A model generated the notes under the pieces. The model was given only the letters and a program-made list of their open reading frames with translations, was not told the DNA's origin and ran no database searches. The translations under genes were made by a program, and so were the position numbers. This document shows, in pieces, positions 1 through 64,000 of a DNA stretch of 64,000 nt; position 1 is the first letter of the stretch; each line of letters starts with the position of its first letter. The stretch is from Allokutzneria sp. A3M-2-11 16. Lineage in GTDB: Bacteria > Actinomycetota > Actinomycetes > Mycobacteriales > Pseudonocardiaceae. The stretch is from NCBI RefSeq assembly GCF_024213555.1, contig NZ_JANAVO010000013.1, positions 62,001 to 126,000 on the forward strand. The letters run 5' to 3'.

Positions 1-2076
1 ACGCAGCACGGGATGCAGGAACCGATAGCCGTCGTCGTGCCGGACGATGAGCCCCCTGCGAGCGCTCGCGCGCAGGAACCGGCGCAACCGGAAGGGCAGC
101 AACCCGGTCCACCGGAAGACGATGCCCGCCGAGAGCATGTCCAGCAGCCACCCCGTGAAGGCGCCGATGGCCGCGGGCACGGTCAAGCCGAAGGTCCCCG
201 CGCCGAGGATTCCGCTGATGGGCCCGATGACGAACGGGTGGCTCCCCGGGGCCGCCACCGCGACGACCACCCCGACGGTGACCAGACCGAGGACGAGCGC
301 GACCGGAATGGACCGGCGCGCGGTCCTGGACTCGTAGAGGTGCCTGCTGTCCGAACCTTCCGGCAGCGGACTGGAGATCGCCGCGATCCCGACGCAGGTG
401 CCGCCGCCGAGCATGCCGATCATCCATCCGGCCGTGAACCCGGGCACATTGGCGATGAACCAGACGCACAGCCAATACGTGACGAAACCCGCCACGACGA
501 CGGAGGCGACGCGGACGAACCACGACCGCTGTTCGGCGAACAGGTACGCCGACGCCACGACGGGGAGGACGATGACCGCCACCTGTGTGCCGAAGGACGC
601 GTTCGCCAGCGCGTGCGCGCCGAACGAGGACGCCACTCCGAGCGCGCCGCCCAGCACCAGGCCCGCGAGCTGTCCGGCGAGTGCGCGCCACCGCCGCACG
701 GCAACGGGATCGACCACGTAACCGGCGGGGGAGTTGTTGAGCGAGCCGAGCGCGCTCATGACGACCACGACGTTCAGCAGCGCCGTGACCAGACCGGTGA
801 TCGGGCCGAATAACAGCGTGACCGGCAGGACGATCCCGGTCGCGCTCGCGGCGGCGACGCCCGTGGGAACCACCCACGACCGGATCGCCAGCGTCAGCTC
901 CGGCAGGTCGACGGTCCGCACGCCGCCCAGGGTGCGGGGGTCGATCCGCTCGGGGTCGGGGGTGTACGAGGCGACCCGGGTCAGCAGGCTGACCGTGCGC
1001 AGCACCTTCGCCCGGTCGGCCGCGTCGCGCCGGTCGAGCAGTTCGGTGAGGTAGGCGTCGAGCAGCTGCTCCCGCACCTGGACCAGGCCGAGCCCGGTGT
1101 CCAGGCGAACCGGGACCTGCTTGACGATGCGCAACCACAGCGGGGCGGTGAGGAGCGCGCGGAACTCCTCGTCGGCCAGCAGCGGGTGTCCCTCCAGCAC
1201 CTCCTCGACCTGTTCGGCCGTCAGCGGTTCGACGAGCGCGGTTCGGCGCAGCAGCAAGGGATTCGGCAGGCTGGCGTACTCGGTGTCGCGGCAGGACACG
1301 ACCAGCGGCGGTGGGACGCCCGCACCGACGAGATCGTTGACCGCCTTGACCGCTCGCGGGCGCAGCTCCGGCTGGATCTCGTCCAAGCCGTCCAGGATCA
1401 GCACCACCGAACGATCACCCATCCAGGCGCGCACGATGTCCGGCTCGACCCCGTAGCGCTGCCGCGCCTGGTTGAGCAGCCAGTCCAGCAGCGGCTGAGG
1501 TTCCGTACCCGAGCCGGAAGCCTGACGCCGCAACAGGTCGCGCAGCCGCTGCCGCTGTCGCCTGCGTCCCCAGCCACCCAGGGACAGCACCAGGGGGATC
1601 GGCGCGCTCTCGTCGGCCCGGTCCAGCAAGGTCGAGGCCAGCCGCAGCAGCTCGGTGCTCTTGCCGGAGCCCGCCGCGCCCAGGACCAGCAGCGACTCGT
1701 CCCAGTCGAACGCGGTGACCAGCGACTGGTCCGGCAGGTCCGCGTCGCCCGTGCGCATGGCCAGGTCGAGCGGCTCGACCACCGTGAACGTCTCCGCCAG
1801 CACGCTGTCGACGTGGTGCCGGGAACGCCGCGACGCCCGCGCGCGGTCGCGGGGCGTCGGCTTCGAACCGCCGAACGGCCGCGCGCGGACCCGGGGGTTG
1901 CGCCTCAGCTCGACCAGCGTCAGGGCGAGCGCGCCCGCGATCCACACCTGCCACTTCCAGGGCTCGACCGGCTTCAGGAAGTCCGGGAGATCATCACCGG
2001 TGACGACGTTCGTGAGCAGTCCCATCAGGACCAGCAACCACGTGGCCGTGATCGACACCCAGACCGGAGATCTCAT
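1..2076 (-). CDS. Membrane-bound NACHT-type NTPase, 3' end cut by window edge
   Basis: The minus frame is open from an ATG at 2076 to base 1 (692 codons) and still has no stop at the edge. Two N-terminal hydrophobic stretches (about residues 6-24 and 44-55) precede a P-loop GAAGSGKST near residue 130 and a Walker B-like segment LILDGLDEI, the order expected of a NACHT STAND ATPase. The second half carries several hydrophobic membrane segments and the visible end reads YRFLHPVLR, typical of the extreme C-terminus of actinobacterial NACHT membrane proteins, so little is missing. The gene starts 36 bp after the histidine kinase stop on the same strand and may be its operon partner. No clear Shine-Dalgarno is seen. 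NACHT proteins are signalling ATPases, some of them antiphage; the role here is unknown. Confidence 0.8.
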   Translation of the reverse strand, partial: MRSPVWVSITATWLLVLMGLLTNVVTGDDLPDFLKPVEPWKWQVWIAGALALTLVELRRNPRVRARPFGGSKPTPRDRARASRRSRHHVDSVLAETFTVVEPLDLAMRTGDADLPDQSLVTAFDWDESLLVLGAAGSGKSTELLRLASTLLDRADESAPIPLVLSLGGWGRRRQRQRLRDLLRRQASGSGTEPQPLLDWLLNQARQRYGVEPDIVRAWMGDRSVVLILDGLDEIQPELRPRAVKAVNDLVGAGVPPPLVVSCRDTEYASLPNPLLLRRTALVEPLTAEQVEEVLEGHPLLADEEFRALLTAPLWLRIVKQVPVRLDTGLGLVQVREQLLDAYLTELLDRRDAADRAKVLRTVSLLTRVASYTPDPERIDPRTLGGVRTVDLPELTLAIRSWVVPTGVAAASATGIVLPVTLLFGPITGLVTALLNVVVVMSALGSLNNSPAGYVVDPVAVRRWRALAGQLAGLVLGGALGVASSFGAHALANASFGTQVAVIVLPVVASAYLFAEQRSWFVRVASVVVAGFVTYWLCVWFIANVPGFTAGWMIGMLGGGTCVGIAAISSPLPEGSDSRHLYESRTARRSIPVALVLGLVTVGVVVAVAAPGSHPFVIGPISGILGAGTFGLTVPAAIGAFTGWLLDMLSAGIVFRWTGLLPFRLRRFLRASARRGLIVRHDDGYRFLHPVLR

Positions 2077-2112
2077 CGTCGCGGAGCGTAGCGAAGATCA
2101 CGCGCCCGGTGA

Positions 2113-3336
2113 TCACGACTTGGGCAGCTCCAGGGTGACGATCGCGCCGCCGTCATCGGCGTTCGCGAAGCGCAGTTCTCCCCCCAGCACCCGCGCCTGT
2201 GCCACCGCGATCGTCAGGCCGAGGCCGTGCCCGCCGCCGCGGTCGCTGCTGCCCGTGCGGAACCGGCTCGGCCCGTCGCGCAGCAGCTCCGCGGAGAACC
2301 CGGGCCCGTGGTCGCGGACGCGCAGCACGGCACCGTCGACCTCCACGACCACCGGGGGCCTGCCGTGCTTGCGGGCGTTGAGCAGCAGGTTCACCAGGAC
2401 CCGCTCCAGCCGCCGCGGATCGGTGCGCACCGGCTCCTGGCCGTCCACCCGCACCTCGGCCTCCGGCAGGATCGCCGAGACCCGCCGCCGCACGAACTCG
2501 CCCAGCACCAGTTCGGTCAGCTCCGCCCGCTCGGTCGCGGTGTCCAGCCGGGCCACCTCGAGGATGTCCTCGACCAGCCCGCGCAGCACCCGCACCCGGT
2601 CCCGCACCATCTCCGCGGGCCGCCCCGGCGGGAGCAGCTCCGCCGCCGTGACCAGGCCCGTCACGGGGGTCCGCAGCTCATGGGCGATGTCCGCGGTCAC
2701 CCGGCGCTCCGCGACCAGCCGCTCCTGCAGGGCGTCGGCCATCGCGTCGACCGCCCGCGCCAGATCGCTGGTCTCGTCCCGCGGCCGGTCGCCGATCGCG
2801 TCGTGCACCCGCACGTCCTGGTCGCCGTCCGCGACGTGCCGCGCCGCCACCGCCGCCAGGCGCAGCCGCCGCGACAGCCGCGCGCCCAGCACCACGCCGA
2901 GCAGCGTGCCGAGCCCGACCACCGCGGCCGAGCTGATCAACAGCACCTCGTCCAGCTCCGCCAGCGCCGTGTCCCGGTCCTGGTAGGAGCTGCGCAGCGA
3001 CAGCACCTTGCCGTCGATCTCGGCCGCCGCCCAGATCACCGACCCGGTCGGCGTGCGCTCCAGGAAGGTGGCGCGCTGACCGCCGCGGACCGCCTGCAAC
3101 AGCTCCGCGGGCACGTCGGCGGAGTCCAGCGTGCTGCCGAGCACCGCCTGCCCGGTCCGCGCGTAGTCCCGCAGCACCAGCTGGATCCGCTCGTCCTGCA
3201 ACCGGCGCGCGTCATCGACCTGCATGCTGATGAACTCCGTGCGCACCAGCACGCTCAGCGCGATCGCGACCAGCGCGCTGACCACGGCGATCACCGCGCT
3301 CAGCCGCCACCGCAGCGTGGTGGGGAACAGCCTCAC
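2113..3336 (-). CDS. Sensor histidine kinase (CseC-like, HAMP-HisKA-HATPase)
   Basis: This 407-residue membrane kinase has a transmembrane helix at about 10-31, an extracytoplasmic sensor of roughly 95 residues, a second helix at about 131-153, a HAMP linker, and a HisKA motif with phospho-acceptor H219 in DIAHELRTP. A HATPase_c domain follows with RDHGPGF and GHGLGLTIA nucleotide-binding boxes. Its ATG overlaps the response-regulator stop in an ATGA, so the two are translationally coupled. The order lipoprotein, regulator, kinase resembles cseA-cseB-cseC of Streptomyces, a cell-envelope stress system, but no ECF sigma gene is adjacent. Assignment as a sensor kinase is firm; the envelope-stress role is by analogy. 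Confidence 0.9.
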   Translation of the reverse strand: MRLFPTTLRWRLSAVIAVVSALVAIALSVLVRTEFISMQVDDARRLQDERIQLVLRDYARTGQAVLGSTLDSADVPAELLQAVRGGQRATFLERTPTGSVIWAAAEIDGKVLSLRSSYQDRDTALAELDEVLLISSAAVVGLGTLLGVVLGARLSRRLRLAAVAARHVADGDQDVRVHDAIGDRPRDETSDLARAVDAMADALQERLVAERRVTADIAHELRTPVTGLVTAAELLPPGRPAEMVRDRVRVLRGLVEDILEVARLDTATERAELTELVLGEFVRRRVSAILPEAEVRVDGQEPVRTDPRRLERVLVNLLLNARKHGRPPVVVEVDGAVLRVRDHGPGFSAELLRDGPSRFRTGSSDRGGGHGLGLTIAVAQARVLGGELRFANADDGGAIVTLELPKS

Positions 3337-4009
3337 GGGCTGCTCTTGAGCTTGTAGCCGAAGCCCCGGACGGTCTCGATCCGGTCCTGGCCGATCTTCG
3401 CCCGCAGCCGCTGCACGTGGACGTCCACCACCCGCGAGTCACCGCCCCACTGGTAGTCCCACACCTGTTCCAGCAGCACCTCGCGGGTGAGCACGTTGCC
3501 GGGGGAGTCGGCGAAGCACAGCAGCAACCGCAGCTCGGTCGGTGTCAGCTCCAGCCGCCGCCCGGCGCGCCGCACTTCGAGACCGTCCTTCTCGATCTCC
3601 AGGTCGCCGAAGGCCAGCGGCTTCGCCGAGGGTTGCTCGGCCCGGCCCATCCGGCGCACCACCGCGCGGATGCGGGCCACCAGCACGGCGCTGTCGAAGG
3701 GTTGGTCACGTAGTCGTCCGCGCCCGCCTCCAGGCCCAGCACCACGTCCACCGGATCGGCCCGCGCGGAGAGCATGATCACCGGGGTCGGGCCCTCGTCC
3801 CGAATCTGCCTGCACAGGCTCACCCCGTTGATGCCCGGCAGCATGATGTCCAGCAGCGCCACGTCCGGCCGCTCCGCCCGGAACGCCGCCAGCCCGGCGA
3901 TCCCGTCCCCGGCGACCGTCACCCGGAAGCCGTCCCGCTCCAGGCTCAGCTGCGTGGCCTCGCGGATCACGTCGTCGTCCTCGACCAGCAACACGTGCGT
4001 GGTGGTCAT
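3333..4009 (-). pseudogene. OmpR/PhoB-family response regulator interrupted by a frameshift
   Basis: An ATG at 4009 opens a receiver domain (LLVEDDD, phospho-acceptor D in ALLDIMLPG, LSARA, GADDYV), but the frame runs out of homology right after VTNP. The remainder, FDSAVLVARIRAVVRR and a complete winged-helix DNA-binding domain ending GFGYKLKSSP, continues in another minus frame to the stop at 3333. The break lies near 3699-3703, where the conserved KPF triad should be; one extra base (AAG CCC TTC instead of AAC CCT TC) would restore a normal regulator of about 226 residues. Both ends overlap neighbours by ATGA, as in an intact operon. Either the gene is truly broken, losing the conserved signalling lysine and the DNA-binding domain, or the sequence has a one-base error. 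Confidence 0.8.
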
Positions 4010-4560
4010 CGGCCCGCCTTGACGAACGCGGCCCCGGTCCACGAGTACACCGTCGTCTCCTCACCACTGGGACAGCACGAACGATCACCCGTGCGGTACC
4101 TGGCCCGCACCAGGACCAGCCCGGAGCCGGGATCGGGCTGCACGATCACCCCGGACTCCTCGATCGCGAACAGCTGCACCGGAGGTTGCCCCGGCGGCAG
4201 CCCGTAGACGTAGGCGGCCCGGTTGTAGCCGTAGGCGGTGTAGGCCGCCGCCCGGCACTCCTGCACGTTGAGCACGACCTCGGAGACGCCGTCCCCGGTC
4301 ACGTCCACGTAGCGGCTGTCGACCGGGTACCGGCCGCTCTCGCACGGGCTCAGCATGAGTTTGACCTTCTCGTTGACCTTGGCGTCCCCGCGCAGCAGGG
4401 CCACCACGTCCACGGTGACCGGCTGACCCGCGATCGTGGTCGGCAGCGGGCGCTCGACTTCGGCCGCCTTGCCCTCGACCCGCACCCCGCTCGGGGCGGC
4501 GCAGCCCGCGAGCACGGCGACCAGCGCCGCGCAGCCGAGTGCTCTCATCGCCGTCCGCAC
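4006..4560 (-). CDS. Secreted lipoprotein upstream of a two-component system (CseA-like position)
   Basis: This 184-residue protein begins with a short basic n-region and a hydrophobic stretch ending in the lipobox LAGC (Cys at about 19), so it should be exported and lipidated. The mature part contains a segment YVDVTGDGVSEVVLNV like FG-GAP/calcium-loop repeats, and several cysteines (including a CC pair). It is the first gene of the minus-strand operon and its stop overlaps the regulator start. In Streptomyces the cseA lipoprotein occupies this place and dampens signalling; sequence identity to CseA cannot be judged here. The 165-bp gap to the divergent LCP gene holds the promoters of both. 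Confidence 0.75.
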   Translation of the reverse strand: MRTAMRALGCAALVAVLAGCAAPSGVRVEGKAAEVERPLPTTIAGQPVTVDVVALLRGDAKVNEKVKLMLSPCESGRYPVDSRYVDVTGDGVSEVVLNVQECRAAAYTAYGYNRAAYVYGLPPGQPPVQLFAIEESGVIVQPDPGSGLVLVRARYRTGDRSCCPSGEETTVYSWTGAAFVKAGR

Positions 4561-4725
4561 TCCACCATTCTGCCCATCCCGGAGTGACCGCCCTCACCGG
4601 AACGCGCCGTCGACGTGCGCTGTTACCCAGCCGAGGGGTAGGTGCCGGGGGACTGTTACACGACTGAGGGGAAGCGGCCGGAAACCGTCCATAGCGTCGA
4701 AGGCGAACGAGCCGAGGGGACGCGC

Positions 4726-5853
4726 ATGGAGCAGGTACAACGGCGGCGACGGGTGCTGTCCGGAATAGGCAGGGCGACCGTCGTGCTGGTGTCGACGGCC
4801 ACGTTGGGGGCGAGTGCCCTCGGCTGGACGGCCTACCAGGGAGTCACCGTAGCGGTCACCACCGACGACGTGATCGCCGCCCCGGCCACCGCGCCGAGCC
4901 GCGAGAAGGCCGCCGCGACCGACATGACCTTCCTGCTGGTCGGGGTGGACAGCAGGACCGACGCGCAGGGGCGCCCGCTGCCCAGGGAGGTGCTCGACGA
5001 GCTCCAGGCGGGCAACGCCTCCGGCGAGCAGAACACCGACACGATGATCCTCGTGCACGTGCCCGCCGATCGGGCGAAGAAGGCGTTCGCGGTCTCCCTG
5101 CCCCGTGATTCCTATGTGGACATCGCGGGCGGGTTCGGCAGGCACAAGCTCAACTCCGCCTACTCCAGGGCGAAGAACGCCGCGGGCGGCAGCGCCACCG
5201 CGGGCAGGCGCAACCTGATCGAGACGGTGAGCACCCTGACCGGGCTGCGCGTCGACCACTACGCCGAGATCAACATGTACGCCTTCAGTCAGATCACCAA
5301 GGCGGTCGGCGGTGTCCCGGTCTGCCTGAACAAGGCGGTCGAGGACAGCTACTCCGGCGCCGACTTCGCCAAGGGCGAGCAGGTGATCCAGGGCGCGGAC
5401 GCGCTGAGGTTCGTCCGCCAGCGGCACGGCCTGCCCCGGGGCGACCTGGACCGGGTGCGGCGGCAGCAGGCGTTCCTGGCCGGGCTCGCCTCCCGGGTGC
5501 TGTCGGCGGGCACGCTCACCGACCCCGCTAAGGTCACCGGGCTGCTCGAAGCGATCAAGACCTCGGTGGTGCTCGACCAGAACTGGGACCTGCTCAGCCT
5601 GGCCGAGCAGGTGCAGGGCCTCAGCGGCGGGCGGATCGAGTTCCACACCATCCCGACGCTGCGCTCGGACCTGGCCACCCCGGCCGACGGCACCGCGGTC
5701 GAGGTGAACCCGAAGCAGGTCAAGGCGTTCGTCCAGGACCTGCTCAACGCGGTCCCGGCACCGCCGGTGCAGATGCGCCAGGGCCTCGGCCCGGGCGCGA
5801 CCGAGCAGCCGCAGGAGACGATCACCGCGAACGGAGTGCACTGTGTCAACTAA
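4726..5853 (+). CDS. LCP (LytR-CpsA-Psr) family cell-wall glycopolymer ligase
   Basis: The ATG at 4726 is chosen because a GAGGGGA box precedes it and an RRRR-type cytoplasmic tail followed by one transmembrane helix comes next. The extracytoplasmic LCP domain starts at about residue 65 (FLLVGVDSR) and shows the family signatures: NTDTMILVHV, SLPRDSYVDI with the phosphate-binding arginine, HKLNSAYS, and FVRQRHGLPRGDLDRVRRQQAFL. Family members transfer lipid-linked glycopolymers such as arabinogalactan or teichoic-type chains to peptidoglycan. The C-terminal tail is proline- and glycine-rich. It is divergent from the lipoprotein/two-component operon and overlaps the following membrane gene by 11 bp. 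Confidence 0.9.
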   Translation: MEQVQRRRRVLSGIGRATVVLVSTATLGASALGWTAYQGVTVAVTTDDVIAAPATAPSREKAAATDMTFLLVGVDSRTDAQGRPLPREVLDELQAGNASGEQNTDTMILVHVPADRAKKAFAVSLPRDSYVDIAGGFGRHKLNSAYSRAKNAAGGSATAGRRNLIETVSTLTGLRVDHYAEINMYAFSQITKAVGGVPVCLNKAVEDSYSGADFAKGEQVIQGADALRFVRQRHGLPRGDLDRVRRQQAFLAGLASRVLSAGTLTDPAKVTGLLEAIKTSVVLDQNWDLLSLAEQVQGLSGGRIEFHTIPTLRSDLATPADGTAVEVNPKQVKAFVQDLLNAVPAPPVQMRQGLGPGATEQPQETITANGVHCVN

Positions 5854-6235
5854 CCGGCTTCGCCGTGGGTCAACTGAACGCCTTCGCCGGGGACTGCCGT
5901 GGTGGGCGGTCGCGCTGGCCGGGATCGCGGTGACCACCGCGGGCATGGCCTTCGGCGAGGTCTACTTCCCGTTCGCCCTCGCGGGCGGGTGCGTGGTCGC
6001 CGCGCTGCTGGCCGACCGTTCCGCCCTGTTCACCGCGGCCGTGCAGCCACCACTGGTCGCCGCGGTCGTGCTCGGCGGGGCGGCGCTGTTCGGCGGTTCG
6101 CTGCTGCGCTCGGCCTCGGTGTTCGCCTCGGTCTTCCCGATCCTCGGCGCCACCACCGGCGCGGTGGTCCTGATCGCCCTGGTCCGGTTCGCCGTGCACC
6201 GCAGGGGAGCCCGGACCAGGACCGGCGCCCAGTAG
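5843..6235 (+). CDS. Small four-helix membrane protein coupled to the LCP gene (DUF6542-like)
   Basis: This GTG-started 130-residue protein has a basic N-terminus followed by four hydrophobic segments (about 21-40, 44-60, 67-85 and 92-113) and an arginine-rich tail, a topology seen in DUF6542-type actinobacterial proteins. It overlaps the end of the LCP gene by 11 bp and is therefore probably co-translated. No catalytic motif is visible. A role as a membrane partner of cell-wall assembly is suggested only by position. Confidence 0.7.
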   Translation: MSTNRLRRGSTERLRRGLPWWAVALAGIAVTTAGMAFGEVYFPFALAGGCVVAALLADRSALFTAAVQPPLVAAVVLGGAALFGGSLLRSASVFASVFPILGATTGAVVLIALVRFAVHRRGARTRTGAQ

Positions 6236-6250
6236 GTCAGACCCGCTAGT

Positions 6251-7144
6251 TCACACCCGGAGCAGGCGGGTGGTCCGCCACCCCAACGCGAGCGCGGCCG
6301 CGGCGAGCAACGGGAGCCCGAGCAGCAGCACCAGTCCGCCGCCGATGTTGGCGCCGATACCGCCCGCGGTGAGGATGCGGCAGAAGAAGCCGACCAGCCC
6401 GCCGAGCGCCAGCGCGCCGAGGAACTGGCCCAGCCAGCGGCTGCGCGCCGCGGTCGTCGCGGTGACCAGCAGCGTCGCCGAGGCCAGCGCCAGCGCCAGG
6501 CTGCCGAGCAGCACGTCGATCGCCGGGCTCATCGACACGATCGGCACCGGCCGCACCAGGTAGTCCAGTCGCGTTCCCGGCGGCATCTCCGGGCTCAGGT
6601 CGCCCACCAGCCACCAGGCCGCGAGCGCGCCGGAGGCCAGCAGCCGCACCTGCGACCGCAACGGTGCCCGCGCCGGGTGGCGGTCGGCGCCCGCCTCGGG
6701 GGAGCGGATCAGCTGCCAGGTCCGCCACGCGAGCACGGCGGTGACAACGGCGATCACCGGCAGTTCGACGAAGAGCACGAAGATCGCGCCGATGTTCACG
6801 CCGATCCCTCCCGCGGTGAGAATGCGCGCGGCGTGCCCGAGGTAGCCGCCGATCGCCAGCGCCACCAGCAGCAACGCGTACCACCGCCGGTCCAGTTCCG
6901 TCGCGCACAGCACTTCGGACAGAATCCCCGCAATCAGCAGCACCGCGCCGAAGCCCAGCACCATATCCACGATCGGATTGCTGATCAGAGGGCTTACCAA
7001 GTAGTCCATTCGTGTTCCCGGCGGGAGTTCCGAGGACTTGTCCCCGGTCAACGCCCACCCCGCGAGCACCCCTGCCACCAGCAAGAAAAGCTGGACGCGC
7101 AGGGGAGCCCCGAGCACCCCGACGAAACGGCCGCTGTGTTTCAT
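6251..7144 (-). CDS. Multi-pass membrane protein with internal tandem duplication
   Basis: The protein consists of two similar halves. Each half has GW/WWL..GD, then PPGTR-DYLV-P, a pair of hydrophobic helices, and later RILTAGGIG-NIG. The first copy spans about residues 20-140 and the second about 170-290 of the 297-residue form. Such a pattern marks an ancient gene duplication giving a pseudo-symmetric membrane protein of about eight helices. ATG 7144 is preferred; a TTG at 7192 would add 16 residues with no better ribosome-binding site. It converges on the DUF6542-like gene with a 15-bp gap. I do not recognise a function; the repeated PPGTR-DYLV loops may form a shared external face. Confidence 0.75.
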   Translation of the reverse strand: MKHSGRFVGVLGAPLRVQLFLLVAGVLAGWALTGDKSSELPPGTRMDYLVSPLISNPIVDMVLGFGAVLLIAGILSEVLCATELDRRWYALLLVALAIGGYLGHAARILTAGGIGVNIGAIFVLFVELPVIAVVTAVLAWRTWQLIRSPEAGADRHPARAPLRSQVRLLASGALAAWWLVGDLSPEMPPGTRLDYLVRPVPIVSMSPAIDVLLGSLALALASATLLVTATTAARSRWLGQFLGALALGGLVGFFCRILTAGGIGANIGGGLVLLLGLPLLAAAALALGWRTTRLLRV

Positions 7145-7205
7145 GCGCTTATCGTGAAGGGTGAACGGGGCCCGTGCAAATAAGAGATTCAAAGAATAAG
7201 TGAAA

Positions 7206-8360
7206 CTACCTACTGTCGGACGTGATTTCGCGTTCGAGCGGTGTGCGGAAACGCGGAACGAAACGGACGTCGCCGATCCACGCGCGCAGCCGTTCCACCT
7301 CCGCCTCCACCGCGCGCACCACCGAGCGAGGCTGCTCGCCGAACAGCCGGACCCCGATCGCGCCGTCCCCGCGCTGCGCCCAGCCGCCGATCACCTCACC
7401 GTCGCACCACACGGTCGGCCCCACGTTGCCGTAGGTGTCGAACAGCGCGGCCCGATACGCGTCCGGCAAATACCAGTCGCGGTGTTTCCACCCCATGGGC
7501 GTCGGGTCCAGCGCGGGCAGCAACGCCACCCATTCCTCGGTCTCCACTGGATCGCAGGGGAGATCAAAGCCTTCCCCTTCGTCGAGCGCGACGACCTCAG
7601 CGCCGATCGCGGCGAGCGCCTTGCGGGTTTCCCCGAGTCCCCAGCCGGTCCACCACTTGATGTCTTCCAGGGTGCCGGGGCCGAACCGCTCCAGCCACCG
7701 CCGCACCAGCTCCGCCTTCGCCTCGGCCGCGGGAGGCTCCGGGTGCGGCGTCGCGAGCGTCCAGCCGAACTGGTTGCTGGTCCACGACCCGCGTGGCGCG
7801 GTTCGCCGGATCACCCCCTCCACCGACAATCCGCGCAGCACCCGCGAGCACACGTTTTGCACTGCCTCGTAAGGCTTTCCGGCCGCGACGACCACCTTCT
7901 CGCGCAGCTGCGGGATCTCCGCCGACAGCTCCGCCGCGGTCGCCTCACCCCGCTCGCGCAGCACGGAGAGGACCGCGTCGTGCGTGCCCGCCAACCACTT
8001 CGCGTCCCAGCCACCGCCTTCGGCGAGGTACTTCAGCAACAGCGTCTGCTGCTTCGCCGCGATCGTGCGCGCTGTCGAGGACCACACCGCGGGAGCGACC
8101 GCCGCGGAGACCACGAACATGGTGCGCCGCATGCACAACAGCCGCTCCATGCCCTCGAACAGTTCGTCGGTCATCGCGTTGAGATCCGCGAAGCGCATCC
8201 GGGCCCACGCGGAGAGGAACACGGTCGCCGGATCGGTCGCGTGCAGTGCGACCACGGCGTCGGCCGCCTCGGTCACGGTGTCGACGCGCCGCGACGGAGC
8301 GAGGAGGTGCCGGGCGCCGATCCGGGCGCGGCGCTGCTGAGCGGTGATCTTTCGGGTCAC
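7206..8360 (-). CDS. Winged-helix DNA-binding protein (HTH_42 / YcaQ-like)
   Basis: This 384-residue protein shows the actinobacterial winged-helix HTH_42 pattern: an N-terminal ARHLLAP, then LHATDPATVFLSAWAR, an RRTMFVV segment, a region of alternating helices, WTGWGLGETRKAL, and a C-terminal LLPALDPTPMGWKHRDWYL with WCDGEVIGGWAQR. The family is related to YcaQ/AlkX-type proteins, some of which unhook DNA crosslinks, but many members are uncharacterised. It stands alone between a membrane gene and a TetR gene on the same strand, with 46 bp to the latter. DNA repair or crosslink resistance is a family-level guess. Confidence 0.8.
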   Translation of the reverse strand: MTRKITAQQRRARIGARHLLAPSRRVDTVTEAADAVVALHATDPATVFLSAWARMRFADLNAMTDELFEGMERLLCMRRTMFVVSAAVAPAVWSSTARTIAAKQQTLLLKYLAEGGGWDAKWLAGTHDAVLSVLRERGEATAAELSAEIPQLREKVVVAAGKPYEAVQNVCSRVLRGLSVEGVIRRTAPRGSWTSNQFGWTLATPHPEPPAAEAKAELVRRWLERFGPGTLEDIKWWTGWGLGETRKALAAIGAEVVALDEGEGFDLPCDPVETEEWVALLPALDPTPMGWKHRDWYLPDAYRAALFDTYGNVGPTVWCDGEVIGGWAQRGDGAIGVRLFGEQPRSVVRAVEAEVERLRAWIGDVRFVPRFRTPLEREITSDSR

Positions 8361-8406
8361 GGGTCAATCTTCGGTGCCGGACCCGGTCGGCGCTTGCACA
8401 AACGCG

Positions 8407-9018
8407 TCACTCCGCCTCGGGCGGCCCGAAAACGCTGTCCACGTGGTACTCGGCGATCCGCGCCGCGTCCTCCTTGCTCATCGAGCCGAGCACCACCGCC
8501 GCGCGCAACCCGTCCGCGACCGCGAGGAAGGTGCCCGCCTCCAGCGCCGCGTCGCGGTCGGCCGGGATGCCGCCCATCTCCTGGATGCCCTGGAACTGCT
8601 CGGTGAGCGAGGCCAGCGCCTCGGTGTAGATCCGCTGGTTGATCTCGGCCAGCCGCGGGTTGACGTGGGAGCGGGAGTCGAAGGCGATGATCACCCGCGC
8701 CTCCTCGACGCTCTCCGCGTCCATCGGCAGGCCGGCCACCGCGATCGCCCGGAACATGCCCCGGATCGAGGTCGGCGGCAGCAGCGGCTCCAGCCGGGCG
8801 CGGATGCGCTCGCGTGCGCTGTCCACGACCCGCTCCAGCGCGAAGACGAGCATGTCGTCCTTGGTCTTGAAGTAGTGCTGCACCGATCCCATGGACACGC
8901 CCGCCTCGCGGGCCACGTCACGCAGGCTGACCGCTTCCAGGCCGTCCCGGCTGGTGATCCGCAGCACGGCCTCGGCGATGTGCCGCCGACGCTGCTCGTG
9001 ATCGACCTGCTTGGGCAC
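8407..9018 (-). CDS. TetR-family regulator (BetI-type C-terminal domain)
   Basis: The GTG at 9018 is chosen because an AAGG box lies about 9 nt upstream and the protein then starts at the HTH, as usual in the family. The HTH reads AVSLRDVAREAGVSMGSVQHYFKTKDD (split across residues 24-50). The rest is helical with SHVNPRLAEINQRIYTEAL, like BetI_C regulators. Length is 203 residues. It is followed on the same strand by the winged-helix gene and preceded by a second TetR gene. Targets are unknown; the ACAD10-like operon starting at 10182 is the nearest divergent metabolic operon. Confidence 0.85.
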   Translation of the reverse strand: MPKQVDHEQRRRHIAEAVLRITSRDGLEAVSLRDVAREAGVSMGSVQHYFKTKDDMLVFALERVVDSARERIRARLEPLLPPTSIRGMFRAIAVAGLPMDAESVEEARVIIAFDSRSHVNPRLAEINQRIYTEALASLTEQFQGIQEMGGIPADRDAALEAGTFLAVADGLRAAVVLGSMSKEDAARIAEYHVDSVFGPPEAE

Positions 9019-9118
9019 GCGAGCACCTTGCTTCCCGAGACGGCGATGTCCTTCGACATACATAATAATGCAGTCGCATTACGACGGTGTCCCGGCGTCG
9101 TCACCCGGCGTGTCCGGC

Positions 9119-9727
9119 CTACCGGGGCAGCAGGCCCTCCGAGACCACGTCGCTGGCCACGGCCAGCAACCGCCGCAGCCCGGCGTCGTCCCGGCGCAGC
9201 TCGTCCGGGCGCCAGTGCAGGCTCATGATCCCGTTCCACGCCGCCCACAGTACGGTCGCGACCTCCTCGGGCTCGACCGGGCGGAGCCTGCCCGACTCGA
9301 CACCCTCGCGCAGCGTCGCGACCAGCCGCGCGTTCTGCTCGTCCACCGCGCGGGCCAGCCGGGTCGCCAGCTCCCGGCCCGCGGCGTACTGCCCGGGGGC
9401 CTGGGGGAAGGCCAGCATCCGGAAGTAGTCTGGGTTGGCGAGGTAGAAGTCCAGGTACGCCTCGGCCGCGGCGCGGATGCGGTCGTTCGGCGAGCCGTCC
9501 CGGAGGTAGGCGCGGTCCATGTGGCCGCGGTTGTCGTCGATCGCGCGCTCGACGACCGCCGCGTGCAGCCCGGCCTTGGAACCGAAGTTGTTGTAGATGG
9601 ACCCGACCGCGACCCCGGCGCGCTCGGCGATCTCCTCGACGGTGACGTCGTCGACCGAGCGCGTCCGGAAGATCTCCTCGGCTGCGGTGAGCAGCGCGTT
9701 CAACGTGCGTGCCTTCCGCGGATCCAT
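9119..9727 (-). CDS. TetR-family regulator
   Basis: This 202-residue regulator has a canonical N-terminal HTH (VTVEEIAERAGVAVGSIYNN FGSKAGL, residues about 28-55) and an all-helical ligand domain containing YLDFYLANPDYFRMLAF. It is read away from the ACAD10-like operon across a 454-bp repeat-rich gap, the usual arrangement for a local repressor of a divergent catabolic operon. Control of the HAD-APH-ACAD genes is therefore likely but unproven. No clear operator palindrome was recognised next to its start. Confidence 0.85.
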   Translation of the reverse strand: MDPRKARTLNALLTAAEEIFRTRSVDDVTVEEIAERAGVAVGSIYNNFGSKAGLHAAVVERAIDDNRGHMDRAYLRDGSPNDRIRAAAEAYLDFYLANPDYFRMLAFPQAPGQYAAGRELATRLARAVDEQNARLVATLREGVESGRLRPVEPEEVATVLWAAWNGIMSLHWRPDELRRDDAGLRRLLAVASDVVSEGLLPR

Positions 9728-9765
9728 CCCCCAACCCTATACACCCGAAAAACAGGGGGCCGCCG

Positions 9766-9829
9766 GTCTTCAAGTCCCCCCAACCCCCGCCCCAACCGTC
9801 TCAAACCACCCCCAACCCCCACACGCGCC
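9766..9829 (+). repeat. Copy 1 of a local intergenic repeat (TCTTCAAGT...CGTCTCAAAC...CCCCCAACCC)
   Basis: The stretch begins GTCTTCAAGTCCCCCCAACC and contains CCGTCTCAAACCACCCCCAA. The same layout recurs at 9950-10004 and, inverted, at 10059-10113. The gap 9728-10181 is otherwise without a credible gene: the short open frames there are proline-rich low-complexity translations of the repeats. Confidence 0.7.
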
Positions 9830-9949
9830 AGCCCGTCTTGCTCCGAACGAGTCATTCAGCGCCCTGACATCCCCGACAACCCGTGCATCACCTCCACCCC
9901 ACCAAACGCGACGTCGACGAGGGCCCACGTGCGGCCAGCGAGTTGGGTG

Positions 9950-10004
9950 GTCTTCAAGTTCCACCAACCCCGGCCGGAAACGTCTCAAACCGCCCCCAAC
10001 CCAC
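9950..10004 (+). repeat. Copy 2 of the local intergenic repeat
   Basis: It reads GTCTTCAAGTTCCACCAACC, then GAAACGTCTCAAACCGCCCC and CAACCC, in the same orientation as copy 1 and 184 bp from it. Confidence 0.7.
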
Positions 10005-10058
10005 GCGGGCCGCGGACGAGCACAGGCTGTGTCCGCATCGCGTGTCCGCTTCGTGTGC

Positions 10059-10113
10059 GGGGTTGGGGGCGGTTTGAGACGGCTGGGAGGGGGGTTCGGG
10101 GGACTTGAAGACC
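10059..10113 (-). repeat. Copy 3 (inverted) of the local intergenic repeat
   Basis: The plus strand reads GGGGTTGGGGGCGGTTTGAG, then ACGG and, at its far end, GGGGGACTTGAAGACC, the reverse complement of copies 1 and 2. Copies 2 and 3 face each other about 55 bp apart, so the transcript could fold into a long hairpin just upstream of the HAD gene. Confidence 0.7.
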
Positions 10114-10181
10114 GGCGAACCCCGGTTGGGGGCGGCAGTGCGGGCTATCGGGGTGGGCTACTGGTCGGTAATGTCGCGGGA

Positions 10182-10859
10182 ATGGTCGTCGAGGACTCCC
10201 AGCACCCCGTGCGCGCGCTCGTTGTCGACTACGGCGGGGTGCTCACCACGCCGATCGGTCCGTCCTTCGCCTCCTGGCTGGCCGCTGACGGCATCGACCC
10301 GGACGCCTACAGCGAGATGCTGCGCGACTGGCTCGGGCGGGACGCGCCAGCTGACTCGCCGGTGCACCGGCTGGAGCGCGGGGAGCTCCGCGTCGCGGAG
10401 TTCAACCGGCTACTGGCCGCGCGACTGACCACTGTGGACGGTCGAACGATCGTGCCGGAAGGCTTGCTGGACCGTGCTTTCGCCACGGTGCGGCCGGACG
10501 CGGACATGCTCGACCTGCTGCGCGCGGCGCGGGCGGCGGGACTGCGCACGGCGTTGCTGTCCAACAGCTGGGGCAACAGCTACCCGATGGACGTGCTCAC
10601 CCCGCTGTTCGACGTGCTGGTGATCAGCGGCGAGGTCGGCATGCGCAAGCCGGACGAGCGCATCTACCGCCACACCGCCGACCGGCTCGGCCTCCCGCCG
10701 CGGCAGTGCCTGTTCCTCGACGACGCGCAGCCCAACGTGGACGGGGCGATCCGCTCCGGGATGCGGGCGTTGCTGCACACCGATTCCGCCGCCACCATCC
10801 CCGCCGTCGCCGGGCTCGTCCCGGAGCTGGCGGAAGAACTGCGAGAGGGAGCGTCGTGA
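10182..10859 (+). CDS. HAD-superfamily hydrolase (ACAD10 N-terminal-domain type)
   Basis: The ATG at 10182 follows a GCGGGA box. The 225-residue product has the HAD motifs in order: VVDYGGVLT (motif I, with a D-Y instead of the usual D-x-D), LLSNSWG (motif II), a lysine in MRKPDERIY (motif III) and FLDDAQPNVDGA (motif IV). This is the subclass that forms the N-terminal domain of human ACAD10 and epoxide hydrolase. Its stop overlaps the following kinase start (GTGA). With the next two genes it reproduces the HAD-APH-ACAD domain order of ACAD10 as three separate proteins. Confidence 0.88.
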   Translation: MVVEDSQHPVRALVVDYGGVLTTPIGPSFASWLAADGIDPDAYSEMLRDWLGRDAPADSPVHRLERGELRVAEFNRLLAARLTTVDGRTIVPEGLLDRAFATVRPDADMLDLLRAARAAGLRTALLSNSWGNSYPMDVLTPLFDVLVISGEVGMRKPDERIYRHTADRLGLPPRQCLFLDDAQPNVDGAIRSGMRALLHTDSAATIPAVAGLVPELAEELREGAS

Positions 10860-11884
10860 ACCCACTGCCGGGACTCGACCTGGCCGCGGCCGAGGCGTAC
10901 CTGCACCGCGAGCGACCCGGGCTGCTCACCGGCCCGCTCACCGCGGAGCTGATCGCGGGCGGCCGGTCCAACCTGACCTACCTGCTCACCGACGCGGGCG
11001 GCACCGAGTGGGTACTGCGCAGGCCGCCGCTGGGCCACGTGCTGGCCACCGCGCACGACATGGCCAGGGAGTACCGGGTGATCTCCGCGCTCGGCGCGAC
11101 CCCGGTCCCGGTGCCGCGCGCGGAGCTGCTGTGCACCGACCCCGAAGTCCTCGGCGCGCCGTTCTACCTGATGGAGCGCGCTCCTGGGACCGTGCTGCGG
11201 CGCCGGAAGCAGGCCGACGTGCTGGGCGAGGACGGCGCGCGCCGTCTTTCCGAGCAACTCGTGGACGTGCTGGTCGACCTGCACTCGGTCGATCCGGCGG
11301 CGGTGGGGCTGGGCGACTTCGGCCGCCCGGAGGGCTTCATGGCCCGCCAGCTCGCGCGCTGGCGCAAGCAGCTCGACGCCTCCCGCAGCCGCCCGGTGCC
11401 GGAGCTGGACGAGCTGAGCGAGCGCCTGGGCGCGGACGTGCCGGACAGCGGCCGGGCCGCGATCGTGCACGGTGACTACCGCCTGGACAACGTGCTGGTG
11501 GCGATGGATCCCGTGCGAGTGAGCGCGGTCCTCGACTGGGAGATGGCCACGCTGGGCGACCCGCTGGCCGACCTCGGGCTGCTGGTCGTCTACTGGGACC
11601 GGCTGACCGGGATCGGCGACGCCATCGCCGACAGCTTCGCGGGCATGCCCGGCTTCCCGTCCTCGGCCGAGCTGGTCGCCCGCTACACCGCCCGCACCGG
11701 CGTCGATCCGGCCGAGCTGCCGTGGTACGTCGCGTTCGGGCACTTCAAGCTCGGCGTGATCGTCGAGGGCATCCACTACCGGCACACCCAGGGCAAGACC
11801 GTGGGCGCCGGGTTCGAACTGCTGGGACAGATGGTCGGGCCGCTGGCCAAGGGCGGCATCGCCGCGCTGGAGGGGGAACTGTAG
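10856..11884 (+). CDS. APH-family kinase (ACAD10/11-type, LvaA-like)
   Basis: The GTG at 10856 overlaps the HAD stop. The 342-residue protein has an aminoglycoside-phosphotransferase fold: GGRSNLTYLL near the N-terminus, YLMERAPG hinge, catalytic loop HGDYRLDNVLV, and metal-binding DWEMATLGDPLADLG. Proteins of this exact subtype are found next to or fused with acyl-CoA dehydrogenases. In Pseudomonas LvaA and mammalian ACAD10/11 they phosphorylate the 4-hydroxyl of 4-hydroxyacyl-CoA so that phosphate can be eliminated. That reaction is the likely role here; aminoglycoside resistance is unlikely. Confidence 0.88.
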   Translation: MNPLPGLDLAAAEAYLHRERPGLLTGPLTAELIAGGRSNLTYLLTDAGGTEWVLRRPPLGHVLATAHDMAREYRVISALGATPVPVPRAELLCTDPEVLGAPFYLMERAPGTVLRRRKQADVLGEDGARRLSEQLVDVLVDLHSVDPAAVGLGDFGRPEGFMARQLARWRKQLDASRSRPVPELDELSERLGADVPDSGRAAIVHGDYRLDNVLVAMDPVRVSAVLDWEMATLGDPLADLGLLVVYWDRLTGIGDAIADSFAGMPGFPSSAELVARYTARTGVDPAELPWYVAFGHFKLGVIVEGIHYRHTQGKTVGAGFELLGQMVGPLAKGGIAALEGEL

Positions 11885-13102
11885 ATGGACTTCGCCACCG
11901 ACGAGACCACCCGGGACTACCAGGCCCGGCTGACCGAGTTCATGGAGGCCCACGTCTACCCGGCGGAGGCCGCGCACCACGAACAGCTGGCCGCCGACCC
12001 GGACCGCTGGTCGGCGCCGCCGGTGCTGGAGGGACTGAAGGCCGAGGCGCGCAAGGCCGGGCTGTGGAACCTGTTCCTGCCCGACTCCCGCTACGGCGCC
12101 GGGCTGACCAACCTCCAGTACGCGCCGCTCGCCGAGATCACCGGTCGCAGCCCCGCCATCGCCCCCGAGGCGCTCAACTGCGCGGCGCCGGACACCGGCA
12201 ACATGGAGCTGCTCGCCGAGTTCGGCAGCGAGGAGCAGAAAGACCGCTGGCTCAAACCGTTGCTGGAGGGCGAGATCCGCTCCGCCTTCTGCATGACCGA
12301 GCCCGACGTCGCCTCCTCCGACGCCAGCAACATCGCCACCCGCATCGAGCGCGACGGCGACCACTACGTGATCAACGGCCGCAAGTGGTGGTCCTCGGGC
12401 GCGATGAACCCGAACTGCGCGATCTTCATCGTGATGGGGCAGACCGACCCAGACGCCGACCGGCACCAGCGGCAGAGCATGGTGCTCGTACCGAGGGACA
12501 CCCCCGGCGTGCACGTCAAGCGGGGGATGACGGTGTTCGGCTACACCGACTCCGCGCACGGCGGGCACGCGGAGATCGAGTTCCGCGACGTCCGCGTCCC
12601 GGTCGCCAACGTGGTCGGCGGGCAGGGCAGGGGCTTCGCGATCGCGCAGGCCCGGCTCGGCCCCGGCCGCATCCACCACTGCATGCGGCTGATCGGCATG
12701 GCCGAGCGGGCGCTGGAGCTGCTGTGCCGCCGCGCGGTCGACCGGATCGCCTTCGGCAAGCCGCTGGCCGACCAGGGCGTGGTGCAGGAGTGGATCGCCG
12801 AGTCCCGGGTGCGGATCGAGCAGGCCAGGCTGCTGGTGCTGAAGACGGCCTGGTTGATGGACACCGTGGGCAACCGCGGCGCGCACACCGAGATCCAGGC
12901 CATCAAGATCGCCACGCCGCTGATGGCCGAGTGGGTCGTCGACAAGGCCGTTCAAGCCCATGGTGGCGCCGGGATCAGCCAGGACTTCCCGCTGGCCCAG
13001 CTGTGGGTGCAGGCGCGGCTGCTGCGCTTCGCTGACGGGCCGGACGAGGTGCACCGGATGTCGCTGGCCCGGCGCGAGCTCAAGCCGTACCGCGCGCGGT
13101 AG
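11885..13102 (+). CDS. Acyl-CoA dehydrogenase (ACAD10/11-like)
   Basis: The start abuts the kinase stop and follows a GGGGGAA box. The 405-residue flavoprotein shows [16 protein letters not shown] and [16 protein letters not shown] (FAD/substrate loops), [37 protein letters not shown] and a C-terminal [18 protein letters not shown]. These are hallmarks of the ACAD10/11/FadE family. With the upstream kinase it probably converts 4-hydroxyacyl-CoA (via a 4-phosphorylated intermediate) to an enoyl-CoA for beta-oxidation. The operon ends at a strong hairpin. Confidence 0.92.
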
Positions 13103-13125
13103 GCGGGGCACACCGGGCACGAAAG

Positions 13126-13157
13126 CGGCCCCCCGGCTCAGCTGAGCCGGGGGGCCG
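13126..13157. terminator. Bidirectional rho-independent-type hairpin
   Basis: A perfect 32-bp palindrome, CGGCCCCCCGGCTCAG followed by its reverse complement, lies between the convergent acyl-CoA dehydrogenase and cold-shock genes. It has no long T tract, which is common in actinomycetes. It can serve both genes. Confidence 0.85.
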
Positions 13158-13185
13158 TTCGGTGAAGCTTCAGGTACCCGAATCC

Positions 13186-13392
13186 TTAGAGCGGGCGGAC
13201 CTGCTGGGCCTGCGGGCCCTTCTGGCCCTGGCCGATCTCGAACTCGACCCGCTGGTTCTCCTCCAGGCTGCGGTAGCCGCTGGACTGGATCTCCGAGTAG
13301 TGCACGAAGACGTCAGCGCCGCCGTTGTCCGGGGTGATGAAGCCGAAGCCCTTCTCGGAGTTGAACCACTTCACGGTGCCCTGCGTTGCCAT
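13186..13392 (-). CDS. cspA: Cold-shock protein (single CSD)
   Basis: This 68-codon gene encodes a single OB-fold cold-shock domain with RNP1-like KGFGFI and RNP2-like DVFVHYSEI motifs, the standard actinobacterial CspA/CspB form. Such proteins bind single-stranded RNA and act as RNA chaperones, often as abundant housekeeping proteins. A GAGGAG box lies 8 nt upstream of the ATG. The long upstream non-coding stretch suggests a structured 5' leader, as in other csp genes. Confidence 0.96.
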
Positions 13393-13797
13393 TTACTAGT
13401 CTCCTCGACAGGTGCCGGGGTAGGTGCTCGCGGTCGCGACCACCTGGTCGGTACTGCACGCGACTTCTCCGGCCGAACCTGGAGAAAACAACGCCCGCAT
13501 GTTCCGTTCCGCGAGCTTGAACCACACGAAACTGACGACCGCGCAGAGTCAATCACGAAGTCGGCTCATGAGCCACCGCTTCCTGACGGAATCCCTTGGA
13601 CGGTCCTGTCCGCCACCGTGGCCGAACCGTCCCAAGAGGCCGGTGAGCTGGGAGATTCCCCTGGTGCGCAGGGGATCGCGGAAGTCCGTTCCGGTAACGA
13701 TCATCACCCGGACGGCCGCATCCACGAGGTGGGACGGCACATGCGCCACTTGCGCACCGTGATGCTCTTGTGACGAAAAACCGGCCGAGTCGCGTCC
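13393..13797. other. Gene-free 405-bp gap between cspA and an XRE gene
   Basis: Both flanking genes are read on the minus strand, so this holds the cspA promoter, its probable long 5' leader (13393 to about 13550) and the end of the XRE transcript. Small open frames occur on both strands but none has convincing third-position bias or a recognisable product. Hairpin-forming segments such as GCTCATGAGC and GGGGATTCC-like runs can be seen, with nothing decisive. Confidence 0.5.
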
Positions 13798-14067
13798 TCA
13801 GGATGATCTGGCCAACGGTTCCCCCGGCGGGGTGAGGTCCCGGAGCAGGGTGTCCATGGACAGCCCGAGGGCCTCTGCGAGCGCGGCGACGGTGAAGAAG
13901 GCCGGGGTGGGGATGCGGCCCGTCTCGATCTTGCGCAGCGTCTCGGTGGAGATCCCGGCGCGCAGGGCCACCTGGGCCATGCTCCGGCCCGCCCGCGCGG
14001 CCCGCAGCGCCTGGCCCAGCCGCACGCCCCGCTCCCGTTCGGACTCGCTCAACGGCACTCGCACCAT
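13798..14067 (-). CDS. Short XRE-family HTH regulator
   Basis: This 89-residue protein is almost entirely an HTH_XRE domain: LGQALRAARAGRSMAQVALRAGISTETLRKIETGRIPTP (two helices plus recognition helix, about residues 17-55), then a short helical tail. It is divergent from the methionine aminopeptidase gene with only 47 bp between starts. A perfect ATACCGGTAT palindrome sits in that gap and is a likely operator. The XRE-map pairing suggests local control of the peptidase. Confidence 0.88.
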   Translation of the reverse strand: MVRVPLSESERERGVRLGQALRAARAGRSMAQVALRAGISTETLRKIETGRIPTPAFFTVAALAEALGLSMDTLLRDLTPPGEPLARSS

Positions 14068-14114
14068 GCTGTGATAGTAATACCGGTATAGTTATCCCAC
14101 ATGCGAGGTGTGCT
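14068..14114. promoter_or_regulatory. Divergent promoter with ATACCGGTAT operator
   Basis: The 47-bp spacer between the XRE and map genes is unusually AT-rich and contains the perfect 10-bp palindrome ATACCGGTAT (about 14079-14088) followed by a TATAGTTAT run that could be a -10 element. A site here would control both genes. Binding by the XRE protein is inferred. Confidence 0.5.
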
Positions 14115-14882
14115 GTGATCGAGTTGAAGACCCCCGGGGAGATCGAGGCGATGCGCGCGGCGGGCCGCGTCGTCGCGACCACCCTGGCCACCGTCCGCGC
14201 CGCCGCCAGGCCCGGCGTGTCCTTGCTGGAGCTGGACGAGGTGGCCGCGACCGTGATCGCCGACGCGGGTGCCAAACCCGCGTTCCTGCACTACCACCCG
14301 GGCTGGGCGCCGAATCCGTTCCCCGCCACCATCTGCACGAGCGTCAACGACGCGATCGTGCACGGCGTCCCCGGCCGGTCGCGGCTGGCGGAGGGGGATC
14401 TCGTCAGCATCGACTCCGCCGCCGTCCTGGACGGCTGGTGCGGCGACTCCGCGATCAGCTTCGTGGTGGGCGCCGCCGATCCCGCCGACCTGGCGCTGAT
14501 CGAGACCACGGAACGCGCGCTCGCCGCGGGCATCGCGGCCGCTGTGCCCGGCAATCGGCTCGGGGACATCGCGCACGCGATCGGTGTCGTGGCCCGCGCG
14601 GCCGGTTACGGGATCATGGCCGATCACGGCGGGCACGGAATCGGCCGGACTATGCACGAGGACCCGCACGTGGCGAACGAGGGCCGGGCCGGGCGTGGGC
14701 TGGTGTTGCGGCCGGGATTGACGTTGGCGGTCGAGCCGATGTTCACGCGTGGCGGACTGGACGCTTATCGGACCGATGCCGATGGGTGGACGCTGCGGAC
14801 CACTGATGGCTCTTGGGCGGCGCATTCCGAGCACACGATCGCAGTCACCGAGGACGGCCCCCGGATTTTGACCCTGGCGTGA
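14115..14882 (+). CDS. map: Type I methionine aminopeptidase
   Basis: The GTG at 14115 is preceded by GCGAGG. The 255-residue pita-bread enzyme shows the metal ligands of the family: D in SIDSAA, D in CGDSA, H in HGGHGIGRTMHEDPHV, E in VEPMF and E in HSEHTIAV. The Cys normally after the first Asp (IDCG) is Ser here. It removes N-terminal methionine from nascent proteins. It lies away from ribosomal genes and next to an XRE regulator, so it is probably an accessory copy. The start of a stretch of repeat DNA follows its stop. Confidence 0.92.
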   Translation: MIELKTPGEIEAMRAAGRVVATTLATVRAAARPGVSLLELDEVAATVIADAGAKPAFLHYHPGWAPNPFPATICTSVNDAIVHGVPGRSRLAEGDLVSIDSAAVLDGWCGDSAISFVVGAADPADLALIETTERALAAGIAAAVPGNRLGDIAHAIGVVARAAGYGIMADHGGHGIGRTMHEDPHVANEGRAGRGLVLRPGLTLAVEPMFTRGGLDAYRTDADGWTLRTTDGSWAAHSEHTIAVTEDGPRILTLA

Positions 14883-14995
14883 ACGGACCACAGGCCGATC
14901 ACTCATCGGCGCCACTCAGGTCTCTCCGCCGGAGGTGTGCGCCAAGCCCTGTCCCGAAAGCCCGCCTCATCCCGTGCTGAGGCCGCCAAGATCTT

Positions 14996-15056
14996 CCGTT
15001 TCGTACTCTTGCCGGGATTTGGGAGCGCTCTCTTCCCCGCTATGAGTACGAAACGG
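14996..15056 (+). repeat. 61-bp palindromic element, copy A
   Basis: The element has 13-bp perfect terminal inverted repeats, CCGTTTCGTACTC and GAGTACGAAACGG, around a 35-bp core containing GATTTGGGAGCGCTC. Identical ends and length recur at 32310-32370 and 40991-41051. To its right, about 15057-15130, another stretch (AGATCTCTAGGTTGCG, TTGGG-CTGGGGGCGG-TGGGG) matches the inverted left flank of copy C. It lies between convergent genes (map and the LD-carboxypeptidase), so it may also act as a terminator. Confidence 0.9.
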
Positions 15057-15150
15057 GAGATCTCTAGGTTGCGGCCGCCTCACGTTGGGTCTGGGGGCGG
15101 GTGGGGTGCATGAGCACAGTTTACGTGGTGTGCGGGGGGTTTGCGGGCGG

Positions 15151-16077
15151 TCAGGTTAGGGCGGGCTCGGCCAGTCGGAGCACCCCGGCGTCGGAGTCCA
15201 GGTCCGCCTCGACACCGAGCGGCAGGCTGAACTGGCCGGGGCAGTGGCCGAAGCCCAGCTCCCAGGCCACCGGCACGCCGAGGCCGGACAGGCGGTCCTC
15301 CATCAGCGCGCGCACCTCGGGAAGCGTCCCGCAGTCGGTCCACGAACCGAGCGCGATCCCGGCGACGCCCTCGAACCACCCGGAGCGCAGCAGCTGCGTC
15401 ACCAGCCGATCGAGGCGGTACACCTCCTCGGTCACGTCCTCCAGGACCGCGATCGCGCCCTCCGCGCGCGGCGGGGCCTCGGGCGCTCCGAGAGCGGAGA
15501 CGATCAGGCTGAGGTTGCCGCCCGTCAGCACCCCGCGAGCCGTGCCGCCGACGATCGGATCGCCGGAGCCCGCACCGAGCACCATCGCCTGCTCCGGCTC
15601 GAACAGCATGGTGTGCAACAACTTCGCGGCCAGCGGGTCCTCGGTGAGCGCGACGCTGGCGCTCATCGGGGTGAACAGCGTCGACTGGCCGACGTAGGTG
15701 GCGAAGGCGTCGTGCAGCGCGGTCACGTCGCTGGAACCGGCGAAGATCTTCGGTGCCACCGCGGCGATCGCGGGCCAGTCGATCAGGTCGAGCATGCGCA
15801 GGCAGCCGTAACCGCCCCTGGCGCACAGGACCGCGGCGACATCCGGGTCGCACCAAGCCTTCTGGAAGTCCGCGGCGCGGTCGGCGTCGGTGCCCGCCAG
15901 GTACTCGAACCGCGGGTGGTGGTCGAGCACGTGCTCACCGACCACCACCTCCAGACCCCACGACTTGAGCAGGCGCACGCCGTCTTCGAGGACGCTCGGC
16001 GGCACCGGACCCGCGGGCGCGACCACCGCCACCCGGTCCCCGGGGCGCAGCCGCCGCGCGCGTTGCCGCACTCTCAT
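15151..16077 (-). CDS. LD-carboxypeptidase (peptidase S66)
   Basis: This 308-residue cytoplasmic enzyme shows the S66 pattern: LRPGDRVAVVAPAGPV at the N-terminus, ARGGYGC, the nucleophile Ser at about 116 in GSSDVT, the Glu in LEDVTEEVYRLDR and the His in GFGHCPGQ. Family members remove the terminal D-Ala from muropeptide tetrapeptides during peptidoglycan recycling, or cleave peptide antibiotics such as microcin C. Its ATG overlaps the stop of the upstream S9 peptidase, so the two peptidases form an operon. Confidence 0.92.
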   Translation of the reverse strand: MRVRQRARRLRPGDRVAVVAPAGPVPPSVLEDGVRLLKSWGLEVVVGEHVLDHHPRFEYLAGTDADRAADFQKAWCDPDVAAVLCARGGYGCLRMLDLIDWPAIAAVAPKIFAGSSDVTALHDAFATYVGQSTLFTPMSASVALTEDPLAAKLLHTMLFEPEQAMVLGAGSGDPIVGGTARGVLTGGNLSLIVSALGAPEAPPRAEGAIAVLEDVTEEVYRLDRLVTQLLRSGWFEGVAGIALGSWTDCGTLPEVRALMEDRLSGLGVPVAWELGFGHCPGQFSLPLGVEADLDSDAGVLRLAEPALT

Positions 16078-18032
16078 CTGTTCAGCTCCAAGGTCGGGAC
16101 ATCCACGGGGACGAAGCCTAAAACCTGCCCGTAGAAGGACAACTCGGCTTCAAGTGACGCCGCGACCGTCTCGGCCTTGCGGAAGCCGTGCTGCTCACCC
16201 TCGAAGGTGAGGTGGGCGTGTTCGATCCCGGTACCGGCGAGCTGCTGGGCGAAGCGTTCGCACTGCACCGGCGGGCAGATCTCGTCCTCAAGTCCCTGGA
16301 GCATCAGGATCGGTCCGGCGAGCCGGTCCACCCTGGTGCTGGGGGAGCGGTCGAGGTAGCGCTGCTCGGTCTCGGGCAGCTTGCCGACGATGCTCTGCAG
16401 GTACTGCGACTCGAAGTCGTGGGTCTCGCCCGTGGCCCAGCCAAGAAGGTCCAGGATCGGGTAGTACGCGGCGCCGCAGCGGTAGACCTTCACCGAGGTG
16501 AGCGACGCGGCCGTGGTCCAGCCGCCCGCGCTCCCGCCTCGGATCGCCAGCCGGTCGGGGTCCGCGCTGCCCTCCGCCGCGAGTGCCGAGGCGACCGCCG
16601 CGCAGTCCTCCACGTCGACGACGCCCCACTGTTCGCGCAGCCGCTCGCGGAACGCGCGGCCGTAGCCGGTGGAACCGCCGTAGTTCACCGCGACGACGCC
16701 GATGCCACGGCTGGTGAAGTAGGTGAACTCGTTGTCCAGGGTCCCGGAGATCCGCCCGGTCGGGCCGCCGTGCACGTGCACGACGTACGGCGGCAGCTCG
16801 CCTTCGGGCGCGGCGAAGTCGGGGTTGGTCGGCGGATAGACGTAGGCGGGGATGCGCTGACCGTCCGGCCCGGTGAACACCCGCGCCTCGGGCACCGGCA
16901 GCCACGCCGGATCGTCCAGCCCCTGCGGTGGTGTCGTGACCTGCGCGCACTCACCAGTGTTGAGATCGACTCGATACACCGCGCCGTGGCTGGTCGGCCC
17001 GCTGGCGATGCCCACGATCGTCGAACCGGACGCGGCGAGCGGCGACAGCCAGTGCAGCGGCGGCAGGTCGAGATCGGTGACGGTGCCCGCGTTCTCGTCC
17101 AGCAGCGCGAGGACGCCCGCGCGCAGCACCGCGTGCCTGCCGTCGCCGAGCGGGGCGAACCAGCGCGCGCCGAGCTTCCACAGCGGTCCGCCCAGCTCGT
17201 CGGCGATCGGCGCGACGTTGCGCGCGGTCCCGTCGAGGTCGATGCGGAACAGGTTCCACCAGCCGCTCGGATCGGTGATCGCGTACACCGATCCGTCGTC
17301 GGCCCACTCGACCTGGCAGACCGCCTCGTCACGGCCGCCCGCGAGGACGCGGTGCCCGCCGACTGAACCGTCCGGGTGGATCGGCGCGACGCACAGTTCG
17401 GTGGCGTCCCACGGCATGTCCGGGTGGTTCCAGCCGATCCACGCCATGTGCCTGCCGTCCGGGCTGCACTGCGGCGCGGTCATGAAGCGGTGGCTGGACT
17501 TCAGCTCGCGAATGGTGCCGTCCAGGCCGATCGCGACCAGCGAGCGGCGGACGTCGGTGGGGCCGGGGCCGGTGATCTCCTCGCGCACGCACCACACCGC
17601 GGTGCCCCCGGGCGGGGCGACGAGATCGCCGAAGCGCAGGCCGTGCCGGGTCCCTGGTTCCGGGGTCAGCGGGACCGGCTCGGCGTCCCCGTCGGTGAGG
17701 TCCAGCAGGTAGACGCGCTGGTCGTCCCAGTTGGTGAAGACCACTCGCGGGCCGTCCAGCACCACGTAGGGACGGCCGCCGTACTCGTGCACGCGGTTGC
17801 GGACGTTCCACGGGGCGCCGAGCACGCGGACCGGCTCTTCGCCGGGGCGACCGCGGAACAGGGCGACGCGTCCGCCCTCGGTCGGCTGGCCCTCGGCCCA
17901 CCACAGCTGATCGGAGTGGAGGCCGGCCCACTGCGGTCCGGAGGCCACGGCGGCGGCCTCGGCCGAGCTGATCGGGGAGGCCCAGGTCCCATAGGGCGAG
18001 ATCGTCACCACGCGACGAGGGTAGCCATTCAC
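16074..18032 (-). CDS. Prolyl oligopeptidase-family (S9) peptidase
   Basis: This 652-residue protein has an N-terminal beta-propeller-like region (about 30-390, with repeated D-G-x-x-W/H strands) and a C-terminal alpha/beta-hydrolase domain. The latter carries HVHGGPTG (oxyanion region), GGSTGYGRAFRERL, the nucleophile in RGGSAGGWTT, a likely acid in QGLEDEICPP and the His in EGEQHGFRK. No signal peptide is seen, so it is probably cytoplasmic, cutting short peptides. GTG codons at 18011/18008 are alternative starts. It is coupled by ATGA to the LD-carboxypeptidase. Confidence 0.92.
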   Translation of the reverse strand: MNGYPRRVVTISPYGTWASPISSAEAAAVASGPQWAGLHSDQLWWAEGQPTEGGRVALFRGRPGEEPVRVLGAPWNVRNRVHEYGGRPYVVLDGPRVVFTNWDDQRVYLLDLTDGDAEPVPLTPEPGTRHGLRFGDLVAPPGGTAVWCVREEITGPGPTDVRRSLVAIGLDGTIRELKSSHRFMTAPQCSPDGRHMAWIGWNHPDMPWDATELCVAPIHPDGSVGGHRVLAGGRDEAVCQVEWADDGSVYAITDPSGWWNLFRIDLDGTARNVAPIADELGGPLWKLGARWFAPLGDGRHAVLRAGVLALLDENAGTVTDLDLPPLHWLSPLAASGSTIVGIASGPTSHGAVYRVDLNTGECAQVTTPPQGLDDPAWLPVPEARVFTGPDGQRIPAYVYPPTNPDFAAPEGELPPYVVHVHGGPTGRISGTLDNEFTYFTSRGIGVVAVNYGGSTGYGRAFRERLREQWGVVDVEDCAAVASALAAEGSADPDRLAIRGGSAGGWTTAASLTSVKVYRCGAAYYPILDLLGWATGETHDFESQYLQSIVGKLPETEQRYLDRSPSTRVDRLAGPILMLQGLEDEICPPVQCERFAQQLAGTGIEHAHLTFEGEQHGFRKAETVAASLEAELSFYGQVLGFVPVDVPTLELNR

Positions 18033-18230
18033 ACACTGTCTACTGTGGACGAATGTGGCACTGCCTGAAAAGCAGTGGTCCGGACCATCTGTTCGCGATG
18101 AGCGAAACCGCGCGGTTGCCCGCCGGAAGGGGACGTCCTGGGCAAACGGGGCGAACCAGGCGATGGGTGATCAAAAAACGAGCCGGGGAATGTGCCTGGA
18201 CGCCCAACGTGTCCTAGGGTCGTCAGTGCC

Positions 18231-18812
18231 ATGGCCAGGATCATTCATCTCTTTCGCACGCCGGACCGTTTCGTCGCAGGAACGGTCGGGCAGCCCGGTG
18301 ACCGCGTCTTCTACCTGCAAGCCTCTGAGGAGGGCAGGACGGTGAGCGTGTCGCTGGAGAAACAGCAGGTCGCCGTGCTCGCCGAACGCCTGGGGGCGTT
18401 GCTGGAGGAGGTGCAGCGGCGCTTCGGCGCCGACGTGCCCGCCGCCACGCCGGGCGAGGTCGTCGACAACCAGCCGCTGGAAGTGCCGCTGGACGAGGAG
18501 TTCCGCGTGGGCACCATGGGCCTCGGCTGGGACGCGGAGTCCCACGCCGTGGTCATCGAGCTGCTCGCGGTCACCGAGGAGGAGGTCGACGAGTCGGTCG
18601 TGCTCGACGACACCGAGGAAGGGCCGGACGCGGTGCGGGTCTTCCTCACCCCGGTGCTGGCGCGGGCCTTCGCCCAGCGGGCCGAACGGGTCGTCGCCGC
18701 GGGGCGCAAGCCGTGCCCGCTGTGCAACGGTCCGCTGGACGCCGACGGCCACATCTGCCCCCGCCAGAACGGCTACCGCCGCGGAGCGGTCGCCGACGAG
18801 GCCGACGAGTAG
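18231..18812 (+). CDS. DUF3090 family protein with C-terminal zinc-ribbon
   Basis: The ATG at 18231 (MARIIHLF) is chosen over the upstream in-frame start because homologues begin there. The 193-residue protein matches the DUF3090 family: FYLQASEEG near the N-terminus, an acidic middle region and a C-terminal CPLCNGPLD-DGHICPRQNGY that looks like a zinc ribbon. The function is unknown. Its stop overlaps the next gene's GTG, and the pair is conserved side by side in many actinobacteria. Confidence 0.88.
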   Translation: MARIIHLFRTPDRFVAGTVGQPGDRVFYLQASEEGRTVSVSLEKQQVAVLAERLGALLEEVQRRFGADVPAATPGEVVDNQPLEVPLDEEFRVGTMGLGWDAESHAVVIELLAVTEEEVDESVVLDDTEEGPDAVRVFLTPVLARAFAQRAERVVAAGRKPCPLCNGPLDADGHICPRQNGYRRGAVADEADE

Positions 18813-19606
18813 TGCGGCCGGGCGAGGCGGGCGCGCTGGAGCTGGTCCGGCACGGCCGCATCGAGGTGCAGGGCAGGCTGGTCGACGCGTCCAACGCCAC
18901 CCTGTTCGGCTCGATCAGCCACGAGGGCGTGCGCGCGGAGGCGGTCTACAAGCCGATCCGCGGTGAACGCCCGCTGTGGGACTTCCCGGACGGCACCCTC
19001 GCCGGGCGCGAGGTGGCCAGCTACCTGCTCTCCGAGGCGGCTGGCTGGGGCCTGGTGCCGCCCACCGTGCTGCGCGACGGTCCCTTCGGCCCCGGCATGG
19101 TCCAGCTCTGGGTGGACGTGGAGCCGGAGGCGGACCTGGTCGACGTGATCGCGCCGGACGCGGTGCAGCCGGGCTGGCGGACGGTGCTGGAGGCGCACGA
19201 CCGCTTCGGCGACCCGGCGGTCCTCGCGCACGCCGACCACCCGAGCATGCGCCTGCTCGCGGTCCTCGACGTGGTGCTCAACAACGCCGACCGCAAGGGC
19301 GGGCACGTGCTGCACGCCAAGGACGGCGCGGTATACGGGGTGGACCACGGCATCTGCCTGCACCACGAGGACAAGCTGCGCACGGTGCTGTGGGGCTGGA
19401 TCGGCGAGCAACTGCCGGAGCAGGTGGCCGAGGTGCTGACGGTGCTGCGCGAGCGGTTGGCCGGGGACCTCGGCGAGGCGCTGGCCGAACACCTGACCCG
19501 CAAGGAGATTCGCGCGACCGAGGACCGGATATCCCGGTTGCTGGAGACGGCCGTGTTCCCGGAGCCCTCGGGGGAGTGGCCGGCGATCCCGTGGCCCGCG
19601 TTCTGA
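18812..19606 (+). CDS. SCO1664-family PI3/PI4-kinase-like protein
   Basis: The GTG at 18812 shares its G with the stop of the DUF3090 gene. The 264-residue product contains VYKPIRGERPLWDFPDGTLAGREVA (split, about residues 45-70), LDVVLNNADRKGGHVL and VYGVDHGICLHHEDKLRTVLWGW, the lysine, catalytic N-x-D and D-H-G pattern of the atypical PI3/4-kinase-like fold. Members are always found with DUF3090 and often near mycothiol genes. Substrate and role are unknown. Confidence 0.85.
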   Translation: MRPGEAGALELVRHGRIEVQGRLVDASNATLFGSISHEGVRAEAVYKPIRGERPLWDFPDGTLAGREVASYLLSEAAGWGLVPPTVLRDGPFGPGMVQLWVDVEPEADLVDVIAPDAVQPGWRTVLEAHDRFGDPAVLAHADHPSMRLLAVLDVVLNNADRKGGHVLHAKDGAVYGVDHGICLHHEDKLRTVLWGWIGEQLPEQVAEVLTVLRERLAGDLGEALAEHLTRKEIRATEDRISRLLETAVFPEPSGEWPAIPWPAF

Positions 19607-19671
19607 TCAGGGGCGGGCTCGGCCCGGCTATCGCGAACATGGACCTGTGCAACCCGCCCTGAAGGGGACCG

Positions 19672-20469
19672 ATGATCGTCATCGCGCACATCAGCGACAC
19701 GCACTTCGACGGCGGGGACCGGGCGACCGGGCGCGCGGCGGCGGTGATGGACTACATCAGGGGCCTGCCCACGCCGGTGGACGCGATCGTGGTCAGCGGT
19801 GACATCACCGACCACGGCACCGAGGCGGAGTACGAGCAGGCGCGGGACACGCTCTCCGCCGACGTGCCGGTGCTGGTGCTCCCCGGTAACCACGACGCCC
19901 GCAGCACCTTCCGGGAAGTGTTGCTGCGCAAGGAGTTCAGCGGGGCCGACGCGGAGGACCCGACCGGGACCGACGCGCCGGTCAACCGGGTCCGCGAGGT
20001 CGGCGGTGCGGTGTTCCTGCTCTGCGACTCGGTGATCCCCGGCCGCGACGAGGGCCTGCTGGACGACGACACGATCGCCTGGCTCGACGAGCGCCTGACC
20101 GAGGTGTCCCCGGAGGCGCCCGCGCTGATCTGCGTGCACCACCCGCCGGTGAAGCTGCACGACCCGTTCGTCGACGCGCTCGGCATGCGCGGCGCCGACC
20201 GGCTGGCCCGGGTGATCGAGAAGCACCCCAGGGTCGCCGGGGTGCTGTGCGGGCACGCGCACGCCGCCGCCGCGACGACCTTCGCCGGGCGGCCGCTGCT
20301 GGTCGCGCCCGGCGTGGTGTCCACCGGCCTGCTGCCGTGGGAGCACGGCGGGATGAGCCTGGACCTGCCGCCCGGCCTGGCCTTCCACGTCCTCGACGAG
20401 GAGAACCGGCTCACCACCCACTACCGCGTGGTGCCCCACAACGGCCGCTCCACCGGCCAGACGTCGTAG
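19672..20469 (+). CDS. Calcineurin-like metallophosphoesterase (Icc/CpdA-like)
   Basis: This 265-residue protein carries the full metallophosphoesterase motif set: HISDTHFDGGDR, VVSGDITDHG, LPGNHDARS, VHHPPV and GHAHAA. The fold binds two metal ions and hydrolyses phosphodiesters such as cyclic nucleotides. It follows the SCO1664-type gene by 65 bp and may be co-transcribed. Its last 49 bp overlap the 3' end of the convergent cupin gene. Confidence 0.92.
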   Translation: MIVIAHISDTHFDGGDRATGRAAAVMDYIRGLPTPVDAIVVSGDITDHGTEAEYEQARDTLSADVPVLVLPGNHDARSTFREVLLRKEFSGADAEDPTGTDAPVNRVREVGGAVFLLCDSVIPGRDEGLLDDDTIAWLDERLTEVSPEAPALICVHHPPVKLHDPFVDALGMRGADRLARVIEKHPRVAGVLCGHAHAAAATTFAGRPLLVAPGVVSTGLLPWEHGGMSLDLPPGLAFHVLDEENRLTTHYRVVPHNGRSTGQTS

Positions 20470-20888
20470 CGCGAGGGGTCGGGTGCGACGTAGCCTGCGG
20501 GAATGTCGCCGGCGGCGACGCGGGCGAGGTGCCGCAGGTAGTCGAAGCGCTGCACCCCGGGCGTGATCGCGACCAGCAGGTCCGCGTGGGAGCCGGCAGC
20601 GGCGCCGAACGCGTGTGGCATCAGCGGGGGCACGACGACGAGGCCGCCCTTGCCGACGCGCTCCAGCTGGTCGTCGAGCATGATCTCCAGCTCCCCGTCC
20701 ACCACGTAGAAGATCTCCGTGGACCGGGCGTGGTAGTGCGGTTTGCCGCCTTCCACGCCGGCTCCGAGACTCAGCCGGCCGGCGCTGATGCTGCCGCCGG
20801 TGGTGTCGCCGTCGGCGAGCAGCCTGCCCGACGTGGTGGGGGAGAAGGTCAGGAGCTCGGCGTCCTCTTCACGGAAGATCTGTGTCAT
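20421..20888 (-). CDS. Cupin-domain protein
   Basis: The ATG at 20888 starts a 155-residue single-domain cupin with metal-ligand motifs G-KPHYHARSTEIFYVVDGELE (split, about residues 48-70) and VPPLMPHAFG. No other domain is present. It is divergent from a LysR regulator with a LysR-type palindrome in between, so it is a likely target of that regulator. The substrate is not evident; such proteins can be small isomerases, dioxygenases or sensors. Confidence 0.85.
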   Translation of the reverse strand: MTQIFREEDAELLTFSPTTSGRLLADGDTTGGSISAGRLSLGAGVEGGKPHYHARSTEIFYVVDGELEIMLDDQLERVGKGGLVVVPPLMPHAFGAAAGSHADLLVAITPGVQRFDYLRHLARVAAGDIPAGYVAPDPSRYDVWPVERPLWGTTR

Positions 20889-20945
20889 GCCCCGAGTACA
20901 CCCGCGCGGGGACACCGTGCCCAGACCTGGTTGTCCCCTACAGTT

Positions 20946-20960
20946 ATCACCGATCGTGAT
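20946..20960. promoter_or_regulatory. LysR-type binding site between cupin and LysR genes
   Basis: The perfect interrupted palindrome ATCAC-CGATC-GTGAT has the T-N11-A form of LysR sites. It lies 57 bp upstream of the cupin start and 13 bp before the preferred LysR start, a normal place for autoregulation with control of the divergent gene. Confidence 0.65.
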
Positions 20961-20973
20961 GAGTGGGGTGGGG

Positions 20974-21858
20974 ATGGAACTGCGCCAGCTGCGGTACTTC
21001 GTCGAGGTCGCGGACACGGGCGGCTTCGGGCGCGCGGCCGAGCGGTTGCACATCGTCCAACCGGCGGTGAGCCAGCAGATCCGCCGCCTCGAACGCGAGC
21101 TGGGGGTGCGGCTCTTCGACCGCTCCACCCGGCACGTGCGCGTCACGAGCGAGGGAGAACGCCTGCTGCCGGAGGCCCGCGCCGCGCTCGCCGCCGCCGA
21201 CAGGGTGCGGAGCACCGCCGAGCACATCAAGTCCGGCGAGGGCCTCGTGCTGCGCCTGGGATCGGGGCGGGCGCCAGGGCCGGAGGTGCGGCGGGTGCTG
21301 GACGAACTCCCGGACAGCGTGCGGGTTCACCTGAGCACGCGGCCGCAGACCGAGCTGCCGGATGCGGTCCGGACCGGGGAGCTGGACGCCGCGTTCGTTC
21401 GCGCCCTCGCCGCGGCGCCCGGCCTGCACGTCTGTCCGATGTGGACTGAGCAGCTGGTCGTCGCCCTGCCCGCCGGTCACCACCTCGCGGATCGCTCCGA
21501 GCTGCACCTGCCCGACCTCGCCGAGCTGCCGGTCAGATTGGCTCCACGGCACCGCAATCCGCCGTTTCACGACCTGATCACCACCGCGTTCGCCGAGCAC
21601 GGCATCGAGCCGCCGAACGGGCCCGAGTTCACCAACCTCATCGGCACGCTCGCGGACATGGCCGTCGCCGATCCGTCATGGACGCCCTTCTACGCGGTGG
21701 GTGACCCGCCCGCCGTCCGCCACATCGCCTTCATCCCGCTCGCCGCGCCGTTGCTGACAACCGCTCTCGTCGTCGCCTCGCCGCAGGCGCGGGCTCACGG
21801 ACTGCTGCGGCCACTCCGGCGGCTACCGTGTCCTGACTCCGAGGGAGGTGCGTCATGA
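20974..21858 (+). CDS. LysR-family transcriptional regulator
   Basis: The ATG at 20974 (MELRQLRYFVEV) is preferred over 20959 because homologues begin MELRQL and a GGGG-rich box precedes it. The 294-residue protein has the classical HTH (RAAERLHIVQPAVSQQIRRLE) and a periplasmic-binding-like effector domain. It probably regulates itself and the divergent cupin gene through the palindrome at 20946-20960. Its stop overlaps the next oxidoreductase start by 4 bp. Confidence 0.9.
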   Translation: MELRQLRYFVEVADTGGFGRAAERLHIVQPAVSQQIRRLERELGVRLFDRSTRHVRVTSEGERLLPEARAALAAADRVRSTAEHIKSGEGLVLRLGSGRAPGPEVRRVLDELPDSVRVHLSTRPQTELPDAVRTGELDAAFVRALAAAPGLHVCPMWTEQLVVALPAGHHLADRSELHLPDLAELPVRLAPRHRNPPFHDLITTAFAEHGIEPPNGPEFTNLIGTLADMAVADPSWTPFYAVGDPPAVRHIAFIPLAAPLLTTALVVASPQARAHGLLRPLRRLPCPDSEGGAS

Positions 21859-22697
21859 AGGTGGGGCTGGCGCTGCGCAACGGCGGGGCTCAGGTCGACG
21901 GTCGGGAACTGGTGGCCGCGGCGGTCGGCGCGGAGGAGGCCGGGCTCGACTCGGTGTGGGTGATGGACCGGTGGCTGCGACCACACGCCGCCGTGGACAT
22001 ACCCGGAGTGCCGGTCCCGGTGACCATGCCCGCCGACAGCTACTCGTGCGTGTTCGACCCGATCGAGACGCTGACCTTCATCGCCGCGCGCACCGAGCGG
22101 ATTCTGTTGGGTACCAGTGCGATCAACGCGCTGTACCACCCGCCGGTGCTGCTCGCGCGACGGTTGGCCACGCTGGACCGGCTCTCCGGTGGCCGGGTGA
22201 TCGCGGGCCTGACCTCGGGGTGGATGGCCGAGGAGTTCTCCGTGGCGGGTGTGCCGCGCGAGAGGGCGGGAGTGGGGCTGGACGACCACGTGGCGGCGAT
22301 GCGCGCGGTGTGGGGACCCGACCCGGTGACCCACAACAGCGACCACTACGTCATCCCGACCTCGGACATCGGACCGAAACCCTTGCAAGACAACGGGATT
22401 CCGATCATGGTCGGCTACACCACCCCGGCCGGAGCGCGTCGCGCGGCCCGGATCGGTGACGGCATCCACCCGTACCGCAACGACTTCGACTCACTCGTGG
22501 CCGATATCGCGGTCGCGGGCGGGAAGCCCGTCGTCCTGCGCACGGACGTGGGGGCAGGCATCCTGACCGGCTCGGCCCGGCAGTGGGTCGACGGCCTGGC
22601 GCGGCTGGAGGAGCTCGGTGTCGACCACGTGCTCGTGCAGCTCGACGATGATCACCCGGTCGAGGCCCTGGCCGCGGCGGCGCACGCCCTCCGCTAG
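21855..22697 (+). CDS. LLM-class F420-dependent oxidoreductase
   Basis: This 280-residue protein has the luciferase-like TIM-barrel pattern: MKVGLALRNGG, GLDSVWVMDRW, F-PIETLTFIAARTERI-LGTS, NALYHPPVLLARRLATLDRLSGGR and GLTSGWMAEEF. Such enzymes in actinomycetes use F420 or flavin. ATGA overlap couples it to the LysR gene. The last about 200 bp overlap, antiparallel, the 3' end of the ATPase-like frame 22491-23306; the LLM frame is complete and normal, so the other frame is the suspect one. Confidence 0.88.
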   Translation: MKVGLALRNGGAQVDGRELVAAAVGAEEAGLDSVWVMDRWLRPHAAVDIPGVPVPVTMPADSYSCVFDPIETLTFIAARTERILLGTSAINALYHPPVLLARRLATLDRLSGGRVIAGLTSGWMAEEFSVAGVPRERAGVGLDDHVAAMRAVWGPDPVTHNSDHYVIPTSDIGPKPLQDNGIPIMVGYTTPAGARRAARIGDGIHPYRNDFDSLVADIAVAGGKPVVLRTDVGAGILTGSARQWVDGLARLEELGVDHVLVQLDDDHPVEALAAAAHALR

Positions 22698-23306
22698 CCG
22701 GACCAGCACGCGGGCCAGCAGCGGATCGCCGTCCGTGGCGATCAGCGACACCGGCTCGTCCGTCCACAGTGGACGGCCGTGGAAACCGGCGGGGGCGACG
22801 TCGTGCAGGCGGTCGAGCCGTTCGGCCAGGACGTGCGGCACGCCCGCGCCGAACGTCCAGCCGCGTCCGACCATCCGGTCCACCTCGGCGGGGGACAGGC
22901 GCGGATCGCGGATGCTGTCGGCGAGCACGCGGACCCCGGCGGAGAGGCGGGCGAAGCTGATCGCACCGTCCAGGCTGTCCACCACCAGCCGCAGGACCTC
23001 CGTGGCGCCGAGCGCGTGCCCGAGGTGGCGGGCGATGTCGTGCCGGTCGAGCCCGGAGAGCAGGTCGACGTGGGCGCCGCCGCCCTCGGCGAGGGTGACC
23101 GTCCTGGTGCGCATCCCGGCCAGCCGGGCGACGGTGACCAGGCCGTCTCCCAGGTGCTGACCGGTGAGGTCGAGCACGGTGACCCGATGCCCGGCGGCGA
23201 GCAGGTCCGCGCCCAGCGCGACCAGCTCCCGCGCCTTGGCCGAGCGGTCCGCCGACTCGCCCCACAGGCGGATCGCCTGCGCGAAGATCTCCAGCCGGCC
23301 GCTCAC
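22491..23306 (-). CDS. Possible ATPase-derived fragment downstream of a glycosyltransferase
   Basis: The GTG at 23306 follows a GAGGG box and lies 13 bp after the glycosyltransferase stop, so translation is plausible. About residues 20-200 have real-protein character: ARELVALGADLLAAGHRVTVLDLTGQ, ARLAGMRTRTVTL, HVDLLSGLD and RVLADSIRDPRLSPAEVDRMVG. This is reminiscent of HerA/TraG/VirB4-like ATPases after the P-loop, but no Walker A is present. From about residue 215 the frame runs antisense through the intact LLM oxidoreductase and looks like chance coding. I read it as a truncated or decaying ATPase gene whose 3' end was replaced; it may still be expressed. Not a confident assignment. Confidence 0.4.
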   Translation of the reverse strand: MSGRLEIFAQAIRLWGESADRSAKARELVALGADLLAAGHRVTVLDLTGQHLGDGLVTVARLAGMRTRTVTLAEGGGAHVDLLSGLDRHDIARHLGHALGATEVLRLVVDSLDGAISFARLSAGVRVLADSIRDPRLSPAEVDRMVGRGWTFGAGVPHVLAERLDRLHDVAPAGFHGRPLWTDEPVSLIATDGDPLLARVLVRLAEGVRRRGQGLDRVIIVELHEHVVDTELLQPRQAVDPLPGRAGQDACPHVRAQDDGLPARDRDIGHE

Positions 23307-23319
23307 GAGTGCCCTCGTT

Positions 23320-24531
23320 TCAGTACGTGCTCCCGAGCGCGGTGGTGACCAGGCGTTCCGCTGCGGCTCGTGCGCCGTCGGTGCGAATTTCGGCGGAGAG
23401 GGACAGAGCACGGGTGACCACCTCGGGTCGAAGGGCGTGGCTGAGCGCGGCGGTGACGGAGTCGGCGGTGGGCGTGCCCGGCGGGTGCGCGTGGCCGATC
23501 CCCAGCGCCTCGACGCGCCGCGCCCAGTAGTGCTGGTCGTAGCCCTGGGGGAGCAGGACCTGGGGAGTTCCGGCGCGTGCTGCGGCGGTCGTCGTGCCCG
23601 CGCCGCCGTGGTGCACGACGACGGCGACGCGCTTGAACAGCGCCTGGTGGTTGACCTCGCCGACGGAGAAGCAGTCGGGCGCGTCGTCGACGAGAGCCAG
23701 GCCGGTCCAGCCCCGGAGGACGATCACGCGCCGACCGAGCGAACGGGCCGCCCCGATCAGCGCCTCGGCGAGGCCCCGCGGCGCGCGAACGCTGCCGAAG
23801 CCGAGGTAGATCGGCGGATCACCGGCGTCGAGGAAGCTCTCCAGCTCCGGTGGCAGCGGGCGGTCGTCCGGCAGCAGCCAGGCGCCCGTGTGGACCACGT
23901 CCAGCTCGTCGGAGCCCGGCCACGGCCCGAGCACCGGGTCGGTCGCCAGGAACGGCCGGTCGCCGAAGATGTGGTCGCGCACGTCGGTGATCGGCTTCAG
24001 CCCGGCCGCGACGCGGTGCGCGTTGATCTCGTCGCCGACGTGCCCGTCCCAGCGTTGCGCGTCCCAAACCCAGCGAGTGCGATTGTCGACGAATTTCGAC
24101 GGCCTCGGTCCGAATGGCGGCGGTGAATGGTGCACGGAAGGCAGCGTCATGGGGCAGTAACTGACGTAGGCATAGCCTGTGCCCGTTTTTTCGGCTAGGC
24201 TGCGAGTCGCGAATTGAAGCGCTCCGCCGGCGAGGAGGACATCACATCCCTCTGCCGCTTCCCGGACCGCGGTGAACTGCGCGGCGACGGAATCCGGCAT
24301 CAGCCATTTCCGCCCTTCGTGGACCGGCACCGCCGGTGCGCCCGGCTTGGCGGATCTGTGCAGCTCAGGGCCGACAGGTGTGCTGGAGAAACCGTACGAG
24401 CCGATCCATTCCCGCAGGTCGGGCGGCACGCACAGGTGGGCTTCGTGGCCGAGCTCCCGCAGCTGGACGGCCAGCGCCACCAACGGCTGGACGTCCCCGC
24501 GTGATCCGATCGTGGACAGCAGTGCGCGCAT
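23320..24531 (-). CDS. GT1-family glycosyltransferase (GtfB/MGT-like)
   Basis: The ATG at 24531 follows a GGGGGAG box 6 nt away. The 403-residue GT-B enzyme starts MRALLSTIGSRGDVQPLVAL, has a linker WPGSDELDVVHTGAWLL, and a C-terminal donor site with GFGSV, HHGGAGTTTAAARAGTPQ and PQGYDQHYWARRV. This matches glycopeptide/macrolide-type glycosyltransferases that use NDP-sugars on small molecules or lipids. No sugar-synthesis or antibiotic scaffold genes are adjacent, so it is an orphan tailoring or detoxifying enzyme. A hairpin at 24563-24596 separates it from the small membrane gene upstream. Confidence 0.9.
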   Translation of the reverse strand: MRALLSTIGSRGDVQPLVALAVQLRELGHEAHLCVPPDLREWIGSYGFSSTPVGPELHRSAKPGAPAVPVHEGRKWLMPDSVAAQFTAVREAAEGCDVLLAGGALQFATRSLAEKTGTGYAYVSYCPMTLPSVHHSPPPFGPRPSKFVDNRTRWVWDAQRWDGHVGDEINAHRVAAGLKPITDVRDHIFGDRPFLATDPVLGPWPGSDELDVVHTGAWLLPDDRPLPPELESFLDAGDPPIYLGFGSVRAPRGLAEALIGAARSLGRRVIVLRGWTGLALVDDAPDCFSVGEVNHQALFKRVAVVVHHGGAGTTTAAARAGTPQVLLPQGYDQHYWARRVEALGIGHAHPPGTPTADSVTAALSHALRPEVVTRALSLSAEIRTDGARAAAERLVTTALGSTY

Positions 24532-24562
24532 GGAACTCCCCCGTGAGAAAAGTAAACGGCAG

Positions 24563-24596
24563 AAGGGCCCGAATTCTGGGGCATGGCCGGGCCCTT
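24563..24596 (-). terminator. Hairpin between the small membrane gene and the glycosyltransferase
   Basis: AAGGGCCCG and CGGGCCCTT form a 9-bp perfect stem with a 16-nt loop. Read on the minus strand it is followed by a T-rich run (TTTACTTTTCTC), the layout of an intrinsic terminator for the upstream two-gene unit. Confidence 0.55.
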
Positions 24597-24641
24597 GCCG
24601 CAAGCCCCCCATTGCGATATAAGTTGACCTGGGGATTGGTT

Positions 24642-24956
24642 TCAGAACAGCCGCTGAATCCAGGAAAGGATGTGCTGGAACCAGTTCGGGTCGATGCGTT
24701 CGACCACCAGCACGAAGAGCCCGATCATGAATGCCGCGGCGGCGAGCGAGAAGACGAACCCGATCACCCCGCCGACCGTGCCGCCCCGGCGGTGGTAGTG
24801 GGCGTTGCGGCTCGCCCGTGAGAGGTCGTCCATCGCCCGCTGCGACGCCTGCTGCGAGGCGCGGCTGGCGGACATGCTCGCGTTGAGCGAGGCCTGCTGC
24901 GCGTTCTGGGAAGCCTGCTGGGCGGCCTGCTGAGACTGCCATCCCGGGGTGCTCAT
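24642..24956 (-). CDS. Small membrane protein with a Q/A/S-rich repeat helix
   Basis: The ATG at 24956 overlaps the stop of the preceding small gene (ATGA). The 104-residue protein has a striking N-terminal region of repeated QQA-S, NAQQAS, NAS, ASRASQQASQ units (about residues 8-40) that should form a long amphipathic helix. A basic stretch (HYHRRGG) and one transmembrane helix (about 60-82) follow, then a short amphipathic end. It is not a recognised family. Position between a LAL regulator and a glycosyltransferase gives no clear role. Confidence 0.65.
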   Translation of the reverse strand: MSTPGWQSQQAAQQASQNAQQASLNASMSASRASQQASQRAMDDLSRASRNAHYHRRGGTVGGVIGFVFSLAAAAFMIGLFVLVVERIDPNWFQHILSWIQRLF

Positions 24957-25141
24957 CGACGGTCCTCCTCCGTTGTCGCGCCGTCCGCCCGCAGGCGTTC
25001 GAGCGTCTGCACCAGTTCGAGCCACCCGGTGAACGGGTGCGCCGTCCCCGCCGCGTCGCGCACGCTCCCCTTGATCGGCTCGGCGTCCTTCATCAGGTCG
25101 AGCTGGAGCCGTAACGTCTGGCTGTCGATCTCGAAAGACAC
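24953..25141 (-). CDS. Very small hypothetical protein coupled to the membrane protein gene
   Basis: A GTG at 25141 (or 25144) begins a 62-residue product, SFEIDSQTLRLQLDL then a GTAHPFTGWLELVQTLERL segment and a charged end. The core has good codon bias; the longer upstream frame to 25333 is antisense to the LAL regulator start and is low-complexity. Its stop overlaps the next gene's ATG, supporting real translation. No family is recognised. Confidence 0.5.
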   Translation of the reverse strand: MSFEIDSQTLRLQLDLMKDAEPIKGSVRDAAGTAHPFTGWLELVQTLERLRADGATTEEDRR

Positions 25142-25233
25142 CACCCCAAGATGGCCGGAGCCGACCACTACGGCATCGTGGTACCTACCGAGAACATTGC
25201 GCCGCTGCTGCGGCCGCGAGGCATGGCGGGACG

Positions 25234-28035
25234 ATGCGACTGATCGAACGGGACCGCGAACTCGCTGCTCAGAGCGCTGCGCTCGGCGAGGCGCTTGCGG
25301 GGTGCGGTTCGGTGCTGCTGGTCGAGGGGGCACCGGGGATCGGCAAGACCGCGCTCCTGCGCGCGGCGGCCGAGGACGCGCGGGAGCGGGGCTTCGGCGT
25401 CTTCACCGCGGTCGGCGGCGAACTGGACCAGGAACTGCCGTTCGCGGTCGTCCGGCAACTGCTCGAACCCGCGCTGGTCCTCGCCGATCCGGCCGCGCGG
25501 GCGGAGCTGCTGGCCGACGCGGCCGGGCTCGCCGCCCCGGTGTTCGGGCTCGGCGGGGAGCGGGTGGAGAACGCGGTCGGCAGCGTCGTGCACGGGCTGT
25601 ACTGGCTGTGCTCCAACCTCGCCGACCGGGCGCCGATGCTGCTCGTGGTCGACGACGTGCACTGGGCCGACGAGGCGTCCCTGCGCTTCCTGTCCCACCT
25701 GGCCAGGCGGATCGCGGACCTGCCGGTGCTGCTCCTGGTCGGGGGCCGCCCCGGGCGCATGCTCGACGACTTCGTGGCCCGCGCGCTCAGCGGTGTCCCG
25801 CCGAAGACCCTGTGCCCCGAACCGCTCAGCACGGACGGGGTCGGGCTCCTGGTGCGCCGCAACCTCGACGCCGCGGCGGAGGACGAGTTCTGCCGCGCCT
25901 GCGCCACCGCGACCGGCGGGAACCCGTTCCTGCTGGCGGAGGCCCTGACCAGCCTGCGCGCTGACGGCATCCGCCCGGTCGCGGACGAGGCCCACCGGGT
26001 GGAGAACCTGCGGCCCGACACCATTTCGCGCACGGTGCTCACCCGCATCGCCCGGCTCGGTCCGGACGCGGTGCGCCTGGCGCGCGCGGTGGCGGTGCTC
26101 GGGCAGAGCGCGGACCTCCGGCACGTGGCTCAGCTGGCCGATCTCACGGTGCCCGCCGCCGCGACGCTGGCCGATACGCTGACCCGCGAGACGATCTTCG
26201 CCCCGGGCCGTCCGGTGGAGTTCGTGCACCCGCTCGTGCGCACGGCCGTGTACCTGGACTCCAGCGAGGTGTTGCGGGCGTCGGAGCACAAGCGCGCCGC
26301 CCTCGTGCTGGCCGACGGGGATGTCGCCGGGGAGCACTTGGCGCCGCATTTGCTTGCGGCAGAACCGGAATCCGATCCGTGGGTGGTCGAGACGCTGAAC
26401 GCGGCGGCCACTTCGGCGCTCGGTCGTGGTGCGCCCGAGCCCGCGGCGGCGTTCCTGCGCCGTGCCCTGGCGGAGCCGCCGGTGCCCGCACAGCGCGGCC
26501 CGCTCTTCGCGGCCTTCGGGCGTGCGCTGGGCATGGCGAACCGGCCGGTCGAGGCGGCGGACGCGCTCCGCGAGGCGATCGCGCTCGCCGAGCACCCGAT
26601 GCAGCGCGTCGGCCTGCTCTTCGAGCTGGGCTTCGTGATGTTGCTGATCGGCCGGGGCCGCGAGGCCGTCGAGTCGTTCCGCACCGCGCACAGCCTGGTC
26701 GGCGAGCTGGACGTGGACCTGTCGGCGCAGTTGTCGATCGCGTTGGCATTGGCGGACTTCACCAACATGGAGGCGCCACAGGACTGGGTCCGCAGGCTGG
26801 ACCAGGCCGCCGCCGGGCTCAGCGGCGAAGCCGACGTGGACCGGATGATCCTGGGGCTGCTGGCTTTCGGCGCGTGCGCCACCGGCGACCGCCCGGCTGC
26901 GGAGGTCGCGAGGCTGGCCCGCGTCGCCGGAGCCGGGCCGCTGCCGCCACGCGATCAGTGGATGCTGGTCAACATGGCCAGCTCGGCGCTGGCGATCTCC
27001 GACCACCTGCCCGAATCGTTGGCACTGCTGGATCGAGGGCTCGACGAGGCGCGCAGGCTCGGTGACGCGGCGGAGTTCCGCTACCTCGCCGTGCTCCGCT
27101 CGCACACCGCGCTGTTCGCCGGACGGCTGCACGAGGCGGAGGCCGATGGCCGCACGGCGCTGGACCTGTGGGGCGACAGCAGGCCGCGCGACACCCCGCT
27201 CGCCGCGGCCGTGCTCGTGGAGGCGTTGCTCGACCGGGGCGCGGTCGACGAGGCGCAGCAGGTGCTGACTGAGCGCGACCTCGACGGTGACCAGCCCTTC
27301 GACCTGCTGATCGGTCACTTCGTCCTGCAGGCCCGGGGACGGTTGCGGCGTCAGCAGAACCGGCTCCCCGAGGCGATCGCGGATCTCCACTACTGCGGGG
27401 AGAAGCTGTTCGAGCACGGCTACACCAACCCGAGCTTCGCGCCGTGGCGGCCGGAGGCGGCGTTGGCGCACCTGGCTCTGGGCGACGCGGAGACCGCCGG
27501 TCGGCTGGCGGAGCAGGACCTGGAGCTCGCCAGGGCTTTCGGGGCGCCTCGGCAGATCGCGCTGGCGTTGCGCGCCGGGGCCGCGGTCAGCGGTGGAAAG
27601 CCGGGGTTGGACGCGCTTGAAGAGGCCGTGACCATCCTGGCGGAGTCACCGGCGGAGTTGGAGAAGGCCCGCTGCCTGGTCGAGTACGGCGCCGCGCTGC
27701 GCCGGGCCGGGCAGCGCAAGCAGGCCCAGGAGCCGTTGCGCCAGGGGCTCGACGCGGCGGCGCGGTGCGGGGCCCGGCTGGTGGTCACCCAGGCGCGGGA
27801 GGAGCTCGCGGCGGCGGGTGCCCGTCCGCGCCGGGAGATGCTGACCGGGCGGGAGTCGCTGACGTCGAGCGAGCTGCGGATCGCCCGGTTCGCCGCGGAC
27901 GGCGCGACGAACAAGGAGATCGCCCAGACCCTGTTCCTGAGCAGGCGGACCGTGGAGATCCACCTGACCAACACCTACCGCAAGCTCGACATCACCAGCA
28001 GGCAGGAGCTCAGGGCCGCGCTAGCCACTGGGTGA
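25234..28035 (+). CDS. LAL-type LuxR-family ATPase regulator
   Basis: This 933-residue protein has an N-terminal AAA-type ATPase with P-loop EGAPGIGKTALLRA (about 31-44) and Walker B LLVVDDVHWADEASLRFL (about 136-153). A large helical TPR-like middle follows, and a C-terminal LuxR HTH: LTSSELRIARFAADGATNKEIAQTLFLSRRTVEIHLTN (split, about 875-915). This is the large ATP-binding LuxR family, often pathway-specific activators in actinomycetes. It is divergent from the two tiny genes and ends 26 bp inside the convergent adenosine deaminase gene. Its targets are not apparent. Confidence 0.93.
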   Translation: MRLIERDRELAAQSAALGEALAGCGSVLLVEGAPGIGKTALLRAAAEDARERGFGVFTAVGGELDQELPFAVVRQLLEPALVLADPAARAELLADAAGLAAPVFGLGGERVENAVGSVVHGLYWLCSNLADRAPMLLVVDDVHWADEASLRFLSHLARRIADLPVLLLVGGRPGRMLDDFVARALSGVPPKTLCPEPLSTDGVGLLVRRNLDAAAEDEFCRACATATGGNPFLLAEALTSLRADGIRPVADEAHRVENLRPDTISRTVLTRIARLGPDAVRLARAVAVLGQSADLRHVAQLADLTVPAAATLADTLTRETIFAPGRPVEFVHPLVRTAVYLDSSEVLRASEHKRAALVLADGDVAGEHLAPHLLAAEPESDPWVVETLNAAATSALGRGAPEPAAAFLRRALAEPPVPAQRGPLFAAFGRALGMANRPVEAADALREAIALAEHPMQRVGLLFELGFVMLLIGRGREAVESFRTAHSLVGELDVDLSAQLSIALALADFTNMEAPQDWVRRLDQAAAGLSGEADVDRMILGLLAFGACATGDRPAAEVARLARVAGAGPLPPRDQWMLVNMASSALAISDHLPESLALLDRGLDEARRLGDAAEFRYLAVLRSHTALFAGRLHEAEADGRTALDLWGDSRPRDTPLAAAVLVEALLDRGAVDEAQQVLTERDLDGDQPFDLLIGHFVLQARGRLRRQQNRLPEAIADLHYCGEKLFEHGYTNPSFAPWRPEAALAHLALGDAETAGRLAEQDLELARAFGAPRQIALALRAGAAVSGGKPGLDALEEAVTILAESPAELEKARCLVEYGAALRRAGQRKQAQEPLRQGLDAAARCGARLVVTQAREELAAAGARPRREMLTGRESLTSSELRIARFAADGATNKEIAQTLFLSRRTVEIHLTNTYRKLDITSRQELRAALATG

Positions 28036-28996
28036 TCTCCTTGTGCAGCCTGGTTTTCAGCTCGTCCGGCGCGAAGGAGGCGTCCACTCCGGCGCGCGCG
28101 AACGCGGCCAGTTCGGAGTCGGAGCAGCCGAACGCGTCGCGGACGCGGACGTACTCGTCGCTCAGCGAGATCCCCATCATGTTCGGGATGTCGGTGTTGA
28201 GCGTGACGACCAGGCCCGCGTCGACGAGCCGGGGGAGCGGGTGCGCGGCGAGGGACTCGGCGACACCGAGGATCACATTGGACGACGGGCAGACCTCAAG
28301 GGGCATAAGGAGATCACGGACCTCGGCGACCAGCTCCGGGTCGTCGAGGACCCGCACGCCGTGCCCGAGGCGCTTCGTCCGTCCGATGTGGATCGCCTCG
28401 CGGATGCTGTCCGGCCCGCAGTCCTCGCCCGCGTGGTGCAACGGGTGCAGGCCCGCCTCCTCGGCCGCGGTGATCACCTCGGCGAACGGCGCGAGCGGGT
28501 ATGCCTCCTCACCGGCCATGCCGATCCCGATCACCGCGTCGTGCGCCTTGGCCAGTTTGAGCGTGTTCCATGCGCGGTCGACCGACCGGCGGCGCGAGTG
28601 GTCCAAGATCACCCGGCAGACGACGTCGTGGCGGCGCTGGCCCTCTTCGAGCCCGCGCAGGACCGCCTCCAGCGGCATGTCCAGGTCGCCGAGGCGCTCC
28701 CCGTGCGCCGCAGCGGTGAACGTGACCTCGACGTAGCGGGTGCCCTGCGCGGCTTCGTCCTCGCAGAACTCCAGCGCGATCCGGGTGAAGTCCTCCGGGC
28801 GCAGCAGGCAGCTCCGGATGATCGAGTTGGCGTCGGCGAACTCGCGGAACCCGGTGAACACCGTCCTGCCGTCGCCGAGGTGCGCCGGGACCTCCACGCC
28901 GTTGGCCGCGCCGATCTCGCGCAGCGTCCGCCACCGGATCGTGCTCTCCAGGTGCACGTGCAGGTGGGCCTTGGGCAGTCGAGTCACGTCCCGCAT
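28010..28996 (-). CDS. add: Adenosine deaminase
   Basis: This 328-residue TIM-barrel amidohydrolase has metal ligands HLHVHLE, the segment HHAGED (His and Glu of the active site), RLGHGVR, CPSSNVILG and LNTDIPNM. The last two carry the S-N motif and metal-binding Asp of adenosine/aminodeoxyfutalosine-type deaminases. It likely deaminates adenosine or a related nucleoside. It is the last gene of a minus-strand group GNAT, polysaccharide deacetylase, APH-like kinase, deaminase. Substrate could also be a modified adenosine derivative. Confidence 0.9.
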   Translation of the reverse strand: MRDVTRLPKAHLHVHLESTIRWRTLREIGAANGVEVPAHLGDGRTVFTGFREFADANSIIRSCLLRPEDFTRIALEFCEDEAAQGTRYVEVTFTAAAHGERLGDLDMPLEAVLRGLEEGQRRHDVVCRVILDHSRRRSVDRAWNTLKLAKAHDAVIGIGMAGEEAYPLAPFAEVITAAEEAGLHPLHHAGEDCGPDSIREAIHIGRTKRLGHGVRVLDDPELVAEVRDLLMPLEVCPSSNVILGVAESLAAHPLPRLVDAGLVVTLNTDIPNMMGISLSDEYVRVRDAFGCSDSELAAFARAGVDASFAPDELKTRLHKEITQWLARP

Positions 28997-29037
28997 GAGC
29001 GTGACCCTAGGCGGACCGCGGTGCCGCGGCAGCGGAA

Positions 29038-29889
29038 TTATCCGGTGCCGGGGTCGCGGAGGGTCTCGGCGCGGGCGCGGGTGACGAAGTTGTTGAGGGC
29101 GTGCTCGCGGAGCGCGAGGTTGCCCGCGAGTTCTCCCGCGGCGGCGACCTGGAGGGACAGCGTGGCGCGGTGGGTCATCGCGCGGTTGAGCGTGGCGGGG
29201 TCGGTGATCTCCGCGACGTGCGCGGCGCCGTAGATGCCGACCAGCGGCGCGAGGTCGATCGCGGGATCACCCGCGCAGAGGTGGTCCCAGTCGAACAGCC
29301 CGCTGATCCGCCCGTCGCGCCACAGCAGGTTGTGCGGGCCGAAGTCGCCGTGCACCAGGCGCACCGGAGCCCGGAACTCGGTCACGATCACCGCCGCGAC
29401 CACCTCAGCCGCGGTGTCCCGCAGATCCTTGGGCAGCAACGGAACCAGGTGATCCATCACCACGGCAGGCCACTGATCGCCGCCGCACCACACGCGTGGT
29501 GCGGGCAACCCTGGCGGCAGCACCGCCGCGGCCAGGGCGTCGAGTGCTTCGGCGAACTCCGACGCGGCCTCCGCCCAGGGGATGTCGGGGTGGAACTGCC
29601 CGTCGAGCCGGGAGACCAGCATGCCCGTGCGGCCGTCGTGCGAACGCGGCTCGGAGAGCGGCTTCGGCACCGCGAAGGGCAGCTCGATGCCGCTGAGCAA
29701 CAGCGCGGTGCGGTGCTCGCGGGCGACGCGGTCGGCATCGGTGGTCACCCGGGCGACCACCTCGGGCAGCACGAGCACGTCGTGGAAGGCGCCGTGCCGG
29801 TAGCGCGCGGCCGTCCAGTCGTACTCCGGCCAGCAGGCCGCCGCGTGGTCCTTTGTGGACTCGATGAGGCGGTTGCCGACCGAGGACAT
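29038..29889 (-). CDS. APH-family phosphotransferase
   Basis: This 283-residue kinase-like protein shows a conserved catalytic loop VHGDFGPHNLLW and metal-binding FDWDHLCAGDPAIDLAP. The N-terminal lobe is short and lacks an obvious resistance-enzyme signature. Members of this family phosphorylate many small molecules; antibiotic resistance should not be assumed. It is 13 bp downstream of the deacetylase gene, in the same minus-strand group. Confidence 0.85.
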   Translation of the reverse strand: MSSVGNRLIESTKDHAAACWPEYDWTAARYRHGAFHDVLVLPEVVARVTTDADRVAREHRTALLLSGIELPFAVPKPLSEPRSHDGRTGMLVSRLDGQFHPDIPWAEAASEFAEALDALAAAVLPPGLPAPRVWCGGDQWPAVVMDHLVPLLPKDLRDTAAEVVAAVIVTEFRAPVRLVHGDFGPHNLLWRDGRISGLFDWDHLCAGDPAIDLAPLVGIYGAAHVAEITDPATLNRAMTHRATLSLQVAAAGELAGNLALREHALNNFVTRARAETLRDPGTG

Positions 29890-29902
29890 GCTCAGAAAAT
29901 AC

Positions 29903-30610
29903 CTATTTCCTGAGTTTGAGCAGCTGCGACACGGTAACGAACCGATACCCCTGCTGGCGGAGTCCGGTGACGATGCCGGGGAGCGCGGCCCGCGACGGCG
30001 CGCGGCCCGGGTACATCACGTGCATCAGGATGATCGAACCGGGGCGGGTCTGCTCCAGCGCCGCCCGCACCATCGCGGGCGCGTCGTGGCCGGTGCCGGA
30101 GTCCGGTTCCACGTCCCACATAACGGTGACACGGTCGTGCTCGGCGAGGTAGCTCGGCAACGTCCACAGCTTCTTGCCGAACGGCGGCCGGAAGGTGATC
30201 TCGCCGTCCTGCCCGGCGGCGCGCAGTTCGCGGTCGGTGTCCTCGACCTCGCGCCGCACGAACTCCGGGCCGACGAGCGCCATCCGCTGGTGCGAGTAGC
30301 TGTGGTTGCCGAGCTCGTGCCCGGCCGCGCGGATCTGCCTGCCCAGGTGCGGCCGGGCGGCCAGGTCGTTGCCGTTGAGGTAGAACGTCGCGGGAACGCC
30401 CAGGTCGGCCAGCGAGCGCAGCACCTCCGGCGCGAGGTCCGTCGGCCCGTCGTCCAGCGTCAGCGCGACCACCTTCTCCGGCGTCTCCACGCGGTGCACC
30501 AGCTCGCCGAAGAGCTGGTACGTGCGCGAGTTGGTGAGCTGGTACAGCCCGAACGTGCCGAGGCCGAGTACGAGAACGACCACCGCGGTGATCACGAGAG
30601 CCTTGCGCAT
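29903..30610 (-). CDS. Membrane-anchored polysaccharide deacetylase (NodB fold)
   Basis: An N-terminal hydrophobic helix (residues about 5-26) serves as signal anchor. The catalytic domain has the family motifs TLDDGPT (base and metal Asp), HSYSH (metal His pair), RPPFGKK and SIILMH. It probably removes acetyl groups from peptidoglycan or another surface polysaccharide outside the membrane. Its start lies 5 bp after the GNAT gene stop, so the two are co-transcribed. Confidence 0.93.
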   Translation of the reverse strand: MRKALVITAVVVLVLGLGTFGLYQLTNSRTYQLFGELVHRVETPEKVVALTLDDGPTDLAPEVLRSLADLGVPATFYLNGNDLAARPHLGRQIRAAGHELGNHSYSHQRMALVGPEFVRREVEDTDRELRAAGQDGEITFRPPFGKKLWTLPSYLAEHDRVTVMWDVEPDSGTGHDAPAMVRAALEQTRPGSIILMHVMYPGRAPSRAALPGIVTGLRQQGYRFVTVSQLLKLRK

Positions 30611-30615
30611 GCGGG

Positions 30616-31056
30616 TCAGAGTCGCAGGCGCATGTCGTACTGGTCGATGCCGGGGGCGAACCCGTCCGGCACCACGTTCGCGGTGACGAAGCCGAAGCGT
30701 TCGAAGAACCCCGCGCTGTGCTGGCTGGTCGCGAGCACCACGGTCGCCGGGCCGGTGGCCGCGATGGCGTCAAGGCGGTGTCTGAGCAGTTGAGCGCCGA
30801 GCCCGCGCCGGTGGTGCTCGGCCGCGACCATGCCCCAGCACAGGGTCCAGGTGCCGGGCTCGGTGCGGTGCGGCGCGTATCCGCCACAGGCGATCAGCTT
30901 GCCTTCCTCCCGGCCGACGAGGTAACGATCGCCGAATGAGCCGAGGAACTCCTCGAACTCCGCGCGCTCGGACTCGGCGAAGTACTTCGGCACATTACAG
31001 TCGAACACATCGAGGACTTCGCGCAGGTCAGCGGCCTGATAGGCGGAGATGAGCAT
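30616..31056 (-). CDS. GNAT-family N-acetyltransferase
   Basis: This 146-residue single-domain protein shows the GNAT acetyl-CoA loop in VAAEHHRRGLGAQLLRHRL, a preceding CCGGY/WTLCWGMV strand and the C-terminal GFFERFGFV. The substrate is unknown. It is first in the minus-strand group and divergent from the Tat-exported amidase, with a 162-bp gap holding both promoters. Confidence 0.88.
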   Translation of the reverse strand: MLISAYQAADLREVLDVFDCNVPKYFAESERAEFEEFLGSFGDRYLVGREEGKLIACGGYAPHRTEPGTWTLCWGMVAAEHHRRGLGAQLLRHRLDAIAATGPATVVLATSQHSAGFFERFGFVTANVVPDGFAPGIDQYDMRLRL

Positions 31057-31218
31057 GCATTGATGATCTCAAACCGTCATCCATTAACCAAATTGTGACG
31101 GCCAGCCGAAAGATTCCACCGAAAGGACCTAGCTCGCCGACGGGTAGCACGCGGACCGTGTTTGGCGCCTACCTCATCCGTTTGGGGTTCCCTGCCCCCA
31201 ACCCGAGGAGTTACCGCC

Positions 31219-32292
31219 ATGGAACCGATTCTCGCGCGCCGGACCCTGCTCGGCAGCGGACTCACCCTCACGGCACTGGGCCTGATCGGCACCTCGCCCG
31301 CCACCGCCTCCGTGCGGGAAGCCGCCGCCCCGGCCATCCACGGCACGGCCGCCTGGAGAGCGCGGCCCGCCCGCGCCGCCATCTCGGTCCTCGCCCGCCG
31401 CACCTCGAAGATCATCGTCCACCACACCGCCACCCCGAACAGCACCGACTACAGCCTGGCGCACGCGTTCGCGCTGTCCCGGTCGATCCAGAACCACCAC
31501 ATGGACGCCAACGGCTGGATCGACACCGGCCAGCACTTCACCAACAGCCGCGGCGGCCACATCACCGAGGGGCGCCACCGCAGCCTGGAAGCGCTCAACA
31601 GCGGCAACAAGCACGTCCTCAGCGCGCACACCAGCGGGCAGAACGAGGTCGCGTTCGGCATCGAGAACGAGGGCCTCTACACCAGCGTCGGCCCGACCGC
31701 GGCGCAGTGGAACTCGCTGGTGCAGCTCTGCAAGCACATGTGCCAGAAGCACGGCATCGCGACGTCCCAGATCTTCGGGCACCGCGACTTCAACAACACC
31801 GCGTGCCCCGGCAACACGCTCTACGCGCGCCTGCCGGAGCTGCGCCGCGCGGTCGCCGGGGCCATGGGCGTCGCGCCCGAGGCCGACCCGATCACCTGGC
31901 AGCTCCTCCAGCCCGGTGACACGGGGGAGCGGGTGCTCGTCGCGCAGCACCTGTTCCGCGCCAGGGGTGAGACCTCGGTCCCCGCGACCGGGATCTACGA
32001 CCAGGAACTCGACGCCGCCGTGCGCAGGCTCGAAGCCAGGCACGGCATCCCGTCGAGCGGGCTCGTCGGTGCCGAGACGTGGCCGCTGATCGTCGCTCCG
32101 CTCAAGTCGGGCGAGCGCGGCGAGGCCGTTCGTGCGTTGCAGCTGTTGCTGACCGCGCACGGGATGGTCAACCGCTCCGACGGCGTCCTCGACGGCCGCA
32201 CCGAGACCGCCGTCCGGAACTTCCAGTCCCGCAACGGTCTCCGCGCCACCGGCGTCGCGACCGCCGACACCTGGCGCCACCTGCTCTTCTAG
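31219..32292 (+). CDS. Tat-exported N-acetylmuramoyl-L-alanine amidase with two peptidoglycan-binding domains
   Basis: The ATG at 31219 follows CGAGGAG. The N-terminus ARRTLLGSG plus a hydrophobic stretch ending ATAS is a Tat-like signal. The amidase_2/PGRP domain (about 60-215) has zinc-ligand motifs VHHTATPN, and GHRDFNNTACPG with the final Cys, plus GIENEG. Two PG_binding_1 repeats follow (about 235-295 and 296-357), each ending in TW-L. It should cleave the amide between muramic acid and the stem peptide. A TTGGGG/CCCCAA hairpin overlaps the leader just before the ribosome-binding site. Confidence 0.93.
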   Translation: MEPILARRTLLGSGLTLTALGLIGTSPATASVREAAAPAIHGTAAWRARPARAAISVLARRTSKIIVHHTATPNSTDYSLAHAFALSRSIQNHHMDANGWIDTGQHFTNSRGGHITEGRHRSLEALNSGNKHVLSAHTSGQNEVAFGIENEGLYTSVGPTAAQWNSLVQLCKHMCQKHGIATSQIFGHRDFNNTACPGNTLYARLPELRRAVAGAMGVAPEADPITWQLLQPGDTGERVLVAQHLFRARGETSVPATGIYDQELDAAVRRLEARHGIPSSGLVGAETWPLIVAPLKSGERGEAVRALQLLLTAHGMVNRSDGVLDGRTETAVRNFQSRNGLRATGVATADTWRHLLF

Positions 32293-32309
32293 CCACCCGC
32301 CACGTTTTC

Positions 32310-32370
32310 CCGTTTCGTACTCATAGCAGGATTTGGGAGCGCTCCATTTCCCGTTATGAGTACGAAACGG
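32310..32370 (+). repeat. 61-bp palindromic element, copy B
   Basis: It has the same 13-bp ends as copies A and C, and a 35-bp core sharing GATTTGGGAGCGCTC but differing in about seven positions. It lacks the shared flank of the other two copies. It starts 18 bp after the amidase stop. Confidence 0.9.
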
Positions 32371-32503
32371 GATTGGTTTGGACCACTCCGGCCCACGTTC
32401 GGGGGCACAGGAGGTGGAGGAGCACGGCGTCAGTGTAGTCGACCGGCCACTGTGGACGATTCGCGATGAGCCCCGCCAATGTCGCGTTTGGTCCGTTGAG
32501 CGT

Positions 32504-32552
32504 GCTGAATGAGTCATTGAGGCGGTCTGACGCACCGAATGACTCATTCAGC
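32504..32552. repeat. AATGAGTCATT inverted-repeat element
   Basis: GCTGAATGAGTCATT and AATGACTCATTCAGC form a spaced inverted repeat. Outer segments CCCGCCAATGTCGCG (about 32471) and the reverse of GTCAGATTTGGCGGG (32561-32575) extend the symmetry to about 105 bp. A related single motif is at about 9850. The last codons and the stop of the SDR gene lie within the outer arm. Confidence 0.7.
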
Positions 32553-32561
32553 CCGAAAGCG

Positions 32562-33305
32562 TCAGATTTGGCGGGTGGGCATGGTGACGATGGACGGGAA
32601 GCTGACGTGGGCAGGACGGGTCACGGCGAAGGTGATCAGCTCGGCGACGTCGGACGCCCGGAGCGGCTTGCACGCGTCGAGCAGTGACCGCACCCCGGCG
32701 CGCGCGTCGGAGTTGGCGATGTGGTCGTAGATCTCGGTGTCCACGAGGCCGGGCTCCACGGTCGTGGTGCGCACACCGTTGGGCGCGAGCTCGGCGCGGA
32801 ACACCTCGGTGGCGTGGCTCAGGCCCGCCTTGCTGGCGGTGTACGCGACGGTCCCGGTGAACGTGCGGCGGGCGGAGATCGACGACACGGACACGATGTC
32901 GGCGACGCCTTCCCGTGCCGCGGACTTCAGCAGCTCGGGCAGGAACGTGTTGACGGCGAGCAGCGCGCCGGTGAGGTTGACGTCCACGGTGAGCCGCCAC
33001 GACTCCGGGTCGGAGCTGCCGGGCTGGAACACGCCCGCGTTGTTGACGAGGATGTCCACCCGGCCGAAGTGGTCGACGACTTCGCTCGCGGCCGAATCGG
33101 GGGCACCGGGATCGGTGAGATCGGTCGGGACCGCCAGCGCGCGGCCGCCGTTCGCCTCGATCGCCGCGGCCAGCTCCGCCAGACGGTCCGCTCTGCGGGC
33201 CAGCAGGGCGACGTGGATACCGGCGGCGGCGAAGGCGTGCGCGGTCGCTTCGCCGATGCCACTGGAGGCGCCGGTGATGACCGCCGTGCGGAAGTCGTTT
33301 CTCAC
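32562..33305 (-). CDS. Short-chain dehydrogenase/reductase
   Basis: The GTG at 33305 gives a 247-residue classical SDR: nucleotide-binding TGASSGIG, NNAG, catalytic Ser in SVSSISAR and Y-x-x-x-K in YTASK. The preference is probably NADP(H), from the RRAD segment after the first beta-alpha unit. It is divergent from an MmyB-like XRE regulator with a strong palindrome between them; this arrangement, regulator plus SDR target, is common in Streptomyces relatives. The three last residues (RQI) and the stop are encoded by the edge of the repeat element. Confidence 0.9.
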   Translation of the reverse strand: MRNDFRTAVITGASSGIGEATAHAFAAAGIHVALLARRADRLAELAAAIEANGGRALAVPTDLTDPGAPDSAASEVVDHFGRVDILVNNAGVFQPGSSDPESWRLTVDVNLTGALLAVNTFLPELLKSAAREGVADIVSVSSISARRTFTGTVAYTASKAGLSHATEVFRAELAPNGVRTTTVEPGLVDTEIYDHIANSDARAGVRSLLDACKPLRASDVAELITFAVTRPAHVSFPSIVTMPTRQI

Positions 33306-33350
33306 GGGCGGCAGCGTCCCGGCCCCGGGCACCGCTGACCAGGCCACGCC

Positions 33351-33377
33351 GTTCCTGGGACTGGCAGTACCAGGAAC
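33351..33377. promoter_or_regulatory. Operator palindrome between SDR and XRE genes
   Basis: GTTCCTGG and CCAGGAAC are perfect 8-bp inverted repeats around an 11-bp spacer (GACTGGCAGTA) that is itself partly symmetric. The site sits in the 103-bp divergent promoter region and is the obvious candidate for the adjacent XRE protein. Confidence 0.7.
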
Positions 33378-33408
33378 AGGGCGCACACGACGCGTCATAA
33401 TCCGGCGA

Positions 33409-34290
33409 GTGGAGCATCGAGCCGAGATGGGAGAGTTCCTGCGTTCGCGCCGGGCCCGGCTGACCCCGCAGGACGTCGGGTTGCGGGCCTTCGGCGGGCG
33501 GCGGCGGGTGCCGGGGCTGCGCCGGGAGGAGCTGGCGCCGCTGGCCGGGGTGAGCGTGGACTACTACGTGCGCCTTGAGCAGGGGCGGCGGGTCAACGTG
33601 TCGCGGACCGTGCTGGACGCGCTGGCCACCGCGCTGCGGCTGACCGACTCCGAGCGCGAGCACCTGCACAACCTCGCCAAGCCCGGTCGCCAGTCGGTGG
33701 CACCGCGCCGGGTGCGCCCGCCGGTGCAGCACCTGCTGGACGCGATGGGCGGCGTTCCCGCGTTCGTGCTCGGCCGGAGGATGGACGTGCTGGCCTGGAA
33801 CGACTTGGCCTGCGCGCTGATGGGGGACTTCGCCGCGCGGGAGCGGGACGCGCGGAACATGCCGTGGATCATCTTCATGGACCCGCGCAGCAAGGAGCTG
33901 TACTCGGACTGGGAGACGGTGGCCAAGGAGGTCGTCGCCTACCTCCGGCTGGACGCGGGGAAGTACCCGGACGACCCCCGGCTGGCCGCGCTCGTCGGCG
34001 AGCTGTCCGTCCACAGTGAACAGTTCCGGCGGTGGTGGGCCGGGCACAACGTGCAGGAGAAGGTCCACGGTAGCAAGGCGTTCCGGCATCCCGTCGTCGG
34101 CGAGCTGACCCTGGACTACGAGAGCATGGCGCTGCCCAGCGACCCGGATCTGATCGTCGTCGCGTACACGGCGCCGCCGGGTTCGGAGTCGGCGGAACGG
34201 CTGAGGCGGTTGGAAACGGGCACAAACGGTCGGCATCGGGGCGGCGAACCACTTGGCCTCCCCGCGTTCGCCGGGCACGATCGGGCTTGA
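33409..34290 (+). CDS. XRE-family regulator with MmyB-like ligand domain
   Basis: The GTG at 33409 starts a 293-residue protein. The N-terminal HTH includes RRVPGLRREELAPLAGVSVDYYVRLEQGR, the signature of this family. The C-terminal MmyB-like (PAS-type) domain includes FVLGRRMDVLAWNDLACALMG, RNMPWIIFMDP and FRRWWAGHNV. Members usually repress or activate a divergent SDR gene in response to a small, often fatty-acid-like ligand. The SDR is directly divergent here. Confidence 0.9.
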   Translation: MEHRAEMGEFLRSRRARLTPQDVGLRAFGGRRRVPGLRREELAPLAGVSVDYYVRLEQGRRVNVSRTVLDALATALRLTDSEREHLHNLAKPGRQSVAPRRVRPPVQHLLDAMGGVPAFVLGRRMDVLAWNDLACALMGDFAARERDARNMPWIIFMDPRSKELYSDWETVAKEVVAYLRLDAGKYPDDPRLAALVGELSVHSEQFRRWWAGHNVQEKVHGSKAFRHPVVGELTLDYESMALPSDPDLIVVAYTAPPGSESAERLRRLETGTNGRHRGGEPLGLPAFAGHDRA

Positions 34291-34308
34291 CCAGGCCCGG
34301 GAGGTGCG

Positions 34309-35070
34309 GTGCACGCGGAAGATCGCCAGCGGTGGATCGTCGCGAGGGCACGCGCGCGGGGACGGCTCGACGTCAGCAGCATCGCCGGGGAACTCCAGGT
34401 GGCGCCGGAGACGGTGCGCCGTGACCTGAGCGTCCTGGAGAAGCTCGGGTTGATCCGGCGCGTGCACGGCGGGGCCTATCCGGTGGAGCGCGCGGGTTTC
34501 GAGATCACCCTGACCACGCGGGTGCACAGCCGCCTCGCGGAGAAGCGGCGGATCGGCGCGGCGGCGCTTGCGCGGCTCGGTGACGTGGAGTCGGTGTACG
34601 TCGACGAGGGTTCGACCTGCCAGGTGCTCGCCGAGACCTTCCCGGAGTCGAGCAGGCTCACGGTGATCACCTCCGCGCTGACCACCGCCTCGACGATCGA
34701 CGCGAACTCCGACGCGACGGTCCTGGTCCTGGGCGGGCGGTTGCGGGGCAAGACTCAGGCGACCGTCGACCACTGGGCGGTCCGGATGCTGCGCGACATG
34801 GTCGTCGACGTCGCCCTGATCGGTGCGAACGGGGTCAGCCGCGAGCGCGGGCTGACCACGCCGGACCCGGCCGTCGCGGCGGTCAAGACGCAGGCCATGG
34901 AGTCCGCGCGCCGCCGCGTCCTGGTCGCCGACCACTCGAAGTTCGGCGTGGACAGCTTCTGCCGCTTCGCCGACGTGCGGGACTTCGACCTGATCATCAC
35001 CGACTCCGGTCTGTCCGCCGCCGAGGCCCACCGCTACCACCTGCTCGGACCCGAGGTGGTCCGCGCGTGA
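34309..35070 (+). CDS. DeoR-family regulator of a sugar-kinase operon
   Basis: The GTG at 34309 follows GGGAGGTGCG. The 253-residue protein has an N-terminal HTH (LDVSSIAGELQVAPETVRRDLSVLEKLGLIRRVHGGA, split at about residues 20-56) and a DeoR sensor domain with VYVDEGSTC, VITSALTTA, LGGRLRG, and ADHSKFGV. Sensor domains of this type bind phosphorylated sugars. Its stop overlaps the PfkB gene start, so it is the first gene of the operon it probably controls. Confidence 0.92.
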   Translation: MHAEDRQRWIVARARARGRLDVSSIAGELQVAPETVRRDLSVLEKLGLIRRVHGGAYPVERAGFEITLTTRVHSRLAEKRRIGAAALARLGDVESVYVDEGSTCQVLAETFPESSRLTVITSALTTASTIDANSDATVLVLGGRLRGKTQATVDHWAVRMLRDMVVDVALIGANGVSRERGLTTPDPAVAAVKTQAMESARRRVLVADHSKFGVDSFCRFADVRDFDLIITDSGLSAAEAHRYHLLGPEVVRA

Positions 35071-35951
35071 TCGTCACGGTGACCCCGAACCCCAGCCTGG
35101 ACCGCACGCTGGTGCTCGCGGAACCGTTGCGGCACGGGGAAGTCCACCGAGCCGGGCGCGCGCGGGTGGAGGCCAGCGGCAAGGGCGTCAACGTCACCCG
35201 GGTCCTCCGGGCGCGCGGCGTCGAGTCGGTCGCGGTGCTGCCCTCCGGCGGATCGGTGGGCGCGGAGCTGGTGGCGCTGCTGACCGTGCCGCACGTGGTG
35301 GTGCCGATCGAGGGGCAGGTGCGCAGCAACATCAGCCTGCTCGACCCGACCGGCGCCACGAAGATCAACGAGCCCGGTCCCGAGCTGACCGCATCGGAGC
35401 TGAAAGTCCTGGTCGACGCCACGATCGCGGAAGTGCGTTCCAGGAAGGCGCACTGGCTCGCGATCTGCGGGTCGCTGCCACCCAACAGCGGCCCGGAACT
35501 GGTGAAAGCCCTGGTCGCGTCGGCTGGCGAACTTCGCGTTCCAGTGGCAGTGGACAGCTCCGGTCCGGGACTGCGCGCGGCGGTCGAAGCCGGGGCCGAC
35601 CTGATCGCCCCCAACGACGCGGAACTGGCGGAGCTGACCGGCTCGCCGGTTCAAGCCCCGGAGGACGTCCTCGCGGCGACGCGCGAGCTCGGAGTGAACG
35701 CCCTGGTCAGCCTGGGCGCGCGCGGAGCGATCCTGGCGCCGGTGCGCGGTCCGGCGCTGCACGCGGAACCGCCGGTGATCACCGTTGTGAACCCGGCGGG
35801 AGCGGGCGACGCGCTGCTCTCCGGCTGGCTGGCGACGGGGGACCTGGCCGCGGCGGTGGCCTGGGGGACGGACGCGTGCCTGGTCGAGGGGACCGCCGAT
35901 GTGCCCGCACACGGGGTACCCGTCGAGGACGTGCGACTGAGGAGGATCTAG
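35067..35951 (+). CDS. PfkB-family sugar-phosphate kinase (1-phosphofructokinase type)
   Basis: This 294-residue kinase starts TVTPNPSLDRTL, has ASGKGVNVTRVL (sugar-phosphate binding), CGSLPPNSGP and NDAELAELTG, and a C-terminal NPAGAGDALLSGWLA with the catalytic Asp. This is the 1-phosphofructokinase/tagatose-6-phosphate kinase branch, which phosphorylates a sugar already carrying a phosphate. The adjacent FGGY kinase could supply that substrate. No PTS genes are nearby. Confidence 0.9.
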   Translation: MIVTVTPNPSLDRTLVLAEPLRHGEVHRAGRARVEASGKGVNVTRVLRARGVESVAVLPSGGSVGAELVALLTVPHVVVPIEGQVRSNISLLDPTGATKINEPGPELTASELKVLVDATIAEVRSRKAHWLAICGSLPPNSGPELVKALVASAGELRVPVAVDSSGPGLRAAVEAGADLIAPNDAELAELTGSPVQAPEDVLAATRELGVNALVSLGARGAILAPVRGPALHAEPPVITVVNPAGAGDALLSGWLATGDLAAAVAWGTDACLVEGTADVPAHGVPVEDVRLRRI

Positions 35952-36980
35952 GTGCGAGTCCAGGTTGTCGGAGACGGCTTCATCCCCGAGTGCGACTTCG
36001 TCGAGGAACTCGGCGCCCGCGTGCCGGACGCGGACGTGCGGTCGATCGCGTTGCCGGGAGACAAACGTTCTCAGCACGCGGCGCAGCAGATCATGGAGGT
36101 CAGTGGGGCGAACGCGGTCGCGGCTCCCGAGGAGGTGCTGAGCGCGGTCTCCGACGCCGAGGTGCTGTGCGTGCACTTCGCGCCCGTCGGCGCGCGACTG
36201 TTCGACGCAGCACCGGACCTCAAGCTCGTCGCGGTGGCGCGCACCGGCTTGGAGAACATCGATGTGGAGGCGGCGACCGCGCGCGGAGTCGGAGTCGTCG
36301 GTGTCTACGGGCGCAACGCCTCCGCGGTGGCGGAGCTGCAGATCGGCCTGATCCTCGCCGAGGCGCGCGACATCTCCCGCGCGGACGCTTCCATCAAGGC
36401 GGGCGGCTGGCGCAAGGAGTTCCCCGGCCCGCGCGTCGAACTCGGCGGGCGGACGGTGGGCATGGTCGGGTTCGGGCACGTCGGCAAGCACTTCGCGAAG
36501 AAGCTGAGCGGCTTCGAGTGCCGCCTGCTGGCCTACGACCCCTACGGCGCCGACCACCCCGGCGTGACCAGAGTGTCCACATTGGACGAGATCTTCGCCG
36601 AGTCGGACTGCGTCGTGGTGCAGGCGAGGCACACGCCGGAGACGGAGCGGTTCATCGGCGCGAAGCAGTTCTCCCTGATGAAGCCGGGCGCGTACTTCGT
36701 CAACGTGGCCCGCAGCAGGCTCGTGGACACCGACGCGCTCTACGAGGCGCTGTCCACCGGGCAGATCGCCGGGGCCGGGCTCGACGTCTTCGACGCGGAG
36801 CCGTTGGCGGAGGATTCTCCTTGGCGGCAGCTGGACAACGTCACCATGACCACGCACTTCGGCGGGGACACGGAGGAAACGAACCGCACGTCCGCTGCTT
36901 TGGTTGCGGCGGCCGTCGCGGAGTTCGCGGCTACCGGGCGGGTTGGCGCGGCGGTCAACGCCGAGGCGCTCGGATGGTGA
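35952..36980 (+). CDS. D-2-hydroxyacid dehydrogenase family protein
   Basis: This 342-residue NAD-dependent dehydrogenase has VGMVGFGHVGKHFAKKL (Rossmann loop), an arginine in VARTGLENID, a Glu-containing ETERFIGAKQF region, and a catalytic pair ending in TTHFGGDTEETN. The usual active-site His motif (H-x-x-G) reads HFGG here. It resembles 3-phosphoglycerate dehydrogenase relatives in sugar-catabolic operons. It starts directly after the PfkB stop and ends overlapping the FGGY kinase, so all four genes are coupled. The substrate is unknown. Confidence 0.88.
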   Translation: MRVQVVGDGFIPECDFVEELGARVPDADVRSIALPGDKRSQHAAQQIMEVSGANAVAAPEEVLSAVSDAEVLCVHFAPVGARLFDAAPDLKLVAVARTGLENIDVEAATARGVGVVGVYGRNASAVAELQIGLILAEARDISRADASIKAGGWRKEFPGPRVELGGRTVGMVGFGHVGKHFAKKLSGFECRLLAYDPYGADHPGVTRVSTLDEIFAESDCVVVQARHTPETERFIGAKQFSLMKPGAYFVNVARSRLVDTDALYEALSTGQIAGAGLDVFDAEPLAEDSPWRQLDNVTMTTHFGGDTEETNRTSAALVAAAVAEFAATGRVGAAVNAEALGW

Positions 36981-38416
36981 ACCTGCTCGGGGTCGACGCA
37001 GGTCAAACGGTGACGAAGGCGGTCGTGGTCGATGCTGCGACGGGTGAGGAGATCAGCTCCGCGGAAGCGCGCGTTCCGGAGCTGACTCCGCGTCCGGGCT
37101 GGTTCGAGCGCGACATGGACGCGGTGTGGAACGGCTGCGCGGAGGCGATTCGGAAAGCGATCGCGCCGGTTGGCGGTGACAGTGTCGCGGCGGTGGGGCT
37201 GTGCGGCCACAACGATGGTTGCTATCCGGTGGACGCGGCGTTCCGGCCGGTGCGGAACGCGATCCTGGCGACGGACTCGCGTGCGGAGTCCTATGTGGAC
37301 CGTCACGATGCGCGTGCGCTCGCCCTGACCGGGCAGGTTCCCTTCGCCGCCTCTCCTGCCGCGTTGCAGAAGTGGTTGCGGGACAACGAACCTGACGTGG
37401 TGGAGCGCGCGCGGTGGCTGCTGTTCTGCAAGGACTGGCTGCGCCTGCGGTTGACCGGCGTGGTGGCGACCGATCCCACCGAGGCGTCCGCGTCGTTCAC
37501 CGACGTGCACACGCAAAGGTGGAGTCCGGCGGCGTTCGAGCACTACGGCCTGGCGGAGCTGGCCGACCGGCATCCGCCGATCCTGGACAGCGCGGCGGTC
37601 GCGGGCACCGTGACGGCCGAGGCCGCCGCATTGACCGGCCTCCGCGTCGGCACACTGGTGGCGACGGGTGCGCACGACGTGGACGCGGCGGCTTTGGGGC
37701 TCGGCGCGATCACGCCGGGTGCCGTGTCGATCGTGATGGGCACGTTCAGCATCAACCAGGTTGTCGCCGATCATCCGCACACCGATCACCGTTGGCAGGC
37801 AAGGGCATTCCTGCAAGCCGGGCGGTGGCTGGCGATGTCCACCTCTGCGGCGTCGGCCTCGAACCTGGAGTGGTTCGCGAAGACGCTGTGGCCTGGTGTC
37901 CTCGCGGTGCTCGAAGAGGAGGTCGCGGCGAGCACGACCGAAGATCTGCCGATCTACCTGCCGTTCCTGCGTGGATCACCGGATGGCAGCCGCCCGAGCG
38001 GGACGTTCCTCGGGCTTCGCGCGCACCACACGCGCGGCGACCTGCTGCGGGCGTTGTTGGAGGGCGTGGTGCTCAACCACCGGACGCACCTGGACGCGCT
38101 GCGCTCGGCTTTTCCTTTCCATGGCGCGGCGCGTGTGGCGGGCGGGGGCACGCGGAGTCCACTATGGACGCAGATGCTGGCCGATGGGGTGAACATGGCC
38201 GTGGAAGTGACGAACGGCGCCGAGCCCGGGGCCAGGGGAGCGGCGTTGCTGGCAGGCATCTCTACGGGTCACTACGCATCGCTGGGTGAAGCGGTGAGCA
38301 CGGTACGCGTGGTGCGCACGCACGAGCCGTCTCCGCCGGAGGTCGTCCGCATGCGCGCTCGGTCAGCCCGCTACCACTCCGCCGTCGATGCCCTTTCCTC
38401 CTGGTGGAACGAGTAG
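36974..38416 (+). CDS. FGGY-family carbohydrate kinase
   Basis: The ATG at 36974 (GTG 36977 is an alternative) overlaps the dehydrogenase stop. The 480-residue protein has the FGGY pattern: LLGVDAGQTVTKAVVVD, RPGWFERDMDAVW, GLCGHNDGCYPVD, KDWLRLRLTG-VATDPTEAS, GTGAHDVDAAALGLG-like mid-section and VAGGGTRSPLWTQMLAD near the C-terminus. It phosphorylates a sugar, sugar alcohol or ketose. The closest by eye are xylulose/L-xylulose and erythritol kinases. Its last 54 bp overlap the convergent beta-lactamase-fold gene. Confidence 0.9.
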   Translation: MVNLLGVDAGQTVTKAVVVDAATGEEISSAEARVPELTPRPGWFERDMDAVWNGCAEAIRKAIAPVGGDSVAAVGLCGHNDGCYPVDAAFRPVRNAILATDSRAESYVDRHDARALALTGQVPFAASPAALQKWLRDNEPDVVERARWLLFCKDWLRLRLTGVVATDPTEASASFTDVHTQRWSPAAFEHYGLAELADRHPPILDSAAVAGTVTAEAAALTGLRVGTLVATGAHDVDAAALGLGAITPGAVSIVMGTFSINQVVADHPHTDHRWQARAFLQAGRWLAMSTSAASASNLEWFAKTLWPGVLAVLEEEVAASTTEDLPIYLPFLRGSPDGSRPSGTFLGLRAHHTRGDLLRALLEGVVLNHRTHLDALRSAFPFHGAARVAGGGTRSPLWTQMLADGVNMAVEVTNGAEPGARGAALLAGISTGHYASLGEAVSTVRVVRTHEPSPPEVVRMRARSARYHSAVDALSSWWNE

Positions 38417-39058
38417 CGGCTCGCCGTGTCCAAATAGGACAGTCCGTGCGTTGAGCGCCGCCATGGCTTTGTAGGACTCCATCGCGCGTGCCTTGTCCAG
38501 GTTGAACACCCCCAGCGCCACCTGGCCCACGTTGGAGACCGTGTCGCCGGTGAACAGCACGTCGTGTTCGGGCAGGTGGATCGCGATGCTGCCGTCCGTG
38601 TGGCCGGGGAGGTGCAGGATGCGGGCCCCGCCGCCGAACGGCAGCACCTCGCCGCCGGAGAGCGTCACGTCCACCCGCGCCGGAGGGGCGTCCGGGACGC
38701 CCGGGGTGATCTGCTCGAAGAGCTCGCGCTCCCAGTCCTCGGTGATCACCGGGGGCGGTCCCGGGACGGTGCCGGTGATGATCGGCGCGTCCGCCTCGTG
38801 GGCGTGCACCCTGGCGTTCGGCCAGGTGTTGACCTCCGCGGCGCCGCCGGCGTGATCCGCGTGGAAGTGCGTCAGCACCACGTGCTCGACCTCCGCGACG
38901 GACCGGCCGAGGGAGCGGACCGCCTCGGCCAGGTCCGGCCCGGAGCCCGCGACGCCCGTGTCGACCAGCGTCACCGAGCCGGGGTCCTGCCACACGTACG
39001 CCTGGCCGAACGCCAGCCGCACCACGTGCAGGTGCGGCAGCACTTCGATGATCTCCAT
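38363..39058 (-). CDS. Metallo-beta-lactamase-fold hydrolase
   Basis: The ATG at 39058 begins MEIIEVLPHLH. The 231-residue protein has the metal-binding motif THFHADHAGG, then HLPGHTDGSIAI, LFTGDTVSN and a C-terminal FGHGEPLL. These supply all the His/Asp ligands of the glyoxalase II/lactonase-like MBL fold. It may act on a thioester, lactone or phosphate ester; beta-lactam hydrolysis is not implied. It is convergent with, and overlaps, the FGGY kinase gene by 54 bp. Confidence 0.88.
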   Translation of the reverse strand: MEIIEVLPHLHVVRLAFGQAYVWQDPGSVTLVDTGVAGSGPDLAEAVRSLGRSVAEVEHVVLTHFHADHAGGAAEVNTWPNARVHAHEADAPIITGTVPGPPPVITEDWERELFEQITPGVPDAPPARVDVTLSGGEVLPFGGGARILHLPGHTDGSIAIHLPEHDVLFTGDTVSNVGQVALGVFNLDKARAMESYKAMAALNARTVLFGHGEPLLVPPGGKGIDGGVVAG

Positions 39059-39116
39059 GCCGACGAGGGTAGGCAGCGTCCGGGACGGCCCGGCCGTGAT
39101 TTCACCAAGGGCTGAC

Positions 39117-39932
39117 TTACACCCAGGCGGTCCGCTCACGGCGCACGAAGGACTCGAAATCCCTTGCCGGGCGGCCGAGAACGCGCTCGACGTCGCCGCT
39201 CTGCTCGACGATCGTGCCCTCGCGGACCGCCTCGTAGACCGTGCGCAGGTCGCGGGCGTCGTCCACCGGGACGCCCTGGGCGACGAGGTGCGCGACGTAC
39301 TCCGGGCCGGACACCTCCTTGTAGCGGATCTCGCGGCCGCTCTCCCTCGCCACCAGCGCGGTTCCTTCGGCGAAGGAGATCCCGCGCGGTCCGGTGAGCG
39401 TGTACGTCTGCCCGGAGTGGCCGTCCTCGGTGAGCGCGGCCACCGCGACGTCGGCGATGTCCTCCACGTCGACCATGGGGTCGGGGTGGTCGCCGGTCGG
39501 CAGCACGACCTCGCCCGCCAGGAGCGCCGGGAGGAGCAGCGGGTCCTCGCTGAAGTTCTGGAAGAAGTGGTTGGGCCGCAGGACCGTCCAGTCCACGCCG
39601 GACTCGCGGGCGGCCCGCTCGCCACGCAGCATGACCTGGAAGTGGTAGAGGTCCGAGCCGCGCCCGGACAGCGCGACGACGCGCCGGACGCCCGCCTCGA
39701 CCGCGCGCTGGACGAACTCGTGGATCGGGTCGAGCGCGAACGGCGGGACGAGGTAGAGCGCTCCGCCGCCCTCGATGGCCGGTCCCCAGGTGGCACGGTC
39801 GGTCCAGTCGAAGGGGATCTCCGTGGAGCGGGAGAGCGGGCGGACCGGCAGGTTTCGTTCACGCAGGCGGGAGACGACGCGGCGGCCGGTCTTGCCGGTG
39901 CCGCCGAGGACCAGGTTCACGTTGGCTGTCAT
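39117..39932 (-). CDS. NmrA-like NAD(P)-binding protein (atypical SDR)
   Basis: The ATG at 39932 starts a 271-residue protein with VLGGTGKTGRRVVSRL (Rossmann GGTGKTG), LYLVPPF, VVALSGRGSD, VLRPNHFFQNF and VDVEDIADVAVAAL. This is the NmrA/QOR2-like atypical SDR group, NADPH sensors or quinone reductases. It is divergent from the AraC gene across 80 bp and is its likely target. Confidence 0.9.
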   Translation of the reverse strand: MTANVNLVLGGTGKTGRRVVSRLRERNLPVRPLSRSTEIPFDWTDRATWGPAIEGGGALYLVPPFALDPIHEFVQRAVEAGVRRVVALSGRGSDLYHFQVMLRGERAARESGVDWTVLRPNHFFQNFSEDPLLLPALLAGEVVLPTGDHPDPMVDVEDIADVAVAALTEDGHSGQTYTLTGPRGISFAEGTALVARESGREIRYKEVSGPEYVAHLVAQGVPVDDARDLRTVYEAVREGTIVEQSGDVERVLGRPARDFESFVRRERTAWV

Positions 39933-40012
39933 GGGCCCAGCCAACCGCGCGGATCGTGGACGTTCCATGGCGAAAGCGCTCAGAACCATGTGTGATCGTC
40001 TACGCTGGGGGA

Positions 40013-40900
40013 GTGGACGCATTCGGTGACCTGCTTCGCGGAGTCCGCGCCAACGGCGCGCTGTTCGGCCGGACGGTGCTGACCTCGCCGTGGGCGTTGC
40101 GCTTCGTCGACGGCGCGACGCTCACGCTGTGCACGATGATCAACGGTGAGGGCTGGGTCGTCTCCGACGACGGCCGACGCACGCACATCCCGCACCGCGG
40201 AACCGTGATCGTGCGCGGTCCCGCGCCGTTCGTGGTCGTCGACGACCCGTCGCGTGAAGTGCACGAGGCCCTCGACATCCGTTGCGCCACAACGTGTCCG
40301 AGCACCCTCGACTCCGACGCCGCCGCGATGGTCGTCGGCATCTACACGTTGGAGAGCGGGGTCGGCCGACGACTCCTCGCCGCGCTGCCGCCCGTGCTCG
40401 TGGCCCCTGAGGAGTGCGGCGGCGAGGACGACGCGGTGCTCCGCTTCATCGCCGAGGAGGCTGCCGCGGAGCGCCCCGGCCAGCAGGTCGTCCTGGACCG
40501 CCTGCTGGACTGGCTGCTCGTCTGCACGCTCCGCGCATGGTTCGACCGCTCTGCGCCCGCGTGGTACCAGGCCCAGAGTGATCCCGTTGTGGGACAAGCA
40601 CTTCGTGCTCTGCATTCCGATCCCGCGCGCTCGTGGACGGTCGCTTCGCTGGCGTCTTCGGTCGGCGTGTCCCGTGCGGCGCTGGCGAAGCGCTTCACGG
40701 CTTTGGTCGGTGAACCACCGCTGACGTATCTGACCGGTTGGCGGATGGATCTCGCCGCCGATCTGCTCGCAGAGCCGGAGAGCACGGTGGCTTCGGTGGC
40801 TCGACGAGTCGGCTACGCGGACGGTTTCGCTTTCAGCGCGGCGTTCAAGCGGGTGCGAGGTGTCGCGCCGAGCGCGCTCCGCCTCGCCAAGACCAGCTGA
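40013..40900 (+). CDS. AraC-family regulator with N-terminal cupin domain
   Basis: The GTG at 40013 follows a GGGGGAG run. The 295-residue protein has an N-terminal cupin-like sensor (FGRTVLTSPWALRF, HIPHRGTVIVRG) and a C-terminal double HTH. The HTH includes WTVASLASSVGVSRAALAKRFTALVGEPPLTYLTGWRM and VARRVGYADGFAFSAAFKRVRGVAPSALR. Such proteins commonly regulate a divergent oxidoreductase gene, here the NmrA-like gene. The gene ends directly before the long repeat C. Confidence 0.92.
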   Translation: MDAFGDLLRGVRANGALFGRTVLTSPWALRFVDGATLTLCTMINGEGWVVSDDGRRTHIPHRGTVIVRGPAPFVVVDDPSREVHEALDIRCATTCPSTLDSDAAAMVVGIYTLESGVGRRLLAALPPVLVAPEECGGEDDAVLRFIAEEAAAERPGQQVVLDRLLDWLLVCTLRAWFDRSAPAWYQAQSDPVVGQALRALHSDPARSWTVASLASSVGVSRAALAKRFTALVGEPPLTYLTGWRMDLAADLLAEPESTVASVARRVGYADGFAFSAAFKRVRGVAPSALRLAKTS

Positions 40901-40990
40901 GCCCCCGCCCCCCACCCACCAAGTAAGCTGTGCCCATGCGCCCCAACCGCCCCCAGGCCCAACGCGAGGCGCACGCAACCTAGAGATCTC

Positions 40991-41051
40991 CCGTTTCGTA
41001 CTCTTAACGGGGAAGAGAGCGCTCCCAAATCCCGGCAAGAGTACGAAACGG
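40991..41051 (-). repeat. 61-bp palindromic element, copy C, with shared flank
   Basis: It has the same 13-bp ends as copies A and B; read on the minus strand, its core matches copy A at all but a few bases. Its left flank (about 40918-40990) is the reverse complement of the right flank of copy A (about 15057-15130). Together the A/C match is about 135 bp in inverted orientation, 26 kb apart. The rest of the 40901-41199 gap holds the start region of the next gene and no other feature. Confidence 0.9.
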
Positions 41052-41199
41052 AAAAAGCGCGGGCGGAGTGCTGTGCGGGGCCTGGGGTGGGTTCTGGGTT
41101 GGCGGAGTGCGGCGGGCCCACGTGCTTCGAGTTGTCACACTTCGGCGCGTCGGCTCGTCTTCGTGGTGAGAAACCGACCGCGAAGTAGAGGAGCACTTG

Positions 41200-41979
41200 G
41201 TGCACGCCGTCACACTGGCCACGACACTGCGCGACCTGCACCACGCCGACGAGCCGTTGCTGTTGCCGAACGTCTGGGACGCGGCGAGCGCGAAGGCCGC
41301 CGAGGGGGCGGGGTTCCCGGCGCTGGCGACGACCAGCATGTCGGTGGCGCTGTCGCTGGGCTACGCCGACAACGAGGCGGCGCCCGCCGACGAGATGTTC
41401 GCGGCGGTGGCCCGGATCAGCCGCGCGGTGTCGGTGCCGGTGACGGCGGACATCGAGGCGGGCTACGGGCTTGCGGCTGATGAGGTGGTGGACCGGCTGC
41501 TCTCCGCGGGGGCGGTCGGGTGCAACCTGGAGGACAGCGACCACGGCGGTGCGGGGATGGTGGACGCGACCGCGCAGGCGGACCGGCTGGCGGCGGTGCG
41601 CGCCGCGGCGGAAGCCGCAGGGGTGCCGATCGTGATCAACGCCAGGGTGGACTCCTTCGTGCCGCGCCACCAGGTTGAGGACCGCCTTGGCGAGGCGCTG
41701 CGCCGAGGCCGCGACTACCTGGCCGCCGGGGCGGACGCGGTGTTCCCGATCTTCGCCGCGACCGAGCCGGACATCAGCGCGCTGGTCGAAGGGCTGCCCG
41801 CGCCGGTGAACATCGCCTACATCCCGGCGGGCCTGCCGTTGCCCGCCACTCCCGGCCTGGCCGGGCTGGCGAACCTGGGCGTGCGCCGGGTGAGCTTCGG
41901 CGGGGGCCTGCACGCCGCGGCCGAGCGAGCGCTGCACAGCGCGCTCACCGCGATCCGCCAGGGCGAAAACCCTTACTAG
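41200..41979 (+). CDS. Isocitrate lyase / PEP mutase-family enzyme
   Basis: The GTG at 41200 is chosen because GAGGAG sits 6 nt upstream; TTG 41197 is less likely. The 259-residue TIM-barrel protein has LLPNVWDAASAKAAEGAGF, TADIEAGYG (metal site), NLEDSDHGG, NARVDSF and YIPAGLPLP. This is the short PEP-mutase-like branch (oxaloacetate decarboxylase, methylisocitrate lyase or phosphonate enzymes). Lacking the Cys-containing KKCGH loop of true isocitrate lyases, its reaction is unclear. It overlaps the convergent Usp gene by 4 bp. Confidence 0.88.
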   Translation: MHAVTLATTLRDLHHADEPLLLPNVWDAASAKAAEGAGFPALATTSMSVALSLGYADNEAAPADEMFAAVARISRAVSVPVTADIEAGYGLAADEVVDRLLSAGAVGCNLEDSDHGGAGMVDATAQADRLAAVRAAAEAAGVPIVINARVDSFVPRHQVEDRLGEALRRGRDYLAAGADAVFPIFAATEPDISALVEGLPAPVNIAYIPAGLPLPATPGLAGLANLGVRRVSFGGGLHAAAERALHSALTAIRQGENPY

Positions 41980-42575
41980 CGCTGGCGAACGACGAGCACG
42001 GGGCAAGGCGCGTGGTGCAAGGCGAACCGCATGACCGTGCCCGCATCCCGCCCCACCACGAGGATGTCGGAGTCCGTCGCGTGGGCCACTGCGTCCAGAG
42101 CGCTGCCATCCGGCCGCGAGAGCACCTGGAGCGCCGATCCGTGCACCTTGGCGATCGCGGTGGCGGCGCGGAGGACGGCGGTGGCCTGGTCGCCGCCGCT
42201 GACCAGCGCGGTGACCAGGCCCTGCCGCCCGGCGATCGAGGACCAGAGACCCCGCACCACCACGGTGTCGCACCGCGCGGAGCGCGCGACGGGCAGGACC
42301 AGGGCACCCAGGCCGAACGCGCGGTGCTGCTCACCGCGGCAGCCGAGCACGAGCAACCGCGAGCCGGCGCTCGCCGCGAGCAGACCGGGCAGGGGGTCGG
42401 TGCCCGTCCGGTTCACCACGCGCAGCTCGGCGCCCGTCGCCGAAGCGTGCCGGATCGCCCACGTCAGCGCCATGTCGCCCCAGTACGAGCCGTCGATGCC
42501 CACGGCCACACGGGCGCAGGGCCGACGTGTGCCGGTGCGGGCTTCGAGGGATCGGACTACGACGGTGGCGGGCAT
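41976..42575 (-). CDS. Universal stress protein, reduced tandem form
   Basis: The ATG at 42575 follows GGAGGCC. The 199-residue product begins with a near-complete UspA unit (VAVGIDGSYWGDMALTWAIRHA, LLVLGCRGEQHRAFGLGALV). A second partial unit ends DILVVGRDAGTVMRFALHHAPCPVLVVR. The second-unit ATP loop lacks the full G-x2-G-x9-G pattern. Usp proteins bind ATP and act in dormancy, hypoxia and stress. It is the left border of the DevR/DevS island. Confidence 0.88.
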   Translation of the reverse strand: MPATVVVRSLEARTGTRRPCARVAVGIDGSYWGDMALTWAIRHASATGAELRVVNRTGTDPLPGLLAASAGSRLLVLGCRGEQHRAFGLGALVLPVARSARCDTVVVRGLWSSIAGRQGLVTALVSGGDQATAVLRAATAIAKVHGSALQVLSRPDGSALDAVAHATDSDILVVGRDAGTVMRFALHHAPCPVLVVRQR

Positions 42576-42693
42576 GGTGGCCTCCGGTGGTCGTTTCGCC
42601 TGTACAGCGCAGCGTGCGTGCGGTGGGCCGGACAAGGGGCGAAAGACCTCAAGCACTGTCCACTGTGGACATGCCGGGAAATCTTCCACGGAC

Positions 42694-42708
42694 AAGGACT
42701 TTCGGCAC
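42694..42708. promoter_or_regulatory. Candidate DevR/DosR-like box upstream of the PNPOx gene
   Basis: AAGGACTTTCGGCAC resembles one half of the DosR-family box (GGGACTTTCGGCCC-like). It lies about 52 bp before the PNPOx start. A very similar TAGGGACTTTCGGCTC is at about 45629-45644. Binding by the adjacent DevR is inferred. Confidence 0.4.
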
Positions 42709-42759
42709 GCGCGACGGTGGCCGCCGCTGGGTGAGACTGCTGGGGACGACGGGAGGTCC

Positions 42760-43206
42760 ATGGAACTGGAAGTCCTGGGGACGGGCGAATGCCTGCGGCT
42801 GCTCGGCACCGCAGAGCTCGGACGGATCGCCTACACCGAGCGGGCCCTGCCCGCCGTGGTGCCGGTGAGCTTCGTGCTGCACAACGGCGCCATCGTCTTC
42901 CGCGCCGGGCGGAGCGGAAAGCTCGCGGCCGCGATCAACAACGCCGTGGTCGCCTTCGAGACCGATGCCGTCGACGTGGCGGCCCGCACCGGCTGGAGCG
43001 TGACCGCGGTCGGCTACGCCAGGGTGGTGCGCGATGCGACCGAACGGGCCGTGCTGGCGGGTCTCGGACTGCGCGCGTGGCCCCCGGGGGAACACCAGAA
43101 CTACGTCGTGATCGCGCCCGAGATCCTTGAGGGGCGCCGGATTCCGGACGGCCGAGGGCCGGGGCTCATTACGCCATCCGTGCCGAGATCACCGGAAGTC
43201 CTCTGA
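42760..43206 (+). CDS. PNPOx-fold flavin/F420-binding protein
   Basis: The ATG at 42760 follows GGGAGG. The 148-residue split-barrel protein has LGRIAYTERALPAVVPVSFVLHNGAIVFRA and KLAAAINNAVVAFETDAVD, as in pyridoxamine-5'-phosphate-oxidase-like proteins of DosR regulons. These bind FMN, F420 or heme-breakdown ligands rather than PNP. It is just upstream of devS on the same strand, with a 95-bp gap. Confidence 0.88.
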   Translation: MELEVLGTGECLRLLGTAELGRIAYTERALPAVVPVSFVLHNGAIVFRAGRSGKLAAAINNAVVAFETDAVDVAARTGWSVTAVGYARVVRDATERAVLAGLGLRAWPPGEHQNYVVIAPEILEGRRIPDGRGPGLITPSVPRSPEVL

Positions 43207-43301
43207 TACCAAGGAAGTAGTCGGTCTCCGTCGGCTTGGCGGACGGTCTCCGGCGTGCCACGCTGTGCGGCGGCCGAGTGGGACAACCAGAGGAGCCTGC
43301 C

Positions 43302-44894
43302 ATGTCCCCGGCAGACACCCCCACGCCACCGCGCGCCGGTCCGGAGCTGGACTCGACGCTGCACCGCATCGTGCAGGTGGCGGTCGACCTGGTCGGCGCG
43401 CGCTACGGCGCCCTCGGCGTGCTCGGCAAGCACGACGGGCTCTCGGAGTTCGTCCACGTGGGCATCAGCGCCGAGCAGCGGGCGCGGATGGGAGAGCTGC
43501 CGGAGGGCCGGGGGTTGCTCGGCTTGCTGATCGAGCACCCGACGGTGATCCGGCTGCCCGAGCTGGGCAAGCACGCCACGTCGATCGGTTTCCCGGCGAA
43601 CCACCCGCCGATGAACAGCTTCCTCGGAGCACCGGTGCGGGTGCGCGAGGAGATCTTCGGCAACCTCTACATGACGGAGAAGCGGGACGAGGCGGAGTTC
43701 ACCGCCGAGGACGAGATGGTGCTCCAGGCGCTGGCCGCGGCGGCGGGCGTGGCCATCGAGAACGCGCGCCTGTTCGAGCACTGCCGCCGGCGCGAGCGCT
43801 GGCTCGAGGCGTCCTTGGAGATCCGGGCCGAGCTGCTGGCAGGGGCTTCCACCGACGACGCGCTGCGGCTGGTCGCCCGGCGCGCGGCCGAGTTGTCCCA
43901 GGCGGACGGCGTGCTGGTGCTGCTCGCCGACGACGCGGACAGCGGCGAGCTGACCGTGCGGACCAGCGCTGGCGAGCGGACCAGGCAGCTGCTGGGCGCC
44001 ACGATCGCCACCTCCACCGCGCCGATCAGGGAGGTCTACCGCGCTGGTGGCACCAGCCTGGTGCCCGTGCTCGCCGATGTGCTCGGCGCGGACCTCGGCG
44101 CGCACGTGGACCTGCTGGGTCCGGCGCTGGCCGTGCCGCTGCGGACCGCGGTGGGGATCGGTGGTGTGCTGCTCGCGTTGCGGGACAAGGGCGGGACGCA
44201 GTTCGAGCCGGAGCAGGTGCCGGTGCTGGCCTCCTTCGCCGACCAGGCCGCGCTGGCGCTGGAGGCCGCCGAAACGCAGCGAGCGCAACGCCTGCTGGAC
44301 GTGCTCGCCGATCGCGACCGCATCGCCAGGGACATGCACGATCACGTGATCCAGCGGCTGTACTCCTCGGGGATGAGCCTCCAGGGCACGCTGCGCCTGA
44401 TCAGCCAGCCCGCGGCGCGGGTGCGCATCCAGAAGGTCGTGCACCAGCTCGACGAGACCGTGCGCGACATCCGTACCTCGATCTTCGACCTGCACACCGC
44501 GAGCGCGGACTACCCGGGCAGCCTGCGCAGGCGATTGCTGGACGCGGTGGCCGAGGCGGCCGCGGGCGGCGGGCCCGCGCCCTCGGTGCGGATGGCGGGC
44601 GCGGTGGACACGTTGGTGCCACCGGAGATCGCCGAGCACGCGGAGGCGGTGGTCCGCGAGGGCGTCACCAACGCGGTCCGGCACGCCAGGGCCACGACGA
44701 TCACCGTCACCGCCGAGGTCGCCGACGACTTCGTGCTGGAGGTCGTCGACGACGGGGTCGGCATCCCGGACTGCGTGGCGCGCAGCGGGCTGGCCAACGT
44801 CGAGCAGCGCGCGCGGGCCTGCGGCGGCACCGCGGTCCTCGCCGCGCAGCCGGGCGGCGGCACGCGGCTGACCTGGCGGGTGCCCCTGTCCTGA
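43302..44894 (+). CDS. devS: GAF-domain sensor histidine kinase, DevS/DosT-like
   Basis: The ATG at 43302 follows GAGGAG. The 530-residue soluble kinase has two GAF domains (about 20-165 and 185-350), the first with VGARYGALGVL...NSFLGAPVRVREEIFGNLYMTEK typical of DevS/DosT. A HisKA_3 segment RIARDMHDHVIQRLYSSGMSL carries the phospho-His in MHDHV, and a HATPase ends with DDGVGIPD and GLANVEQRARACGG. In mycobacteria such sensors use heme in the first GAF domain to sense O2, NO or CO. A heme-ligand His cannot be assigned by eye. DevR is convergent, 4 bp away. Confidence 0.9.
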   Translation: MSPADTPTPPRAGPELDSTLHRIVQVAVDLVGARYGALGVLGKHDGLSEFVHVGISAEQRARMGELPEGRGLLGLLIEHPTVIRLPELGKHATSIGFPANHPPMNSFLGAPVRVREEIFGNLYMTEKRDEAEFTAEDEMVLQALAAAAGVAIENARLFEHCRRRERWLEASLEIRAELLAGASTDDALRLVARRAAELSQADGVLVLLADDADSGELTVRTSAGERTRQLLGATIATSTAPIREVYRAGGTSLVPVLADVLGADLGAHVDLLGPALAVPLRTAVGIGGVLLALRDKGGTQFEPEQVPVLASFADQAALALEAAETQRAQRLLDVLADRDRIARDMHDHVIQRLYSSGMSLQGTLRLISQPAARVRIQKVVHQLDETVRDIRTSIFDLHTASADYPGSLRRRLLDAVAEAAAGGGPAPSVRMAGAVDTLVPPEIAEHAEAVVREGVTNAVRHARATTITVTAEVADDFVLEVVDDGVGIPDCVARSGLANVEQRARACGGTAVLAAQPGGGTRLTWRVPLS

Positions 44895-44898
44895 CGCC

Positions 44899-45549
44899 TC
44901 AGGGACGGGGTGGCCGCGGGCCGCGCAGCTCGGTGGCGAGCACGGCGACCTGGGTGCGCCGGGACATGCCGAGCTTGGCCAGCACGTGCGAGACGTAGTT
45001 CTTCACCGTCTTCTCCGCCAGGAACATCCGTGTGGCGATCTCGCGGTTGGTCAGGCCCTCGCCGATCAGCTCCAGCACCGCGCGCTCCTGGTCGGACAGC
45101 GCGCGCAGCGGGTCGACGGTCTCCTGTTCGCGGCGGATGCGGTTGAGCAGCGCGGTGGTCGCCCTGGTGTCCAGCAGCGACTGGCCCGAGGCGACGGTGC
45201 CGATGGCCGCGACCAGGTCCGTGCCGAGGACCTGCTTGAGCACGAAACCCGACGCCCCTGCCATGATCGCGTCGAAGAGGGCCTCGTCGTCGCCGAAGGA
45301 GGTCAGCATCAGGCAGTTCAGCCCAGGCATGCGGGACCGCAGCTCCCGGCACAGCCCCACGCCGTCGCCGTCGGGCAGCCGGACGTCGAGCACGGCCACG
45401 TCGGGATGGCAGGCCGGGATCCTGGTCAGCGCCTCGACCACCGAGGACGCCTCACCGACCACCTCGAAGCCCGGCTCGGTGCCCAGCAGGTCGGCGACGC
45501 CTCGGCGGACGATCTCGTGGTCGTCGACGAGGAACACCCTGGTGGCCAT
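44899..45549 (-). CDS. devR: NarL-family response regulator, DevR/DosR-like
   Basis: This 216-residue regulator has a receiver ([12 protein letters not shown]; phospho-acceptor in [26 protein letters not shown] with the conserved Lys) and a C-terminal Lux[48 protein letters not shown] (split). The EKTVKNYVS recognition helix matches DevR/DosR, which turns on the hypoxia and dormancy regulon. It is convergent with devS. The candidate box 45609-45644 lies upstream of its start and of the hibernation-factor gene. Confidence 0.93.
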
Positions 45550-45608
45550 GGCCGAACGGTACCGGCGCGCGGCCTCGCCGAGGCAGGGCCGAACGGCATC
45601 GTCCGCTC

Positions 45609-45644
45609 GGGGTCCCCAACGGGTGGAGTAGGGACTTTCGGCTC
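45609..45644. promoter_or_regulatory. Candidate paired DosR-like boxes
   Basis: CGGGGTCCCCAAC (about 45608-45620) and TAGGGACTTTCGGCTC (about 45629-45644) are spaced roughly 20 bp centre to centre, as DevR sites often are. The 246-bp gap 45550-45795 lies between devR and the hibernation-factor gene (both minus). The second box matches the one at 42694. Confidence 0.4.
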
Positions 45645-45795
45645 AGCTAGTGGAGAACTCGGGCCCTCGTGGGTGCGCGGGGCGAGTAGTGGACTGCACC
45701 GTGAGACTTCCGGGACGGGTCCGGTGGCACAGACCTGGGCCTCGTCCCGGACCCAACAGTCCACAGTAGACGGACAGGAGGCGGAAGTGCTCGAG

Positions 45796-46128
45796 TCAGT
45801 GCGGGCTGACGAGCCCGTGGTTCCCGTCCGCGCGCCGGTGGAGCACGGCACCCCGCCCGGTCGCCGCGTCGACGAAGAACACGAACGGCTCATCGCCGGT
45901 GTCGAGCCGCTCCGCCGCGCGCACCACCGCGAGCCTCGGCGCGGTCGCCGCCTCCAGCACCAGGTCCTCGCCGTTCGAGACCACGTGGTCCCGGCCGGTG
46001 TCCCGTTCGACGAACAGGTAGAACTCGTGGCCCAGCAAGGCCATGTCCGCGAACGCTTCCGCAACGGTCATCGGCCCCGGAGCGCAGGTCTGGCCGCGCA
46101 CGAGCCTGCGGTTCGCCGTGGTCGTCAT
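45796..46128 (-). CDS. Ribosome-hibernation-factor C-terminal domains only (S30AE_C-like tandem)
   Basis: The ATG at 46128 follows AGGAGGA. The 110-residue protein has two units like the C-terminal domain of long HPF/RafH. The first is MTVAEAFADMALLGHEFYLF-ERDTGRD; the second is AAERLDTGDEPFVFF then DAATGRGAVLHRR-DGNHGLV. The N-terminal ribosome-binding S30AE domain is absent. In DosR regulons full-length RafH-type proteins stabilise resting ribosomes. This stub could be a dimerisation partner or modulator, or a degenerate gene. The position beside devR and Usp supports a dormancy role. Confidence 0.75.
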   Translation of the reverse strand: MTTTANRRLVRGQTCAPGPMTVAEAFADMALLGHEFYLFVERDTGRDHVVSNGEDLVLEAATAPRLAVVRAAERLDTGDEPFVFFVDAATGRGAVLHRRADGNHGLVSPH

Positions 46129-46222
46129 CTGTCCTCCTCTCGATCGGGCTCCGTCCAGTGCAGCGCCGCCCTGCGCCGAACGGCCAGGGTCGTTGGTCCC
46201 GCATGAGCGCGCGGAGCCGGTC

Positions 46223-47155
46223 ATGACCAAGCCCATCGTTGTCGGGGTCGACGGCTCGGCCTCGGCCCTGCACGCGGTGCTCTGGGCGGCCCGCGAGGCC
46301 GAGCTGCGCCAGGGGCCGCTGCACCTCGTGCACGCCTGCCTGGAGATCAGCGCCTACACCCCGGCAGAGCTGCCCCGGTCCTTCGGCGAGGCGCTGCGGC
46401 AGCAGGGGAGGGCACACCTGGCCACCGCCGCCGAACGCGCGCGCGAGACCGCCCCCGGTGTCGAGGTGCGCCGGGGGCTCGTCGTCGGCGCGGCGGCCGA
46501 GTGCCTGGTCACGCTGTCCGAGCAAGCCTTGCTGGTGGTGCTCGGCTCGCGCGGCGTCGGCGGGTTCGCCTCGCTGGCCGTCGGTTCCGTGGCCAGCGCG
46601 CTGGCCGCGCACGGACACTGCCCTGTCGTGGTGGCGCGAAGGTCCACTGTGGACACGACGGTGCCGAGGGCGGGGCCCGTGGTCGCGGGCGTCGACGGCT
46701 CGGCCGCCAGCGACGCGGTGCTGGAGTTCGCCTTCGACGAGGCATCCCGGCTCGGGACCGCGTTGGTCGCGGCGCACACCTGGAACGACCACATCGCGGA
46801 GAGCGCCTGGGCGGTGGCGCCGTACCTGACGCTCGACTGGCGGTCTGTGGAGGTCGACGCCCAGCATCTGCTGGCCGAGCTCCTCGCGGGCTGGCAGGAG
46901 AGGTATCCCCGGGTTCCGGTGCGGCGCGTGGTCAGCCGGGAGGCCGCGGCCCGAGTCCTGATGAAGCAGGCGGCCCCGGCGCGGCTGCTCGTGGTCGGCT
47001 CGCGGGGGCGGGGCGGGCTGAGCGGCATGCTCCTCGGCTCCACCAGCCAGGCGCTGCTGCACCACGCGCCGTGCCCCGTGGCCGTCGTCCGGCCGCCCGC
47101 CCCGGCAAGGTCTTCGATGGAAATTGAATTAAAGTTCGCTAAAAACCGACGTTGA
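46223..47155 (+). CDS. Tandem universal stress protein
   Basis: The ATG at 46223 (MTKPIVVGVDGS) starts a 310-residue protein of two Usp domains. Unit 1 has VVGVDGSASALHAVLWAAREAE and VLGSRGVGGFASLAVGSVASALAAHGHCPVVV; unit 2 has VVAGVDGSAASDAVLEFAFDEAS and VVGSRGRGGLSGMLLGSTSQALLHHAPCPVAVV. Both have intact G-x2-G-x9-G(S/T) ATP loops. This is the typical DosR-regulon Usp. The extreme C-terminus (about 13 residues, KFAKNRR) is encoded by unusually AT-rich DNA that continues into the intergenic region, a likely late extension. Confidence 0.92.
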   Translation: MTKPIVVGVDGSASALHAVLWAAREAELRQGPLHLVHACLEISAYTPAELPRSFGEALRQQGRAHLATAAERARETAPGVEVRRGLVVGAAAECLVTLSEQALLVVLGSRGVGGFASLAVGSVASALAAHGHCPVVVARRSTVDTTVPRAGPVVAGVDGSAASDAVLEFAFDEASRLGTALVAAHTWNDHIAESAWAVAPYLTLDWRSVEVDAQHLLAELLAGWQERYPRVPVRRVVSREAAARVLMKQAAPARLLVVGSRGRGGLSGMLLGSTSQALLHHAPCPVAVVRPPAPARSSMEIELKFAKNRR

Positions 47156-47261
47156 TTCTTGTTTTGAGTTCCGCGAGTTGCTGACAGCTCCGGTCCCGTT
47201 GGGGTATTAAATGACTTGTGAATATCTGGGGATGGTGCGGTGGACCAGCAAGTCCCTTGAA

Positions 47262-47340
47262 CAGGTGACGCCCGCCCGGAGGGCGTCCCACCTGCGTTGC
47301 AACGGCTGAGTCAGCCGGACCCACCCGCCTGGGGGCGGGG
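47262..47340 (+). promoter_or_regulatory. Run of three hairpins in the leader of the LuxR gene
   Basis: Three consecutive foldable segments precede the start: CAGGTGACGCCC with GGGCGTCCCACCTG (47262-47294), the perfect CGGCTGAGTCAGCCG (47303-47317), and CCCGCC-TGGG-GGCGGG (about 47324-47339) touching the GGGGG ribosome-binding site. The first may also end the Usp transcript. An AT-rich promoter-like stretch (GGTATTAAATGACTTG) is at about 47202-47220. Confidence 0.55.
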
Positions 47341-47354
47341 GAGCTGGGGGAATT

Positions 47355-47948
47355 GTGGTTCAGGAAGTTCGGATAAGGCTGTGCAAGTTCAGCCCGATTT
47401 TCGAGTACGGGCTCGGGAAGCTGCTGGGGTCGGTCCCCGGCTTCCAGGTGGTCGTCGACCGCGGCGTCACCCGACCGGGGCACGTCGACATCGTCTGCGC
47501 GGCCACGGCCGACGTGGGAGCGGTGGTGCGGATGTCCTCGCGGGCGAGGGTGCTGGTGATGACCGACTCCTGCGAGGCCGAGGACGCCCAGCGCTACTTC
47601 CTCGCGGGCGCGCTGGGCTGCGTGAACGCGTCGGCGCCGCTGCGGACCGTGGTCGAGGCGGTCCAGCGGGTCGCGCGGGGCCAGCGGTTCCTCGCCACGG
47701 ACTTCGGCGTCCCCGCGCCGGTGGGCCCGGGCGGCGGCAACGAAGAGCTCTCGCCGAGGGAGGCCGAGGTGCTCTCGCACATCGCCAACGGCCGCACGCA
47801 CGACCAGATCGCCAGGACGATGGGGATCAGCAGGCACACCGTGGACACCTACGTGAAGCGGGTGCGCAAGAAGCTCAGCCTCGGCAACAAGGCGGAGCTC
47901 ACCCGCGCGGCGATCTCCTCGCAGCTGGCGCTCAGCCGAGCACGCTGA
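47355..47948 (+). CDS. LuxR-type regulator with degenerate receiver
   Basis: The GTG at 47355 is preceded by GGGGGAA. The 197-residue protein has the size and layout of a NarL-family response regulator, but the receiver lacks the acidic pair after strand 1 (reads IRLCKFSP) and has no phospho-acceptor Asp in strand 3 (DIVCAAT). The HTH is normal: LSPREAEVLSHIANGRTHDQIARTMGISRHTVDTYVKRVRKKL. It is therefore a phosphorylation-independent (pseudo-receiver) regulator. Its 3' end overlaps the convergent PEP-enzyme gene by 17 bp. Confidence 0.85.
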   Translation: MVQEVRIRLCKFSPIFEYGLGKLLGSVPGFQVVVDRGVTRPGHVDIVCAATADVGAVVRMSSRARVLVMTDSCEAEDAQRYFLAGALGCVNASAPLRTVVEAVQRVARGQRFLATDFGVPAPVGPGGGNEELSPREAEVLSHIANGRTHDQIARTMGISRHTVDTYVKRVRKKLSLGNKAELTRAAISSQLALSRAR

Positions 47949-50205
47949 CCGTCCCCCGCAGCCCGTCGACCCGGATGCGGTCGCCGGTGGCCAGCCGGGC
48001 GGTGGCGGTACCGCAGCCGACCACCGCCGGGATGCCCAGTTCGCGCGCCACGATCACGGCGTGGGACAGCGGCGCGCCGATGTCGGTGACCACCGCGGCG
48101 GCCCTGGGGAACAGCGGGGTCCAGCCGATGTTGGTGGACACCGCGACCAGGATCTCGCCTGGCAGCAAGGACTCCGCTTCCTCCACTGTGGACACGACGC
48201 GGGCGCTCCCCTCGACGACGCCCGCCACGCCGGGGAACCCGGTGATCGCACCGTCACCGGGTTCCTCGGCACGGTCGAGGGCGTTCGGGTCGAAGCGGCC
48301 CCGGATGAGCGTCGGGTACGGCGGCAGGGCGCGGTACCGCAGGTGCGCCGCGCGCCTGCCCGCGATCTTCGCCACCGCCGCGCGGTCCCCGTCGAGCACC
48401 GCGACGATCTCCGGGAAGGACAGGAAGAACACGTCGTCGCCGAGGCCGGTGAGCTCTCCGGCGCGGACGGCGAACACCCGGAACACCCAGAACCCGCGGA
48501 CGAACTCCGACCGGGCGCGCTCCCGGACGCGCGCGGCCTCGGCGAGCCGGTCGAGCCGGAGGCGGATCAGCCTCGCCCCGAGCGGCCGTCGCGCGCGGAG
48601 CCCGCGCCACGCCGCGTCCCGCGCCCCGGCCTGCCGCCGCAGCAGGGCTTCGGGATCACCGAGCCCGGCGAGCTGCCGGTCCAGCCACTCCGGGTCCTCG
48701 GCGGGCCGCGGCGCGGAGACCTCGAACTCGTCCGGGCATCGGTGCCCCCACGCCCACAGGTAGTCCTCGCGGTCGACCTCGCCGCGTCGCAGCCGCGCCA
48801 GCCCGAGCACCGGGCCGAGGCTCACCAGCGCGCCCTCGGCCTCGTCGTGCAGCCCGGTCATCAGCGCGGCCGCGTCGGCGTCGCCCACCCAGCGCCGCAG
48901 CACCGCCGCGACCCCGTCCGGGCTGGCCTGCCGCGCCCCGGCTTCGAGCGTCCGGCAGGTCCCGGTCAGCAGCTCCGCCACGTCCGAGCGCCACAACCCG
49001 GCGAGCGCGCGCGGGTCGTCGGTCGCGCCGATCCGCCGGTGGAGTTCCTTGCAGCGCTTGGGGTTCTCCGCGAGGAGCCCGCCGAGCCGCCTGCGGTAGG
49101 TCAGCGCCTGCCGGACCATCCACGCGACCATGGCGGCGGCCGCGCGCACCGCCGTGCCACGCGACATCGGCACGCGGGGGATCTCCACCTCGGAGCCGAT
49201 CTGCCCGAAGACGCGCTCGCTCCGCTTCAGCGCGAGCCCGCCGAGCCCGAGCGCGCTCGCCAGGCTGAGCGGCACGCTCAGGTTGAGGTAGAACCGGCCG
49301 CCGATGTTGCCGGTCAGCGGGTGCCCGGCGACCTCCGGCATGGCCAGTTCGCGCACGAGCGACCACGTCGCCGGGGTCATCACGCTCGGGATCGCCTCGC
49401 CGACGTTGGTGCTGGTCCACAGGTAGTCCCCGCGGTGGCTGTCGTCGGCCCGCTCGTCGAGCCCGGTGATCGGCCGCGCCTGCACGAGCCAGAACTCGCC
49501 GTCGTGGCGCGCCCATTCGACGTCCATCGGCATGCCGTGCAGCTCCGCAACGCGCTCGCCGAGCCGGGCGAGCTCCACGATCTCGGCCTCGGTGAGCACC
49601 GGATCGGGGACCGTCCGCACGACCTGCCCGTGCGCGACGACGTAGGTGTCCGGCGTGACCTCACCGCTGACGAGCGCTTCGCCGAGCCCCCGCGCGGCGT
49701 TGATCACCAGCTCGTCGCGGTCACCGGTCAGCGGGTTGGCGGTGAACAGCACTCCGGCGGACTCGGCGGGCACGAGCCGCTGCACCACCACCGCCATCGC
49801 CGCGCTGGAGATGCCGGTGCGATCGCGATAGGCGGTGGCGCGGTCGTTCCACAACGACGCCCAGCACCGCTCGACCGCCTCCAGCACGGCGTCCGCGCCG
49901 ACGACGTCGAGGAAGCTGTCGTACTGACCGGCGAAGGAGAACCCGGGCAGGTCCTCCGCCGTGGCGGACGACCGCACCGCGACCGGTCCGTCCAAAGTGG
50001 ACAGTTCATCGCGGATGGCGGCGGAGACCTCGTCCCTCGCGGAGGCGAACCTCCGGTACGCGTGCGTCGTGACGTGGAATCCGGTGGGCACCGGGAAGCC
50101 CGCGCGGGCGAGCTTCGCCAGCGAGAGCCCCTTGCCGCCGACGGTCGCCAGATCCGTTGCCGCGTCGAGAGGGAGTACCAGCGTCCCGTCAGTCATGCCG
50201 CCCAT
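47932..50205 (-). CDS. PEP-synthase / rifampin-phosphotransferase-like enzyme
   Basis: This 757-residue protein has an N-terminal PEP-synthase ATP-binding domain (VGGKGLSLAKLARAGFPVPTGF, VAVRSSATAEDLPGFSFAGQYDS, VQRLVPAESAGVLFTANPLTG). A divergent helical middle region follows, and a C-terminal swivelling domain with the phospho-His in TDIGAPLSHAVIVARELGIPAVVG. This layout is shared by rifampin phosphotransferases and PEP-synthase-like proteins; the C-terminal PEP-binding barrel of true PEP synthase is absent. It is shorter than typical Rph (about 860). It may phosphorylate an antibiotic or another molecule. An alternative ATG is at 50196. It sits at the right border of the stress island. Confidence 0.85.
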   Translation of the reverse strand: MGGMTDGTLVLPLDAATDLATVGGKGLSLAKLARAGFPVPTGFHVTTHAYRRFASARDEVSAAIRDELSTLDGPVAVRSSATAEDLPGFSFAGQYDSFLDVVGADAVLEAVERCWASLWNDRATAYRDRTGISSAAMAVVVQRLVPAESAGVLFTANPLTGDRDELVINAARGLGEALVSGEVTPDTYVVAHGQVVRTVPDPVLTEAEIVELARLGERVAELHGMPMDVEWARHDGEFWLVQARPITGLDERADDSHRGDYLWTSTNVGEAIPSVMTPATWSLVRELAMPEVAGHPLTGNIGGRFYLNLSVPLSLASALGLGGLALKRSERVFGQIGSEVEIPRVPMSRGTAVRAAAAMVAWMVRQALTYRRRLGGLLAENPKRCKELHRRIGATDDPRALAGLWRSDVAELLTGTCRTLEAGARQASPDGVAAVLRRWVGDADAAALMTGLHDEAEGALVSLGPVLGLARLRRGEVDREDYLWAWGHRCPDEFEVSAPRPAEDPEWLDRQLAGLGDPEALLRRQAGARDAAWRGLRARRPLGARLIRLRLDRLAEAARVRERARSEFVRGFWVFRVFAVRAGELTGLGDDVFFLSFPEIVAVLDGDRAAVAKIAGRRAAHLRYRALPPYPTLIRGRFDPNALDRAEEPGDGAITGFPGVAGVVEGSARVVSTVEEAESLLPGEILVAVSTNIGWTPLFPRAAAVVTDIGAPLSHAVIVARELGIPAVVGCGTATARLATGDRIRVDGLRGTVSVLG

Positions 50206-50450
50206 TGAACACCGCGTCCTCGGCAGGGCGGCGGAGTATATGCGTCGGGCAATCCCGTGTCAGTACACACATTCGATGGGGTGGGTCCAGGAGGGTGAAG
50301 TACGGCATTCCTTCACTCGTTCAGCCTGATGGACTCTTTGTCGTTCGCCGGTGGCCGTGCCAATGTGGGTCGGCGTTCGTGTTCCGCCGACTGGGAGTGA
50401 CTGAGCCGATGTTTCGTGTTTCCACCGTCGTCTCACCCGGGTAGGCCGAA

Positions 50451-51365
50451 GTGTCGCGGACCAGAAAAGACGCCATTCCGGATTACGATTTCACATCGCA
50501 CTGGTTCCGGCACTCCGCCGCTCGGCAGCATTACCTCGACGAGGGCAGCGGGCCGCCGGTGCTCATGCTGCACGGCAACCCGAGCTGGAGCTTCCTCTGG
50601 CGCCGCCTGGTCCGCGAGCTGCGCTCCGACCACCGCTGCGTCGTGCCCGACCACGTCGGCATGGGGCTCTCGGACCGCCCGGCGGAGCGCGACTACGACT
50701 ACACGCTGGCCTCGCGGGTGGAGGACCTCGCGGCGCTCACCGACGAGCTGATCAAGAACGGCGGCGCCCCGGCGACCGGCTGGACGCTGGTGGCCCACGA
50801 CTGGGGCGGGGCGATCGGCATGGCGTGGGCGGCGCGGTACCCGGAGCGGGTGTCACGCCTGGTCATGCTGAACACGGCGGCCTTCCCGAGCCCGTTCCGG
50901 AGGTTCCCGCTGACCCTGCGGCTACCGCTCTGGGCGATCAAGAACACCCGGGTCGCCGAGCACCTGTTCCTCCGGCACAACGCCTTCGCCAGGGGTGCGG
51001 CGCTGCTCGGCGTGACCAGCCGGATGCCCGAGGAGGTCCGCGCCGGGTACCTGCACCCGTACCGGAGACCCCAGGACCGGCTGGCGATCCTGCGCTTCGT
51101 GCAGGACATCCCGCTGCGGCCGGGCGATCGGGCCTGGCTGGAGCTGCTCGCCGCCGAGTGCGGTGCGGCGCTGCTGGCCGACCGCCCCGCCTTCATCGGC
51201 TGGGGCGGGCGGGACCCCGTTTTCCGTTCGGCGTTCCTCGACGAATGGCGAAGACGTTTCCCGAGGGCGACATATCGGGTATACCCGAAGGCTGGTCACT
51301 ACGTCCTCGAAGATCGTGCGCCGGAACTGTTACGAGAGATTCGCGAGTTTCTTTCCGTTTCCTGA
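50451..51365 (+). CDS. oleB: OleB, beta-lactone decarboxylase (alpha/beta hydrolase)
   Basis: The GTG at 50451 begins a 304-residue haloalkane-dehalogenase-like alpha/beta hydrolase. It shows LHGNPSWSFLWRRL, PDHVGMGLSDRP, nucleophile D117 in AHDWGGAIGMAWA, likely acid D255 in WGGRDPVF and H283 in AGHYVLED. OleB decarboxylates the cis-beta-lactone made by OleC to give a cis-olefin. A nearby oleA, oleC and oleD on the same strand make the assignment firm. It is the first gene of the operon; the 245-bp region upstream (50206-50450) should hold the main promoter. The last about 130 bp are noticeably less GC-rich than the rest. Confidence 0.9.
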   Translation: MSRTRKDAIPDYDFTSHWFRHSAARQHYLDEGSGPPVLMLHGNPSWSFLWRRLVRELRSDHRCVVPDHVGMGLSDRPAERDYDYTLASRVEDLAALTDELIKNGGAPATGWTLVAHDWGGAIGMAWAARYPERVSRLVMLNTAAFPSPFRRFPLTLRLPLWAIKNTRVAEHLFLRHNAFARGAALLGVTSRMPEEVRAGYLHPYRRPQDRLAILRFVQDIPLRPGDRAWLELLAAECGAALLADRPAFIGWGGRDPVFRSAFLDEWRRRFPRATYRVYPKAGHYVLEDRAPELLREIREFLSVS

Positions 51366-51405
51366 GGTTACGGATCGGTATTCCTCTACCCCGGGAGTAA
51401 GTGCT

Positions 51406-53322
51406 GTGGGTGAAACGCGTCTGGCATGTGCCGGAATCGGTTACGCCATGGGGGCTTGCGGTTCAGTCGAATCGTTCGAGCGCGCCCATTACTCGGGTAC
51501 CCCGATCGGGGAGAGCCGGACCTGGCCCGCGGAACGGGTACAGGAGGAGGCGCTGCGCGATGCCGCGGTCTCCGCGCAGGACGAGCGCGTGGTGGTCGTG
51601 GAGGTCACGGACGGCCTGGCCAAGGCACTGGCGCGGGCCGGGGAAGAACTCGCGGACGCCGATGTCGTGCTGGTCTGCGAAGAGGGGGCGGCGATCGCCC
51701 TGACCAGGCCGGACCGACCCGCTCCGAAGATCTACGCGACGCTGGCCGTCCCGGAGCCCGATGCGTCCGCCACCCTGGACGACCTGGTGCGGGCGGCGCT
51801 CAGCCTCTACCACCGCTACCTCCCGCCGGGCCCGGAGAACGCCGGCGTGAGCTGTCCCTGGCTGTGCGAGAGGGACGGCGCGCCGCTGCGCACCACGGTC
51901 GGCGAGCTGACCCTCACCGGCGCCAACACCCGCGACGAGATCGCGCCGGTGGACTGGCACTACGCCACCGACGTGGTGTTGCTGCCCGTCTGCGGTAAGG
52001 ACACCGAAGACCTGATCGCAGCCGTCACGCGGGTGAAGGAGGCCGTCGACGAGGGCGCTGACCTGGCCGATCTCGTGGCCGACGACGCGGAAGCACCCCT
52101 GCGGGCGGTGTTCAGCGCGAAGCCCGACGCGATGGCCCGTGAACTGGACCGCGCACTGACCTCGCTGGCACGCGCACACGCCGAGGGCAAGGACTGGGCG
52201 AGTCCCAACGGCAGCTACTGCGCGGTGCGGCCGATCGGCGCGGACGGCGGTGTCGCGCTCGTCTACCCCGGGCTGTTCACCTTGTACGCGGGACTGAGCC
52301 GGGAGCTGATGCGCCTGTTCCCGGTGGTGCACTCCGCCCTGGAGGCACTCGCACTGGACACGGGCGCCGTCGAGCATCGCGACCTCGTGCAGCGCCTGCT
52401 CGGCCGGGTGGCCGGGCCGGAGGACGAGGCCGGGCTGGAACGGGAACTGGTCAACGACCTCGGCGCCTTGTGCGCGATCGGAGTCGGGTTCACCACCGCC
52501 CACACCCAGCTGCTGCGCGCGCTGCTCGGCCGCCGGGACCTCGGCGCGGTCGGCTACAGCCTCGGCGAGGTGAGCATGATCATCGCGGCCCAGCCCGACA
52601 CCCGTGACTTCTGGGCGCTCAGGTCGCTGGGGGCGATGCCCGTGCTCGACGACGGGATCGCGGCCTCGGATCGCGTCGTGCGGCGGAAGTGGGAGATCCC
52701 CGATTCCGATCCGGGCCCGGTGTGGGGCTCCCGGGTGATCATGGGAGACCCGGAGCGGGTGCGCACCGCCGTGCGCGGTCGGGACCGCGTCTTCCTCAGT
52801 CACGTCAACACCCCCGGCGAGGTCGTGATCACCGGCGACCCCACCGAGTGCGCCCAGGTAGCCGCCGAGCTGGGCCTGCCGAGCATTCCCTCGGCGCACA
52901 GCCACGTCTTCCACACGCCGTTGATGGAGCGGGGCTACTTCGAGAGCGCCTTCGACCAGCCGGTGACCGTGGACCCGCGCGTCGAGCTGTTCAGCGCCCA
53001 CGAGAACCGCCCGTTCGCGAAGGGCGACAGGGATCTCGGCGACAAGATCATGACGATGCTCAGCCGCCAGGTGGACTTCGCCCGCGTGGTGCGCGCCGCC
53101 TACGTGCAGGGCTACCGCTACTTCCTGGAGGTCGGCCCCGGCGGCGTGTGCACCCGGTGGATCACCGACACCCTCGCGGGCAAGCCGCACGTCGCGGTTC
53201 CGCTCGAACGGCGCGGCGCGCCCGCCGTGAACACCGTCGCGGGCCTGGTCGCCCGGCTCGCGAGCAACGGCGTCCCCCTCGACCTGACTCCGTTTTTGCC
53301 GGTCCAGAAGGAGACGACGTGA
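51406..53322 (+). CDS. pfaB: PfaB-like acyltransferase protein of a PUFA-synthase system
   Basis: The GTG at 51406 is chosen because GGGAG lies 8 nt upstream and the longer frame runs back into oleB. The 638-residue protein has an N-terminal part without clear catalytic residues (about 1-260). A C-terminal FabD-like acyltransferase follows: ALVYPGLFTLYAGLSRELM, the nucleophile S385 in VGYSLGEVSMI, and later SHVFHTPLMERGYFESAFD and YFLEVGPGGVCTRW. This layout and the GYSLGE motif fit PfaB of PUFA synthases. It probably loads or offloads acyl groups on the Pfa carrier proteins. Its stop overlaps the ACP start. Identity as PfaB rather than another stand-alone AT is likely but not certain. Confidence 0.75.
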   Translation: MGETRLACAGIGYAMGACGSVESFERAHYSGTPIGESRTWPAERVQEEALRDAAVSAQDERVVVVEVTDGLAKALARAGEELADADVVLVCEEGAAIALTRPDRPAPKIYATLAVPEPDASATLDDLVRAALSLYHRYLPPGPENAGVSCPWLCERDGAPLRTTVGELTLTGANTRDEIAPVDWHYATDVVLLPVCGKDTEDLIAAVTRVKEAVDEGADLADLVADDAEAPLRAVFSAKPDAMARELDRALTSLARAHAEGKDWASPNGSYCAVRPIGADGGVALVYPGLFTLYAGLSRELMRLFPVVHSALEALALDTGAVEHRDLVQRLLGRVAGPEDEAGLERELVNDLGALCAIGVGFTTAHTQLLRALLGRRDLGAVGYSLGEVSMIIAAQPDTRDFWALRSLGAMPVLDDGIAASDRVVRRKWEIPDSDPGPVWGSRVIMGDPERVRTAVRGRDRVFLSHVNTPGEVVITGDPTECAQVAAELGLPSIPSAHSHVFHTPLMERGYFESAFDQPVTVDPRVELFSAHENRPFAKGDRDLGDKIMTMLSRQVDFARVVRAAYVQGYRYFLEVGPGGVCTRWITDTLAGKPHVAVPLERRGAPAVNTVAGLVARLASNGVPLDLTPFLPVQKETT

Positions 53323-53582
53323 CAACAGTCGATCGAGCGGAAGTCCTGACATACGTTCGGCAACAGATCGCCGCGCACCTCCAGGTCGACGTCGAGCAGG
53401 TGCAGCCGGACATGCCGGTCTACGCGTTGCCGGACATCGACTCGCTGAAGGCGATGCGGGCGATCACCGACGTGGAGAAGCGCTTCGGGGTGACCGCGCC
53501 GGTCGGCGAGATCATCGTGACGCGCACGGTCGGCGAGGTCGCGGATGTCCTGCACGCGGTGATCGAGGAGAGCCGGGCGTGA
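53319..53582 (+). CDS. Stand-alone acyl carrier protein
   Basis: The GTG at 53319 overlaps the acyltransferase stop. The 87-residue protein has the ACP shape with the phosphopantetheine Ser in DIDSLKAMRAI (about residue 48) and a following helix VEKRFGVTAPVGEI. It sits between the acyltransferase and oleA, so it is a good candidate to carry an acyl chain from the PKS to OleA. Its stop overlaps the oleA GTG. Free ACPs are not part of canonical pfa or ole operons. Confidence 0.88.
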   Translation: MTTVDRAEVLTYVRQQIAAHLQVDVEQVQPDMPVYALPDIDSLKAMRAITDVEKRFGVTAPVGEIIVTRTVGEVADVLHAVIEESRA

Positions 53583-54586
53583 GCTACTCCAGGATCAGCC
53601 GGATCGCCGTGCACCTGCCGGAAGGCGGCCGGACCAGCGAGGAGGTGGAAGCCCTCGTCGCCGAGCTGAACCCGGGCTTCGAACCGCCGGAGGGACTGAT
53701 CGAGCGGTTCACCGGGGTGCGCTTCCGGCACATCGCGCCGGAGGACACGCAGGCATCGGACCTGGCGGTGGCCGCGGTCGGGAAGCTCTTCGCCGAGTGG
53801 GGTCACGGCATCGACGACGTGGACCTGTTGATCTTCGCCGCGGCGAGCACGGACGTCATCGAGCCCGCGACGGCGCACATCGTCGCCGACAAGCTCGGCG
53901 GCTCGTGCCCGGTCTTCGACGTCAGCAACGCGTGCAGCAGCGTGTTCAACGCGATCGAGGTCGCCGACGCGCTCATCCGCACCGGGCAGTACCGGCGAGT
54001 GCTGATCGCTTGCGGTGAAAGGGTTTCACCCGGTGCTCGCTACCGCGGCATCACCTCGGTGGACGACTACGTGCACGCCGGGGCCTCGCACACAGTGTCC
54101 GACGCGGGTGCCGCGCTGCTGGTGGAGGCCAGTGACGAGCCGGGGATCATCGGACACCGGTCGACCGCCAACTCCAGCGCGTGGTCGGCCACTGTCATCC
54201 CGTTGGTGCACGACAAGGAAGCCGACACGCTGAAGGTGGAGTACCTCGGCGTGAAGACGTTGGACCTGATGAAGGGGCTCGACCAGGCGGACATCACGCC
54301 GCTGCTGGACGCGGTCGCCGGGTTCGGTCTGAGCATGGCCGACTTCGACGTGGTGTGCATCCACCAGGCCGTGCTCGCGTACGTGGAGGTGTTCTGCGAG
54401 CGCGCCGGAATTCCTTACGACCGCACGGTTCTGACGCTTGCCGATCACGGCAACGTGGCCTCGGCGACCCTGCCGCTGCAACTGGTGACCGCCGTGGAGA
54501 GCGGGCGCCTGAAGCCGGGGGACAGGGTGCTGCTCGTCGGCCTGGCCAGCGGGCTCAGCCTCGGCGTGATGGCGATGCGATGGTGA
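53579..54586 (+). CDS. oleA: OleA, head-to-head acyl condensing thiolase
   Basis: The GTG at 53579 overlaps the ACP stop. The 335-residue KSIII-fold enzyme has nucleophile C119 in DVSNACSSVFN, H262 in IHQAVLAY and N292 in GNVASATLPL. Crucially, E95 in IEPATA lies in the same place relative to the Cys as Glu117 of Xanthomonas OleA, the base that sets OleA apart from FabH. OleA joins two acyl-thioesters in a non-decarboxylative Claisen condensation to a 2-alkyl-3-ketoacid. Here the second acyl partner may come from the co-encoded Pfa-like synthase. It overlaps oleC. Confidence 0.92.
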   Translation: MSYSRISRIAVHLPEGGRTSEEVEALVAELNPGFEPPEGLIERFTGVRFRHIAPEDTQASDLAVAAVGKLFAEWGHGIDDVDLLIFAAASTDVIEPATAHIVADKLGGSCPVFDVSNACSSVFNAIEVADALIRTGQYRRVLIACGERVSPGARYRGITSVDDYVHAGASHTVSDAGAALLVEASDEPGIIGHRSTANSSAWSATVIPLVHDKEADTLKVEYLGVKTLDLMKGLDQADITPLLDAVAGFGLSMADFDVVCIHQAVLAYVEVFCERAGIPYDRTVLTLADHGNVASATLPLQLVTAVESGRLKPGDRVLLVGLASGLSLGVMAMRW

Positions 54587-56208
54587 GCCGGCACGCCCAC
54601 GACTTCCTGGCCGCGTTCCAGGACTCGGTGGAGCACCGCCCGGACAGCACGGCGGTCTGGTGGCCCACGGGAGGCGGCGCGTACTCGTTGATGAGCTATG
54701 CCGAACTCGGAGAGCTGGGCGAGGAGTACACCGTCGCACTGTGGAACGCGGGGCTGCGCAAGGGAATGCGAGCCTGCGTGCTCGTGCCGCCCGGACCGGA
54801 GCTGGGCGCGTTGTTCTTCGCGCTGGTCCGGATCGGCGTGATCCCGGTGCTCATCGATCCCGGTATCGCGAAGACGGCGTTGCGGGCCTGCGTCGCGGAG
54901 TCCGCGCCCGAGGCGTTCATCGGTGTTCCGCTGGCGCATGCCGCGCGCGTAGTGCTGGGTTGGGGACGATCCAGCGTGCGCATCCCGATCACCGTGGGGC
55001 GCAGGTGGTTCTGGGGCGGCCCGACGCTGAAGGCGTTGTGCGCTCGGGTCGGCGAGCAGCCGCCGGAGCTCGACCCGGATCCCGAGGCGCTCGCGGGCAT
55101 CGCGTTCACCTCGGGCTCGACCGGGCCGCCGAAGGGCGTGGAGTTCCGGGGCCGCCACCTCGGCGCGCAGACGCGGCTGGCCGGGCAGGTGTTCCCGATC
55201 CCGCCCGGGATGGTCGGGATGTCCACGTTCCCGCCGTTCTCGCTGGCCGGGCCCGCGCTCGGGCTGAGCATGGTGGTGCCGGACATGGACCCGGTGCACC
55301 CGGCGGAGGCCGATCCGGCGGCGCTGATCACCGAGATCGACCGGTTCGGGGTGCGCGGCATGTTCGGCTCGCCAGCGCTGCTGGACCGGCTGTCCCGGTA
55401 CTGCGTGGACAACGACGTCGTGCTGTCGTCGTTGTCCGTGGTCACCTCGGCCGGGGCGTCGCTGGACCCGCGGATCGCCGAGCGGATGCGCAAGTGCCTG
55501 AAGCCGGATGCGTTGCTGTACTCCGGGTACGGCGCGACGGAGTGCCTGCCGGTCAGCGTGATCGAGAGCCGGGACCTGCTCGGCGAGGCCCGCGTGGCGA
55601 GCGAGAACGGCGCGGGCACCTGCGTCGGCGTCCCGCTGGCCGACAACGACGTGCGGATCATCCGGGTCGACGACGACCCGATCGCCGAGTGGAGCGATGA
55701 TCTCCTTGTCAAACAAGGGGAAATCGGGGAGATCACGGTCGCCGGGCCGAGCGTCAGCGAGCGCTACCACAACCGCCCGGACGCGACCGCGCTGCACAAG
55801 ATCCGCGACGGCGACCGGATCGTGCACCGCGTCGGCGATCTCGGCTGGCTCGACGAGCACGGGCGGTTGTGGTTCTGCGGCCGCAAGTCGCAGCGCGTCC
55901 GCACCTCCCACGGCGACCTGAACACCGAGCAGGTCGAGCCGATCGCGAACACGGTGCGCGGGGTGCGGCGCACCGCACTGGTCGGCGTCGGTCCCGCGGG
56001 ACGGCAGCAGCCGGTGGTGTGCGTGGAGACCGAACGCGGGGTCCGGCAGTCCGGCCGGAACCGGATCGCCGCCGAGGTGCTGCGCCTGGTCGGCGACCGC
56101 GGCATCGACACCGTGCTGTTCCACCCGGGGTTCCCGGTGGACGTCCGGCACAACGCGAAGATCGGCCGGGAGCGGCTGGCCCGGTGGGCGTCGAGGAGGG
56201 CGCGATGA
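54580..56208 (+). CDS. oleC: OleC, beta-lactone synthetase (AMP-ligase fold)
   Basis: The ATG at 54580 (GTG 54583 is an alternative) overlaps the oleA stop. The 542-residue adenylating enzyme has FTSGSTGPPKGVEF (about 176-189), GSPALLDRL, SAGASLDP, SGYGATECLP, and a C-terminal WFCGRKSQRV with a final lysine in NAKIGRERL. The FPPFSLAGPALGL and ATECLPVS segments match OleC, which adenylates the beta-hydroxyacid and closes it to a cis-beta-lactone. It is the third step of the olefin pathway. Its stop overlaps oleD. Confidence 0.92.
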   Translation: MVSRHAHDFLAAFQDSVEHRPDSTAVWWPTGGGAYSLMSYAELGELGEEYTVALWNAGLRKGMRACVLVPPGPELGALFFALVRIGVIPVLIDPGIAKTALRACVAESAPEAFIGVPLAHAARVVLGWGRSSVRIPITVGRRWFWGGPTLKALCARVGEQPPELDPDPEALAGIAFTSGSTGPPKGVEFRGRHLGAQTRLAGQVFPIPPGMVGMSTFPPFSLAGPALGLSMVVPDMDPVHPAEADPAALITEIDRFGVRGMFGSPALLDRLSRYCVDNDVVLSSLSVVTSAGASLDPRIAERMRKCLKPDALLYSGYGATECLPVSVIESRDLLGEARVASENGAGTCVGVPLADNDVRIIRVDDDPIAEWSDDLLVKQGEIGEITVAGPSVSERYHNRPDATALHKIRDGDRIVHRVGDLGWLDEHGRLWFCGRKSQRVRTSHGDLNTEQVEPIANTVRGVRRTALVGVGPAGRQQPVVCVETERGVRQSGRNRIAAEVLRLVGDRGIDTVLFHPGFPVDVRHNAKIGRERLARWASRRAR

Positions 56209-57194
56209 AGATCCTGGTGACCGGCGGTGGTGGCTTCCTCGGCAAGGCGGTGTGCGCGCGGCTGCTGGCGGCCGGGCACGAGGTGACCTCGTTCTCCCGC
56301 AACTACCACGCGGACCTGGAGGTGGACCAGCTCCAGGGCGACCTCCAGGACTACGGCACGGTGACCGCGGCGGTCGCGGGCCGGGACGCGGTTGTCCACT
56401 GTGGAGCGAAGGCCGGTCAGTGGGGCCAGACCTACGAGTTCTACGGCATCAACGTGCTCGGTACCGACCACGTGATCAAGGCGTGCCGGGAGAACGGGGT
56501 GCCGCGGCTGGTCCACACGTCCAGCCCGAGCGTCGTCCACAATGGACAGGACCTGGAAGGGGTCGACGAGAACGCGCCGTACGCGAAGCACTTCCACGGC
56601 GACTACCCCAGGACCAAGGCCGAGGCGGAGAAGCGGGTGCTGGCCGCCAACTCCCCGGAGCTGGCCACGGTGGCGCTGCGCCCGCACCTCATCTGGGGTC
56701 CCGGCGATCCGCACTTCCTGCCCAGGATCATCGGCAGGGCAAGGGCCGGGCGGATGCGGCTGATCGGGCCGCCGGGCAAGCGCGTCGACACCATCTACAT
56801 CGACAACGCCGCCGACGCGCACCTGCTTGCCGTGGAGAGGCTGGAGCCGGGCTCGCCGATCGCCGGGCGCGCGTACTTCCTCACCCAGGACGATCCGCGC
56901 ACCGCGGACGAGACGCTGAACGCGCTGCTGGCCGTCGCCGGACTGCCACCGGAGACGCGGCGCGTGCCGTTCGCCCTGGCCAAGTTCGCCGCGACGGTGG
57001 TGGAGGGCGCGTACCGGCTGGCCGCCGTGCGCGCCGAGCCGCCCCTGACGCGGATGGTGATCCAGCACGGCGGCACCTCGCACTGGTTCGACATCTCCGC
57101 CGCCCGCCGCGACCTCGGCTACCACCCGAAGGTCAGCACCGAGGAGGGCCTGCGGCGCCTGACCGAACACCTCTCCGCGCGGGAGCGAGCATGA
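56205..57194 (+). CDS. oleD: OleD, NADPH-dependent 2-alkyl-3-ketoacid reductase
   Basis: The ATG at 56205 overlaps the oleC stop. The 329-residue 3-beta-HSD-like extended SDR has GGGGFLG (residues 7-13), HCGAKAGQWG, TSSPSVVHNGQD, and the Y134-x-x-x-K138 pair in DYPRTKAEAEK. PHLIWGPGDPHFLPRI is typical of OleD and LstD-like enzymes. It reduces the OleA product to a beta-hydroxyacid before OleC acts. Its stop overlaps pfaD. Confidence 0.93.
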   Translation: MKILVTGGGGFLGKAVCARLLAAGHEVTSFSRNYHADLEVDQLQGDLQDYGTVTAAVAGRDAVVHCGAKAGQWGQTYEFYGINVLGTDHVIKACRENGVPRLVHTSSPSVVHNGQDLEGVDENAPYAKHFHGDYPRTKAEAEKRVLAANSPELATVALRPHLIWGPGDPHFLPRIIGRARAGRMRLIGPPGKRVDTIYIDNAADAHLLAVERLEPGSPIAGRAYFLTQDDPRTADETLNALLAVAGLPPETRRVPFALAKFAATVVEGAYRLAAVRAEPPLTRMVIQHGGTSHWFDISAARRDLGYHPKVSTEEGLRRLTEHLSARERA

Positions 57195-58693
57195 TCGATC
57201 TCATCCACCGGGTGCGCGAACCGCTGCCCGTCACGCGCGGCGCGGACGGCGGCATCACCGTCGGCCAGGGCGAAACGCTCGGCGTCCTGCCCGCGCTCTA
57301 CCCGGAATGGCTCGGCGACCGCAGCTTCTGCGAAGCTCATGGCGTCCGTTTCCCTTATGTCGCAGGGGAGATGGCCAACGGGATCGCGACGACGCGCATG
57401 GTGGTCGCGATGGCCCGCGCCGACATGCTCGGCTTCTTCGGCGCGGGTGGCCTCGCACCGTCCACAGTGGAGTCAGCGGTCGAGGAGCTGAGCCGCGAGC
57501 TCGCCGGGCGGACGAACTGGGGCGTGAACCTGATCCACTCGCCGACCGAGCCCGCCATCGAGGAGGCGGTCGCGGACCTCCTGCTCCGGCGCGGCGTGCC
57601 CAGGATCTCCGCGTCGGCGTTCATGACGCTGACCCCGGCGGTCGTGCGGTGCGCCGTCTCCGGGTTGCGCCGCGAGGCCAACGGCTGGATCAGCCGCCGC
57701 ACCACCGTCTTCGCCAAGCTCTCCCGCCCGGAGCTGGCCGAGAAGTTCCTCTCCCCGGCGCCCGAGCCACTGCTGCGCGTGCTGGTGGAGCGCGGTCAGA
57801 TCACCGCAGAGGAAGCCGAGCTGGCTCGCCACGTTCCGGTCGCGGAGGACGTCACCGTGGAGGCCGACAGCGGCGGGCACACCGACAACCGGCCGCTTTC
57901 CGCTTTGCTGCCAACGATTCTGGCGGTTCGCGACGAGATGTGCGCACGGTACGGCTACCACCGCCCGGTGCGCGTGGGCGCGGCGGGCGGGCTGGGCACT
58001 CCGGCGGCGGTCGCGGCGGCCTTCGCGCTCGGTGCCGCGTACGTGCTGACCGGCTCGGTGAACCAGGTCGCGGTCGAGGCCGGGGTGTCCGAAGAGGCCA
58101 AGAAGCTGTTGGCGCAGGCCGACATCACCGACGTCGCGATGGCTCCCGCAGCCGACATGTTCGAGCTCGGCGTCAAGCTCCAGGTGCTCAAGCGGGGCAC
58201 GATGTTCGCCGCGCGAGCGAACCGGCTCTACCAGGTCTACCGCGACCACGACGGCATCGAGGGCATTCCACAACCGCTGCTGGACCGCCTGGAGAAGGAA
58301 GTCCTCGGTGCCTCCGTCGGGGACGTCTGGGTGCGGACCAAGCAGTTCTGGGCCGAGCGCGACCCGGCCGAGCTGGACAAGGCCGAGCGCGACCCGAAGC
58401 ACCGCATGGCGCTCGTTTTCCGTTGGTACCTGGGCGGTTCCAGCCGCTGGGCGATCACCGGCGACCCGGTCCGGCGCAGCGACTACCAGCTGTGGTGCGG
58501 CCCGGCGATGGGTGCGTTCAACCGCTGGGCCGCGGGCAGTTTCCTCGCCGAGCCCGCCAACCGCTCCGTCGTGCAGATCGCGCTGAACCTGCTTGAGGGC
58601 GCCGCCGTGCTCACCCGAGCCCACCAGGCCCGCACGTACGGCGTCGCCGTTCCCGCCGAAGCGTTCGCTTTCCGCCCCCGCCCGCTGAGTTGA
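57191..58693 (+). CDS. pfaD: PfaD-like FMN enoyl reductase
   Basis: The ATG at 57191 overlaps the oleD stop. The 500-residue TIM-barrel flavoprotein has WGVNLIHSP-EPAIEEAVADLLLRRGVPRISASAFM (split), RVGAAGGLGTPAAVAAAFALGAAYVLTGSVNQ and APAADMFELGVKLQVLKRGTMFAARANRLY, the pattern of PfaD/FabK-type trans enoyl reductases. In PUFA synthases it reduces selected double bonds of the growing chain. It is slightly shorter than marine PfaD. A GAGGGAG box just after its stop serves the PKS gene. Confidence 0.92.
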   Translation: MIDLIHRVREPLPVTRGADGGITVGQGETLGVLPALYPEWLGDRSFCEAHGVRFPYVAGEMANGIATTRMVVAMARADMLGFFGAGGLAPSTVESAVEELSRELAGRTNWGVNLIHSPTEPAIEEAVADLLLRRGVPRISASAFMTLTPAVVRCAVSGLRREANGWISRRTTVFAKLSRPELAEKFLSPAPEPLLRVLVERGQITAEEAELARHVPVAEDVTVEADSGGHTDNRPLSALLPTILAVRDEMCARYGYHRPVRVGAAGGLGTPAAVAAAFALGAAYVLTGSVNQVAVEAGVSEEAKKLLAQADITDVAMAPAADMFELGVKLQVLKRGTMFAARANRLYQVYRDHDGIEGIPQPLLDRLEKEVLGASVGDVWVRTKQFWAERDPAELDKAERDPKHRMALVFRWYLGGSSRWAITGDPVRRSDYQLWCGPAMGAFNRWAAGSFLAEPANRSVVQIALNLLEGAAVLTRAHQARTYGVAVPAEAFAFRPRPLS

Positions 58694-58703
58694 GGGAGTC
58701 GCC

Positions 58704-61700
58704 ATGTTCGAGGACTTCGCGCCCACTGTGCCGATCGCCGTGGTCGGCCTCGGCGCGCTGCTGCCGGGTTCCGAGAACACGGCGGGGTTCTGGCGCACGG
58801 TGTCGGCGGGCCGGGACATGATCACCGAGGTGCCCGCGGACCGCTGGCTGCTGGAGGACTTCTACGACCCGGACCCGCTGGCCCCCGACAAGACCTACGC
58901 CAAGCGCGGCGCGTTCCTGTCGGCGACGGAGTTCGACCCGCTCGCTTTCGGTGTGCTGCCGAAGAACCTGGACCAGACCGACGCCGCGCAGCTGCTGTCG
59001 CTGATGGTGGCGGAACGCGTGCTCGCGGAGGTGGCGGGCGGCGACCCGGCGTCCCTGGATCGTGACCGGACCGGCATCGTGCTGGGCGCGTCGACGCTCA
59101 ACCTGGTGGGATCCCTGGCGCAGCGCATGTCGGGGCCGGCACTCGCGAGGGTGCTCCGCGCGCAGGGCCTGCCTGATTCCACCGTGCGCGAGGCCGTCGC
59201 GCGGTTCACCGGGCTGGCTCCGGAATGGGGTGAGGCGAGCTTCCCCGGTCTGCTCACCAACGTGCTGTCCGGACGGATCGCCAACCGCTTCGACCTGCAC
59301 GGGATGAACCACACCACCGACGCGGCCTGCGCGAGCTCGTTCGCGGCGCTGCACACGGCCGTCGACGAGCTGGCTTCCGGTCGCGCCGACCTGATGCTGG
59401 CCGGGGGCGTGGACACCGCCAGCGAGGCGTTCATGTTCGTCTGCTTCTCCAAGACTCCCGCGCTGTCCCTGACCGGGGACTGCCGCCCGTTCTCCGAACA
59501 GGCCGACGGAACCATGCTCGGCGAAGGCATCGCGATGTTCGCATTGAAGCGGCTCGCCGATGTCGAACGCGACGGGGACAAGGTCTACGCGGTGATCCGC
59601 GGCATCGGTACCGCCTCTGATGGTGGCGGAACGGCGATCTACGCGCCGGTGCCGGAAGGACAGGCGCGAGCGTTGCGCAGGGCCTATGAGCGCGCGGGCT
59701 ACTCACCGTCCACTGTGGAGCTTGTCGAGGCGCACGGGACCGGCACCAAGGCCGGGGACGCCGCGGAGTTCGCCGGGCTGCGATCGGTGTTCGGTGACGA
59801 TCGGGACGACGCCCAGTGGTGCGCCCTCGGTTCGGTCAAGTCCCAGATCGGGCACACGAAGTGCACGGCGGGCGCGGCCGGGCTGCTCAAGGCGATCCTG
59901 GCCCTGCACCACCGCGTGCTCCCGCCGACGATCAAGGTCGACGCGCCGAACCCGAGCCTGGAGATCGAGAGCAGTCCCTTCTACCTCAACACCGCCGCCC
60001 GGCCGTGGGTGCGCGGTGACGATCACCCCCGGCGCGCCTCGGTGTCGAGCTTCGGCTTCGGCGGCAGCAACTTCCACGTCACGGTGGAGGAGTACGTCCC
60101 GAGCGAGTCGGGCTGGGCGGAGCGCGCACCGCGCTCCAGGACCGCCGCGACCGAACTCTGGCTGTTCAGCGCCGACACCAAGGAAGGGCTGGCCGAACGC
60201 GAGCTTTCCGCTCAGGAAAGTCAACGGCGCTTCGAACCCAAGGCCCCGTTCCGCCTCGCCGTCGTCGCCACCGATGAGGCCGACCTGAAGGCGAAGATCA
60301 CGCAGGCCAGGGAGCTGATCGGGCGCGAAGCGGCGTTCACCGCGCCCGGGCTGGCCTACGCGTCCGGCCCGGCCGAACTCGGCGGCCTCGCCCTGCTCTT
60401 CCCCGGCCAGGGCTCCCAGTACGTCGGCATGGGAGCGGATCTGGCGATGCAGCTCCCCGCCGCTCAGCGAGCATGGGATCGTTACGGCACAAAGGAGTTC
60501 GACGGCACGCCGCTGCACCGCGTCGTGTTCCCGTGCCCGGTCTTCACCGACGCCGACCGCGTGGAGCAGAAGGCCCGGATCACCGCGACGGAGTGGGCGC
60601 AGCCCGCCCTCGCCGCGCACAGCCTCGCGCTGCTCGACGTGGTCCGGGCCCTGGGGCTGCGCCCGGACTGCGTTGCCGGGCACAGCTTCGGCGAACTCAC
60701 CGCGCTGCACGCCGCCGGAGTGCTCGATGCCGACGCGTTACTGGACGTCGCCCGGCGCCGCGGTGAGCTGATGCGCGACGCCGCACAGACCACCGCGGGC
60801 GCCATGCTGGCGGTGACGGCGAATCACGAGAAGGTCGAGGCCGTGATCGCCGAACTGGACGGCGTGTGGATCGCCAACCACAACGCGCCCGAACAGATCG
60901 TCCTGTCCGGCACCACGGCCGGGATCGCCGCCGCGGAGGCTGCGTTCAAGGGTGTCACCACCCGTAGGCTCGAAGCCGCGACCGCCTTCCACAGCCCGGT
61001 GGTGGCCGACGCGGCAGCCCCGTTCGCCGAGCACCTGTCCACTGTGGACATCTCGGAGTCATCCATCCCCGTGTACGGCAACACCGACGGTGACACCTAT
61101 CCGTCCGAAGTGGACGAAGTGCGCGGACGCATCGCGGGCCACCTCGCCGCCCCAGTGCTGTTCCAGGCGCAGATCGAGGCGATGTACGCGGCGGGTGCGC
61201 GGACCTTCGTCGAGGTCGGCGCGGGCAGCACCCTCACTGGGCTGGTCGGACGGGTGCTGGGGGATCGGCCGCACGTGGCGGTGTGCCTGGACCGCGCTCG
61301 CCGCAACGGCATGACCACGGTGCACGAAGCCCTCGGCCGCCTCGCGGTAGCCGGTGCGGAGCTTGACTACGCCGTGCTCTGGGAGGAGTACGGCTCGGTA
61401 CCCGAGCCCCAGCGGAAGGACGGCGCACGGATGACGGTGAAGGTCGACGGTGGACACTACGACCGCTCCTACCCACCCAAGGACGGGGAGCTGGCGCCGT
61501 CTCCGGTTCCCGCGCAGGTGACCAACGGCCACCTGCCCGTCCCTGCCCCGCCGGTCATGAACGGCCACGTGGACCAGTCGACGCGCAGCCTGCTGGAGGA
61601 GACCCAACGGCAGGCCGCGCTCGCCCACGCCGACTACCAACGCCAGACGGCCGAGGCGCACGCGGACTACCAGCGCCGGGTCACCGAGAGCCACCTGGCC

Positions 61701-64000
61701 TACCTCCGCATGTCCGAGCTGTCCCTGTCCGCTCTCCTCGGAACGCCCGCGCCCGCCGCCCCTCCGCCCACGTTCTCACCGGCACCGGTGGCGTTCCAGC
61801 CGCCGCCGATGCCCGCCCCGCCGTCGATCGCCCCGTCCGTGATGGCCCCGCCGGTGACGAGCCAGCCGGTGACGAGCCCGTCCGTGATGGCCCCGCCACC
61901 GCCGGTTGCGGCCCCCGCCGCCGTCCCGGCTCCCGCGCCGATCCCGGCCGAAGCCCCCGCCGCACTGTCCGAAGTGGACATCGACGCGAAGATCCTCGAG
62001 GTCGTCGCGGAGCGCACCGGCTACCCGGCCGAGATCCTCAACCTGGACATGGAGCTGGAGTCCGACCTGGGCATCGACTCCATCAAGCGGGTGGAGATCC
62101 TCTCCGCCTTCCGCGACCACACCGGCGACCTCCCGGACAGCGACATCGCCGAGTTCGCCGCCGCCCGCACGTTGCGCGAGGTCGCCGAGAAGGTCCGCAA
62201 CCTCAACGGCGCCCCCGCGCCCGCCGAACCCAAGTCAGTCACCCCTGTGCTGGGTGAGCTGGTCAGAAGCGTTCCGGCGGCGGTCCCCACGACCCGCGCG
62301 GAGCTCGCCGTCGCAGGGCTGTTCGACGGCCCGATCGCGGTGATCGACGATGGCACCGGCATAGCCGAGGCGATCGCCGTGGAGCTCCGAGAGCACGGCT
62401 GCGCCGCCTCTGTCGAAACGGAAGTGCCCCAAGACGCCACCGGCCTCATCCTGCTCAACCTCGCCGAAGTGGCGGCAGACAAGGCCGTCGCGCACCTGAC
62501 CATCCCGATCCTCGCCGCCTCGGCGATCGCCGACCGCTGCAAGCTCCTCGTCACCGTCCAGGACACCGGAGGCGACTTCGGCCTGAGCGGCGCACAAGGC
62601 GACCGCGCGTGGACGGCCGGGCTCTCCGGCCTTGCCCGCACCGCCGCCCGCGAATGGCCGGACTCGGCGATCAAGGCGCTCGACCTCGAACGCGGTGCCC
62701 GCACACCCGGCGAACTGGCCGAAGCCGTTGTGCGCGAACTCCTCGAAGGCGGCCCCGACCTGGACGTGGGGCTTCGCGCGGACGGCACCCGCAACACGCT
62801 CCGGATGCGCCCGGAACCCTTGTCCGGAAACGAAAGCATGATGATCACCAAGGAGTCGGTGATCGTCGCCACGGGTGGAGCGCGGGGGGTGACCGCTGCC
62901 TCGCTCATCGAGCTGGCCAAGCGGCGCCAACCCCGGATCGTCCTGCTGGGCCGCACAACGCTGAAGGTCGAGCCCGCTGGGCTGCGCGCCCACGTGGACG
63001 AGCCCTCCCTCGTCCGTGCGCTGGCCGCGACGAGACAAGCCGATCCCGCCGCGCTCTCCGCCCAGGCCAAGGACATCCTGGCCGGTCGAGAGGTCCGCGA
63101 CACGATCGTCGCCCTGGAGGACGCGGGCGCCACCGTGCGCTACACCGCCGTCGACGTGCGCGACGAAGCCGCCTTGACCGAAGCCCTGAGCCAGGTCCGC
63201 GCCGAGTGGGGCCCGATCACCGGCATCGTGCACGGTGCCGGTGTGCTCGCGGACAAACACTTGGTGGACAAGACTTCCGAGCAGATCGAACGCGTGCTGC
63301 GCACCAAGATCGACTCGCTGCGGACGCTGCTGCGCGCGACGGCGGACGACCCCGTGGACCTGCTGTGCCTGTTCTCCTCGGTCACCGGACTCTTCGGCAA
63401 CGCGGGCCAAGCCGACTACGCCGTCGCCAACGAGGTCCTGGACCAGGTCGCCGCGGTCGAACTCGCCCGCAAGCCCGGTCGCGTGGTCCGCTCCATCGAC
63501 TGGGGACCGTGGCACGGCGGCATGGTCACACCGCAGCTGGCGGAACTGTTCACCGGCAACGGTGTTCCCCTGATCCCCATCGCGGCCGGGGCGAGCGCGT
63601 TCGCCGAGGAAGCACTGCGCCCGGGTGCGCCGAGCAGGGTGTGCCTCGCCCAGCAGGACGGCACGGCCCCGGCCTCAGCGACCACGCCCATGGAGATCGT
63701 CGTCAACGAAGTCCGCAACCCGTACCTGGTCGACCACACGATCAACGGTGTGACGATCCTGCCGGTCGTGATGGCGATCGAATGGTTCATCAGAGCCGCC
63801 GGGGAACCGGTGGCGCTACAGAACTTCCGGGTGCTGCGCAAGGTCACCTTGCCCGGCTACCGGGGCGACGGCGACCGCCTCACGGTCCAGCGCTCCGGTG
63901 CTGACCTCGAACTCCGCGATGGCGTCGCCCACATGAGGGCGACGCTCGGCGAGCACACCGGACCCCGCGACTGGCCGGAGCTGGCCGACACCTCGTCACC
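58704..64000 (+). CDS. pfaA: PfaA-like iterative type I PKS (KS-AT-ACP-KR-DH...), cut by window edge
   Basis: The ATG at 58704 follows GAGGGAG. The visible 1765 residues hold: KS (about 5-460) with C209 in TTDAACASS and histidines in EAHGTGT and SQIGHTKC; AT (about 555-850) with S661 in GHSFGE; a coiled linker with repeated AHADYQR units (about 970-990) and a long Pro/Ala-rich linker; one ACP with S1126 in LGIDSIKRVE; KR (about 1385-1610) with TGGARGVTA and Y1572; and the start of a hot-dog DH with H1678-x-x-x-G-x-x-x-x-P. The order is that of PfaA, but marine PfaA has 4-9 tandem ACPs and this has one. The frame is open at the edge; further domains or a PfaC protein may follow. Confidence 0.9.
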   Translation, partial: MFEDFAPTVPIAVVGLGALLPGSENTAGFWRTVSAGRDMITEVPADRWLLEDFYDPDPLAPDKTYAKRGAFLSATEFDPLAFGVLPKNLDQTDAAQLLSLMVAERVLAEVAGGDPASLDRDRTGIVLGASTLNLVGSLAQRMSGPALARVLRAQGLPDSTVREAVARFTGLAPEWGEASFPGLLTNVLSGRIANRFDLHGMNHTTDAACASSFAALHTAVDELASGRADLMLAGGVDTASEAFMFVCFSKTPALSLTGDCRPFSEQADGTMLGEGIAMFALKRLADVERDGDKVYAVIRGIGTASDGGGTAIYAPVPEGQARALRRAYERAGYSPSTVELVEAHGTGTKAGDAAEFAGLRSVFGDDRDDAQWCALGSVKSQIGHTKCTAGAAGLLKAILALHHRVLPPTIKVDAPNPSLEIESSPFYLNTAARPWVRGDDHPRRASVSSFGFGGSNFHVTVEEYVPSESGWAERAPRSRTAATELWLFSADTKEGLAERELSAQESQRRFEPKAPFRLAVVATDEADLKAKITQARELIGREAAFTAPGLAYASGPAELGGLALLFPGQGSQYVGMGADLAMQLPAAQRAWDRYGTKEFDGTPLHRVVFPCPVFTDADRVEQKARITATEWAQPALAAHSLALLDVVRALGLRPDCVAGHSFGELTALHAAGVLDADALLDVARRRGELMRDAAQTTAGAMLAVTANHEKVEAVIAELDGVWIANHNAPEQIVLSGTTAGIAAAEAAFKGVTTRRLEAATAFHSPVVADAAAPFAEHLSTVDISESSIPVYGNTDGDTYPSEVDEVRGRIAGHLAAPVLFQAQIEAMYAAGARTFVEVGAGSTLTGLVGRVLGDRPHVAVCLDRARRNGMTTVHEALGRLAVAGAELDYAVLWEEYGSVPEPQRKDGARMTVKVDGGHYDRSYPPKDGELAPSPVPAQVTNGHLPVPAPPVMNGHVDQSTRSLLEETQRQAALAHADYQRQTAEAHADYQRRVTESHLAYLRMSELSLSALLGTPAPAAPPPTFSPAPVAFQPPPMPAPPSIAPSVMAPPVTSQPVTSPSVMAPPPPVAAPAAVPAPAPIPAEAPAALSEVDIDAKILEVVAERTGYPAEILNLDMELESDLGIDSIKRVEILSAFRDHTGDLPDSDIAEFAAARTLREVAEKVRNLNGAPAPAEPKSVTPVLGELVRSVPAAVPTTRAELAVAGLFDGPIAVIDDGTGIAEAIAVELREHGCAASVETEVPQDATGLILLNLAEVAADKAVAHLTIPILAASAIADRCKLLVTVQDTGGDFGLSGAQGDRAWTAGLSGLARTAAREWPDSAIKALDLERGARTPGELAEAVVRELLEGGPDLDVGLRADGTRNTLRMRPEPLSGNESMMITKESVIVATGGARGVTAASLIELAKRRQPRIVLLGRTTLKVEPAGLRAHVDEPSLVRALAATRQADPAALSAQAKDILAGREVRDTIVALEDAGATVRYTAVDVRDEAALTEALSQVRAEWGPITGIVHGAGVLADKHLVDKTSEQIERVLRTKIDSLRTLLRATADDPVDLLCLFSSVTGLFGNAGQADYAVANEVLDQVAAVELARKPGRVVRSIDWGPWHGGMVTPQLAELFTGNGVPLIPIAAGASAFAEEALRPGAPSRVCLAQQDGTAPASATTPMEIVVNEVRNPYLVDHTINGVTILPVVMAIEWFIRAAGEPVALQNFRVLRKVTLPGYRGDGDRLTVQRSGADLELRDGVAHMRATLGEHTGPRDWPELADTSS

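Follow-up and report, generated by a model that had tools for sequence, protein, structure and literature searches.

The last part of the window, a stretch of 64,000 nucleotides from Allokutzneria sp. A3M-2-11 16 (G000:C4:62001-126000), carries most of an apparent operon of nine genes. On balance, we favour a role for it in making a polyunsaturated long-chain hydrocarbon, with a Pfa-type synthase delivering its chain to OleA via a PfaB/ACP hand-off, in a system assembled independently of the Geobacter type. A preliminary description of this DNA regarded the joining of pfa and ole genes in one unit as novel; that is ruled out by the literature, since Geobacter bemidjiensis already has such a unit (PMC4882568), and by many other loci compared here. 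What is new is an actinomycete version with a different fusing enzyme, from another OleA clade.

Layout of the operon and proposed pathway

The nine co-directional genes follow the order oleB-pfaB-ACP-oleA-oleC-oleD-pfaD-pfaA-pfaC. Eight of them lie on the + strand from position 50451 on, with pfaA crossing the window end; the contig extends a further 7381 bp and includes the end of pfaA and all of pfaC.

50451..51365, + strand: oleB, alpha/beta hydrolase, beta-lactone decarboxylase-like (haloalkane dehalogenase family; 61 of 64 invariant columns)
51406..53322, + strand: pfaB-like free-standing acyltransferase, active-site motif GYSLG (TIGR02816 2.8e-20, below cut-off; start chosen among several)
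53319..53582, + strand: free ACP, DSL attachment serine (PF00550 2.7e-9, scanned from 53325; 4-bp overlap on each side)
53579..54586, + strand: oleA, condensing enzyme of KAS III fold with E95, C119, H262 and N292 (KAS III family match, AF2 model)
54583..56208, + strand: oleC, beta-lactone synthetase (NF045786 1.2e-193, below cut-off; 79 of 88 invariant columns)
56205..57194, + strand: oleD, 2-alkyl-3-oxoalkanoate reductase (NF042422 3.5e-124, below cut-off; 72 of 73 invariant columns)
57191..58693, + strand: pfaD, enoyl reductase of PUFA-synthase type (TIGR02814 667 bits, cut-off 449)
58704..64406 (to 64000 in the window), + strand: pfaA, KS-MAT(GHSFG)-one ACP-KR-DH, 1900 aa (TIGR02813 1226 bits, cut-off 1010; Pfam domains)
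64406-71059, outside the window (extrapolated; L010:406-7059): pfaC, KS-CLF-AT(GYSSG)-four FabA-type stretches-PKS-type DH-C-terminus, 2217 aa (Pfam)

Five of the seven junctions among the first eight genes are 4-bp overlaps (pfaB/ACP, ACP/oleA, oleA/oleC, oleC/oleD and oleD/pfaD); pfaD and pfaA are 10 bp apart, and oleB and pfaB 40 bp apart if GTG 51406, one of several possible starts, is that of pfaB. The preliminary description, which saw eight mostly overlapping genes mixing the four Ole enzymes with a PfaB-like acyltransferase, a free ACP, PfaD and PfaA in a single unit, holds in these respects: all eight have family or domain matches, the PfaC-like KS-CLF-DH gene that it proposed to look for past 64000 is there, and one apparent operon unites the whole Ole set with a Pfa-type synthase that is also complete. 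The set looks complete at its 3' end as well, because in the sister genome G034 a 16S rRNA gene begins 600 bp past pfaC, and rRNA genes occupy the place where we looked for a thioesterase or PPTase gene and found none. Gene order is identical in the other two genomes of the genus, so that all three examined carry the set, which rules out chance or misassembly. Recent import of the whole operon is unsupported, given a G+C content of 0.69-0.72 throughout, matching the surroundings, and PfaD identities of up to 74% in other genera of the family versus 51% for the sole non-actinobacterial PfaD compared (L110). Promoter and terminator scans of the operon gave matches at chance level only.

Judging by their domains, PfaA, PfaC and PfaD would use malonyl units to extend an acyl chain iteratively, and the FabA-type dehydratases would leave double bonds in it. 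PfaB would then move the chain, via the free ACP or directly, to Cys119 of OleA; since there is no thioesterase among the nine genes, off-loading would fall to PfaB. OleA, with E95 as the base, would join the chain to a second acyl thioester, after which OleD would reduce the keto group, OleC close the beta-lactone and OleB decarboxylate it to an internal alkene. This order of steps is that of the enzyme families, and the relevant residues are conserved here.

OleB, OleC and OleD and the nature of the end product

Compared with the 51 OleB proteins of other ole loci that served as reference, the columns kept in the window OleB include D117, D255 and H283; for OleC and OleD, the columns counted are those invariant in the canonical enzymes. 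OleC (644 vs 900 bits) and OleD (414 vs 580 bits) fall short of the NCBI olefin equivalog cut-offs. The names of these two models point to particular lineages. The OleB, OleC and OleD proteins of the PKS-linked lineage each group together (99, 100 and 91, respectively) in quick tree searches with long branches, into which some genomes entered twice via overlapping loci.

The preliminary description foresaw a hydrocarbon or, if OleB activity is low, a polyene beta-lactone. The well-conserved OleB favours the first, and we keep the second, with an OleB that is weak or otherwise used, as a rather unlikely alternative. Many relatives of the window OleA do sit in clusters of beta-lactone type. The largest sister OleA group (27 of the 35 family loci compared, 44-53% identical to the window OleA) has no OleB match, and in 26 of the 27 a distant OleC (24-28%) and/or OleD (30-37%) lies on the same strand. 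At the one sister locus checked by Pfam, L052, oleA is followed by a glycosyltransferase gene, an arrangement interpreted by Smith et al. as belonging to a beta-lactone pathway (PMC7064751). The Actinoplanes-type OleA-glycosyltransferase-OleC-OleD cluster of that 2020 study resembles the sister group in layout; clusters of this kind differ from the window operon in having no OleB match and distant OleC and OleD, and their authors predict a beta-lactone. In a further genome, G047, oleA and oleD accompany a pfa cluster, and neither oleB nor oleC was found nearby. Against a beta-lactone as end product, oleB stands first in the window operon, is present in all three genomes of the genus and in both Saccharothrix-genus genomes, and keeps nearly all of its invariant columns.

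The synthase and the proposed hand-off of its chain

While PfaA and PfaD exceed their curated cut-offs, parts of PfaC are assigned less directly: Pfam finds the KS and the four FabA stretches, the AT match is under its cut-off, and the CLF is placed by position and by eye, from a Glu replacing the active Cys. In place of tandem ACPs, PfaA has a single PP-binding stretch; of the 20 uncoupled loci from the family, 17 likewise give a single ACP match. The idea, formed by eye, of a PPTase remnant in the last 100 residues of PfaC was set aside, as the segment has no family match.

Among solved structures, PfaB is best matched by PfaBs (9ry8, 2.7e-24). Its motif (GYSLG) shares with that of the PfaC AT (GYSSG), as opposed to that of PfaA (GHSFG), the Tyr that has been described as a mark of long-chain transferases of PfaB type; a soluble ACP was proposed as a possible acceptor when these off-load their chains (PMC12895367). 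The coupled clusters include an acyltransferase of PfaB type as well as a free ACP, and neither PfaB nor an ACP outside PfaA/PfaC was found in the 20 uncoupled pfaD loci examined, which is a weak test as regards the ACP because many of these loci end near pfaC. In the 18 genomes that hold these loci, 15 have no PfaB match and three have one beside another pfaD. Across the 297 genomes sampled for all family-level searches (OleA relatives, PfaD, PfaB and OleD proximity), PfaB is matched in 20, of which 14 are uncoupled, so PfaB also occurs apart from coupled clusters. Of the 14 uncoupled PfaB-like regions, 13 lie in frames longer than 2100 aa, and the remaining one, in G066, neighbours a PfaD in a frame of 644 aa; open-frame length says little about gene fusion in G+C-rich DNA.

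Another explanation is that two pathways share a promoter but not substrates, with the synthase making a separate lipid while OleA works on acyl thioesters of ordinary fatty acids. Canonical OleA enzymes do condense ordinary acyl-CoA (PMC7064751). Such a synthase can also serve without Ole, as PfaD occurs in 79 of the 297 genomes with OleD (1e-70) within 10 kb in only 6, and a further pfa cluster of the source genome (L163) has no ole genes. We nevertheless consider this explanation improbable in view of the interleaving of the two sets, with oleA, oleC and oleD between pfaB-ACP and pfaD-A-C, the occurrence of rearranged yet complete sets in another genus, and the PKS domains that adjoin ole in all seven other class-level OleB loci.

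OleA and the origin of the pairing

E95 and C119, singled out as diagnostic in the preliminary description, are both present, and in an alignment they match the corresponding residues of 3fk5, the homologue from Xanthomonas. Together with H262 and N292, they make up what we take to be the full catalytic set; structures of Glu, Cys and His mutants exist among the fold matches. Catalytic residues apart, the protein has diverged, keeping just 26 of 46 canonical invariant columns. It does not fit the published OleA pattern EPxx[AS]x(14,18)DxxNACL (PMC7158056), having NACS where 47 of 49 canonical rows have the Leu of NACL. In a quick tree search with long branches, 39 actinobacterial rows group together (98), as do 47 canonical rows (99), while L130 and L153, rows from ole loci, fall outside both; by sequence, the window OleA belongs to the actinobacterial clade, separate from the canonical one.

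It is very improbable that this protein is a FabH-like starter enzyme priming the synthase, with OleB, OleC and OleD acting otherwise: a single-sequence search against structures does place it closer to FabH (4ryb, 2.5e-34) than to Xanthomonas OleA (3fk5, 2.5e-28; 3row, 1e-27), and a fold search with its AF2 model (mean pLDDT 88.7) ranks FabH 1-21 and OleA from 22, but E95 matches a Glu that two aligned FabH lack and all compared rows of the clade keep, a careful tree separates the two OleA clades jointly from seven other KAS-like rows (three of them verified KAS III), with modest branch support of 85/50, and OleC, OleD and OleB are intact. An AU test with that tree (p 0.0154) is void, since a true actinobacterial OleA row (L078) was labelled as KAS in it. 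A profile search gave Xanthomonas OleA as top match, partly by construction, as the profile included three canonical OleA rows.

Pairings of pfa and ole elsewhere differ from that in the window. For G. bemidjiensis, a tandem set of pfaD, A, B, C, oleA, B, C, D and pfaE was described by Yoshida et al. (2016), who state that the species produces C31:9, a polyene, and speculate on the link between genes and product (PMC4882568). Such tandem clusters (Type I of Shulse and Allen 2011) likewise unite a Pfa synthase with a full Ole set in one co-directional block, but pfa comes first, followed by oleA-B-C-D, and their OleA, only 24-32% identical, is of the other clade; in the loci compared, no free ACP was recognised by similarity to that of the window. 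Neither a canonical-clade OleA nor the order pfaC-oleA-oleB-oleC-oleD is found in the window operon. OleA of Shewanella draws on Pfa-derived chains, with the two operons separate there and side by side in Photobacterium profundum (PMC6463001), where the thioesterase PfaT lies between them. The preliminary description suggested searching for oleA next to pfa genes: in 32 of 80 OleD loci, which are the best of 574 and not a random sample, possibly without the window's own genome, the distance from the end of a pfaA/pfaC/pfaD-type gene to an oleA downstream of it on that strand is less than 1 kb. In 31 non-actinobacterial loci among those compared, it comes directly before oleA. The other OleD loci lack a + strand oleA (28) or a pfa-type match within 1 kb upstream (14), or start too near oleA (6). 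Matches here mean similarity to the window proteins and may include other PKSs; domain content was taken from tblastn because the gene caller missed or mis-framed genes.

Within the actinomycetes, the Saccharothrix tamanrassetensis locus (L091, matching G194) and G223 have the same nine components (OleB 67-68%, OleC 60% and PfaD 70-71% identical), but in two divergent blocks, with pfaB-ACP after pfaC and no KS detected in PfaC. Three clusters share the OleA clade (Nonomuraea glycinis L161, G252 L059 and G109 L049), and in L161 and L059 the nearest OleB, OleC and OleD are common with the window too, whereas their synthase is a single KS-AT-DH-methyltransferase-ER-KR-ACP protein of ~2400 aa; OleC and OleD were not found at L049. 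The presence of clade relatives beside pfa-type synthases (Saccharothrix) or methyltransferase-bearing reducing PKSs (Nonomuraea and others) suggests a PKS-fed Ole lineage. The different OleA clade and the lineage-specific OleB and OleC, as seen in trees and identities, indicate that the actinobacterial version was probably put together independently of Geobacter-type operons. More tentatively, the actinomycete OleA clade may be a general off-loader and chain-fuser for iterative type I synthases that feeds OleD, OleC and OleB, charged from PfaB and a free ACP in Pfa systems or from the synthase's own ACP in reducing PKSs; if so, a hydrocarbon pathway fed by PKSs, with methyl-branched polyketide hydrocarbons among its products, would have evolved independently.

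Some observations speak against our main reading, namely the closeness of the single OleA sequence to FabH, the PfaB matches in uncoupled genomes, G047 with its missing oleB and oleC, and the inactivity of the Actinoplanes enzyme, which we infer to be a member of the window OleA clade. When purified, that OleA was scarce, precipitated and showed no reaction with any acyl-CoA tried (PMC7064751).

If the main reading is correct, head-to-head condensation became coupled to a PUFA synthase on two or more occasions and through different condensing enzymes, this repeated origin would speak for a real advantage of dedicated coupling, and the operon would offer a compact system for the transfer of Pfa chains to OleA through PfaB and a free ACP. 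For ole genes fed by Pfa-type or reducing PKSs in actinomycetes, our search, which mostly excluded subscription literature, found no published account other than a remark by Shulse and Allen (2011) on ole genes in Nakamurella (Type L); in a survey of PUFA-synthase hybrids from 2026 (PMC13291983), a term search gave no match for ole, olefin or hydrocarbon. Both the published OleA pattern and the statement in the same paper that, among Gram-positive orders, only Micrococcales had oleABCD clusters (PMC7158056) miss the ole gene sets of Pseudonocardiales and Streptosporangiales. Across the phylum, OleC (1e-100) is present in 6 of 396 genomes.

The operon and its boundaries

In the 8.8-Mb genome, whose contig C4 carries the window at 62001-126000, nine co-directional genes, each name backed by family scans, start at position 50451 of the window (G+C ~71%) in the order oleB, pfaB, ACP, oleA, oleC, oleD, pfaD, pfaA and pfaC. 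The eight one-strand genes of the preliminary description, most with 4-bp overlaps, are confirmed: five of the seven junctions within the window overlap by 4 bp, and at the remaining two the genes lie 40 and 10 bp apart. The sequence past position 64000 was checked for a PfaC-like gene, and pfaC, the ninth gene, lies there directly after pfaA, overlapping it by 1 bp. PfaA and PfaD score above the cut-offs of their family models. OleC and OleD have NCBI olefin equivalogs as best matches, with scores below those cut-offs, and PfaB matches its model weakly (2.8e-20, below cut-off), its top solved structure being PfaBs (9ry8). OleC and an identical gene order are present in all three genomes of the genus that were compared.

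The 5' neighbour of oleB is a divergent gene 245 bp away:

47355-47948: LuxR-type regulator, upstream of the operon, preceding the next gene
47932-50205, divergent from oleB: PEP-synthase/rifamycin-phosphotransferase-like gene (below all cut-offs)

A second genome of the genus, G034, retains both genes plus one extra small predicted gene in between. On the other side, a 16S rRNA starts 600 bp 3' of pfaC in G034, and the contigs end 322 bp past pfaC in the window's genome and ~50 bp past it in the third genome (G068), as expected at rRNA repeats; the operon therefore terminates at pfaC.

Coupling of pfa and ole genes and the divergence of OleA

Coupling of ole and pfa genes is not new, appearing already in PMC4882568, PMC3098273 and PMC6463001. 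Among the best 80 of 574 loci by OleD alignment, 43 have some pfa-type match, and in 32 a pfa-type gene ends <1 kb 5' of oleA on the same strand. These 32 include Geobacter, Geomonas, Malonomonas, planctomycetes and Riflebacteria; one (L161) is a reducing-PKS case, and the non-actinobacterial remainder is 31. However, OleA from the Geobacter-type operons is just 24-32% identical to window OleA, and it is not their OleB and OleC but those of Lysobacterales that form the next rows outside the window group (support 87 for OleC; 69, weak, for OleB).

For each enzyme, 49-68 sequences taken from other ole loci define columns invariant in ≥95% of rows; of these columns, the window keeps 61/64 in OleB, 79/88 in OleC and 72/73 in OleD, and just 26/46 in OleA. 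The latter include H262, N292 and the Glu (E95) and Cys (C119) earlier described as retained. Immediately after the active-site Cys, 47 of 49 canonical rows have Leu and most relatives Asn; the window OleA has Ser there, which is why the OleA pattern published in PMC7158056 fails to detect this protein. A 90-row tree places actinobacterial OleA in one group (39 rows, SH-aLRT 98) and canonical OleA in another (47 rows, SH-aLRT 99). A second, more careful tree unites the window with G034, G047, both genomes of Saccharothrix's genus (G194, G223), G109 and G252 (97/91), with Nonomuraea adjacent (94/93). Trees of OleB (support 99), OleC (100) and OleD (91) likewise place the window in a group with Saccharothrix's genus, G252 and Nonomuraea, the OleD group also taking in G047 and stand-alone paralogues. 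Two such paralogues (L162:4715-5893 on G000:C41 and L168:7963-8961 in G034) are 68-70% identical to the operon OleD and have no other ole genes alongside.

In G252, G109 and Nonomuraea glycinis, an OleA of the window clade adjoins a KS-AT-DH-methyltransferase-ER-KR-ACP protein. Next to oleA, Pfam shows just a KS in one Nonomuraea locus (L138), as does tblastn in another (L087). When 394 genomes of the class were searched for OleB, eight were positive; the seven loci other than the window's all have a KS in the fetched stretch, mostly with an AT, and six have a window-clade OleA, none being found on the 12-kb contig of L188. This Ole lineage thus appears to travel with several kinds of PKS genes, Pfa coupling being one form.

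PfaB, the free ACP and the predicted product

The AT motif is GHS[FL]G in PfaA (28/28 loci, two genomes counted twice) and GYS[SA]G in 21 of 23 PfaC matches (GYSLG in L172, the G047 locus; motif not seen in the L192 match). The free PfaB of the window, L044, L045, L170 and L171, and the fused PfaB of L172, have GYSLG. According to PMC12895367, Tyr in this motif marks PfaB-type long-chain transferases, for which off-loading to a soluble ACP is suggested as a possible role. By motif, the operon thus contains a second long-chain transferase, adjoining the free ACP.

PfaB is not exclusive to coupled clusters: of 297 sampled family genomes, 20 have PfaB-like regions, namely all six coupled and 14 uncoupled ones. 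In 13 of the 14 these lie in frames >2100 aa, perhaps as fusions; in G066 the frame has 644 aa and adjoins a PfaD. At 20 uncoupled pfaD loci, several of whose stretches stop near the pfaC end, no PfaB or ACP match was found outside PfaA and PfaC. So far, a free PfaB-ACP pair beside this pfaDAC type is the feature that accompanies coupling.

In both genomes of Saccharothrix's genus the pair occupies the distal end of the pfa block, and in G047 an ACP immediately precedes oleA. Four loci of the sister OleA group (L067, L070, L071, L077) give weak ACP matches (E 0.004-0.015) to short frames 1.3-2.8 kb from oleA, with a KS in between. These findings support, without proving, action of this OleA clade on carrier-bound chains, and the clade's nearness to FabH, an ACP-using enzyme, is in keeping with it.

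FabA-type dehydratases and the well-conserved OleB make a polyunsaturated internal alkene our best guess for the product. The alternatives are a beta-lactone, separate products of the Ole and Pfa parts, or a FabH-like role for OleA.

Distribution and other pfa and ole clusters

Among the 297 family genomes, 34 have an OleA relative (1e-60), 79 a PfaD (1e-80) and 25 an OleD (1e-70). By match positions, OleD lies within 10 kb of PfaD in six: three of the genus, two of Saccharothrix's genus (g22) and G047. Eighteen other OleD-positive genomes belong to genus g42; in the two examined, oleABCD is of the ordinary kind, OleA is canonical (27% identity) and there is no pfa match. The last, G252, has a row of oleA, a 2403-aa PKS, oleB, oleC and oleD. 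Among Gram-positives, PMC7158056 reports oleABCD for Micrococcales alone; genus g42 carries it nonetheless.

Other pfa and ole clusters in the genome and family
L163:3333-15298 (G000:C38): second pfa cluster of the window's genome; a pfaD, a two-ACP pfaA and a KS-CLF-AT-DH protein
L164:7764-13110 (G000:C9): third PfaD of the same genome (60% identity); separate FabA-DH/PKS-DH/C-terminal protein nearby
L172:2659-17906: G047 pfa cluster; ACP, oleA, oleD and a 1778-aa protein fusing PfaB-like and FabA-DH parts
L166:5106-9575: ordinary oleABCD, genus g42; canonical OleA
L175:6138-10670: ordinary oleABCD, genus g42; canonical OleA

The second cluster is without ole genes, and its domains are mostly 44-68% identical to those of the window; the third is apparently incomplete or built differently. 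The G047 cluster has neither oleB nor oleC nearby, and its product would differ from that of the window operon. In several family pfa clusters (L193-L196, L200, L205, L208, L210), PfaC gave no KS match in tblastn and seems to begin at the CLF; window PfaC, unlike these, retains the KS and its Cys. The C-terminal ~100 residues of PfaC (L010:6766-7056), without a match in Pfam and NCBIfam scans, recur in other PfaC proteins of the family at 36-64% identity.
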